Of a stretch of DNA of 39,451 nt, positions 1 through 39,451 are shown one piece after another. The DNA comes from Phycisphaerae bacterium (GTDB lineage Bacteria > Planctomycetota > Phycisphaerae > UBA1845 > PWPN01): contig JAGNEZ010000057.1 of NCBI GenBank assembly GCA_018003015.1, positions 1 to 39,451 of the forward strand. The letters run 5' to 3'. Below the pieces are notes generated by a model that saw nothing but the letters and a program-made list of their open reading frames with translations, was not told where the DNA came from and did no database searches. A program made the position numbers and the translations under genes. Positions within the stretch are counted from its first letter, which is position 1; every line of letters begins with the position of its first letter.

Positions 1-235
1 CCGCCGGTGCGGACGGAACCACCGTCACCGGCTGGAAAACGCTCCGCCGATCAGTCTGTGGCCGGCCCTCGCCGCGACGCCCGCACGCCCCGACCTTCTC
101 ACGCCAGTAATAGAACGAGGCCACCGAAACACGCTCCCGGGCACAGAACGGCCCGACGGCCAGTTCGCCACGCGAGAACCGCGAGAACCGCTCCCGCCAC
201 AACGCCAGCTTCCGGGTATCCGTTGAACGAGGCAT
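1..235 (-). CDS. IS66-family accessory protein (TnpA-like), 3' end outside the window
   Basis: This gene reads on the minus strand from an ATG at 235 and runs off the left edge without a stop; 78 codons are visible. A good ribosome site (CAGGAGAG) precedes the ATG by five bases. The protein begins MPRSTDTRKLALWRERF and continues with ELAVGPFCARERVSVASFYY then WREK. That pattern is typical of the small helix-turn-helix accessory protein of IS66 elements, in which a W-R-x-R-F stretch is followed by a FCARE...SFYYWR helix. It would act with TnpB and TnpC in transposition. An overlapping plus-strand open frame at 7-249 is a shadow of this gene. Confidence 0.75.
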   Translation of the reverse strand, partial: MPRSTDTRKLALWRERFSRFSRGELAVGPFCARERVSVASFYYWREKVGACGRRGEGRPQTDRRSVFQPVTVVPSAPA

Positions 236-300
236 TCAGACTCTCCTGAACGTGCAAACTCACACCAGCAACACGTGCGTCAGGATAGCCGGCTCGTCAA

Positions 301-323
301 TAATGGTTCTGGTGGGCGCTTAC
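301..323. repeat. Probable terminal inverted repeat of the IS66-type element
   Basis: On the minus strand the segment starts GTAAGCGCCCACCAGAACC at 323 and points into the element. The opening GTAAGCG is the usual start of IS66-family terminal repeats. The partner repeat is outside the window, so this is a call from one end only. Confidence 0.5.
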
Positions 324-386
324 ACGGACGAGTCGCGGGTCGCCGGAGACACGATCAGTCATCCCAAAACCGTCTTCGCCGAGGAC

Positions 387-415
387 TTGCCTTCCTCACC
401 TGGTTGCCCTATAAT
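387..415 (+). promoter_or_regulatory. Sigma70-like promoter
   Basis: TTGCCT at 387-392 and a perfect TATAAT at 410-415 are separated by 17 bases. The start of transcription would fall near 422. The next plus-strand gene begins at 756, so the leader would be long. This is a match to consensus only. Confidence 0.5.
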
Positions 416-707
416 GGAATCTGACAGGAGTGGGACCGTAAGCTGGTCATTAGCTCTTGCCGAGTAAACTGGCCCTTGTTCAGTAAACCTCGCGCCTCGT
501 GTGGCGCGAGAACCGGTAAACACGTCGTTAAACGCTGTCGTTTTCCCTGATCGTTCACGGGACGGAGCGAGTCTGTCTGCCGCCCCCAAGCCGTCGCTCT
601 GGCCAAGGACGGCGTGTGTTGTTTTGCTCGGCCGAGTGTGCGGCTGGGCTTGGCGAGTGGGTGCGCCCGGCAAGCTGGGTGAACCACTCAAACCTTCTAG
701 CCATATG

Positions 708-739
708 CCCTCTCGTTTACCATGGAGGTAAAAAGAGGG
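708..739 (+). promoter_or_regulatory. Hairpin next to the ribosome binding site
   Basis: CCCTC and TTTACC on the left arm pair with GGTAAA and GAGGG on the right arm, giving 6+5 base pairs around the loop ATGGA and a small internal loop. The hairpin ends about five bases before the AGGAGA ribosome site of the gene at 756. It could affect translation of that gene or be a remnant of an older element. The pairing is visible; the role is inferred. Confidence 0.4.
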
Positions 740-755
740 TTACAGGAGATGTCTC

Positions 756-1295
756 ATGAAGTCAAATGTTGATAAGAAGCCGCGGTCGCGTCGCGAGAGC
801 GTCATACGCAAACCGCCCGGGTTGGTTTACTGCCTCACTGTCCTTTTCGGGCTTCAGAAGGCCATGGACAATCCGACCGAGCTGGTGAAGATCATCGAGG
901 CGAACGGCCGAAAAGCCTCGCGCTTTCTGGGCCTTCGACTCCTCCACACATTTGTCGCCGCGAAGGCCCTGGAGAGTTTGAACGAGAGCAGCGAACACAG
1001 GATCCGAACCCGGCCCTTGGATCCGGATAAACTCCAGCTCCTTCTGAAATCTGAGGATGTGAGAGTGCCCCTTCGGACAGCTGTGCATTGGATGGAGATG
1101 GCTCGGAAGTACCCGACTTTCGAGGATTTTCAGGAGGTTCTTAAGGCCAAGCCTCCGAGAACACGGCTGACCCGGTCGTCCGCCAAACGCCCGGCGGATA
1201 GCCCGACTGGCGATCAGTCCCCTGTAGAGAATCCAGCCCTGCCGGCCGAGTCTGCAGGGCGAACCGGGTCGGATCCTAGGTCTCAGGGCCTTTGA
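756..1295 (+). CDS. Hypothetical protein, 179 residues
   Basis: I do not recognise the family. The ATG at 756 follows a clear ribosome site (AGGAGATG). The protein has a basic N-terminus (MKSNVDKKPRSRRESV), then a roughly 110-residue, probably helical central part. That part has moderately hydrophobic segments (GLVYCLTVLFGLQKAM; RFLGLRLLHTFVAAKALESL) and ends with LRTAVHWMEMARKYPTFEDF. The last 50 residues are rich in Pro, Ser and Arg and look disordered. No signal peptide or catalytic motif is seen. The gene has its own promoter region and a strong hairpin soon after its stop, so it is probably transcribed alone. It lies between two IS66 traces and may have come with mobile DNA. Confidence 0.5.
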   Translation: MKSNVDKKPRSRRESVIRKPPGLVYCLTVLFGLQKAMDNPTELVKIIEANGRKASRFLGLRLLHTFVAAKALESLNESSEHRIRTRPLDPDKLQLLLKSEDVRVPLRTAVHWMEMARKYPTFEDFQEVLKAKPPRTRLTRSSAKRPADSPTGDQSPVENPALPAESAGRTGSDPRSQGL

Positions 1296-1304
1296 GGCGC
1301 GTGC

Positions 1305-1604
1305 CTAGGTATCCGAGGATCGAGCGTGACGGGCCCCGCCTGCTGAACGGCAGGTGGGGCCCGCGTCATGTACGCCGGTTCGATCAACCCATGGTGCAAG
1401 CACTTCGGTCAGGTACTCGAATGAACCAATGTTGTGGAGCTGGCAGGTGTGAATGAGGCTCATGAAGACATCGCCGCTGTCGAGCCCGTCCGGCGGCCGC
1501 AACAGACCGGGCCGGGTCTCTCTCCCAAACCTTGGCCCACGGCGGTCGGGGTATCCGCGGATTGGCCGCTGGCAATCACACCTCCGAAGAAGACGTCGCA
1601 GCAT
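1305..1604 (-). pseudogene. Remnant of an IS66-type transposase C-terminus
   Basis: This open frame on the minus strand contains PDGLDSGDVFMSLIHTCQLH then NIGSFEYLTEVL. It matches the conserved C-terminal stretch of IS66 transposases (DxFMSLIHTC...NPFDYLTEL). The catalytic DDE part is missing. The frame before PDG reads as arginine-rich nonsense, which suggests a frameshift or a junction near 1500-1600. It overlaps the broken end of the AbiEi-type gene and is probably a scar of an old insertion into or next to that gene. Confidence 0.55.
1328..1367 (+). terminator. Strong hairpin after the 756-1295 gene
   Basis: GGGCCCCGCCTGC at the left pairs with GCAGGTGGGGCCC at the right with a single G-T type mismatch, around a short TGAAC-type loop. 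Flanking GAC and GTC can extend the stem. It lies about 32 bases after the stop codon. There is no T-run after it on either strand, so efficient intrinsic termination is uncertain. Confidence 0.4.
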
Positions 1605-1893
1605 CGCAAATTCGGGGTCGACCTTGGCGGTCCTGTATCAACGTGTTGAGGGCGAGGATTTCGCTCGGGTTCCACTTACCTCCCAAGGGTAGCCGCGGCG
1701 GTAACAGATACAAGCCACGGCGCTTACCCCGCGCGATCATCCCCACCCGGGTCAGCCGGCTCAGCAACCTCAGTTCCTGTTGGGGGGAGAGTCGTAGCGG
1801 CTTGGTCAGTTCGCCGCGACGCACCGTTTGCGGCCGGCGCATCTGGGCGTAGGTGAGTAGTCGGTTCTCCAGTGGTCCCAGTTGGGTCTTCAC
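1576..1893 (-). pseudogene. AbiEi-type antitoxin gene, truncated
   Basis: The frame starts at a GTG at 1893 and codes for about 105 residues. MKTQLGPLENRLLTYAQMRR, then LRLSPQQELRLLSRLTRVGM, IARGKRRGLYLLPPRLPLGG and KWNPSEILALNTLI follow the N-terminal wing-helix and linker of AbiEi-family antitoxins. Intact relatives are roughly 200 residues or longer. Here homology stops near QGRPRIC and the frame ends in an unrelated SSSEV tail, just where IS66-like sequence begins. AbiEi proteins repress their own operon and neutralise an AbiEii nucleotidyltransferase toxin. No AbiEii gene follows on this strand. An ATT codon in frame upstream is an alternative start. The family assignment is from recognition, not a search. 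Confidence 0.55.
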
Positions 1894-2063
1894 GGCGGTA
1901 TTGTATTTCTCTTCAATCCCCTATCAGGCGATTAGGAAACAATGGAATTCAATCCGCCTTGCCCGTGCCCCGCACCTGCCGAGCGAGGTCAACAACCTCG
2001 GGTCCGGTGTCTCCGAGGTTCCTGGGGCCACCACACTCATCCGGCTGGCTCCTGCCGCGCTGT

Positions 2064-2318
2064 TCAGTCGTTGCCCTCGCTGATAAGGTCCTCAGTGACA
2101 CCGGGCCTCTTGAGCAGGTCGTCTGTCTGGTGACGGGGCAAATCCAGAGCCGGCAGAAGCTCCGGCCGCGAAATCCGTTCCTGGCGATAGAGCTCGACCA
2201 GAGCGGCCTCCTTCACAGCCTGGTTCAGATTCCCAAGCTGCCGGGCCAGGCGCTCTTCAAGATCCGCCTCGATGCCTCGCTGCCCGGGACACCCGATTGA
2301 CGCCTCCGATCCGGCCAG
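2064..2318 (-). pseudogene. UPF0175-like small protein gene without a usual start codon
   Basis: The minus-strand frame reads IEADLEERLARQLGNLNQAV, KEAALVELYRQERISRPELL and LPRHQTDDLLKRPGVTEDLI before a TGA at 2066-2064. That is the pattern of UPF0175 proteins, small putative antitoxins with a helix-turn-helix (ELY.QERIS...L...TD.LLKR.GVTEDL). The frame is closed upstream by a TAG at 2321-2319. Between that stop and the homologous part there is no ATG, GTG or TTG; only CTG (2318) or ATC codons could serve. GGAGG lies five bases before an ATC codon, so a lost start codon is likely. No toxin partner follows within 150 bases. The homology is fairly clear, but whether it is still expressed is not. 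Confidence 0.5.
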
Positions 2319-2331
2319 CTAAGGTCATGGG

Positions 2332-2535
2332 ATGGAATCGGTTGATGTGGTCAGAATGGACAAGACCGCCTTCTCGATAGCCCGCCTGACCGACCCAGAC
2401 GATGCCAGGGAATACTGGGCGACGAGGAGCCCTGAAGAGCGGCTTGCGGCGGCGGAGTTGATGCGGCGAATCGCCTATGGCTACGATCCAGCTACCACGC
2501 GACTTCAGAGAGTTCTTTCAATTGCTCAACGCTAA
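2332..2535 (+). CDS. Small conserved protein paired with the nucleotidyltransferase
   Basis: This is a 67-residue protein ending in YDPATTRLQRVLSIAQR. The core MDKTAFSIARLTDPDDAREY then WATRSPEERLAAAELMRRI resembles short proteins often found directly before nucleotidyltransferase genes of the DUF6036/AbiEii-like kind. The ATG at 2332 has a weak AAGG upstream; the ATG at 2356 (MDKTAF) matches the usual family start better. The 3' end overlaps the next gene by 59 bases, which points to coupled translation. It may be the antitoxin-like partner of the nucleotidyltransferase. That role is inferred from gene order only. Confidence 0.65.
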   Translation: MESVDVVRMDKTAFSIARLTDPDDAREYWATRSPEERLAAAELMRRIAYGYDPATTRLQRVLSIAQR

Positions 2536-2926
2536 CCAGGTAGAATACCTCTTGGTCGGCGGATACGCGGTCATCTACTACGGTTACCCTCGCTCCACGG
2601 GTGACTTGGACGTGTGGGTGGCGACGAACGCAGACAACGCCCGGAAGTTGTTGGCCACCCTCGACCAGTTCGGCTTCGGGCATGCGGGGGCCACGGCCGA
2701 GGTGCTCTCCGAACCCAACAGGGTGATTCGTATGGGTGTCCCGCCGCTGCGAATCGAGATCCAGACCTCGATATCCGGAGCAACGTTCGCCGACTGCTAC
2801 GCCCGGCGACTCATCGCCGACCTGGGCGGCATCCCCGTACCCGTCATCAGTGTCGAGGATCTGAAGCGCAACAAACGGGCTGCCGGACGACACAAGGATC
2901 TCACCGACCTGGAGAACCTCGGCTAA
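2477..2926 (+). CDS. Nucleotidyltransferase (DUF6036/AbiEii-like)
   Basis: This protein of 149 residues has the nucleotidyltransferase motif near its start: LVGGYAVIYYGYPRSTGDLD at about residues 26-45, giving GG followed by DLD as the metal-binding pair. The part after it (RIEIQTSISG...PVPVISVEDLKRNKRAAGR, then HKDLTDLENL) matches small stand-alone members linked to AbiEii-type toxins, where KxxAxRxKDxxDL is conserved. It would transfer a nucleotide to an RNA or protein target; which one cannot be told. The start overlaps the preceding small gene and has no clear ribosome site, as expected for coupling. It lies near a broken AbiEi antitoxin gene on the other strand. Confidence 0.75.
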   Translation: MATIQLPRDFREFFQLLNANQVEYLLVGGYAVIYYGYPRSTGDLDVWVATNADNARKLLATLDQFGFGHAGATAEVLSEPNRVIRMGVPPLRIEIQTSISGATFADCYARRLIADLGGIPVPVISVEDLKRNKRAAGRHKDLTDLENLG

Positions 2927-3073
2927 AACGAAAGCCCGGGATGCGGTGACTTGCCTGACCGCCCGAGTGGCAAGATGAGCCGCAGTCGGAGGGGTGTGCC
3001 CAGTCGCTGTCGGTCAGCCTTCTCGGCCATCCAGAGGATGGGCAATGCGTCGGGGGCATCGAAGGAACCTGCT

Positions 3074-4225
3074 TCACGGTCCCACCTTCATCTTGTGGTC
3101 GTCCGCCGCCGCTCGGGTGGACAACGTGAGCGGCTTGCTGGTGATCAGCCCAATCCCCCGGCCGCTGCTGCCGCAAGCGCAATAGTAGAGGTAGAACATC
3201 TCGTTCTTCGAGTTGTACACCAGCGAAATCTTGTGGGCATACTGCCTGTCCAGTCCGCTGGGGTTGCCTCCTGCTTTGTAGAGGGGTTCAGGATGCGACG
3301 TCCAATGCACCAGGTCGCGTGAGCAGGCCACCATGATATGGGCGCCGCCGTGCCCCACGCCGAAGTAGAACATGATCCAGTGGTCGCCATCCTGGAACAC
3401 CTTGGGATCGGACGCGAACTGGGCGTCGTAGCTGCCTTGGCGATTGCGAATCACCGGATTGGCGGGATACCGCATCCAGTGCAGCAGATCGGTGGAGAAG
3501 GCGAGGCCGGTCTGCTCGGTATCGCCGTGGGCCGCGTTGTAGAAGTTGAAGAACCGGCCGCGGTGCTCGACCAACCACGGTTGGTAGACACAGTCCTTCT
3601 CCCAAGTCGCGCAGTCAGGATCCTGGACGGTCAGGATGGGCGCGTTCCTGGCCCTTCGCCAGACCAGGCCGTCGTCGCTGCAGGCTACGCCCTCCTGGCC
3701 GGGGCGCAGTTCGTAGCCGCCCTGGCGCGGGTAGCAGCCGTAGAGGGTCCAGTATTTGCCGTCACGTTTCTTGAGCAGACGCGGTGCTTTGATGTTGTAG
3801 GATTCATAGAGGAACGCGCCGATGACGCACCCGCCGAAATCAAACTCGTTCGGGGGGCCGAAGCCCATCGCCAGCCGTGGGTGGGTCCACTCGATCAGAT
3901 CCGTGCTTTCGGCGACGAAGGAATGGTAGCCCTGGCCATTGAAGGCGATGAAGCTCATGAACCACTTGTCCGGCTGGCCGGGCAGTTGATAGACACACGG
4001 GACATCCGTGCTGTGGAAGGTCTCGTAACCGGGAATGCGCGGCTGGGCCGAAATGACGTGCTTGGGCTGGTAATACCAGCCGCGATAGGGTTTCGACCAC
4101 TTGTCCAGGGTTTCCCGATCAAGGTCCGGAGTCGGCGTCGGCTCGGCAGCCGCCAACGCGGCCAGTGGAGTCAGCATCGCGACGGACAAAGACCCGGCAG
4201 TGTTCATCCATGGTCGCCTGTTCAT
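3074..4225 (-). CDS. Secreted glycoside-hydrolase-like five-bladed propeller (GH32/43/130 clan type)
   Basis: The protein has 383 residues. MNRRPWMNTAGSLSVAMLTP and the following LAALAAAEP look like a Sec signal. The rest has blade-like repeats: VAESTDLIEWTHP, ACSDDGLVWRRARNAPI, AFSTDLLHWMRYPANPVI and ACSRDLVHWTSHPEPLY. This S.D...W spacing is typical of five-bladed propeller glycosidases. A YQPWLVEHRGRFFNFYNA stretch and SDPKVFQDGDHWIMFYFGVG carry acidic residues of the sort used for catalysis, but I cannot name the catalytic set. GGAGGA precedes the ATG. The specific substrate is unknown; the neighbours suggest plant or algal polysaccharide. The long plus-strand frame over it is a shadow. 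Confidence 0.75.
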   Translation of the reverse strand: MNRRPWMNTAGSLSVAMLTPLAALAAAEPTPTPDLDRETLDKWSKPYRGWYYQPKHVISAQPRIPGYETFHSTDVPCVYQLPGQPDKWFMSFIAFNGQGYHSFVAESTDLIEWTHPRLAMGFGPPNEFDFGGCVIGAFLYESYNIKAPRLLKKRDGKYWTLYGCYPRQGGYELRPGQEGVACSDDGLVWRRARNAPILTVQDPDCATWEKDCVYQPWLVEHRGRFFNFYNAAHGDTEQTGLAFSTDLLHWMRYPANPVIRNRQGSYDAQFASDPKVFQDGDHWIMFYFGVGHGGAHIMVACSRDLVHWTSHPEPLYKAGGNPSGLDRQYAHKISLVYNSKNEMFYLYYCACGSSGRGIGLITSKPLTLSTRAAADDHKMKVGP

Positions 4226-4466
4226 TTCACTTCATCCTCCGCCTGGCTTCCAGGCTTGCCATGCATCGATCGGCCGTACCATCCACCCGGCGGGCGATAG
4301 GGTGATCGCTACTGGCGCCACTCCTTCCGTGCAGGAGTTCCTGGAGCTTGCGTTTCGCCGCCTCGGACGCAGATGGCCGGACCCGATTGACTCAGATCCC
4401 CGCTGCTTTCGCCCGACCGAGGCGAATCGGCCGGAGTGAGGCGCTTGGGAGCCAGGGCCACCCCGG

Positions 4467-4826
4467 TTACGCCCCCATATTCGCGGCCCGGCGCGGGCTG
4501 CTCGGCTCTTTCCGGGAATCCTGCCGCTCTTCGGGGTGGTGGGCGGCGCCCAAACAGGGGGAATCCTCCCTCAGCCGGAAGTCCTGCCGGGCCACATCTC
4601 TGAGCCGCGGATCGGCGGCCATCGAGTGCGGCTCCAGCTGCAGCCCGGCCTGGTACTCCGCGAATTCCTCCAGCCGGTACTTCTGCCCAGCCACAGCCAT
4701 CATTACCCCTCTGGGCTGGTACCAGCAGTTGTAGTCCATATCCAGGGCCTTCAAGTCAGCCTCCTGCCAGACCTTCCTGCCGCACGACACCCCGCCGTCG
4801 AAGAACAGGGCATCGTGTCCACCAGG
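4467..4826 (-). pseudogene. C-terminal remnant of a right-handed beta-helix protein
   Basis: An open frame with no good start reads DMDYNCWYQPRG, RLEEFAEYQAGLQLEPHSMA and ADPRLRDVARQDFRLREDSP then CLGA. This is the usual last segment of secreted parallel beta-helix glycosidase or lyase-like proteins (YNCYYQ...H S...ADP.F.D...DFRL...SP). The frame is closed upstream by TAA at 4829-4827, so the rest of the protein is gone. The tail after CLGA is not family-like. It is most likely a decayed gene between the propeller gene and the pseudopilin gene. Confidence 0.5.
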
Positions 4827-4845
4827 TTATTCCCCTCCGTGTGTT

Positions 4846-4862
4846 GCCGGGCTTACTGCCCG
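4846..4862 (-). terminator. Short hairpin after the pseudopilin gene
   Basis: CCGGGC and GCCCGG form a six-base-pair stem around a TTACT loop, about 55 bases after the stop of the minus-strand gene at 4915-5814. There is no T-run, so this is a weak terminator call. Confidence 0.25.
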
Positions 4863-4914
4863 GGGGGCCAGACGCCGCGGCGGTATGCGTCGGGGTCGCT
4901 TTCGCCAGGCGGAG

Positions 4915-5814
4915 TTAGTAGCTGAAGGCGGCCGTTGCCTGGCTGCCGTAGCCGTCCCGGGCCACATAGTACTTGAGGATCTTGTGCAGTTCGACGCGCC
5001 CGTCTCCGTAGCCGACGTTGGTGTCGATGAAGCGGTTCCAGTAGGCGTCCATCCGCGGGGCTGGTTCGGGGTTCTTGGCGTGAAAGGTGCGGTAGGGGTT
5101 CAGCGGCGTTCCGCGCTCAGCCGCCGGCCAGGCTTCGTTGACATCGGTGACAATGACGTCCTGGGGATGGCCAGCCTCGCGAGGTTCATGACCCTGGTCG
5201 GCGGCCGACGGCAGGATCTTCGATGCCCCGTAGTTGCCCGACTTGCCCCAGAGGAAGGTGATCGGGTTGTGGCTCCGATCGGGTTGCATGCCGGCCAGCA
5301 GGTTGTAGCCCATCATGTAGCTGACCGGTCGGGGATTGCCGAAGTCGCACACGAAGAACACCTTGGACCATAGGTTGCGGTCTTCCTCGTCCATGAGTCC
5401 CTGGTAGCCGAATTTGGGCTGCAGGTAGTAGTCGCTGGACAGCAGCGGGCACCACAGCACGTCGGCCTGCTTGCTGGCCGCGGTGTAGTACAGGAATCTG
5501 CGCATGTCCGGCGTGGCCGTGCGATTCATCTGGATGAAGTTCGCGTCGATCACCTTTCGGCTCGGGTACAGGCCTCGGTTCTCGGCCGCGTAGATCAACA
5601 GCCCCCTGCTGATTTGAGAGACTCGACTCGCACAAACCGCGACTTTGGCCCTCCTTCGGGCCCCACTCAGCGACGGCAGGAGAACGGAAATCAGCAATGC
5701 CAGGATGGCCACAACCACCAGGATTTCGATGAGGGTGAAGGCGTAGAACCTCCGAGCAGCTTCCGCCAGGGCGGGTCTTGGCTTCGTTGACCGGACCAGC
5801 GCGTCGGCAACCAC
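4915..5814 (-). CDS. Pseudopilin-like protein with prepilin N-terminal methylation motif
   Basis: The protein has about 299 residues from a GTG at 5814, chosen because ACGGAGGA lies seven bases before it. An upstream in-frame ATG at 5895 has no such site. A leader of about 27 residues ends in FYAFTLIEILVVVAILALLI, the type IV prepilin cleavage and membrane segment, followed by SVLLPSLSGARRRAKVAVCA. The residue before the cleavage site is Ala rather than Gly. The C-terminal part contains NVGYGDGRVELHK, a variant of the DG motif of planctomycete DUF1559-type pseudopilins. Such proteins are exported and probably processed by a prepilin peptidase. It has its own promoter (5931-5958) and is divergent from the regulator gene. 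Confidence 0.8.
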   Translation of the reverse strand: MVADALVRSTKPRPALAEAARRFYAFTLIEILVVVAILALLISVLLPSLSGARRRAKVAVCASRVSQISRGLLIYAAENRGLYPSRKVIDANFIQMNRTATPDMRRFLYYTAASKQADVLWCPLLSSDYYLQPKFGYQGLMDEEDRNLWSKVFFVCDFGNPRPVSYMMGYNLLAGMQPDRSHNPITFLWGKSGNYGASKILPSAADQGHEPREAGHPQDVIVTDVNEAWPAAERGTPLNPYRTFHAKNPEPAPRMDAYWNRFIDTNVGYGDGRVELHKILKYYVARDGYGSQATAAFSY

Positions 5815-5908
5815 GAGCGAGTCCTCCGTTCTCTGCCGATCGACGAAAACACGTCCAGGTGGTGGCCGATCCCCGGGCCTCCCGTCGGCCGGCAACGCCC
5901 GACGAGAT

Positions 5909-5938
5909 TGTACGACGGATCGCCATTGTCATCGTACA
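5909..5938. promoter_or_regulatory. Inverted repeat TGTACGA / TCGTACA, possible operator
   Basis: TGTACGA at 5909-5915 and its exact reverse complement TCGTACA at 5932-5938 are separated by 16 bases. The right arm overlaps the -10 element of the leftward promoter. GTAC-centred half-sites are known for AraR-type GntR-LacI regulators, and a regulator of that architecture is encoded at 6379. The link is inferred. Confidence 0.4.
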
Positions 5939-5958
5939 CTCTCGTCCTCCGATGTCAA
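5931..5958 (-). promoter_or_regulatory. Sigma70-like promoter of the pseudopilin gene
   Basis: Read leftward, a perfect TTGACA (5958-5953) is followed after 16 bases by TACGAT (5936-5931). The gene starts about 115 bases further on. The -10 element lies inside the right arm of the TGTACGA/TCGTACA inverted repeat, so a protein bound there would block the promoter. Confidence 0.55.
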
Positions 5959-6094
5959 GCCCTTGGCCGGGGTGACCTGCTGCTTAGCGGCCAGCCCGGC
6001 CGACACCCTGGGGGGAGGGCGTGGGCAGCCGGTGCTGGCTTGGCCACCCCCGTTCACCCGAAGGTCTGAGCCTGGGTCGCTCACTGTTGATTTG

Positions 6095-6129
6095 CATGTA
6101 CTTGCGAATCATGAGGTTAAATGTACATG
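6095..6129. promoter_or_regulatory. Inverted repeat CATGTAC / GTACATG, possible operator
   Basis: CATGTAC at 6095-6101 and GTACATG at 6123-6129 are exact reverse complements with a 21-base spacer. The right half is itself a palindrome (ATGTACAT, 6121-6128). It lies about 115 bases before the promoter of the regulator gene. It could be an autoregulatory site; this is inference. Confidence 0.35.
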
Positions 6130-6242
6130 GAATCGCCCGTGGAGGCGGAGAGAACTCGTTTTCGGACTTGTCCGCTTGACCCGGCTCGATGGCCAGCAGG
6201 CCAGCAAGCCGGTCAATGCTGACCCCTGGCTTGGGATTCTCC

Positions 6243-6270
6243 TTGATCGACGGGAAGCCGATGTTATACT
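6243..6270 (+). promoter_or_regulatory. Sigma70-like promoter of the regulator gene
   Basis: TTGATC at 6243-6248 and TATACT at 6265-6270 are 16 bases apart. The regulator starts at 6379, giving a leader of about 100 bases. This is a consensus match only. Confidence 0.45.
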
Positions 6271-6378
6271 GACGTGTATCGCTGGGAGTCGGTGAGTAAG
6301 GACACTTTTCGATGCGGGCCGACGCATGGGTCGGGTCCTTCCCAATCCACCTGCGGTGTTCGGCGGCGGGAAAGCATC

Positions 6379-7479
6379 ATGGTGAGTGACACGCGAGAGG
6401 TCGGCGCTTTAGCCGCGAGGTTGGTTCGGCAGGTACGCCGCCAAGTGCTCAGCGGACGGCTGGTGGGGGGAACCGAGCTGCCGTCGGTCCGGAAGCTGGC
6501 CAGCCTCAGCGGGATTGGGAAGGACACGGCCAGCCAGGTCCTGCGCTGCATTGAGAAAGAAGGGTGGGCCAAGCGGAAGTCAGGCTACTCGCTTCGGATC
6601 ACCGACGATGCGGTGACCGTGGCCAGGAAGCACTCCGAGCTTGAACCCCCCACGGTCATCGTCATGTTGGCGGGCAAATCGATCCGCGGTTTCGACCCCG
6701 GCATGGTGGATTTGCTGATCGAGGGCATCTCCCAGGTCTTCCACTCGGCCTCCTTCCGCAGTATTTACTTTGACCTGAGCCGGTGGATGGGCTTCGTCCG
6801 TCAGTGCCTGGAGGAGGGCAAGCAGTTGTCCTGCGAGGTCGGCTACGTGCTACGCAGCTTGCCGTCGGAAGTCTACCAGTTCTTCGCCAGCAGTCGAGTA
6901 CCTTGCGTCGTGCTGGGCCATTGTGATCCAAGTCTCAGTCTTCCCTCGGCGGTGATGGACATGGTCGAGGTAGGCCGTCTGGTGGGGAATGCCCTGTGTC
7001 CCGGCGGGCGGCTGGTGGCCTTGTGCCAGGACAATCTGGTGGGCTCGGAAATCCAGATCATCGAAGGTGTCCGGGAAGTGGCCGCCTCGCTGGGCTGCCG
7101 GGTACCTACGCCGGCGGATTTCCACTACCACCTGCCCACCGACTTCAACGGCGCTGTCGCAGGGATCGACCGGCTGCTGGCAGGGCGGGACCGTCCTGCG
7201 GGTCTCCTGGCCCTGCGGCCGGACTTCGCCCTGGCTGCCCTGAAAGTGGCCGCTCGGCGGAGGATCCGCATCCCTGACGAACTCCAGCTCATCGGCCTGA
7301 ACCACCACCCGGTCTTCCGCTACGTGCATCCGGCGATCACTTCGGTGGGCGACTCCTGGGTGGAAGTGGGCCGGCAGTGTGCGATGTTCCTGGGTGACGC
7401 CCTCGCCCACCTCCCCACGACCGCCTCGCGATACGTGGCCGCGACGACCATGGAGCGGCAGGAGTCGACACGGGCGTGA
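6379..7479 (+). CDS. GntR-type regulator with LacI/periplasmic-binding-like effector domain
   Basis: The protein has 366 residues from the ATG at 6379; an in-frame ATG at 6274 would add 35 residues of low-quality sequence that overlap the leader. Residues about 10-75 form a GntR winged helix: VRRQVLSGRLVGGTELPSVR then KLASLSGIGKDTASQVLRCI and EKEGW. The rest resembles the two-lobed sugar-binding fold of LacI repressors: PTVIVMLAG, EGISQVFHSASFRSIYF, GREV-type segments, PAGLLALRPDFALAALKVA, then IPDELQLIGLNHHPVF and HPAITSVGDSW. This GntR-LacI chimera is the AraR architecture, which usually senses a sugar and represses catabolic genes. It faces away from the pseudopilin gene and lies upstream of the three-gene module run. 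Its ligand is unknown. Confidence 0.8.
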   Translation: MVSDTREVGALAARLVRQVRRQVLSGRLVGGTELPSVRKLASLSGIGKDTASQVLRCIEKEGWAKRKSGYSLRITDDAVTVARKHSELEPPTVIVMLAGKSIRGFDPGMVDLLIEGISQVFHSASFRSIYFDLSRWMGFVRQCLEEGKQLSCEVGYVLRSLPSEVYQFFASSRVPCVVLGHCDPSLSLPSAVMDMVEVGRLVGNALCPGGRLVALCQDNLVGSEIQIIEGVREVAASLGCRVPTPADFHYHLPTDFNGAVAGIDRLLAGRDRPAGLLALRPDFALAALKVAARRRIRIPDELQLIGLNHHPVFRYVHPAITSVGDSWVEVGRQCAMFLGDALAHLPTTASRYVAATTMERQESTRA

Positions 7480-7619
7480 GACACGGGGATCGACCGCGGC
7501 GCGAAGGAGATCGGGATGGCGAAGTGGGTTCGGAACGGGCTTCGCAGTTTGAACCGGCCACGGCCTGATGCGAACGATTCGCACCCGTGGCCTCGACGAA
7601 TGCAGAGGAGGAAGACGAG

Positions 7620-9929
7620 ATGACAAGAGGCGATTCCATCAGGCATTGGAGCGCGATGGCGGTGTTTGTGATCAGCGGGGCGCTGGCCAGTCACGTTCAC
7701 GCCCTGGTACTGATCAGCCACCAAGGCCAGGCCGATCCGGTCGGCGAGGGTTGGACGGCGAGCGCCGGCGGCAGCTCGGCAACCAACGCTGGAGGCAACG
7801 ACGGGGAGGATTACTGGGGCATGCAAGTGCCTTCGGCCTCACGCCTCGGCTACACCGTGAACATCAGCAGCGACAACCTCGGCCATCCAGCGGGTTGGAC
7901 GGCGACCGTACGCGTGAAGCTGGTTTCGGGAGGCGACATAGCCAGCCAGGCGGCATTGCAGGTCATCGACGGCAAGGACCGCTTTGACATCTATCTGGCG
8001 GATGGCACCGGATCCGTCGCTCAAGGAGTGTGGATCCGGGGTGCGGCGGGCGACGCTCAGATCAGCACGCTCGATCCGTGTGCCGCCTATCACACTTACC
8101 AGATTGTCTTCGATCCGGCCGGCAACGGGGGCAGCGGCACCGCTTCTTTCTACATGGACGGCGCGCTGCTCGTGACCCAAACGCGCGACGATGCCGTGAA
8201 CAATACGCAGTATCGGCGGATCCTCTGGGGTGACAACAACTCGGGGGGCAGCAGCAGCGAGTCACGATGGGCTCTCGCCCGGTTCGAGTTGGGGCAGCGC
8301 CCGCTGGGGGTGTCCAATGACATGTGTGTCAACGCCCTGGTCGTCGCCGACGGCAGCTATGCCACGGACACGACCGTTGCCACCAATGACGGCGTTGCCT
8401 CCTGCGGCACGTCATCGACCAGTCCGGATGTGTGGTACGTGTACACCGCTTCCTGCAATGGCAAAGTGCATATCGACACGTGCAACGCGGTGTACGACAG
8501 CGTGGTGTCCGCCTATCGGGTCACCGGCTTGCTTTGCCCGGCCGAACCGGCCGACGAGGCGGGCTGCAGCGATGATTGTGGCGGGGCCCCGTGCGGCGGC
8601 CCAGGTTCTTGTCTGGTGCTGCCGGCGGTTGCCGGCGACAGGCTGCTGATTCGTGTATCCGGTGCCAACGGGGCGTCCGGGACAGCAACCTTGAACGTCG
8701 CCTGCATGGTCGATCCTCCTCCGCCCAACGATGTCTGCTCGGCGGCCGAAGTGGTCACCGAAGGGACGGTCACTGGATCGACGCTAACCGCCACCCCCGA
8801 CGGCGACGCAACCTGCGGCTCCTCGGGAGGCACTCCCGATGTCTGGTATTCGTTTACCCCAACCAAGTCGGGTACGCTTCGGATCATCAAGTCGGCGGCG
8901 TCCGCGATGTCAACCGTGGTCTCGGTCCACCGCACTTGCCCGGGTGGCCTGGAGAACCAGCAGGCCTGCGCGGCCAATGCCGTCCTGCTGACCAACGTCA
9001 CCGCGGATGTCACCTATCTGATCCGGGTGGCCGGCTTGAACGGGGCTACGGGCACCTTCGCCCTGGAGCTATCCGTCCAGGAGTTTCCGGTCGTCATCAC
9101 CCACCAAGGGTTGAACGACCCGCTGACGGAGGGCTGGTCGGTCGAGGACCTTGGAACGGGAGATGCCGCCACCCTCGGTCCCGGCGATGATGGCGAGGAT
9201 TACTGGGGCGTCCAGGTCCCCGACTCGCGGCGGGTGGGTTACACCGTCAATGTGAATTCTGCGGAGTTCGAGAATCCCAGCGGGTGGACGGTGACCATGC
9301 GGGCCAAGGCACTGTATGCAGCTGATCAGAGTCAGGCACAGCTCCAGGTGATTGACGGCAAGGACGTGTGGGCTTTGGACCTCATCGACGGCAGAGGCAG
9401 TTTCCCCCGTGGCCTCTACGCCCGAGTGACCGCCAGTCCGGGTATCGAGCTGATCGCGGATGTCGACCCAACGGCGGTGTACCACACCTATCAGATGGTC
9501 TATGATCCCGCTGGGGACAGCGGCCAGGGCAGCGTCTCCTATTACCTCGATGGCTTGTGGGTCGGCTCGCGCACCCGTGCACTGGTGCCGGATAACACCA
9601 CCTACTCGCGGGTGCTGTTTGGCGACAATACCGCCCAGACGCGGGGCTACGCCACCGAATCGCACTGGGCGATGGTTCAGCTGGAGCTCGGTCAGCGGCT
9701 GGTGGTGATGTGCCACGATCCCTTCGCAGATTCCGACGGCGACGGCGACGTGGATCAGGTCGATTTTGGCGCGATCCAGCTCTGCTACACGGGAGCAGTG
9801 AGCACGGTGACCAGCTCTTGCGTGTGCTACGATCACGACCAGAACGCCTTCGTCGACGCCCAGGACCTGGAAGCATTCTTCCGCTGCGTGGGCGGGCCGG
9901 CGGTCCTGGCCGACAAGGACTGCGACTGA
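7620..9929 (+). CDS. Secreted multidomain protein: two shared ~200-residue modules, two PPC-like domains, dockerin-like end
   Basis: The protein has 769 residues from the ATG at 7620, set by GAGGAGG upstream; an in-frame ATG at 7587 lacks a site and precedes the signal sequence. A Sec signal (WSAMAVFVISGALASHVHA) leads to module copy A (about residues 29-230). Two PPC-like beta domains follow (about 232-365 and 368-488), starting NDMCVNA and NDVCSAA and each containing DVWY. Module copy B is at about 490-695. The end carries dockerin or EF-hand-like repeats (DSDGDGDVDQVDFGAIQLCY and DHDQNAFVDAQDLEAFFRCV). The modules have a lectin-like or LamG-like feel (GWT...DYWG.QVP, LQVIDGKD, YHTYQ..DPAG, Y.DG) but I cannot assign them to a family. 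It is probably an extracellular carbohydrate-binding or surface protein. Confidence 0.75.
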   Translation: MTRGDSIRHWSAMAVFVISGALASHVHALVLISHQGQADPVGEGWTASAGGSSATNAGGNDGEDYWGMQVPSASRLGYTVNISSDNLGHPAGWTATVRVKLVSGGDIASQAALQVIDGKDRFDIYLADGTGSVAQGVWIRGAAGDAQISTLDPCAAYHTYQIVFDPAGNGGSGTASFYMDGALLVTQTRDDAVNNTQYRRILWGDNNSGGSSSESRWALARFELGQRPLGVSNDMCVNALVVADGSYATDTTVATNDGVASCGTSSTSPDVWYVYTASCNGKVHIDTCNAVYDSVVSAYRVTGLLCPAEPADEAGCSDDCGGAPCGGPGSCLVLPAVAGDRLLIRVSGANGASGTATLNVACMVDPPPPNDVCSAAEVVTEGTVTGSTLTATPDGDATCGSSGGTPDVWYSFTPTKSGTLRIIKSAASAMSTVVSVHRTCPGGLENQQACAANAVLLTNVTADVTYLIRVAGLNGATGTFALELSVQEFPVVITHQGLNDPLTEGWSVEDLGTGDAATLGPGDDGEDYWGVQVPDSRRVGYTVNVNSAEFENPSGWTVTMRAKALYAADQSQAQLQVIDGKDVWALDLIDGRGSFPRGLYARVTASPGIELIADVDPTAVYHTYQMVYDPAGDSGQGSVSYYLDGLWVGSRTRALVPDNTTYSRVLFGDNTAQTRGYATESHWAMVQLELGQRLVVMCHDPFADSDGDGDVDQVDFGAIQLCYTGAVSTVTSSCVCYDHDQNAFVDAQDLEAFFRCVGGPAVLADKDCD

Positions 9930-10064
9930 CGACCAGAGGCTGGAGGAGTTCGAGAACGTCACGCGATTTCGCTTCGATGTTGACCTGCAGGGTCGGTCGG
10001 TGAACCGGCGTCCGGTGCACCGCCATCCCCCGGTCCCGAAGCCCAGACCAAGCGAGGAGGAGAA

Positions 10065-10856
10065 ATGCGAAATCTGTGGAATCAGGCGGTGTACTTCGGC
10101 GTTGCCATGATCGTTCTGGGCCTGCTGGCATCCGGCGCAGGCGCCACGGTGCTCGTCACTCATACCGGCAGCGCCGATCCCACGACCGAAGGCTGGACGG
10201 CTTCCACGGGCGGCGGTGTCTCGACCAGCGGGCCGGGCAACGAGGACGGCAAAGCCTATTGGTTTGTCCAGTCCCCCGAGGCTAGTCGGCTCGGCTATAC
10301 GGTCGACCTCACCAGCGGTAACGTCACCGACCCCAGCGGGTGGACGGCAACCGCGGTCGTCAGGCTTGTCTTGGGTGGAGAGCCGAGCAGCCAGGCGGCC
10401 CTGCAGGTCATCGACAAGAAAGACCGGTTCGATATCTACCTCTCCGATGGCAGCGGCACGGTCGCCCTGGGTGTATGGATCCGGTCGGTAGCCGGCGATG
10501 TTCAGGTCAGCAGTGCCGACCCGCGCGTCGGCTACCACACCTATCAGATTACCTTCGATCCCGCCGGCAATGCAGGTGACGGGGCCGCTTCCTACTACAT
10601 GGATGGGGCCTTGCTCGCGACGCAGACTCGCGCCGATGCCGTGAACAACACCAGCTACCGCCGGATCCTCTGGGGCGACAACAACAGCGGGGCGGGCACT
10701 CCCAGCAGCGAATCGCACTGGGCCTTCGCCCAGTTCGAGACCGGCCAGCGCGTCGTCCCGGAGCCCGCCACAATCCTGCTGCTGGGTGTGGGCGGCCTGT
10801 TGTTCCACCGTCGCCGGCGACGAAGGTCGCCGCTGCTGCAGAGGCAGACGAAGTGA
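10065..10856 (+). CDS. PEP-CTERM protein with one copy of the shared module
   Basis: The protein has 263 residues. GAGGAGG precedes the ATG. A signal peptide (FGVAMIVLGLLASGAGA) is followed by module copy C (about residues 27-225), which is very close to copy A of the previous gene: SRLGYTVDLTSGNVTDPSGW, AALQVIDKKDRFDIYLSDGS and YRRILWGDNNSG. The C-terminus VPEPATILLLGVGG then LLFHRRRRRR is a PEP-CTERM sorting tail (PEP motif, hydrophobic segment, Arg cluster). In bacteria with an exosortase such proteins are cleaved and sent to the outer surface. It lies 135 bases after the preceding gene and overlaps the next by four bases. Confidence 0.8.
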   Translation: MRNLWNQAVYFGVAMIVLGLLASGAGATVLVTHTGSADPTTEGWTASTGGGVSTSGPGNEDGKAYWFVQSPEASRLGYTVDLTSGNVTDPSGWTATAVVRLVLGGEPSSQAALQVIDKKDRFDIYLSDGSGTVALGVWIRSVAGDVQVSSADPRVGYHTYQITFDPAGNAGDGAASYYMDGALLATQTRADAVNNTSYRRILWGDNNSGAGTPSSESHWAFAQFETGQRVVPEPATILLLGVGGLLFHRRRRRRSPLLQRQTK

Positions 10857-12742
10857 GCGAACCACGAGTGGCCGACAGGCTGGTTGCCGTTTGTCTCGCG
10901 GCCGCGTGCATCCTCGGCGCAGACGCATTGCCCGAGGCCCGCGCCGTCTGGTTGATCGATGTGCGCAAAGTCTGGGACCAGGCACCCCACAATGCGTTTA
11001 CCGACCTGATCCGCTTCCAGGGCCGGTGGTTTCTCTGCTTTCGGGAAGGTCCGATTCATGGTGTACCCCCGCTGGGTACGCCGGGTGGAAAGCTGCGCAT
11101 TCTGCGTTCCGACGACGGCGAAAGCTGGAGATCGGCCGCACTCCTGGACTGCGGTTCAGACCAGGATTTGCGGGATCCCAAGTTGAGCATCACGCCCGAT
11201 GGCCGGCTGATGCTCATTGCAGCCGCAGCCCCCGAGGCTTCGCCAGACGACCGGCAGTCGCTGGGCTGGTTTTCAGTCGACGGCACGGCGTGGACGGGTC
11301 CCATTGAAACCGTCGAACACAACCTATGGTTGTGGCGCGTCACCTGGCACAACGACATCGCCTACGGCTTCGCCTACGGCCGGCAGAGCAACGCGTTCCT
11401 CCGTCTCTACAGGAGCGCGGACGGAGCACTCTACGAGACGGTAATCGAGAGCCTGCTGGCCGGTCAGGATTACCCCGGCGAGACCACGATTCGATTCCTG
11501 GCCGATGATACGGCCTACGCCCTGATCCGGCGGGCAACGGGCACGAAGACCGGCCTGCTGGGCACGGCCCAGCCACCGTATGCCAACTGGACCTTCAAGA
11601 ACCTCGGCGTGCAGCTTGGCGGCCCCAACCTGATTCAACTGCCGGATGGGCGTCTTGTGGCCGGTACACGACTGTACGACGGGACCACGCGCACCTCACT
11701 CTGCTGGCTCGATCCGCAGGCCGGCACGCTCACGGAATTCCTGACCCTCCCCTCGAGCGGCGACACGAGCTATCCGGGCTTCGCATGGCATGAGGGCATT
11801 CTCTGGGTCAGCTACTACGCTTCGCACGAGGGGAGGGCTTCAATCTACCTGGGCCGAGTGGATTTCAATCGGGATCCACCTCCCTTCGTTGTTCGGCATC
11901 TTGGCTGCACCGATCCGCAAACGGAAGGGTTCTCCGTTTCCGTCGTCGGCGAACCCGCGACGCTGGGCGGCGGAAACGATGCCGAGGATCACTGGTCGAT
12001 CGCCGCGCCCACGTCAAGCCGGCACGGTTACACGGTCAATCTCGATCCCCAGGTCCTCGCCCACCCTGCCGGCTGGACAGCCACGGCACGGCTCAGAGTT
12101 GTGGCCGCCGCGGCCCCAAGCCAGGTCCAGCTCCAGGTGATCGACGGCCGAGATGTCTGGGCGCTGAGTTTCATCGACGGCCGAGGGGACTGGGCCCGCG
12201 GCGTGTACAGCCGGACCACAGCTGCCAACGGCAACGACTTGTTGAGCGAGATCGACCCCACGGCGGATTACCACACCGCTCAGATCGTCTTCGATCCTGC
12301 GGGCGATGGCGGAAAGGGCATGGCTTCGTTCTACCTGGACGGGCAGATTCTCGGTTCCCTCACCCGGGCCGAGGCGCCCGACAACACGAGCTATCGCCGC
12401 ATCCTCTGGGGCGACAACACCAGCGCCGGGCCACCTACCGAATCACGATGGTCATACACCCGGTTTGAGACCGGCCGGCAAGCCCCCAAGCTGTGCGGTG
12501 CCCACTTCGCGGATGCGGATGGCGATGGTGATGTAGACCAGTCCGACTTCGGCATGCTCCAGCGGTGTTACACCGGGCCTGACGGCTCCGAAAAAGCCGG
12601 CACGATCGCGTGCCGCTGTTTCGACCGCGACTTCCACGGCCTCGGCGACGGTGATATCGATACGGATGACCTGTCCGCGTTCATGGTGTGTTACCGGGGG
12701 CCGGAGTTGCCCTTATCCCCCGATGGTGACCATCGTCCGTGA
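10853..12742 (+). CDS. Secreted sialidase-like propeller with shared module and dockerin-like end
   Basis: The protein has 629 residues from a GTG at 10853 that overlaps the preceding stop in GTGA, implying coupled translation. An N-terminal signal (LVAVCLAAACILGADA) is followed by a propeller of about 310 residues with sialidase or exo-hydrolase style blades: FTDLIRFQGRWFLCFREG, LRILRSDDGESWRSAAL and LRDPKLSITPDGRLMLI. Module copy D covers about residues 348-541. The end (about 550-620) has DADGDGDVDQSDFGMLQRCY and GDGDIDTDDLSAFMVCYRGP, dockerin-like calcium loops. The FREG motif and the RDPKL stretch recall GH33-like proteins, but the Arg triad and Tyr/Glu pair cannot be assigned by eye. 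Confidence 0.75.
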   Translation: MSEPRVADRLVAVCLAAACILGADALPEARAVWLIDVRKVWDQAPHNAFTDLIRFQGRWFLCFREGPIHGVPPLGTPGGKLRILRSDDGESWRSAALLDCGSDQDLRDPKLSITPDGRLMLIAAAAPEASPDDRQSLGWFSVDGTAWTGPIETVEHNLWLWRVTWHNDIAYGFAYGRQSNAFLRLYRSADGALYETVIESLLAGQDYPGETTIRFLADDTAYALIRRATGTKTGLLGTAQPPYANWTFKNLGVQLGGPNLIQLPDGRLVAGTRLYDGTTRTSLCWLDPQAGTLTEFLTLPSSGDTSYPGFAWHEGILWVSYYASHEGRASIYLGRVDFNRDPPPFVVRHLGCTDPQTEGFSVSVVGEPATLGGGNDAEDHWSIAAPTSSRHGYTVNLDPQVLAHPAGWTATARLRVVAAAAPSQVQLQVIDGRDVWALSFIDGRGDWARGVYSRTTAANGNDLLSEIDPTADYHTAQIVFDPAGDGGKGMASFYLDGQILGSLTRAEAPDNTSYRRILWGDNTSAGPPTESRWSYTRFETGRQAPKLCGAHFADADGDGDVDQSDFGMLQRCYTGPDGSEKAGTIACRCFDRDFHGLGDGDIDTDDLSAFMVCYRGPELPLSPDGDHRP

Positions 12743-12751
12743 TCGGCCAGT

Positions 12752-12787
12752 CCTGAAGCCGAAGGCGACGGATGCCGGGGCTTCAGG
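12752..12787. terminator. Inverted repeat between convergent genes
   Basis: CCTGAAGCC at 12752-12760 and GGCTTCAGG at 12779-12787 pair perfectly (nine bases) around an 18-base loop. It lies just after the rightward gene ending at 12742 and overlaps the last codons of the leftward gene ending at 12783. It could stop transcription from both sides. No T-run is seen. Confidence 0.35.
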
Positions 12788-14630
12788 GGCGGGCCAGGAC
12801 TCCTTCGGCCGACCACTGGCCCAGCGGAGCGGCGGTATCCAGGGCATCCAGCGGACGCTCGCGAACGGAGAACAGCACGGCGACGCGAGCACGGGGAACA
12901 GCGGTCTTGACGCGGACCATGAGCTTGCGGGTGTTCTTGACCGGTTCCTGAGGCTTCTCCAGTCGGACCTCCTGCAGCTGCCAGGCTGCGTTCTTCGGCT
13001 CGAGCACGTCGGCGTACAGCTTCTTGTTCCCGAGGGTCAAGATGGCTCGGCGCCCGCGGCTGACGACGGCGGCATGGGTGTGCATGGCCCAGTCGGCCTC
13101 AACTGGAGTGGCGGCCTCGATTTCATCTTCGACGAGTATGCGGTCATCGCCGATCAGGGCAACACCGCGACGGACCTGCTGAGCGTGTTTGGCGTAGGCA
13201 GCCGTCAGATCGGCCACCGCAAACGAACCGCCGCCCGCGATCCTCGACTCGAAGGCGACCAGCGGGGCCTTGGCCGCGGGATTCTGGTTGTCACCGTTCA
13301 GCACGAGCGTGTTCTGGCCTTCGCTGCGCAGGCGGTAGTAAGTCCATCGCTGCTTGCCGAAGTAACCGGGCATGTTGTAGTTGTCGCCCCCCAGTTCGAT
13401 CGCCCATCGCTGCCCGAGGGCGTCCAGCACAAACGTTCCGAGGTCCAGGTGGCTGTGATTGGCCTTGTTGTCGCCGCCTTTGAACGCAATGAACAGGGCC
13501 TGCGGGTCGTTCCACTTGCTCCGCAGATAGGCCGAGTGAATGCCGCGGAACTGGGCCGCGGTCGGCAGTCGTTCCATATCCGCCGCACTGCCGCGCGGGT
13601 CGTACCACAGCAGGTCGAAGATCTCTGATCCGCCGAATTGTCGTTCGTTCACCGCGTACGCCGGCCGGTCAAACCGGCGGGCGAAGTACATCATTTGGGC
13701 CGCGGTGCCCGGCTTTGAACCCCCGTCGGCATAGTTGAATGTCAGGCCCGTCGGGCCAATGGCGTGGATGCGATACAGGCCCGTTTCCGCGAAGCCGGGC
13801 ATGGCCTGCAGACCGAAGTCATCGCCCAGGGCCGTGTTCAAGGCGGCCCAGTAGAACGCGGTATAACGCATCGCGTAATTCCAGTAGCCAGGCCCCTCCG
13901 CCCACCCGCCGTCGGGTGCCAGGCTTGCCATCGCCCGTGGAATCGACCGGCGAGCGTGCGAAATCACCTCGGCGGCCAGGGAGGGCTCCTCGTCGGCGAT
14001 GGCCAGTGCCCCGACGGTCATGCCCCCGTTGCACACCTGGTTCCAGTTGTGCCGCGCGACCGCCCACCAGCGACTCCTGCGATACACGTCCAGCCCGGGT
14101 TTGAGCCCTTTCTCGGCAATGGCCGTTCGGATGGCTTTACGACTCTCCTCCGAAAGCTGGTCGTACAGCCAGTCATAGCCGATGCCCAGGGCATTGCTCA
14201 TCTCCGCGGTGTCCAGGAAGTGCGAGGGGTTCCAGTCGGCAAAGGTGGCCGCGGTCAGCATCTCCTTCTCCGCGCGTTCGGCGAACCGTCGGTCGCCCTC
14301 CAGCCGGTACATTCCCGCCAGTGTGGCCACACGCCGCAGGCAGGTGCGACTCTGGCTGAGCAGGCGCGGCCCCTCCAGCCTGTGCTCGACGGTCGGCTCG
14401 TTGAGTATCTTGACCGCCTGGTCGCGGAGCCGATCGCAAAGCTTGCGGACATCCGTGTTCGTCTTGACCAACTCGCGCACGCGGGCGATATCATCTTCCA
14501 GCACCAATAGCCGCGGGTGGGCCGGACGTAGCGTACGCAGAACCTGCGCGTCCGCTGGAGTGGTTGCCGGCTGGGCAGAGGCCAACGCCGCGAAGATCAT
14601 CGACACGATGAACGCTATTACGGTATGCAT
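12783..14630 (-). CDS. Secreted heparinase II/III-like polysaccharide lyase
   Basis: The protein has 615 residues from the ATG at 14630, chosen because a clean signal peptide follows (MHTVIAFIVSMIFAALASAQ). In-frame ATGs at 14696 and 14744 give a poor N-terminus. The first half is an alpha/alpha toroid with HNWNQVCNGG (about 194-203) and WAEGPGYWNYAMRYTAFYWA (about 243-262). The second half has NHSHLDLGTFVLDALGQRWA then IELGGDNY, the conserved beta-sandwich motif of heparinase II/III family lyases, with His392 and His394 and a later YYRLRSEGQNTLVLNG. Such lyases cut uronic-acid glycans by beta-elimination (heparin, alginate or similar). Substrate cannot be told. A TACAAT lies about 115 bases upstream without a clear -35. 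Confidence 0.8.
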   Translation of the reverse strand: MHTVIAFIVSMIFAALASAQPATTPADAQVLRTLRPAHPRLLVLEDDIARVRELVKTNTDVRKLCDRLRDQAVKILNEPTVEHRLEGPRLLSQSRTCLRRVATLAGMYRLEGDRRFAERAEKEMLTAATFADWNPSHFLDTAEMSNALGIGYDWLYDQLSEESRKAIRTAIAEKGLKPGLDVYRRSRWWAVARHNWNQVCNGGMTVGALAIADEEPSLAAEVISHARRSIPRAMASLAPDGGWAEGPGYWNYAMRYTAFYWAALNTALGDDFGLQAMPGFAETGLYRIHAIGPTGLTFNYADGGSKPGTAAQMMYFARRFDRPAYAVNERQFGGSEIFDLLWYDPRGSAADMERLPTAAQFRGIHSAYLRSKWNDPQALFIAFKGGDNKANHSHLDLGTFVLDALGQRWAIELGGDNYNMPGYFGKQRWTYYRLRSEGQNTLVLNGDNQNPAAKAPLVAFESRIAGGGSFAVADLTAAYAKHAQQVRRGVALIGDDRILVEDEIEAATPVEADWAMHTHAAVVSRGRRAILTLGNKKLYADVLEPKNAAWQLQEVRLEKPQEPVKNTRKLMVRVKTAVPRARVAVLFSVRERPLDALDTAAPLGQWSAEGVLARP

Positions 14631-15170
14631 GTCATTGCCCCACAACGATTCGTGGAAAAGGACTTCTGCGAGAGCTCGAGAAGACTCGATCCCCATTTCC
14701 GAGACTGCCTCACCTGGTTTCGCCGCCAGGTGGCAGTCGGCCATTGTACAACGCTTCAGGACTCAGAGGGTACTGAACTCGCCGCAGTACGCCTATGCCT
14801 GGGCACAGCGTTGATGCACTGCCGCCTTGTCGTCGGATCGGGAAGCCCCCCCTGGGCGGGCCTCTGTCCCAGTATCTTGCCTTGAGTCGCCAGAATCAGG
14901 AGGGATACCCGTGGGCTACGAAGGACATCCGCTCGGGAAGGAGAGCCGATTCTGTCCTCCGCTTGACGGCGGCCTGTTCACCTTCCGGCTGCGGGCGCAA
15001 GAGCAAGGGCCCGGATCTGATCCGGGCCCTGCTGCATCTGTACACGAAAGTAACCCGAAACCGGTTGATCTTCCGGTTCAATCAGGGGCTAAGCCAAGAC
15101 GCTGTGACCCACACATCCCGCTTGGCCCCTGCCGGCGAGCTGCCGGTACCATCCCTGCTGAGCCGGAGCC
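14631..15170. other. Gene-free stretch between two leftward genes
   Basis: I see no supported gene. The right part holds a strong GC hairpin at 15006-15030. The left part is the leader of the lyase gene and includes a TACAAT-like -10 at 14748-14743 with no good -35. Plus-strand open frames here lack family features. Confidence 0.4.
15006..15030 (-). terminator. Strong hairpin after the PEP-CTERM gene
   Basis: AGGGCCCGGATC (15006-15017) and GATCCGGGCCCT (15019-15030) are exact reverse complements around one base; the tip would open to a small loop. Read leftward it is followed by TTGCTCTTG, a weak T-rich tail. It lies about 140 bases after the stop of the leftward gene at 15171. Confidence 0.45.
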
Positions 15171-16346
15171 TTAGCTCCGACGACGGCGGGCGCCGAGCAG
15201 GCAGCCACCGATGCCCAGGAGCAGGACGGTCGTCGGCTCAGGGACGACACCGAAGACCATCATGGCGTTGGCCGTGTTGCTGTTCGGGTCGGTATCCCCG
15301 ATAACCAGATACCGGCCGTCCGGGGTGAAGGCTATGGAGTAGTTGAAGTTCGGGAGACCTTGCCCCTGGGTGGTGTTCCCTTCCTCCACGTCAAAGTCGA
15401 TCTCCAGGGTGGCCACGAACGTGACTGGGTCGATCCGGTAGAGGGCGTCGTCCGGCACGTAGGTGGCTGACGGGTAGTTGTCATCGTCCACCACCCAGAT
15501 CGAACCGTCCAGCGGATTGACGGTCATGCCCTGAACGTTATCCAGCAGGTCACCGGTCAAGCTGGGCAGGGTGATTTCGTGGGCGGTGAGCACGCCCTCG
15601 GGGCTCAGCGTGAAGATCTGCGTCACCGGCTTACCATCAACCGTGCTGGTCATTTGGACCGGTGCCATGTATACGACGCCGTTCTTCTGGTCGGCCGCCA
15701 TATTCTCCGGACTGGCGTCGGGCATCGTGCAGTTCGGCAACGTGGCCCAGGTCGCCATCGTCTTGTAGCCGGACCCGTCCGGAGAGACGGACTCGATCGC
15801 ATTAGTCTCGTTCTTGTCGAGGCCCTTGTCGTTCAGCAGGATGTCGCCGGGTTTCGCCATGCTTCCGTTGAAGCCGGGGGGGGCAATCTCAGCGCCAAAG
15901 GGATCATCGTCGCCGGTGCCGCCCATGAAGGCATTGCCAGCAAACACAACACTGGCGGTGGCGGTCCCCATCGGGTCGGTGATCTTCCGCAGGCCGGCAG
16001 TGTAGTCGTAGGGTATGTAGAGATCCCCGTTAGCGTCGACCACGACGTCGGAGGGGTTGCTGTCGCCCAGGTCACCCAGGCCTATCGACTTCGTGGTCCC
16101 GGACATGAAATCGGGGGCAAAAATGAGGGCCCGTACGTCGTCCGTCGTTTCGCTGACGTAGTACAGGACTTGACCCGAGGCATCGAACGCCGCTCCGGTT
16201 GCCGCACCACCGACCGGGACGGATGCCTTGAAGCCACTGATGTAGCTGCCGAAGCCGCCGAACTCGACCGCTTGGGCCAGCCCCGCTCCCAGCAGCAGCG
16301 TGGCTACCAGGCCGAGAGTACTTATTGCACATCTGGTTGATCGCAT
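15171..16346 (-). CDS. PEP-CTERM protein with propeller-like body
   Basis: The protein has 391 residues from the ATG at 16346, preceded by GGAGGAGAAGGA; the in-frame ATG at 16406 lies inside the promoter. A signal peptide (STLGLVATLLLGAGLAQA) leads to repeats such as GAAFDASGQVLYYVSETTDD, VVVDANGDLYIPYDYTAGLR, MTVNPLDGSIWVVDDDNYPS and YSIAFTPDGRYLVIGDTDPN. These look like blades of an NHL or SMP-30 type propeller. The tail VPEPTTVLLLGIGGCLLGAR then RRRS is a PEP-CTERM sorting signal. It is probably a surface protein; no catalytic residues can be pointed out. It has its own promoter and is followed by a strong hairpin, so it is likely transcribed alone. Confidence 0.8.
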   Translation of the reverse strand: MRSTRCAISTLGLVATLLLGAGLAQAVEFGGFGSYISGFKASVPVGGAATGAAFDASGQVLYYVSETTDDVRALIFAPDFMSGTTKSIGLGDLGDSNPSDVVVDANGDLYIPYDYTAGLRKITDPMGTATASVVFAGNAFMGGTGDDDPFGAEIAPPGFNGSMAKPGDILLNDKGLDKNETNAIESVSPDGSGYKTMATWATLPNCTMPDASPENMAADQKNGVVYMAPVQMTSTVDGKPVTQIFTLSPEGVLTAHEITLPSLTGDLLDNVQGMTVNPLDGSIWVVDDDNYPSATYVPDDALYRIDPVTFVATLEIDFDVEEGNTTQGQGLPNFNYSIAFTPDGRYLVIGDTDPNSNTANAMMVFGVVPEPTTVLLLGIGGCLLGARRRRS

Positions 16347-16692
16347 TCCTTCTCCTCCAAAAACACGTCCCAAAAGCGAAATGACGAAAGGACACCAGTT
16401 TCCCATAATCTACTCCGGAGACGACTCAACGTCAATAGCGGCCCACCACAGAGGAGGATTCTGGAAGCGATGACGGATGGCGGCGTTAGTCTGGAGGAAC
16501 ATCTTCCGGACGAAAGGGAATCCATGGGTTTCTTAAGAATTTATTGTGCATGAAGTTATGGTAGTCATGGGGCTCTGCCAGGCACCCCGAAGGAGGGCCT
16601 CGGAACAGGGGGAGGTCTCACCACCGGGTGACGCTGCAAAGCGATCCCGGAAGTCTTGGGTCTGTCCTTCGAGGCAACGGGCATGGTTGCCC
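16347..16692. other. Gene-free stretch with leftward promoter
   Basis: About 346 bases between two leftward genes. It holds the promoter at 16407-16435 for the PEP-CTERM gene. Between 16440 and 16692 nothing else is recognised, and the plus-strand frame that starts at 16546 is antisense to the next gene. Confidence 0.4.
16407..16435 (-). promoter_or_regulatory. Sigma70-like promoter of the PEP-CTERM gene
   Basis: Read leftward, TTGACG (16435-16430) and TAGATT (16412-16407) are 17 bases apart. The gene starts about 60 bases after the -10 element, at 16346. The presence of this promoter supports that start over the longer frame. Confidence 0.55.
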
Positions 16693-19218
16693 TCACCTCG
16701 CTCCGTTGGTCCAAGTCACGCGGGCGACGAAGACGCTGCCGTCGGCACCGCGCGGATCTGGTTGGCCTGCCAGCGTGTACTCGGCGTCCGTGATCCACGA
16801 TTCGCGGTCTGTGATGGGCGTCGCTCCGAAGTTGCCCAGCATGGCCCCCCGTTCCGGAATCAGGACACGCTCCGTGGCTCGCAGAACGCGCAATCTGGCC
16901 GGGTCCACCTGGGCGATGAACAGGGGAGCCCGGTGGCGGGGGATGTGATCATTGCCTGCTCCTCGGCGGGTGTAGCACAGGAACAGGCCCTGGTTCGTCG
17001 ACAGCCAGTGCTGCTGCGTGTTGTAGCTGCCGAGCTCGTTGCCGTCGTCGAACAGCCACGGACTCACCGGGGCGTAGTTCAGCCCGTCCTGACTGACCGT
17101 CACGTACCCTCGTTTGTCGCTCCGGATGGTCAGATACCAGTGGCCGCGGTGATGAACGATGGAGGGTTCACTGAAGCCTCGGTCGATGTTCAGAAGGAGT
17201 TCATCACCGCGTTCGAGGCACCTGAGCTCCCGGCCATCGAACGCGCAGCGAATCACGCTGACCGATGTCGGCGCACTTGCAGACTTCCCGTGATAGAAGG
17301 GGACGAGCAGCGTGCCACCCGGTTCGACCGCCCACTGAGAGCAAGCGCTTCGGAAGAAGTTGAATTCCCCTCCGGCGGGCGGTTGCACGGCCTGCCAGTT
17401 GGACCATGTGTCGCGCTCCGGATCGTAGACGGCGTACGCGGTCTGGTGCGAGCGCGGCCGGTCGTCGAGCTGCCTGCCTTCGGGGTCGTAGCGGACTTGG
17501 GCTCCGATGGCGATCACCCGCTTCGTCGGCTGGTGCCAGCCCGGGGTCACGTCGGCGACGGCGATGGTCGCACCCCCCCGCTCCTTTCGCCAGGCGAGTT
17601 CGGGCACTTCCGTCGGCCCGGTCCACGTCCGGCCCAGGTCGTCGGTGCGCATCATGTACAGGCCCGAGTAGTGATCCGATGCCCGTAGATGCTTCTGAAG
17701 GGTCATGATCACGGCGGGCTTGCGGTCACGTCCCGCGGCGGGCACGGCCGCGACCCGGGGATGGAACCAGCAGAAGTCCGGTGAAAGCTCCTTCTTCGCC
17801 ACGTCGAGCCGCACGTCTTTGATCAGTTGGGTCGGGAGCCTGGCGTCGAGGGCCTTGGTCATGGCCTCGATCATGAGGTTGTCCATCATCGGCGGCACCC
17901 AGCAGTAATTGTCGTCGTAGCCGTCTCGCCAGCACTGGTCCGTGGGCATGTACCCGGGAGCCCCATCGCCAAAGCCGGCCACGACCACAAACGAATCCGG
18001 ACGCAGCCGCTGGGCGGTGAGCTGGTAGGCTACGAAGCTCTCCGCCGGCATGATCATGAACTGACTGGCGTCGTCGCCCAGCGCCAGGCAGGGGACGTCG
18101 ATGGGATGTCGGGCGTCCACGCGCTGCCGCCAGCTCAATCCGAGCGCGGCAGAGATCCTCGGCCAGCGACCGGCTCGAGCGTCGGCGAGCGTCGTCCTCA
18201 TGGCATCCAAAGCAAACCCGCCGGTGTCGCGGGCAGGCAGGGCTAGCTTCGCAACGCGGAACTGGACGCGGCCCAGGGGGTGTTTCTCGGTTGCGTTCCA
18301 GGCCGCAAGCATGGCTTGGTACAACCGGTCGGCGAGGATCGGCCGGTTTTCCGCCGCACCGGTGTTGTACTTGCCGGCCGTGGTGTCACCCGCGCACCCG
18401 GTGAAGTAGATCTGGAGGCAGCCGGAACTGTCTTTCTGTCGCCGAGCTCGGGCCATGCCCGGGAAATCCGCCGAGACGAATCCGCGCCCGTAGTGGCTCA
18501 TCGGATGGACCGCGTAGCAATTCCATGCGACCACCGGCCGATCACCGTCCCATAGGCTGATCGTCTTGAGCCAGGGATCGATTTCGCCCTCGGGGGCGCC
18601 GTACATGTCGCCGCTGGAACTGCCCCGCCCCCAGTGGATCTTGCCCTCCGGGGTCATCACCCGGCGGTTGGATGCGATCCGCTCCACTTTGGCCTGGCCG
18701 ATTCCGAAGTGAGTCACGGGACGCGGAGACGCCAGGGCCTCACGCAAGGCCCGGGCCGTCCTCCGCACGGCGGTCTCATGGAATTCGAGATCGCAGTTCC
18801 AGCCTTTCAATCCCTGTTCGTTCAGCAGTTTCTGCGCCGTCAGATCGCAGATGGGCGCATCATGCTGATGGACGGTGGCCAGCATGACCCGTTCCCGGCT
18901 TGTACCGGCCGCCTCGGCCAGGGCTTCCCGCCATCGGTCGTACGAGTCGTTGTTGCACTGGCACCAGTCCAACGCGATGACCACCACGGGTTCCCCGGGC
19001 CCCAGCAGCACACATCCCTTGGCGTAGAGCGGGTCGACGATCTCCTTGGCGTCAGCCACACCGCCGCCCATACACGCATGGCCTATGGGGATGGTCACGT
19101 CGGCGGAGAAAACCGCCACGCGGTAGGGGGGCTCAGAGCCAGAAGGAGCGTCCGCCGCCCCCAGGGGCGCGGTCGCGGAGAAGAAAGAAGCGATCACAGT
19201 GGCAAGCAACCGGGTCAC
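16693..19218 (-). CDS. Secreted ceramidase-like / sialidase-like fusion protein
   Basis: The protein has 841 residues. Its signal peptide (LLATVIASFFSATAPLGAAD) is followed by a neutral-ceramidase-like N-domain (about 30-470). This carries FSADVTIPIG, VMLATVHQHDAP (His117, His119), NCYAVHPMSHYGRGFVSADF and FTGCAGDTTAGKYN, which hold the histidines of the zinc site and the usual HxHxAP motif. The C-terminal part (about 480-841) is a propeller with sialidase-like blades: MMRTDDLGRTWTGPTEVPEL, FSEPSIVHHRGHWYLTIRSD and TVSQDGLNYAPVSPWLFDDG. Neutral ceramidases cleave N-acyl bonds of sphingolipids; the bacterial relatives in this phylum may act on other amides. A joining of the two domain types in one chain is unusual. 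It lies 104 bases after the related gene at 19323. Confidence 0.75.
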   Translation of the reverse strand: MTRLLATVIASFFSATAPLGAADAPSGSEPPYRVAVFSADVTIPIGHACMGGGVADAKEIVDPLYAKGCVLLGPGEPVVVIALDWCQCNNDSYDRWREALAEAAGTSRERVMLATVHQHDAPICDLTAQKLLNEQGLKGWNCDLEFHETAVRRTARALREALASPRPVTHFGIGQAKVERIASNRRVMTPEGKIHWGRGSSSGDMYGAPEGEIDPWLKTISLWDGDRPVVAWNCYAVHPMSHYGRGFVSADFPGMARARRQKDSSGCLQIYFTGCAGDTTAGKYNTGAAENRPILADRLYQAMLAAWNATEKHPLGRVQFRVAKLALPARDTGGFALDAMRTTLADARAGRWPRISAALGLSWRQRVDARHPIDVPCLALGDDASQFMIMPAESFVAYQLTAQRLRPDSFVVVAGFGDGAPGYMPTDQCWRDGYDDNYCWVPPMMDNLMIEAMTKALDARLPTQLIKDVRLDVAKKELSPDFCWFHPRVAAVPAAGRDRKPAVIMTLQKHLRASDHYSGLYMMRTDDLGRTWTGPTEVPELAWRKERGGATIAVADVTPGWHQPTKRVIAIGAQVRYDPEGRQLDDRPRSHQTAYAVYDPERDTWSNWQAVQPPAGGEFNFFRSACSQWAVEPGGTLLVPFYHGKSASAPTSVSVIRCAFDGRELRCLERGDELLLNIDRGFSEPSIVHHRGHWYLTIRSDKRGYVTVSQDGLNYAPVSPWLFDDGNELGSYNTQQHWLSTNQGLFLCYTRRGAGNDHIPRHRAPLFIAQVDPARLRVLRATERVLIPERGAMLGNFGATPITDRESWITDAEYTLAGQPDPRGADGSVFVARVTWTNGAR

Positions 19219-19322
19219 AGCGAGACCTCCGTTTCAGCAGCCGCGACCGCGGGCTTCGTCCGGCCGGCCCAGGAGCGGGCGACGCGGATGGCGGCCGCAG
19301 GGCGCCTCGGGCATCCGAGTCC

Positions 19323-20804
19323 TCAGGCTAGGAGTGCGCGGATAGCCGATTCCAGAACCTGTTCTGTCTCGGGTGCGACGCACGATGCGGGACCTGTCTC
19401 GTAGCCTCCTTGGGCGTAGCCGATCTTCGTCCCAATGTACTGCGGTCCGCAATCGCCGTACGCGGCCATGCAGAGGAAAGCATCCGGGCGCATCGCGGCC
19501 GCCGCGAGCTGGTACTCAACGAACAGTTCGCCAGGCATGTGCAGCACGTAGGCATTGCCCATCCGCAAACAGGTCAGGTCGATCGACTCTCCTCGGGCGC
19601 AGCGGCGCAGCCAGATCAGCCCACCGGCTGCGTTGGCTCGCTCGCGCAGCGTCTGGTTGGGGTCGTCCAGGACCTTCAGGCATGCTTCCTCGGTCAGCTC
19701 CTTACGGACCGGCAGCTTGACCGGCAGCACTCGCCAGCCCAGATCCGCGGCGCGAAGCGGTTCTTTCTTGACGCCCTCCCAGGCCCGAGCCATCCCGTCC
19801 GCCAACCGGCCCGCCAGTTCGAACCGCCGCCCGGGGCTGCCGTCGTTGTACTTGCCGGCGGCGACGTTTCCCCCGGCTCCGTTGAAGTGCACGTGGAAGA
19901 CCTCGGGTTCGGTCGCCTCGCGCAGACTCCTGGCCAGACCGACAAAGTCCGCGCTCACCGCCCCGCGTCCATAGAAGCTCTGGGGGTGGGTGGCATAGTA
20001 GGTCACGGCCGCCAGCGGAGTGTCCCCGTCCCAGAAGCTGACCAGCTTGACGTAAGGGTCAATCGTCCCCTCGGGGTGGGCCGCAACCTCGGGATCCTTG
20101 CAACTGCTCATCCGGCCGTGCAGGATCTTGCCGTCGGGACCGATGATTCGCCGATTGGATGCGACCCGATCGACTTCTGCCTGCCCCAAGCCCAGATGCG
20201 TCACCCGCCGCGGCTGCTCCAGGCTTTGCGACAGGGCCCGCCCAGCCCGCTCCAGGGCCGCCCGTGCCGATGGCCCATCACAGACGCTGCCGCCCAGTCC
20301 GCGAGGGATGAGTAGCTCGTCGATGTCAAAGTCCACGCTGGGGGCATCATGCTGGTGGACCGCGTGGACGGCGACGCGCTCCGGGGTCGTGCCGGCCGCC
20401 TTGGCCAGGGCCTCGCGCCAGACCCGGTAGCCGCCGTTCTGAACGGACGTCCAGTCCAGGGCGCACAGCACGATGGGACGCTGGTCCGTAAGCAGTACCA
20501 GACCTCGGGCGGAAAGCGGGTCGATGATCTTCCTGGCCGGTCTGACCAGGGCCCTGCAGAGTGGGCTGCCCAGCGGCGGAGTCACGTCGGCCTGGAAGAA
20601 GGCGATCTTCAGTTCTCCTCCGGCCGGAACCGGACCGTTCGATCGGCCCGGCGAGGGTGTCGCGCCCTCGGTCATACGGTGTGTGGCCGTCTCCGCGGCG
20701 AGCGACGGAGACGTGTGGGCCAGGGTGACCGCCGCCGCGCCGGCGGCTGCAAGGAACTGCCTCCGCGTCGCCTGGTTCGGATCGTGGGTACCATCACCTC
20801 TCAT
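19323..20804 (-). CDS. Tat-exported ceramidase-like amide hydrolase
   Basis: The protein has 493 residues from the ATG at 20804, preceded by GGAGGAG at seven bases. Longer in-frame starts exist (20843, 20954) but are less supported. A twin-arginine signal ATRRQFLAAAGAAAVTLAH (Arg14, Arg15) is followed by the neutral-ceramidase-like domain: FFQADVTPPLGSPL, VHAVHQHDAPSVDF (His150, His152), YYATHPQSFYGRGAVSADF and FNGAGGNVAAGKYN. It is a paralogue of the N-domain of the next gene but lacks the propeller. Zinc ligands appear conserved, so it is probably an active N-acyl hydrolase. It follows the DegT gene by 91 bases on the same strand and is likely in one operon with it. Confidence 0.8.
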   Translation of the reverse strand: MRGDGTHDPNQATRRQFLAAAGAAAVTLAHTSPSLAAETATHRMTEGATPSPGRSNGPVPAGGELKIAFFQADVTPPLGSPLCRALVRPARKIIDPLSARGLVLLTDQRPIVLCALDWTSVQNGGYRVWREALAKAAGTTPERVAVHAVHQHDAPSVDFDIDELLIPRGLGGSVCDGPSARAALERAGRALSQSLEQPRRVTHLGLGQAEVDRVASNRRIIGPDGKILHGRMSSCKDPEVAAHPEGTIDPYVKLVSFWDGDTPLAAVTYYATHPQSFYGRGAVSADFVGLARSLREATEPEVFHVHFNGAGGNVAAGKYNDGSPGRRFELAGRLADGMARAWEGVKKEPLRAADLGWRVLPVKLPVRKELTEEACLKVLDDPNQTLRERANAAGGLIWLRRCARGESIDLTCLRMGNAYVLHMPGELFVEYQLAAAAMRPDAFLCMAAYGDCGPQYIGTKIGYAQGGYETGPASCVAPETEQVLESAIRALLA

Positions 20805-20895
20805 GAGAGACTCCTCCGGCCGGTCATGAGACATCAAAGACATGCCCTCCGTTTCGTGCCCAGGCCAACGACCTGATGCCAGTATCGATGGAGGC

Positions 20896-22221
20896 CTATC
20901 CGACCTGGGCGAGCATCTCGCGATGGGCCCAGACTTTCTCGAAGGCCTTGACATACTGATCGATCAACTCGGGCGCCTGGTTGGTGAAGATCGGTATGGA
21001 GATGGCACGACGGTTTGCCTCATCGCTGCCCGCCAGGTCGCCCGGGTCCGCCGGGACGTGGTGCCACCACTGGGCTTCCCGGAAGAACGGGTACTTGTGC
21101 AGCACGTTCCAGCTGAACGTGCTCACGCTGACGCCCTCGGCTTTCAGTGCCTTGACGATCGCATCGCGCGGCAGGCCGGCCTTCCTCTCGTCGATCAGCA
21201 GGATGTTGTCGCGGTAGTACACGCGCTGCATGTCGGGCCGCGTGTACTGTGCCGCCAGGCCGGGTAGCTGCTCGAGGCGCTTGTTCAGTCCGTCGTTCAG
21301 GGCGACGACCCGCTTGTTGTGCTCGGGCAGCTTCTTGAGCTGGCAATGGCCGAGCGCCGCCGACATCGGATGGATGCGGAGCTTCCCTCCGAAGGCGGTC
21401 TGATCGTACTTGCGGTACGGACTGTCCTCGGGGAAGGTCTTCGGGAGATCGTAGTTGCCGTAGGTTACCGCACGTTCAAAGTCGCTGCGCTCGTAGTACA
21501 TGGCCATGCCGCCCTCGATCGCGGGAAGCGGCTTGCCCATCTGGAGGCTGAATGCCGACATCCGGCCCCAGGTGCCGATCAGCTTGCCTTGGACCGATGC
21601 ACCATGAGCATGGCTGCAGTCCTCGAGCAGAATCAGGCCTTTCTCCTTGGCGAAGTCTGCCAGGGCGTCCATCTCGCACGGGACACCAAACCAGTCTACC
21701 GCGAGGATCCCTTTCACGTCCTTGGTCAGTCTCCTTCGGCAGTCTTCGACGCTGATGTTGAGCGTGCGGGGATCGATGTCGACGAACCGCGGCACGATGC
21801 CGAACATGCGAGGGCCGGCCCACGGGAACCAGGTGGTGTAGCTGGCCACGAGGATCTCGCTGCCCGGCGGCAGGTCCAGGGCAAACAGCATCGAGGTGAG
21901 GGCACTCGTACCGTTGGTGTGTGCCTTCACGAACGGCATCTTGAAGTACTCAGCCCAGGCTTTCTCGAACGGCGCGATGGTGCCGTAGTTCGGATTGCGC
22001 ACCAGTTCGAGCACGGCCATCTCCTCATCCCGGCCGTACTGTGGCCATTTCGTCGCGTCGCCAACGGGTGCGGTCACGGCCTTCGGGCCACCCTTTAATG
22101 CCAGCACCTCCGCTTTGCCGGCAGCTCGGGCCTGCCCGGCAAGCGACAGCCCGGCCGCGGCCGCTCCACCCGCTTTCAGGAAGGTGCGACGCGTCGTTTC
22201 TCGTCCTTTTCTATTGATCAT
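20896..22221 (-). CDS. Tat-exported DegT/DnrJ/EryC1-family PLP aminotransferase, first paralogue
   Basis: The protein has 441 residues from the ATG at 22221; the frame is open to 22299 but the twin-arginine signal TTRRTFLKAGGAAAAGLSLA starts properly here (Arg11, Arg12). The fold follows: HTNGTSALTSMLFALDLPPG (phosphate-binding start), then LILLEDCSHAHGASVQGKLI (Asp201, pairs with the PLP ring nitrogen) and MSAFSLQMGKPLPAIEGG (Lys230, Schiff-base lysine). Conserved Lys and Asp argue for real aminotransferase chemistry on a keto sugar or cyclitol. The EDCxHAHG motif is closest to inosose and AHBA-type members. Export of such an enzyme is unusual; Tat would move it already folded with PLP. A TACAAT lies about 105 bases upstream. 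Confidence 0.8.
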   Translation of the reverse strand: MINRKGRETTRRTFLKAGGAAAAGLSLAGQARAAGKAEVLALKGGPKAVTAPVGDATKWPQYGRDEEMAVLELVRNPNYGTIAPFEKAWAEYFKMPFVKAHTNGTSALTSMLFALDLPPGSEILVASYTTWFPWAGPRMFGIVPRFVDIDPRTLNISVEDCRRRLTKDVKGILAVDWFGVPCEMDALADFAKEKGLILLEDCSHAHGASVQGKLIGTWGRMSAFSLQMGKPLPAIEGGMAMYYERSDFERAVTYGNYDLPKTFPEDSPYRKYDQTAFGGKLRIHPMSAALGHCQLKKLPEHNKRVVALNDGLNKRLEQLPGLAAQYTRPDMQRVYYRDNILLIDERKAGLPRDAIVKALKAEGVSVSTFSWNVLHKYPFFREAQWWHHVPADPGDLAGSDEANRRAISIPIFTNQAPELIDQYVKAFEKVWAHREMLAQVG

Positions 22222-22326
22222 GATCGAACCCCTGCCGGCCAGCGTTTGTGAATTGGACACGTGATGGGCCGAAGCACGCATCACCAGGCAACCTGGCACG
22301 ATCAGGTTGCCGGCCCTGGTTCACTT

Positions 22327-22355
22327 ATTGTACACCCCTCGCCTTGAGACACCAA
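22327..22355 (-). promoter_or_regulatory. Weak sigma70-like promoter before the DegT gene
   Basis: Read leftward, TTGGTG (22355-22350) and TACAAT (22332-22327) are 17 bases apart. The -35 match is poor. The gene starts about 105 bases further on at 22221. Confidence 0.3.
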
Positions 22356-22506
22356 TGCAGCTGGTGTTTTGGCGGTCACTTCCGGGATGGCCGGAGTATC
22401 CGCGCAGGGCGAAGGGCATTGTTCAGCTTCAGGGTGCCGCCCTGTCGGCCAGGGGCCGCCCGCGTTCTAATCCTCTCGAGCCATCGCCCCCTGAGCCGCC
22501 GGTCGA

Positions 22507-23820
22507 TCATGCCAGCTGCTTGCGGTGCGCCCAGATCTTCTCGAAGGCCTTGACGTACTGCTCGACCACCTCCGGCACTGGCCGGGTGAAGTACGGAAGC
22601 CAGATGGCCGTCGCGTTCGCCTTCTCAGATCCGGGCAACTCCGGGATCGTCGGCTTGTGGTGCCACCACTTCTCCTCCGCGTACAGCGGGCATTTGTGCT
22701 GGAGACGGTAGACGAAGCGCGAGGCCGCCACTCCTTCCGCACGCAGGGCCTGGACCAGCCGGTCACGGGAAATACCTGCTTCGGCCTCTTCAACGAAAAG
22801 GACGTTGGCGTCATAGTACAGTCGCTGGGCTTCCGGCCGGGTGCGCTGATCATACAGCCCGGGGAGCTGAAGCAGTCGATCGTTGAGCGAACGAACCTGC
22901 TGGACCCCGCTCACGTTGCGCTCACGAAGCTTCGGGAACTGGGCGCGGATCAGGACGGCAGCCATCGGGTGCATCCGCAGCTTGAGACCCAGGCCGGTGC
23001 CTTCATAACGGGCATACCCGCTGTCGCCGCCGAAGGTTTTGGGCACGTCGTAGTGCCCGAAGGACACGGCTCGCTCAAAGGAGGAGCGATCGCGGTACAT
23101 GCCCATGCCGCCTTCAATGCCGGGCAGCGGCTTGGTGGTCTGGAAGCTGAAAATGGACATCTCTCCCCAGGTGCCCATGAGCTTGCCCTTGAGCGAGGTG
23201 CCATGGGCGTGGGCACAGTCCTCCAGGACGATCAGGCCCTTCTCCTTGGCGAAGTCGCAGAATCCGTCCATGTCCGCCGGGTTGCCGAACCAGTGAACCG
23301 GAAGGATAGCCCGGGTGCCCTTGGTGAGGCGGCGACGGGCATCCTCCAGATCCATGTTGAGCGTGCGGGGATTGATGTCGACGAACACCGGCACCAGGCC
23401 GAACAAGCGCATGGGGACAATCGTGGCGAAGAAGGTGTAGCTGGGCACCATAATCTCGCTGCCGGGGGGGAGATCCAGGGCGAAGAACATGGCCGCCAAA
23501 GCGCTGGTTCCGTTACAGTACGTCTTGGCATAGGGCACTTTGTAGTAGGCCTTCCAATCATCCTCCAACTCATCGTTCGGGCCGTAGGTGGGGTGGCGCA
23601 GCATCTGCAGCACCACGTTCTCCTCGGCCTCTCCGTAGAGAGGCCAGGTGTCTGCTCCTTGGGTCCGGGCGGTGACGGCTTTGTCGCCGCCCAGCAACGC
23701 CGGCTTCTCGGTCGATGCGGCCGAGGCGGGTGACGACTGGGCCAGCGTCAGCCCAGCTGCTGCCAGGCCGGTCTTGCCGAGGAAAGCACGACGCGTACTT
23801 GCCGGTTTTTTTCGTGTCAT
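22507..23820 (-). CDS. Tat-exported DegT/DnrJ/EryC1-family PLP aminotransferase, second paralogue
   Basis: The protein has 437 residues from the ATG at 23820 with AGGAG upstream; the frame is open to 24003 but the signal starts here (STRRAFLGKTGLAAAGLTLA, Arg10 and Arg11). It is collinear with the first paralogue: YCNGTSALAAMFFALDLPPG, then LIVLEDCAHAHGTSLKGKLM (Asp201) and MSIFSFQTTKPLPGIEGG (Lys230). Its Asp and Lys fall at the same residue numbers as in the neighbour. Both also share a WWHHxP motif near the C-terminus. A gene duplication followed by specialisation is likely; the two could also form a heterodimer. It is 286 bases upstream of the first paralogue on the same strand. Confidence 0.8.
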   Translation of the reverse strand: MTRKKPASTRRAFLGKTGLAAAGLTLAQSSPASAASTEKPALLGGDKAVTARTQGADTWPLYGEAEENVVLQMLRHPTYGPNDELEDDWKAYYKVPYAKTYCNGTSALAAMFFALDLPPGSEIMVPSYTFFATIVPMRLFGLVPVFVDINPRTLNMDLEDARRRLTKGTRAILPVHWFGNPADMDGFCDFAKEKGLIVLEDCAHAHGTSLKGKLMGTWGEMSIFSFQTTKPLPGIEGGMGMYRDRSSFERAVSFGHYDVPKTFGGDSGYARYEGTGLGLKLRMHPMAAVLIRAQFPKLRERNVSGVQQVRSLNDRLLQLPGLYDQRTRPEAQRLYYDANVLFVEEAEAGISRDRLVQALRAEGVAASRFVYRLQHKCPLYAEEKWWHHKPTIPELPGSEKANATAIWLPYFTRPVPEVVEQYVKAFEKIWAHRKQLA

Positions 23821-24320
23821 CGTTTGCTTGCTCCTGAGAAGCGAGGAGTGATCTCTCGATATCATCACCGGAGGCGGTGAGCACCGCGGTCTCCGGCGAC
23901 CGCCCCGACTCGAACGAGAGGGACGGTGCCAGCGTGGGGTCCTCTCCTGCCGCGCCGACCGTGCCGCAAATCTGCAGCCGGCCTTCATCCGGCAGCCGAC
24001 CACCTCTTCTACTTTCTACCGCCCGCAGGCGATGGCGTCAACCGGGCGGATCAACCGCCGGGAAGGTCCGCGCTCGCCCGCGAGCGGTCTACGAGGTCGG
24101 GGACAACAGGGCGTCGGAGAACGCCGGCCCAGTGGGTCAGGTTCGGACTTGCCTGCCCTTTCGCGTCCCCTTGTTTGGGCCGCGGCGGACGACTATGTTG
24201 GGTGGGTGAACCACCCGGCCGGTCGCGATCTGCGGCTCAATGGGCGGTCCCGGCACCGTCGGGCGGCGAGACGCCGCCCGCACATTCCGACGGCCGAGCC
24301 GTCTGTGTCGAGGAGAAGCC
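23821..24320. other. Gene-free divergent stretch
   Basis: About 500 bases between the leftward aminotransferase gene and the rightward isomerase-like gene. No promoter with good consensus in both boxes was found by eye, and no small gene is supported. It may contain control sites for both sides, but I cannot identify them. Confidence 0.4.
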
Positions 24321-25277
24321 ATGCCCAGGGAGTCCATCGATACGTCCATCGAGTCTCAGCGGCGGCATGCTCACATCGCCTGGTGGCTCGCCCACCATGT
24401 GCTCTTGTCGCCTGGAGTCGCGGCCGGCTGTGCGGCGGCCGTGATCCTGCTCCTCGGCAGCGGCTGCGATACAACCCCCGCGGAGAAGCGGGCGATCGCG
24501 CACCGCCCCGAACCGGTTAACCCACTGGTCTGCCGCCTCGCGAGCTACGGCAGATTCCAGGACATCGCGTGGACGCACCTGCCGTCGATCGGCGTGCGGT
24601 ACGTGTTCATGAACGTCCCGCCACCGGATCAGGTCGAGGTGGTGAAGCAACGGCTCGCGAAGCACGGCCTGGCCGCGATGGTCCTTCGCGGCGAGACGGA
24701 TTTGTCCAAGCCGGACTCAATCGGCGAACTGGCCGTGCAGTTGGGGACTTGTCAGAAACTGGGTGTCAGGTACATGTTCCTCTCGCCCAAGCGACGCGGC
24801 GCGACCAAGGAGACGGTCTACCAACGCCTTCGCGAGGCAGGCGACGTTGCCCATCGGTATGGGGTCACGATCACCCTCGAGACGCATCCCGATCTGGGCA
24901 CCAACGGCGATGTCCACGTCGAAACGATGAAGCGGATCAACCATCCGAACATCCGCGTCAACTTCGATACGGGCAATATCACCTACTACAACAAGGGCGC
25001 GAACGCTGTGGTTGAACTCAGGAAGTGCATGGACTATGTCGGTACGGTCGAGTTGAAGGATCACAGCGGCGGTCTCGAGGAATGGAGTTTCCCAACCCTC
25101 GGCCAGGGTGCGGTCGATCTGGCGGGTGTCGTCCGAATGCTCAAGCAGCACGGTTACGCCGGTCCAATCACTCTGGAGATCGAGGGGGTCAAAGGTATCG
25201 ACATGACCGAGGCGGAGACGAGGAAGATGATCGAGGACTCGGTGGCGTACGTTCGCTCGCTGGGCCAGTTCCGTTGA
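24321..25277 (+). CDS. Anchored xylose-isomerase-like TIM barrel (sugar phosphate isomerase/epimerase type)
   Basis: The protein has 318 residues from the ATG at 24321, preceded by GAGGAG. Residues about 32-49 form a hydrophobic segment (GVAAGCAAAVILLLGSGC) that ends in a possible lipobox Cys49 or acts as a membrane anchor. The barrel follows: VTITLETHPDLGTNGD (Glu187), IRVNFDTGNITYYN (Asp216), VELKDHSGG (His248) and ITLEIEGVKG (Glu286), the metal-binding set of the xylose isomerase-like superfamily. Its usual relatives are cytosolic sugar isomerases or epimerases; here the barrel is probably outside. It is 21 bases before the next gene and likely in one operon with it. Confidence 0.75.
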   Translation: MPRESIDTSIESQRRHAHIAWWLAHHVLLSPGVAAGCAAAVILLLGSGCDTTPAEKRAIAHRPEPVNPLVCRLASYGRFQDIAWTHLPSIGVRYVFMNVPPPDQVEVVKQRLAKHGLAAMVLRGETDLSKPDSIGELAVQLGTCQKLGVRYMFLSPKRRGATKETVYQRLREAGDVAHRYGVTITLETHPDLGTNGDVHVETMKRINHPNIRVNFDTGNITYYNKGANAVVELRKCMDYVGTVELKDHSGGLEEWSFPTLGQGAVDLAGVVRMLKQHGYAGPITLEIEGVKGIDMTEAETRKMIEDSVAYVRSLGQFR

Positions 25278-25298
25278 TCATTTGACGAGGCGCGAGGC

Positions 25299-26705
25299 AT
25301 GAGAACAGCTACGACTTGTCGCTTGGCGTTTACGGCGGCGTTCATTCCGCTGTGCCCGTGGTGGGCACCAGGTGAGACCCGGGGGGAGGCAGCATCGCCG
25401 GCCACCCCACGCAAGCTGGTTGCCCAGACCTACAACTCCGGCTTCGAGCTGGCCCACGATACCTACAACGGAATGGGCACCGGCAGCGACGGCAGGATCT
25501 ACTACGTGCTCTGCAGCGAGTCGATCGACATCGGGGCCCAGATGTACGTGTTTGACCCGGCGACTCGCCGCATCGCGCACTGCGGCGACCTGACCGAGGC
25601 CTGCGGTGAGAAGGGCTCGAAATCGATCGTCCAGGGCAAGAGCCATGTCAATTTCGTCGAGTGCGGGGGCAAGCTCTACTTCTCCACGCACACCGGTTAC
25701 TACACCATCATCGACGACATGGAGAAGATGGGCACTCCGCCGCCGGGTTACAAGCCCTATCCTGGAGGCCATCTTCTGGCCTATGACCTGGCCTCGGCCA
25801 AGTTTGAGGACCTCGGGGTCGCGCCTCAGGGCGAGGGCGTCCTGACGATGAACATGGATACCCGGCGCGGGCGGATCTACGCCCTGACCTGGCCCACGGG
25901 CTGCTTCTTCCGCTATGACCTCGCGAAAAGAGAGATGAAGGACCTGGGTTCGTTCAACGAGAAGGGTGAGAACGGCAAGGGACCCACCTATCGCACCATC
26001 TGCCGCTCGATCGCGATCGACCCGACCGATGGATCAGCGTACTTCACTACGGGGAGCGGTGATATCCTCCGCTACCGCTTCGACCGCGATGCCGTTGAAC
26101 GGGTCGCCGGCGACAATATGAAAAAGGACTACTTCGGTCTCTATGACCCCACCTCGCCGGGCCACATGGGCTACAACTGGCGACAGACGGCCTGGCACCC
26201 GGCCGAGGAAGTCGTCTATGGCGTACACGGCAACTCGGGCTACCTGTTTCGCTTCGACCCGCGAGCGGTCCGAGTGGACGTTCTCGACCGCATCACCTCC
26301 GAGCCGTCGAAACGGAGCGGTATGTACGACCAGTTCAGCTACGGCTACCTCGGTTTCGCCCTGGGGCCGGATCAGCGAACGCTCTACTATCTGACTGGCG
26401 GTCCGGTATACGTCGACGGAAAGCGGATCGCGGGCAAGGACAGCACGGGCAAGGGCGAGTCCAAGGGGATCGAGAACCTGCACCTGATCACCTACGACGT
26501 CCCTACCGCGACATACCGCGACCACGGAGCGATCTTTTTCGCGAACGGCGACCGGCCGGCATACGTCAACTCGATCGCCCTCGGCAAGGACGGTACGGTG
26601 TATTCCCTGTCGCGAATCACCGAGAACGGCCGCACCCGGACGGATCTTTTCAGCGTGGCCCCGGTGGTGAAACCCGTCGCCGGGTCTCCACTGCAGGACC
26701 GTTAG
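25299..26705 (+). CDS. Secreted propeller protein of unknown function
   Basis: The protein has 468 residues with an N-terminal signal (LAFTAAFIPLCPWWAPG). I do not recognise a named family. Blade-like repeats run throughout: GMGTGSDGRIYYVLCSESID, MNMDTRRGRIYALTWPTGCF, IAIDPTDGSAYFTTGSGDIL, WHPAEEVVYGVHGNSGYLFR and FALGPDQRTLYYLTGGPVYV. The pattern suggests a seven- or eight-bladed propeller. It could be a lyase of the oligogalacturonide or ulvan kind or a binding protein, but no catalytic residues stand out. It follows the isomerase-like gene by 21 bases and precedes the arabinofuranosidase by about 240 bases, so a shared role in glycan use is likely. Confidence 0.65.
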   Translation: MRTATTCRLAFTAAFIPLCPWWAPGETRGEAASPATPRKLVAQTYNSGFELAHDTYNGMGTGSDGRIYYVLCSESIDIGAQMYVFDPATRRIAHCGDLTEACGEKGSKSIVQGKSHVNFVECGGKLYFSTHTGYYTIIDDMEKMGTPPPGYKPYPGGHLLAYDLASAKFEDLGVAPQGEGVLTMNMDTRRGRIYALTWPTGCFFRYDLAKREMKDLGSFNEKGENGKGPTYRTICRSIAIDPTDGSAYFTTGSGDILRYRFDRDAVERVAGDNMKKDYFGLYDPTSPGHMGYNWRQTAWHPAEEVVYGVHGNSGYLFRFDPRAVRVDVLDRITSEPSKRSGMYDQFSYGYLGFALGPDQRTLYYLTGGPVYVDGKRIAGKDSTGKGESKGIENLHLITYDVPTATYRDHGAIFFANGDRPAYVNSIALGKDGTVYSLSRITENGRTRTDLFSVAPVVKPVAGSPLQDR

Positions 26706-26946
26706 TCGGTCGCTCGGTGCGCGCCCGTGCGCCGCGGGGCCCCCTTGTTCGCCGCAGAGCGGATACCGGACTTGTGCGGTGCCTGTGCGGCAAGCAGGCG
26801 CAGGAGGAGGGGGGCATGGATACAATAGCGGAGCACCGCCCGGCGGCGTAGTCGGCGGAGTTCGCTGGCAAGTCTCGGACAGAGGGTAAGGAATGATGCG
26901 TTCCGCAAAGGGGCACAACGGTCCGTGGAGGAGGAGGGAGACCCGG

Positions 26947-28533
26947 ATGAGACTCACCGTCCGGTCCCGGTCAGGCCTGAGAGCCGTCGCTCTGACCACC
27001 GGCCTCGCGCTTTCAGGAGCTTCGGCTCTGCCGGTCTTCTCACAGGATGTGCAGTCGGCGGCCGTCGTGGTACGCGGCGACCAGCCCGGGGCCGTGATTA
27101 ACCGCAACATCTACGGCCATTTCGCCGAGCATCTCGGCCGCTGCATCTACGAGGGCATCTGGGTCGGGGAGGATTCCTCGATCCCCAACACCCGCGGCAT
27201 CCGCAACGATGTGCTGGCCGCGCTCAAGGAACTGAACGTCCCGGTGCTCCGCTGGCCCGGCGGCTGCTTCGCCGATGAGTATCACTGGAAGGACGGCATC
27301 GGCCCACGCGAAAAACGCCCCAAGATCATCAACACCCATTGGGGAGGCGTGGTCGAGAATAACCACTTCGGCACCCACGAGTTCCTCGACCTCTGCGAGC
27401 TGCTCGGTGCCGAGCCCTACATCTGCGGCAACGTCGGGAGTGGCAGCGTCCAGGAGATGATGGAGTGGGTCGAGTACATGACCTCTGATGCCGACTCTCC
27501 CCTGGCGAACCTCCGGCGACAGAACGGCCGGGAGAAGCCCTGGCGGGTGCGGTTCTTCGGTGTCGGCAACGAAAGCTGGGGCTGCGGCGGCAACATGCGG
27601 CCGGAGTACTACGCCGACCAGTTCCGCCGCTACAACACTTTCGTCAAGAACTACTCCGGCAACCGCGTCTACCGCATCGCCTGCGGCTCCAATGGCGACG
27701 ACCTGAACTGGACTGAAGTCCTGATGCGACAAGCCGGCCGCCAGATGAACGGCCTCTCGCTTCATTACTACACCCTCGCCACCGGCAAATGGGACAGGAA
27801 GGGCTCCGCCACCGACTTCGATGAGAGCCAGTGGCATTCCACCCTTCGCCACACGCTGAGAATGGACGAGCTCATCACCAAGCACGCCGAGATCATGGAT
27901 CGCCACGACCCGGGCAAACGCGTCGGCCTGGTGGTGGACGAGTGGGGCACCTGGTACGACGTGGAGCCCGGCACGAACCCCGGCTTTCTCTACCAGCAGA
28001 ACACCTTGCGCGATGCCCTCGTCGCCGCCCTGAACTTCCACATCTTCCATCGCCACGCCGACCGCGTGGTCATGGCCAACATCGCCCAGACGATCAATGT
28101 ACTCCAGGCCATGGTACTCACTGACAAGGAGAGAATGCTCTGCACGCCCACCTACCACGTTTTCGAGATGTTCAAGGTGCACCAGGGCGCTGCCTCCCTA
28201 CCCGTGGAAGTGCAGGCACCTCCCTATGCGCTCGACAGCCAGCAGATCCCCGCCGTCAGTGCATCCGCGTCCCGGCAGGCCTCCGGTGCCGTCAGCCTCT
28301 CCCTGGTCAACACCCATCCTCAGCGGGCCGCAAGGATCGCCTGCAAGCTGACCGGACTGACGCCCAAGTCGGTGAGCGGCCGCGTGCTGACCGCACCGGA
28401 AATCAACGCCCACAATACATTCGCCGCCCCCGAAAGGGTCCAGCCTCGACCGTTTGAAGGCGCTCGTCTGTCGGACGACGGCCTCCAGGCCGAGCTGCCC
28501 CCCAGGTCGGTGGTGATGCTGGAATTGGGCTGA
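26947..28533 (+). CDS. Secreted GH51 alpha-L-arabinofuranosidase
   Basis: The protein has 528 residues from the ATG at 26947, with GGAGGAGGGAG upstream; an in-frame ATG at 26893 adds 18 residues. It has a signal-like N-terminus ([20 protein letters not shown]). The catalytic barrel has [53 protein letters not shown] (Glu209, acid/base) and [12 protein letters not shown] (Glu332, nucleophile). These are the hallmark residues of family GH51. The C-terminal beta-sandwich follows ([18 protein letters not shown] and VQPRPFEG). It removes arabinose from arabinans, arabinoxylan or glycoproteins. Intracellular GH51 enzymes are more common; the exported form fits the other secreted enzymes here. Confidence 0.9.
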
Positions 28534-28585
28534 CATCCGTCGGGTTTTGGGGTAAGGAGTTATCCACTGCTACCAGGGACTTGCC

Positions 28586-31018
28586 ATGGAGACTTACGAG
28601 AAACTCGGGGCTTTCTATCTCGGTCGCACGTATGACCTGCAAAAGCACAAGCCCACCGAAGAACTGGTGCTGTATGACAGTCGCGATCTGGTGACCCACG
28701 CCGTCGTGGTGGGCATGACCGGTAGCGGCAAGACCGGCCTGTGCGTGACGCTTCTGGAAGAGGCGGCCATCGACGGGATTCCCGCGATCGTCATCGACCC
28801 GAAGGGTGATCTGACCAACCTGCTGCTGACCTTCCCCGAACTGCGTCCCCAGGATTTTCGCCCCTGGGTCAACGAGGAGGACGCCCGCCGCCAGGGGCTG
28901 GATCCGGATGCCTACGCCGGCCAGCAGGCCAAACTCTGGCAACGGGGTCTGGCCGACTGGGGCCAGGACGGTACGCGCATTCAGCGCCTGCGGGATGCGG
29001 CCGAGTTCGTGGTGTACACCCCGGGCAGCGACGCGGGCTTGCCCGTGGCGATGTTGAAGTCGTTTGCCGCTCCGCCGCCACAGGTCGTGGAGGACGGCGA
29101 AGCCATGCGGGAACGCGTATCGGGGACAACCGCGGGGCTGCTCGGGCTGATGGGCATCGAGGCCGACCCCCTGCAGAGCCGCGAGCACATCCTCATCAGC
29201 ACGATCTTGAATCAGTCCTGGACCCAGGGCCGGGACCTCGATCTGCCCGCCCTGATCAGTGCCATCCAGAACCCGCCGTTCACTCGGCTGGGCGTGATGG
29301 AAGTGGAGAGCTTCTACCCGGCCGCGGATCGCTTCGCCCTGGCCGTACGCTTGAACAACCTGATCGCCTCACCGGACTTCCATCGCTGGCTGGAAGGTCA
29401 ACCGCTGGATATCGGCGCGATGCTGTACACGCCGGCCGCGAAGCCGCGGGTAGCCATCTTCTCCATTGCCCACCTGAATGACGCCGAACGGATGTTCTTC
29501 GTCTCGCTGCTGCTCAGCACGACCCTGGGCTGGGTGCGCGGCCAGTCCGGCACCACCAGCCTGCGGGCATTGCTGTACATGGACGAGATCGCCGGTTACT
29601 TCCCTCCAGTATCCAACCCCCCGTCGAAGGCGCCGCTGCTGACCCTGATGAAACAGGCCCGGGCCTTCGGTTTCGGCCTGGTGCTGGCCACTCAGAACCC
29701 GGTGGATCTGGACTACAAGGGCCTGGCGAACGCAGGGACCTGGTTCATCGGGCGGCTGCAGACCCAGCGCGACAAGGACCGGGTACTGGATGGCCTCGAA
29801 GGGGCGGCGGCCAGCGCCTCGGGGGCCTTGGATCGCGCCGCCATCGACAAGACCCTTTCCCAGCTGGACAACCGCGTATTCCTGATGAACAACGTGCACG
29901 AGGATGCGCCCGCCGTCATCCACACCCGATGGGCGATGTCCTATCTTCGTGGGCCGCTCACCCGACAGCAGATCAGAACGCTGATTGAACCCCATCGCCG
30001 GACCGGCGCGGAGGAAACCGGAGCCCAGAGACCTCAACCCGCCGGCCCATCGCCTGCCAAGGACGTTTCCGCCCCCGCCGTGGGGGCCCCGCTCGAGGGT
30101 GGCTCCAGGCCAGTGCTCCCACCCGGTGTTCGACAGGTGTTCATCCCCACGCGCTCGCTGCCGACTGGGGCCGGCGCCGTCTATCGCCCGGTGCTCTTCG
30201 CCAGCGGCACACTCCGCTACACCGATGTCAAGCTGAACGTTGATCAGGAGCAGCGAGTGGCGTACCTGGTGCCGCTTGCCATGCGGACCGGCTCCCCGGT
30301 GGACTGGGCATCCGCCCGGGCGACGGATCTCGGCGAGGGCGACTTCGACGCCGAGCCTGCGGCCGGCGCCTCGTTCGCCCCAATACCTCCAGATGCCTCT
30401 AACGACCGATCATATCAGGGCTGGAAGAGAGACTTCGGGGACATGCTCTTTCGGGAGTGTGCTCTGGAGCTTCTGCGCGCGGCAAGTCTCGGAGTCGTCA
30501 GCCGACCCGGCGAGGGCGAGCGCGAGTTTCAACTCCGGATCGCGCAAGCCACTCGCGAACGCCGCGATGCCGAGGTTAGCCGGTTAAGGGAGAAGTACGC
30601 CTCTCGACTGAACGTCCTGCAGGACCGCCTGCGCCGGGCTCGACAGGCGGTGGAGGTTCAGCAGGAACAGTCGCGGGCCTCGAAGATCTCCACCGCGGTC
30701 TCGTTCGGCGGTGCGATACTGTCGGCCCTTTTCGGCAGGAAGACGGCCAGTGTTCTGAGCGTCGGCCGCGCGGGTAGCGCCGTTCGCGGGGTGGGACGGT
30801 CCATGAAGGAAGTCGGTGATGTCCGCCGGGCGGAGGAGTCGGTCGAAGCGGTGCAGCAGGAAATCGCCGACCTCGAAGCTCAACTGCAGGCCAGCATCGA
30901 CGCCCTTGCACAGGAAAGCCGCGAGCAACTGGAGCGCATCGCGGTCCGTCCCAAGAAGTCGAACATCAGCGTCCAGTCGGTGCTGCTCGCATGGGAACCA
31001 TGCTGGGAGAACCCATGA
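28586..31018 (+). CDS. HerA/DUF87-type ATPase with C-terminal coiled coil
   Basis: The protein has 810 residues and no signal peptide. Walker A is VVGMTGSGKTGL (about 41-52), followed by AIVIDPKGDLTNLLL. Walker B is ALLYMDEIAGYFPP near residue 330, and GLVLATQNPVDLDYKGL is a sensor-like stretch. These match the FtsK-HerA ATPase family with a DUF87 core. Residues after 640 contain long charged heptad-like helices (LREKYASRLNVLQDRLRRAR; RAEESVEAVQQEIADLEAQL) with a small hydrophobic patch between them. Members move DNA or act in large ring complexes in the cytoplasm. It is out of place among secreted enzymes and overlaps the next gene in ATGA. Its role here is unknown. Confidence 0.8.
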   Translation: METYEKLGAFYLGRTYDLQKHKPTEELVLYDSRDLVTHAVVVGMTGSGKTGLCVTLLEEAAIDGIPAIVIDPKGDLTNLLLTFPELRPQDFRPWVNEEDARRQGLDPDAYAGQQAKLWQRGLADWGQDGTRIQRLRDAAEFVVYTPGSDAGLPVAMLKSFAAPPPQVVEDGEAMRERVSGTTAGLLGLMGIEADPLQSREHILISTILNQSWTQGRDLDLPALISAIQNPPFTRLGVMEVESFYPAADRFALAVRLNNLIASPDFHRWLEGQPLDIGAMLYTPAAKPRVAIFSIAHLNDAERMFFVSLLLSTTLGWVRGQSGTTSLRALLYMDEIAGYFPPVSNPPSKAPLLTLMKQARAFGFGLVLATQNPVDLDYKGLANAGTWFIGRLQTQRDKDRVLDGLEGAAASASGALDRAAIDKTLSQLDNRVFLMNNVHEDAPAVIHTRWAMSYLRGPLTRQQIRTLIEPHRRTGAEETGAQRPQPAGPSPAKDVSAPAVGAPLEGGSRPVLPPGVRQVFIPTRSLPTGAGAVYRPVLFASGTLRYTDVKLNVDQEQRVAYLVPLAMRTGSPVDWASARATDLGEGDFDAEPAAGASFAPIPPDASNDRSYQGWKRDFGDMLFRECALELLRAASLGVVSRPGEGEREFQLRIAQATRERRDAEVSRLREKYASRLNVLQDRLRRARQAVEVQQEQSRASKISTAVSFGGAILSALFGRKTASVLSVGRAGSAVRGVGRSMKEVGDVRRAEESVEAVQQEIADLEAQLQASIDALAQESREQLERIAVRPKKSNISVQSVLLAWEPCWENP

Positions 31019-32805
31019 CTCTCGCACCGAGTCGCCGCAAATCGCGCCGCGTGGTCTTCGCTCTGGTACTGGCCGCTCTGGTCGGTGCCTGCCGCACCGC
31101 GGCCGTCGCCGGGCATCGTCCGCTCAACGTGCTCCTGATCGTGACCGACGATCAGGGGATCGGCGACCTGAGCGTGACGGGCAATCCGGTGCTCAGGACA
31201 CCCAACCTGGACCGGCTGGCAGCCGGTGGCGCGAGGATGACGCGTTTCTATGTCAGCCCGGTCTGCACACCGACGCGGGCGTGCCTGATGACCGGACGCT
31301 ACAACTATCGCACCCGGGCCATCGATACCTACGTCGGCCGGGCGATGATGGAACCTGCCGAGGTCACCGTCGCGGAGGTCCTTCGCGATGCCGGGTACGC
31401 CACTGGGATCTTCGGCAAGTGGCACCTGGGGGACAATTATCCCATGCGGGCCATGGACCAGGGGTTCACGGAATCGCTGGTCATTCGCGGCGGGGGGATC
31501 GGACAACCCTCCGATCCGCCCGGCGGAGAGGGCAGGTACACCGATCCGATCCTGTTTCACAACGGGCGGCAGGTCCAGGCCAGAGGGTACTGCACGGACG
31601 TGTTCTTCGACGCGGCGGCAGAGTGGATCGAAAAGAACAGCAGGCAGGGGCGGTACTTCTTCGCGTACATCGCGACCAACGCGCCCCACGAGCCGCTCAA
31701 CGACGTGCCCAAGGAGTGGTACGAGCATTACAGGAAGATGGACTTGGGCCCCGTGCTCGCCGGGACCAAGGGCCGAGAGAGGTCCGAGCGGGAGCCGGAG
31801 AAGCTGGCCCGCATCTTCGCGATGATCGCCAATATTGACGACAACCTCGGGAAGCTGATGGGCAGGCTCGAGACCCTCGGTCTCCTCGAAAACACGATGG
31901 TGATCTTCCTCACCGACAACGGACCGGGTACCCGCCGATACGTGGGCAACCTGCGGGGGATGAAGAGCGAGGTGTACGAGGGCGGAATCCGCGCCGCGTT
32001 CCTCGTGCATGGGCCGAGAATGGTCAAGGCCGGCACGCTGTGCGACATCCCGGCTGCACATATCGACGTGATGCCGACCATCCTGGAGGCATGCGGAGTC
32101 GCAGTCCCTGCAGGCCTTAGATTCGACGGCCGGAGCATTCTGCCACTGCTCGAGGGCCGCAGCGTCAACTGGCCTGACCGCACGATCTTCATTCAGTCAC
32201 ACCGCGGCGACGTGCCGGTGCCGTACCATCACTTTGCCGCCATCGGTCCGCGCTGGAAGCTCCTTCAGGCCTCCGGCTTCGGCAAGGAGACGCCGGCTGG
32301 CCCGCCAAAGTTCGCCCTGTATGACATCGTCGCCGACCCTGCCGAGCAGCACGATGTGGCCCAGCAGCAGCCGGAGATCGCCGCTCGGCTGAAGCAGTCC
32401 TACGAAGCCTGGTTTGAGGACGTCGGCAGGACACGGCCGGACAACTACGCGCCGCCCCGCATCGAAATCGGCACAGCGTACGAGAATCCGGTTGTGCTGA
32501 CACGCCAGAACTGGCGCCGCGGACCGGGCGAGCAGCTGCACTACGGATCGAACGGCACGTGGTTGCTGCAGGTTGCCAAAGAGGGAAGCTACAGCATCCG
32601 GTTGCGCTTTCCGGCCAGCGACTCGGGCCGGACGGCAGACATCAGAATTCAGGATGTCCAGCGCACAGCATCGGTCGCTGCGGGTGCGGCCGAATCGAGC
32701 TTCCAGGGCGTCATGCTCAGGCCGGGCCCTGCGGAATTGCGGGCCACGCTCAGGTTGGGCGACCAGGTTGCCGGACCGTGGCAGGCAGACATCAGCGGGC
32801 CATGA
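31015..32805 (+). CDS. Secreted sulfatase, C-X-P-X-R type, with C-terminal accessory domain
   Basis: The protein has 596 residues from the ATG at 31015, which overlaps the preceding stop (ATGA); a longer start at 30991 lies inside the ATPase gene. A signal or lipoprotein segment (VVFALVLAALVGACRTAAVA) is followed by LNVLLIVTDDQGIGDL (Asp45, Asp46) and SPVCTPTRACLMTGRYNYR. Cys84 in CTPTR is the residue converted to formylglycine. GIFGKWHLGD and FLTDNGPGTRR supply further active-site residues. After about residue 480 a beta-rich domain follows (LHYGSNGTWLLQVAKEGSYS), probably a carbohydrate-binding accessory. It would remove sulfate esters from glycans and needs a formylglycine-generating enzyme encoded elsewhere. 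Confidence 0.85.
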   Translation: MTLAPSRRKSRRVVFALVLAALVGACRTAAVAGHRPLNVLLIVTDDQGIGDLSVTGNPVLRTPNLDRLAAGGARMTRFYVSPVCTPTRACLMTGRYNYRTRAIDTYVGRAMMEPAEVTVAEVLRDAGYATGIFGKWHLGDNYPMRAMDQGFTESLVIRGGGIGQPSDPPGGEGRYTDPILFHNGRQVQARGYCTDVFFDAAAEWIEKNSRQGRYFFAYIATNAPHEPLNDVPKEWYEHYRKMDLGPVLAGTKGRERSEREPEKLARIFAMIANIDDNLGKLMGRLETLGLLENTMVIFLTDNGPGTRRYVGNLRGMKSEVYEGGIRAAFLVHGPRMVKAGTLCDIPAAHIDVMPTILEACGVAVPAGLRFDGRSILPLLEGRSVNWPDRTIFIQSHRGDVPVPYHHFAAIGPRWKLLQASGFGKETPAGPPKFALYDIVADPAEQHDVAQQQPEIAARLKQSYEAWFEDVGRTRPDNYAPPRIEIGTAYENPVVLTRQNWRRGPGEQLHYGSNGTWLLQVAKEGSYSIRLRFPASDSGRTADIRIQDVQRTASVAAGAAESSFQGVMLRPGPAELRATLRLGDQVAGPWQADISGP

Positions 32806-32899
32806 CCGGACGAACCGGAACGACGGCCTGGCCCTGCCCGGGGGGCACGTGGCCTGCCCCGGGTGATCGGGAACCTCCACCACGGCAAGGGGTGATTCG

Positions 32900-34429
32900 A
32901 TGAAACAGGATGCGATCCGGATGATGCCATCGGTGATCTGCTCCGTCATGCTCCAGCTTCTCGTCGCCCGTGGGGCGTTCGCCGCCGGGGCCATCATCGG
33001 CGAGCGCCCGAACATTCTCGTCATCATGTCCGACGAACATAACGCGAGCGTCCTGGGCTGCTACGGCAACAGGATTGTCCGGACGCCAAACCTGGATCGC
33101 CTGGCCGCTGGCGGCGTTGTCTTCAGCGCGGCTTACACCAACTCGCCGCTGTGCGTGCCATGCCGTCTGTCGTTCACGTCAGGCAAGTACATCAGTCGCG
33201 TCGGGGCCTGGAACAACAACTGCTGGCTGCCCAGTGCCGACTACCCGTCCATCGCTCGAGTCATGAACGCCGCCGGCTACGAGTCCTTCCTCTGCGGCAA
33301 GATGCACTATGACCGCACCCGACGATACGGCTTCACCGAAATCGGCGGGAACATGAACAACACCCTCAAGACGGGCAAGGGAAACCGCCGCCGCCCGGAC
33401 GATCTGGTGTCCAAGGGGCTGAGTGGCCGGTTCCGGGATTTCCACGCCGGCGATGACTCCAACGTACTCGACCACGACCGCCGTGTGACCGCCGGGGCGG
33501 TCGAGTTCCTGACTCGCCGCCAGGCCGCCGACAAACCCTTCTTCCTGCTCGTCGGCTACCTCGCACCACACTTCCCGCTCATTGTGCCCGAGCCCTACTG
33601 GGACCGCTACAAGGGAAAGGTGCCCGCCCCTGAAATCCCAGCCGGTTTCCTGGATTCCCTGCCGCTCAACTACAGGCACCTTCGGGTCGGCTTCGATGTC
33701 CTCAACGTGCCGCCGGATACGGTCAGGAAAGGCCGCGAACTCTACTACGGACTGACCGAGTGGGTGGACAACGAGATCGGCAAGACCCTCAAGGCCCTCG
33801 CCGACAACGGCCTCGCCGACAAGACCATCGTCATCTACACCGCCGACCACGGCGAGAACATGGGCGAGCACGGCTTGTGGTGGAAGAATGCGGTATACGA
33901 TTCCGCTGCCCATGTCCCGCTGATGATCTCATGGCCCAAGAGATGGCCCGGTGGGCAACGGAGAGACAACGTCTGCTCGCTGGTTGATGTCGTCCGGACG
34001 ATTGCCGACCTCGGCTGGGCCAAGGTGCCTGTCGACTGGAACGGCTCGTCACTCTGCGGAGTCTTGGACGATCCCAAGGCTGCCTGGAAGGACCTGGCGA
34101 TCAGTGAGTACTACGCCCACCACATCGCCAGCGGATACGTCATGTGCCGCAAGGGGCCATTCAAGTACGTGTACCACACGCCGCCCGACGAGAAACACCC
34201 GGCCGCGCGAGAACTGTACGACCTGCGGAGCGATCCCGGCGAATGGCACAACCTTGCTGCGCATCCCGCCCAGCAAGACCGCCTCGTGCAAATGCACGCT
34301 GCACTGGTGAAGGAACTGGGTGAAGACCCCGACAAGACCGAGCTGCGTTGCCGGGCCGATTGTGCCAAGGGTTACGACCGGGCTGAAAGCCCCACGCCCC
34401 GCAGGCAGCGGGCCCGGGCAGCCCGGTGA
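32900..34429 (+). CDS. Secreted sulfatase, second
   Basis: The protein has 509 residues. The N-terminal signal (SVICSVMLQLLVARGAFAAG) is followed by PNILVIMSDEHNASVLGCYG (Asp45) and NSPLCVPCRLSFTSGKYISR. Cys85 in CVPCR fits the C-X-P-X-R rule for formylglycine, with Cys at the variable position. Later motifs include FLCGKMHYDRTRRYGF, TIVIYTADHGENMGEHGLWW and an AREL-YDLRSDPGEWHNLA ending. The overall shape is closer to choline-sulfatase and iduronate-sulfatase like groups than to the first sulfatase. It is 94 bases after the first sulfatase, probably in the same operon. The C-terminal tail is Arg-rich and not conserved in appearance. Confidence 0.85.
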   Translation: MKQDAIRMMPSVICSVMLQLLVARGAFAAGAIIGERPNILVIMSDEHNASVLGCYGNRIVRTPNLDRLAAGGVVFSAAYTNSPLCVPCRLSFTSGKYISRVGAWNNNCWLPSADYPSIARVMNAAGYESFLCGKMHYDRTRRYGFTEIGGNMNNTLKTGKGNRRRPDDLVSKGLSGRFRDFHAGDDSNVLDHDRRVTAGAVEFLTRRQAADKPFFLLVGYLAPHFPLIVPEPYWDRYKGKVPAPEIPAGFLDSLPLNYRHLRVGFDVLNVPPDTVRKGRELYYGLTEWVDNEIGKTLKALADNGLADKTIVIYTADHGENMGEHGLWWKNAVYDSAAHVPLMISWPKRWPGGQRRDNVCSLVDVVRTIADLGWAKVPVDWNGSSLCGVLDDPKAAWKDLAISEYYAHHIASGYVMCRKGPFKYVYHTPPDEKHPAARELYDLRSDPGEWHNLAAHPAQQDRLVQMHAALVKELGEDPDKTELRCRADCAKGYDRAESPTPRRQRARAAR

Positions 34430-34479
34430 CGATCGCGGATTACGGGCGGGACACGTAAGAAGAACCGTCGGGCACTGGG

Positions 34480-35871
34480 CTAATTCCCACGCTCGATGGT
34501 GACGTTTTGCTGCTTGGCCAGATGGCCCTGTCGCGTCCGGACGTGATAGGTCAGCTCCGTCTTCTTGCCCGCCGGGCAGATCGCGGTCAGCTGGACCGTC
34601 TGGTAGTCATGCTGCGCCGGCTCCAGCTTGCTGATGAACGCGACATCGCCGGGGAAGGTTCGTCGAAGCTCCACCTCGATCGGCCTGGACCGATAGTTGC
34701 GGATCCGCTCCGCGTAGCCCACGTGGTCCTCCCAGCCGACCACGACGTCATCGATCTCGAGCTTGGTGCCGCCGCCGTACTCCTTGTACACGTTCAGACC
34801 CTGACGCTGAAACCAGAGATGCTCGCGCCAGGTCTTGAGCTTGATCCATTCGTGGACCACTTCGGGGTCCGGCCCGAGATTCAGCTCGATCTTGTCGCCG
34901 ATGGGCACGTACTTGATCTGTTGCTGCACCCGGAAGCCCAGGCCGTCCTTGCTGTTGTCCCGATACACCCGGACGATCCCGTCCGGCAGCGGCGTGGTTC
35001 CCAGCTTCGACTCCGCGTCGTTCTTCAGCAGGAACATGCGCACCAGCTGGTCGCCGTACTCCGCCGGCCGGTAGCGATACTGGATCTTGAACGGGATCTT
35101 GCGGCCCTCGAACGACCGCAATCGCTTGCTCCAGCCGTTCTGGATGGTTTCCGTCCCCTCGACCGTGTAGATGAAGTACTCGCCCAGGCCTTCCTTTTCG
35201 ATCTTCTTGGGTACACCAGCAGACGTAGCCGCGGGTGCCAGCGCGTTCGCCACTTCTGCCACCCTGTCCTTGGCAGCCAGTTTTCGAACCGCCCCCGCGG
35301 CTCTCTCTTCGAGCTGCTCGATACTCTTACCGTATTGCCGCCGGGCCAGTTCGGCGATCTTCTCGACCAGGTTGATCGTGCCGACCACCAGCCGCACCTG
35401 CGCGTTTTCGTACTCCTCGCCCGAGTTGTTGAACACCCGAACGAACCCGGTAACGTCCATCACCGTCTCGCCGGGATCGGTGATGCACACGTAGTCCGCC
35501 GACCAGGTGATCCCGCTGGTGAAGTAGCTGATCTCCACCACCGCTTCGACGTCCTCGGTCGCATGAACGCTCCAGTACAGCACCTGCGGCTTGTCCAGCG
35601 GATACGTGGTATCCAGGACCTCCAGCTGGGCCGCCTGCTTCGGGAACCGCAGGGTCACCGAAGTCGGGTCGATCAGCGTGTTCGCCCAGGAAAACTGGAG
35701 CGGGTTGATCCCTTTCTTGAACGTCACGTGCCGTGTCTCGCGTACCAGGGTCAGATCCTCGGCGTTGTAGATCGTCAGCTGGACCGTGTCCCGCGAGGGC
35801 ACGGTGGAGAGATCGATGTTCCGTCCCCAGGCCGGAGTGGCTACTAGCAGGATGAATACGAGTTTCTTCAT
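34480..35871 (-). CDS. Exported DUF4139-like protein
   Basis: The protein has 463 residues from the ATG at 35871 (GGAAGA upstream); the frame is open to 35940 inside the preceding gene. A short signal peptide (MKKLVFILLVATPAWG) is followed by VQLTIYNAEDLTLVRETRHV, YFTSGITWSADYVCITDPGE, VTGFVRVFNNSGEEYENAQV and NPLQFSWANTLIDPTSVTLR. The pattern ITWSADY..........G...V.N.SGE....A...L..G is that of DUF4139 proteins, which have beta-sandwich folds and unknown function. The region 180-235 is Ala-rich and helical, probably a spacer. It is 62 bases after the related gene and surely in one operon with it. Confidence 0.75.
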   Translation of the reverse strand: MKKLVFILLVATPAWGRNIDLSTVPSRDTVQLTIYNAEDLTLVRETRHVTFKKGINPLQFSWANTLIDPTSVTLRFPKQAAQLEVLDTTYPLDKPQVLYWSVHATEDVEAVVEISYFTSGITWSADYVCITDPGETVMDVTGFVRVFNNSGEEYENAQVRLVVGTINLVEKIAELARRQYGKSIEQLEERAAGAVRKLAAKDRVAEVANALAPAATSAGVPKKIEKEGLGEYFIYTVEGTETIQNGWSKRLRSFEGRKIPFKIQYRYRPAEYGDQLVRMFLLKNDAESKLGTTPLPDGIVRVYRDNSKDGLGFRVQQQIKYVPIGDKIELNLGPDPEVVHEWIKLKTWREHLWFQRQGLNVYKEYGGGTKLEIDDVVVGWEDHVGYAERIRNYRSRPIEVELRRTFPGDVAFISKLEPAQHDYQTVQLTAICPAGKKTELTYHVRTRQGHLAKQQNVTIERGN

Positions 35872-35933
35872 ATCGTCTTCCGTTCTTCGTTGGAACCTCT
35901 GATACTCATTCCTTCGGTCCGGTTCTCCCGGCC

Positions 35934-37112
35934 TCACCATTCGTTCTTGATCATGAGGTGCAGCTTGTGCACGACCTTCTCGGCGGTACCGTCAGCCGCC
36001 CGGGGCTTCAACGGAATGTGGAAAACCAGCCGGTCGAACGTGCTCTTCTCGGGATCGAGGCCGCCGGGGAACGTCGTTTCCCGCCCCAATTCCCACTCGA
36101 CATCACGCTTGGTGTCGCCACGGGTTTCATTGCGAACCGCCCGGGCCAGTTCGATGACGTCGAGCGTGACCGGCGAATCCTTGAAGTTCTCGATTTCATA
36201 CTGGATGACCACCTCCTGGTTGGCGAGATTGCCCGCCAGGACCTTGCGGTCATTCCGCGCGATCACGCGGCGGACGACGATGTCCTTGGCTACGCCAAGA
36301 TAGAGCTTCATCTCGTCATCCATGGGCGTGAACTTGCCCCAGTCTTCGCCGACGAAGGCCTCGCCGCCCTTACCGTCGTCCTGGAAGATGCGGGCTTTGC
36401 CGGGCATGAGCGGGAATTGCCCCAGCTTGTGCTCCTTGTCATTCTTCAGCAGGTAGTGCATGGGGATCCGCAGCTTCTTCTGCGGCTCATCCAGGTAGGC
36501 GAACTCCGCGAGGCTTGCGGTGTAGGTCTTCTGGATCGGAACGTCCGCGAAGCGGGCGGACAGGATCTGCTTGGTCTCGTTGATCCCGATCGGCCGGAGA
36601 AAGTGATCGCCGAAACCAGCCCAGAGTCCGGCCTCGCCGAAGTCCTCGTTAGCCAGGTTCTGCAGCTTCACGTATTGGGAGAGCAGCAAGCTCTTCTCGT
36701 CATGGGCGGCCGTGGCCCGGTATTCAAAGCTCTTGTTGAGCTGCCCGATGATGTAGCTGATCCGCACCCGGGCCGGACCGGACTGGCCGGCCGATACCTG
36801 CCAGACCAGGGCATTCTCATTGGGCGGGTAACTGACTGACAGCACCTTGATCCCCTCCGGGTCCGCCAGAGATCGGAACTGAATGCTGTCCTTGTCAATG
36901 GCCGTGTCGGCCCAGGAGAAGTCGACCTGATTCACGCCTTTCAGCAGCGGAACGACTCGCTCCTCCTCGACCAGCGTGACGTTCGGCTGGTCAAGCTGGA
37001 TCTCGACCCGTTCGCGTCTGGGCAACGTGATCAGCTTGATGCGGGCCAAGGCCGGCGAAACCGCAACAGCCAGGACCATAAGCACGATGGGAGCCGATTT
37101 GAATCGAGGCAT
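35934..37112 (-). CDS. Exported protein related to the DUF4139-like neighbour
   Basis: The protein has 392 residues with a signal peptide (APIVLMVLAVAVSPALARIK). It shares the layout of the next gene: an N-terminal beta domain (VEIQLDQPNVTLVEEERVVP, KGVNQVDFSWADTAIDKDSI), the middle part ISYIIGQLNKSFEYRATAAH, then a beta-sandwich (VIQYEIENFKDSPVTLDVIE). The stretch KKGINPLQFSWANTLIDPTS in the other protein lines up with KGVNQVDFSWADTAIDKDSI here, so the two are paralogues of different length. GAGGGGC precedes the ATG. Function is unknown; both may be parts of one cell-envelope complex. Confidence 0.7.
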   Translation of the reverse strand: MPRFKSAPIVLMVLAVAVSPALARIKLITLPRRERVEIQLDQPNVTLVEEERVVPLLKGVNQVDFSWADTAIDKDSIQFRSLADPEGIKVLSVSYPPNENALVWQVSAGQSGPARVRISYIIGQLNKSFEYRATAAHDEKSLLLSQYVKLQNLANEDFGEAGLWAGFGDHFLRPIGINETKQILSARFADVPIQKTYTASLAEFAYLDEPQKKLRIPMHYLLKNDKEHKLGQFPLMPGKARIFQDDGKGGEAFVGEDWGKFTPMDDEMKLYLGVAKDIVVRRVIARNDRKVLAGNLANQEVVIQYEIENFKDSPVTLDVIELARAVRNETRGDTKRDVEWELGRETTFPGGLDPEKSTFDRLVFHIPLKPRAADGTAEKVVHKLHLMIKNEW

Positions 37113-37667
37113 ACCGAAAGCCCCTCGGATGATCCCCCGGAAGGGTTTCCGCTCGCCTTGAGCGGGCCCCCCGGCGGGTGCGTTTCATGAATAGACGCCG
37201 TTCCTTCGCAGCGGTTCCCTGAATTCGATGCCAACTGAGGCCGGCCGGGGTTGTGCAGGCCGCTCCGCGGGTCGGCGCGCGGCCAGCTGCCGAAAGGTAG
37301 GTGGCGTCAAGACATGGGGGGTTCCGGCGGATGCCCGGGCAAGAACGGGGAAGCGAGGGGCCTGGTAGGCGCAGGAGAGAGAGGACCAATGCTGAGAGAG
37401 CGCCTGCGTGTCGACGCTGGTGATGAGAAGGGCCTTGCATGCGCGTTCGCTTGCGGGTGTACTATCGCCTCTTCGCCGTTCCCCCGTCTCAGCCGGACGG
37501 CGGCGAACGGTGGACGATCCATGTGGGCGGCGTCGGGAGGCCCGCCGGGTGGTCCGGAAAATGACGCGTGGGGCAGGGGGCGGCCCTGCTTATTGGACGG
37601 TTCGTGTTCCCGGATCGACGGATGAGCCGCCCGAACAAGCGTAGGCCGTTTCCGCCGGTGAGGATCC
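37113..37667. other. Gene-free divergent stretch
   Basis: About 555 bases between the leftward envelope-protein pair and the rightward phosphatase gene. I see no gene with ribosome site and plausible composition. No promoter with good consensus was found by eye. Confidence 0.4.
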
Positions 37668-38336
37668 ATGGGTATTCAAGGCGCCATTTTTGATCTGGAC
37701 GGCACGCTGGCCAATACGTTGCCGGATTTGACCGCGGCGATGAACCACACCCTGGGCACGCTGGGAAAGTCTCCATGTTCGCAAGAGGAGGTCCGCCGGT
37801 GGGTTGGTGAAGGGCTGCCCACACTGTGTCGGCGAGCCTTGTCGAGGAGCTCTCCGGGCGGCTTCGATGTTCCCGACGACGCGATGGTAATCCAGATGGC
37901 TCAGCTGTTCACGGCCTACTACCGCGATCATCGGCTGGACAAGACCCGACCCTACGAGGGCATCCCGGAACTGCTCGACGAGCTCGCCCGCCGGAGCATT
38001 CCCATGGCGGTCCTGTCCAACAAGCCGCACGAGCACACCTGGCCGATGGTCGAGGCCCTGTTCAGCCGGTGGTCGTGGGTGGCGGTTGAGGGCTACCGGG
38101 CGGAGGAATACCGCAAGCCGGATCCGCGGACCGCTTTGGAGATCATCGCCCGGATGGGCGGCCAAGCCTCACGGATCGCGCTGGTGGGTGATTCAGCCAC
38201 CGATATACAGACTGGCCGGAACGCGGGCGTGGTCACCGTTGGGGCGGCGTGGGGGTTCCGCGATCGCCCTGAGCTGGTCGACGCCGGTGCCGACCATGTG
38301 ATCGACCACCCGCTCGACTTGGTCGGGTATCTGTAA
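37668..38336 (+). CDS. HAD-family phosphatase, phosphoglycolate-phosphatase-like
   Basis: The protein has 222 residues with GAGG upstream of the ATG. It has the four HAD motifs: FDLDGTLANT (Asp9 nucleophile, Asp11), AVLSNKPHEH (Ser/Lys), YRKPDP (Lys), and LVGDSATDIQTGRNAG (acidic pair). The helical cap after residue 20 is of the C1 type seen in Gph enzymes (DLTAAMNHTLGTLG, VRRWVGEGLPTL). It most likely dephosphorylates phosphoglycolate or a related small phosphate in the cytosol, for example 2-phosphoglycolate from oxidative DNA repair. Related pyrophosphatase PpaX-like members cannot be excluded. It seems unrelated to the glycan genes. Confidence 0.85.
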   Translation: MGIQGAIFDLDGTLANTLPDLTAAMNHTLGTLGKSPCSQEEVRRWVGEGLPTLCRRALSRSSPGGFDVPDDAMVIQMAQLFTAYYRDHRLDKTRPYEGIPELLDELARRSIPMAVLSNKPHEHTWPMVEALFSRWSWVAVEGYRAEEYRKPDPRTALEIIARMGGQASRIALVGDSATDIQTGRNAGVVTVGAAWGFRDRPELVDAGADHVIDHPLDLVGYL

Positions 38337-38416
38337 CGAGTGGGCGCGTCCCTTTTCTCGAGGCCATTATCGCGATTAACCGCCGCGTCAGCCACGGCAG
38401 GGGACGTTCGCGGGCC

Positions 38417-38446
38417 TTGACCCCCGTCGTGGGCGATGGGTATAAT
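38417..38446 (+). promoter_or_regulatory. Sigma70-like promoter of the protease gene
   Basis: TTGACC at 38417-38422 and a perfect TATAAT at 38441-38446 are 18 bases apart. The protease frame is best started at 38500, about 50 bases after the -10 element. Confidence 0.6.
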
Positions 38447-38499
38447 TCAATGAAGTACTCACCGTCATTGTGCCGGCGGTACACGACCCGCGTGGTCTC

Positions 38500-39451
38500 G
38501 TGAACCGGAGAGCGTCGTTGCAGTTGTTCGTTCGCGTGACAGCTTTGTTCGCGATCGCGCTGGGTGTGTCGTCCGTCGCGTCGGGGATGATCCAAGCGGG
38601 AACCCCCGTTGCCGCGAACATCGAGGGTCCGTGGGCGTACCCAGCGGCCGCGAACCCTGGCACGTCTGAGCTCGCCTGGTCAGCCCAGATCAACGAACCG
38701 GCGGCCACCTACATCGCGATTCACTTTGTGGACTTCGATCTGGCTCCCGGCGACTACCTCTTGGTGTCGGATGCCCAGGGAGGACAGACCTACACACTTG
38801 AAGGCAAGGGCAAGATGGACCGCGGGACCTTCTGGTCCCAGCACATCAAGGGCGGGGCGGTCCTTCTCCAGTTGATGGTCTCCAGCCTGACCGGGGGACA
38901 AGGCTTCCGGATCGACCAGTACGTGACCGGTTTTCTCGACCTGGGCCCGGCCCCTGGAACGGCCGGCTCTGCAGCCAACACCCCAGCGTCAATGGACATG
39001 GCCATCGGGGAGGCCGCCGCCATGAGTCGGTCCGTCCAGGCCCTGTGCGGTATCGACGACAAACGCAACGCCGCCTGTTTCAAGGATTCTCATCCTCTGG
39101 TGTACGATCGCTCGCGGCCGGTCGCTCGTCTGCTGATCAATGGGTCTTCGCTCTGCACCGGTTGGCTGGTCTCGCCGCAGAACCACTTGCTGACCAACGA
39201 GCACTGCATCAGTTCGGAACTCGATGCCGTCAACACCGACTATGAATTCATGGCAGAGGCTCCGAACTGCGAGGATGCCAACTCTCCACTCGGTTTTCGC
39301 GGTACCGTCATTTCGGGTGCGACCTTTGTCCAGAGCAATCTCGATCTGGACTACGCCCTTCTGCAATTCACCGCAGCATCTCCGGTGGACACCTATGGGT
39401 ACCTCCAGGTCGACAATCGAATCACCGCGGTCGGAGAGCAGGTGTTCATCC
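38500..39451 (+). CDS. Secreted trypsin-like serine protease, 3' end outside the window
   Basis: The frame starts at a GTG (38500) and runs off the right edge; 317 codons are visible. VNRRASLQLFVRVTALFAIA then LGVSSVASG is a signal peptide. Residues about 35-150 form a beta-rich N-domain (FVDFDLAPGDYLLVSDAQGG; FRIDQYVTGFLDLG). The protease domain follows: CTGWLVSPQNHLLTNEHCIS carries the catalytic His in NEHC, where AAHC or TNNHC is more usual, and NLDLDYALLQF carries the catalytic Asp. The serine (GDSGG) lies beyond the window. The layout matches lysyl-endopeptidase-like or trypsin-like secreted proteases. An alternative GTG at 38470 exists. The start codon has a weak ribosome site. Confidence 0.75.
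   Translation, partial: MNRRASLQLFVRVTALFAIALGVSSVASGMIQAGTPVAANIEGPWAYPAAANPGTSELAWSAQINEPAATYIAIHFVDFDLAPGDYLLVSDAQGGQTYTLEGKGKMDRGTFWSQHIKGGAVLLQLMVSSLTGGQGFRIDQYVTGFLDLGPAPGTAGSAANTPASMDMAIGEAAAMSRSVQALCGIDDKRNAACFKDSHPLVYDRSRPVARLLINGSSLCTGWLVSPQNHLLTNEHCISSELDAVNTDYEFMAEAPNCEDANSPLGFRGTVISGATFVQSNLDLDYALLQFTAASPVDTYGYLQVDNRITAVGEQVFI

What the first reader, a model, noticed from the sequence alone, without database searches (positions are those of the whole stretch)
7707..12475. A roughly 200-residue module present four times across three adjacent genes
Copies lie at about 7707-8310, 9088-9705, 10146-10750 and 11895-12475. All share GWT, DYW or EDHW, RxGYTVN, PxGW, LQVIDGxD, DGxG, YHTYQ or YHTAQ, DPAG, Y.DG, TR, T.Y.R.L.GDN and ESxW...E.GQ. 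I cannot place the module in a named family, though it has a lectin or LamG-like feel. It is combined with PPC-like domains, a sialidase-like propeller, dockerin-like ends and a PEP-CTERM tail. A binding role for one surface polymer is a reasonable guess.
Basis: partly seen in the sequence, partly recalled or inferred. Interest (0 to 1): 0.65.

Follow-up and report, generated by a model that had tools for sequence, protein, structure and literature searches.

The report
Vibrio-sialidase-type lectin module repeated four times
Three neighbouring genes of a Planctomycetota bacterium share a sugar-binding domain that is a distant cousin of the lectin domains of cholera-bacterium sialidase; it is a known fold, but with a changed binding site and in a group of bacteria where a 2017 survey had not found it.

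Summary
Four ~200-residue copies (7701-8303, 9087-9698, 10146-10751, 11885-12481) are 44-68% identical, in three adjacent genes. The genome holds 13 copies in three clusters.

The module can be placed. A profile of the 13 copies finds only the lectin domains of Vibrio cholerae sialidase convincingly in the PDB (E 6e-11); a 24-member profile reaches 1e-26 and matches both of its lectin domains. The predicted structure (pLDDT 95) fits that domain best (Z 22, 2.2 A over ~179 residues). It is a Vibrio-type CBM40 relative; Laminin_G_3 stays below its cut-off.

The binding site differs. Of six sialic-acid contacts, one (Arg74) is kept in all four copies and the Arg pair only in copies 1 and 3. Each cluster has its own site signature, so the ligand is probably not ordinary sialic acid.

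Copy 4 sits behind an unclassified propeller with the sialidase fold, mirroring the V. cholerae enzyme, but that propeller lacks the first catalytic arginine.

Best reading: a cluster-specific glycan-binding tag shared by a secreted multi-lectin protein, a PEP-CTERM surface protein and a sialidase-like enzyme. Binding itself is untested. New variant of a known kind.

The parts
7620..9929 (+). gene 1: signal peptide - module copy 1 - two GBD_T9SS_assoc stretches - module copy 2 - acidic dockerin-like end; secreted multi-lectin protein
   Evidence: ORF (listed from GTG 7587; ATG 7620 has an AGGAGG box); Pfam; orthologue in sister MAG
7701..8303 (+). module copy 1 (c1), Vibrio-CBM40-type lectin domain; keeps both Arg equivalents (R48, R94)
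   Evidence: (2w68 E 5.1e-9)
9087..9698 (+). module copy 2 (c2)
10065..10856 (+). gene 2: signal peptide - module copy 3 - PEP-CTERM sorting tail; absent from the sister genome's cluster
10146..10751 (+). module copy 3 (c3); nearest to copy 1 (68%), also keeps both Arg equivalents
10853..12742 (+). gene 3: signal peptide - sialidase-fold propeller - module copy 4 - acidic dockerin-like end; overlaps gene 2 by 4 bases (GTGA)
10943..11866 (+). propeller of gene 3, unclassified in Pfam and NCBIfam; fold of GH33/GH93 (clan GH-E type)
11885..12481 (+). module copy 4 (c4)
   Evidence: (2w68 E 0.002)
6274..7479 (+). GntR-type helix-turn-helix fused to a LacI-type sugar-sensing domain; probable regulator of the cluster
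   Evidence: Pfam; paralogue at the same place in cluster C63 (L010:4742-5881)
4915..5895 (-). prepilin-like protein; full-length relatives only in this genus, one per module cluster

Best explanation
The module is a carbohydrate-binding beta-sandwich of the kind found in Vibrio cholerae sialidase (Vibrio-type CBM40 and its second, inserted lectin domain). Shown: homology, fold, four copies in the window and 13 in the genome. Inferred: each copy binds a glycan on the concave face, in the loop that carries the conserved (W/F)GDNxS-like motif where the Vibrio domain has WGNGSS. All copies of one gene cluster share a binding-site type. They therefore act as a common address tag that brings a secreted multi-lectin protein, a surface-sorted PEP-CTERM protein and a sialidase-fold enzyme to the same polymer, raising avidity. 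The ligand of this cluster is probably an acidic sugar other than ordinary sialic acid, because an Arg pair for a carboxylate is kept in copies 1 and 3 while the contacts to the N-acetyl and glycerol parts are changed.
For: Profile of 13 copies against the PDB: V. cholerae sialidase E 6e-11, next hit E 1.4. Profile of 24 members: E 1e-26, matching both lectin domains, 64 and 38 bits. Copy 1 alone E 5e-9. 500 residue-shuffled versions of the Vibrio domain score at most 5.8 bits against 44.1 for the real one. AlphaFold2 pLDDT 94.8, pTM 0.91. Foldseek best 2w68 E 3.5e-12. VIA Z 22, 2.2 A over 178-180 residues, next fold Z 17. Copies group by cluster and nearly all have a 1:1 orthologue in the sister genome. 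At six contact-equivalent columns, identity is 0.52 within clusters and 0.24 between, against 0.46 and 0.35 over the whole domain. dN/dS is 0.04, 0.16 and 0.32 for copies 1, 2 and 4. The module also sits directly before a BNR propeller in a Kiritimatiellales MAG.
Against: No binding data exist. Residue equivalences rest on sequence alignment: hhalign puts R48 on R74, but HMMER shifts R74 and R118 by one residue. Cluster-specific signatures could be shared ancestry rather than shared ligand. Single-sequence searches with copies 2 and 3 do not find the Vibrio domain. The lyase and sulfatase neighbours do not point to one polymer.
Confidence: 0.72

Rival explanations
1. The module is a true sialic-acid (or other nonulosonic-acid) binding CBM40 and gene 3 is a sialidase; the cluster harvests sialylated polymers.
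For: Closest relatives by sequence and fold are sialic-acid lectins. Gene 3 has the same two-part build as V. cholerae sialidase, propeller plus lectin. Arg equivalents R48/R94 are kept in copies 1 and 3. A DHDPS-family protein (the superfamily of sialate lyase) lies beside cluster C63.
Against: Gln188, Gly196 and Ser197 equivalents are changed in all four copies, and Arg118 is V in copies 2 and 4. The propeller has HNAFTDL where GH33 has the RIP arginine, and an invariant His39 near the place of the acid Asp. The local genes are lyase, sulfatase and arabinofuranosidase types. The DHDPS-type gene is not in this window's cluster.
Confidence: 0.2
2. The module is a structural beta-sandwich spacer or protein-protein domain of a surface layer and binds no sugar.
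For: Beta-sandwich domains often serve as spacers; copies are placed beside GBD-like and sorting domains. Contact residues of the parent lectin are mostly changed.
Against: The loop at the known sugar site is among the most conserved stretches (G177 invariant, D178 nearly). Parent family, repeat number, propeller neighbour and CAZyme-rich surroundings all fit carbohydrate binding.
Confidence: 0.12
3. The module is itself an enzyme of the concanavalin-like fold (GH16 glucanase or PL7-type lyase).
For: GH16 and PL7 enzymes appear with Z 14-16; weak Pfam GH16 matches in two paralogues.
Against: The Vibrio lectin domain is clearly nearer (Z 22). No ExDxxE GH16 motif is seen in the four copies. Up to three copies occur per protein, and the propeller protein already has a separate enzyme-like domain.
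Confidence: 0.03

Closest known systems
Vibrio-type CBM40, N-terminal lectin domain of V. cholerae sialidase NanH (PDB 2w68, 1w0o, 1kit)
   Same: Homologous over the whole domain; same fold at Z 22; binding loop WGNGSS sits where the module has (W/F)GDNxS; also found next to a sialidase-fold propeller
   Different: 20-24% identical; Gln188, Gly196, Ser197 equivalents changed, Arg118 kept only in copies 1 and 3; several copies per protein with sorting tails; Planctomycetota rather than Gammaproteobacteria
Pfam PF09264 Sial-lect-inser (second lectin domain of the same enzyme)
   Same: Matched by 7 of 24 family members, best E 1.9e-13; the 24-member profile also finds this domain in 1kit
   Different: The window's own proteins give no match at E 1 or better; single matches in the genome score 22.3 bits, under the 25.8 cut-off
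Pfam PF13385 Laminin_G_3
   Same: Concanavalin-like superfamily; weak matches to all three window proteins (E 0.012 to 0.12)
   Different: 12.9-16.2 bits against a cut-off of 27.6; structure fits the Vibrio lectin far better
GH33 sialidases and GH93 arabinanases (for the propeller of gene 3); PDB 5hx0 Dfer_1899
   Same: Six-bladed propeller, Z 33 to 5hx0, 30 to P. gingivalis sialidase, 29 to V. cholerae sialidase and GH93; Asp boxes; Glu180...Arg196 spacing of 16 and Tyr277 as in GH33
   Different: No RIP arginine; invariant His39; 11-17% identity; no Pfam or NCBIfam match above cut-off

Membership tests
Vibrio-type CBM40 | Sequence homology to VcCBM40 | tested here: met
   13-copy profile E 6e-11, 24-member profile E 4e-18 to 2w68 and 1e-26 to 1kit, copy 1 alone E 5e-9; shuffles at most 5.8 bits against 44.1
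Vibrio-type CBM40 | Fold of the domain | tested here: met
   pLDDT 94.8 model of copy 1; Z 22.0, 2.2 A, 179 aligned with 2w68
Vibrio-type CBM40 | Sialic-acid contacts Arg74, Arg118, Gln188, Gly196, Ser197, Ser198 (PMC12355970, after Moustafa 2004) | tested here: not met
   Window copies: R,R,R,R / R,V,R,V / Y,Y,Y,Y / N,N,N,N / N,T,N,T / S,A,S,S; equivalences by alignment, not by superposition
Vibrio-type CBM40 | Joined to a GH33 sialidase (all 8 Vibrio-type sequences in PMC5736709) | tested here: inconclusive
   Gene 3 joins a sialidase-fold propeller to copy 4, but the propeller lacks the RIP arginine; genes 1 and 2 have no propeller
Vibrio-type CBM40 | Binds sialic acid | not testable with these tools
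   Needs glycan array or calorimetry
canonical CBM40 (NanJ/NanA type) | Glu126, Arg128, Arg204 site of RgCBM40 | not tested
   Only the fold was compared: Foldseek 4c1w TM 0.41
Pfam PF13385 Laminin_G_3 | Gathering score 27.6 bits | tested here: not met
   12.9, 16.2 and 14.0 bits
Pfam PF09264 Sial-lect-inser | Gathering score 25.8 bits | tested here: not met
   No match in the window proteins at E 1 or better; the 1818-aa paralogue reaches 37.9 bits only as a sum over two copies, 22.3 bits singly
GH33 sialidase (propeller of gene 3) | Six-bladed sialidase propeller with Asp boxes | tested here: met
   Z 28-30 to many GH33 structures; three S.DG..(W/Y) boxes
GH33 sialidase (propeller of gene 3) | Arg triad beginning with the RIP motif, and Asp acid/base | tested here: not met
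   HNAFTDL in place of RIP, invariant H39; Glu180-Arg196 spacing 16, Arg250 (K or T in three relatives) and Tyr277 remain
PEP-CTERM protein (gene 2) | C-terminal PEP-CTERM signal | tested here: met
   25.6 bits, cut-off 20.7; TIGR02595 25.8 bits, cut-off 16
Dockerin type I (ends of genes 1 and 3) | Gathering score 22.9 bits | tested here: not met
   11.2 bits in gene 3, none in gene 1

The most novel reading that the evidence does not exclude
The genus carries three paralogous clusters in which a scaffold with several lectins, a surface-sorted lectin, an enzyme of an undescribed sialidase-clan family and a genus-specific prepilin-like protein work together. Each cluster uses its own re-specified version of a Vibrio-CBM40-derived lectin as a private tag for one non-sialic glycan. 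This would make a new CBM family and a new GH or PL family.
Probability: 0.3. Interest if true: 0.6.

Novelty: new variant of a known kind. Interest (0 to 1): 0.4.

Why it matters
A 2017 survey found the Vibrio-type CBM40 in only eight sequences, all in Gammaproteobacteria and all with a sialidase (PMC5736709). Relatives now appear in Planctomycetota and Kiritimatiellota, mostly without a sialidase and with a changed site. This suggests that the lectin of the V. cholerae enzyme is one member of an older, wider sugar-binding family. The natural variants (Arg-Arg, Arg-Val, Ala-Trp at the two Arg positions) make a ready panel for asking how specificity for acidic sugars evolves. Gene 3 points to a sialidase-fold enzyme group without a named family.

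Tried and rejected
LamG as the home family: below cut-off and a poorer structural fit. Enzyme identity (GH16/PL7): lower Z, and no ExDxxE motif seen. A viral origin: a scan of viral contigs gave no relative. Recent tandem duplication: rejected, since each copy except copy 3 has a 1:1 orthologue in the sister genome. Pfam PF09264 searched over 41 relatives and 14 control genomes: two weak matches, none over cut-off, so the Pfam model is too narrow to trace the family. Literature search for CBM40 together with Planctomycetes and sialidase: no paper; for 5hx0/Dfer_1899: nothing relevant. Laying out the whole genome and using a locus handle as centre for a Kiritimatiellota search were not possible. 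The hhalign alignment places R48 on R74 but misaligns the R118 region; MAFFT was used there.

Full report
Observation. Translating the three genes and aligning the four stretches confirms the repeat. The copies lie at 7701-8303, 9087-9698, 10146-10751 and 11885-12481, are 199-204 aa long and 44-68% identical, with blastp E-values from 1e-97 to 3e-56. A six-frame search of the window with their profile finds these four and nothing else. At DNA level only patches align (about 75% over the longest), so these are diverged protein domains. Gene 1 probably starts at ATG 7620 behind AGGAGG, gene 2 at 10065 behind AGGAGG, and gene 3 overlaps gene 2 by GTGA, as in an operon.

Genome context. The same genome (6.86 Mb) holds 13 copies in three clusters: four here (C57), five on C4 and four on C63. 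Each cluster has the same kit: a long secreted protein with two or three modules, GBD_T9SS_assoc domains and an acidic end; a short module protein with a PEP-CTERM-like tail; a propeller protein that carries one module; and a prepilin-like protein. Two of the three (C57 and C63) also show a GntR/LacI-type regulator next to the kit. The full-length prepilin-like protein occurs only in this genus, one per cluster. A sister genome (MAG RA.bin145, Planctomycetota) has the same clusters, but its C57 counterpart lacks gene 2.

What the module is. No Pfam model matches the window proteins' modules above cut-off; Laminin_G_3 reaches 12.9-16.2 of the required 27.6 bits. A profile of the 13 copies searched against all PDB sequences finds the V. 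cholerae sialidase entries at E 6e-11 and nothing else below E 1. Adding 11 more distant relatives lifts this to E 1e-26, with both lectin domains of that enzyme matched (64 and 38 bits). Copy 1 alone finds the isolated Vibrio lectin domain at E 5e-9 and copy 4 at 0.002; copies 2 and 3 do not. Five hundred shuffles of the Vibrio domain score at most 5.8 bits against 44.1 for the real sequence. The AlphaFold2 model of copy 1 has pLDDT 94.8. Its best PDB match is 2w68, the sialic-acid-binding domain (Foldseek E 3.5e-12; VIA Z 22, 2.2 A, 179 residues), well above the next fold at Z 17.

The binding site. A review of the Vibrio structure names Arg74, Arg118, Gln188, Gly196, Ser197 and Ser198 as sialic-acid contacts (PMC12355970). 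The numbering agrees with the sequence printed by the search at all six residues. In the window's four copies the equivalent residues are R,R,R,R; R,V,R,V; Y,Y,Y,Y; N,N,N,N; N,T,N,T; S,A,S,S. The loop WGNGSS is replaced by (W/F)GDN(N/T)(S/A). Copies 1 and 3 thus keep a possible Arg pair for a carboxylate, copies 2 and 4 only one Arg. Cluster C63 has A or V and W at the two Arg positions, and M or L at the Gln position. Over the six columns, identity is 0.52 within clusters and 0.24 between; over the whole domain it is 0.46 and 0.35. The numbers are small and shared ancestry contributes. The R74 equivalence is supported by hhalign, whereas the R118 equivalence rests on MAFFT and the shared (N/D)G hairpin; HMMER shifts both by one residue.

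Gene 3. The propeller (10943-11866) belongs to a conserved group in the family and order with invariant W11, D12, F33-R34-E35, H39, E180, R196, Y277 and others, and no Pfam or NCBIfam assignment above cut-off. Its model (pLDDT 84.6) has the sialidase fold: Z 33 to 5hx0 of unknown function, about 30 to GH33 sialidases, 29 to GH93 and to V. cholerae sialidase itself. From general knowledge of GH33: the Glu...Arg spacing of 16 (E180-R196) and the Tyr (Y277) match, while the RIP arginine is missing (HNAFTDL) and an invariant His39 lies near the place of the acid Asp. Gene 3 therefore has the two-part build of V. cholerae sialidase, with both parts altered at the sialic-acid site. A Kiritimatiellales contig shows the module directly before another BNR propeller.

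Evolution and spread. In the tree the copies of C57 and of C63 form groups and those of C4 a grade, and each copy except copy 3 pairs with its orthologue in the sister genome; dN/dS is 0.04, 0.16 and 0.32 for copies 1, 2 and 4. So the copies are old and kept by selection. The phylum-wide search with the 24-member profile found matches in 28 of 392 Planctomycetota genomes, about a dozen of them strong and several of those already in the profile. Several of these relatives are single-module PEP-CTERM-like proteins. The 2017 survey saw the Vibrio type only in Gammaproteobacteria (PMC5736709).

Mechanism. Shown: homology, fold, gene layout, conservation. Inferred: glycan binding at the concave-face loop, one ligand type per cluster, and an avidity or targeting role that links a scaffold, a surface protein and an enzyme. 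An acidic sugar is the most likely ligand class here, but the heparinase II/III-type lyase (12783-14744), sulfatases and arabinofuranosidase nearby do not single out one polymer. Verdict: a real and placeable domain; a new variant of the Vibrio-type CBM40 kind, of moderate interest.

Noticed in passing
10943-11866: Sialidase-fold propeller group without Pfam or NCBIfam assignment, with invariant H39, E180, R196, Y277; relatives in 10 of 61 related genomes, one of them fused behind another propeller (L009:15398-17950).
   Followed up: partly
4915-5895 (-): Prepilin-like protein whose full-length relatives occur only in this genus, exactly one beside each of the three module clusters.
   Followed up: partly
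6274-7479: GntR helix-turn-helix fused to a LacI-type sugar-binding domain, upstream of the module genes; a paralogue sits at the same place in cluster C63.
   Followed up: partly
10065-10856: Gene 2 (copy 3, PEP-CTERM) is missing from the otherwise about 92% identical cluster of the sister genome (L022), so the surface-sorted copy can be lost or gained alone.
   Followed up: partly
12783-14744 (-): Heparinase II/III-like lyase (DUF4962 plus Hepar_II_III_C), convergent with gene 3.
   Followed up: no
16693-19218 (-) and 25299-26705 (+): Large ORFs (841 and 468 aa) without a Pfam match.
   Followed up: no
L010:2106-3065 (-): DHDPS-family protein (superfamily of sialate lyase) beside cluster C63, with BNR_2 propellers on either side; relevant to a possible nonulosonic-acid substrate.
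   Followed up: no
30991-34429: Two sulfatases with SGSH_C ends behind an alpha-L-arabinofuranosidase (26893-28533) and a HerA-like ATPase ORF (28586-31018).
   Followed up: no
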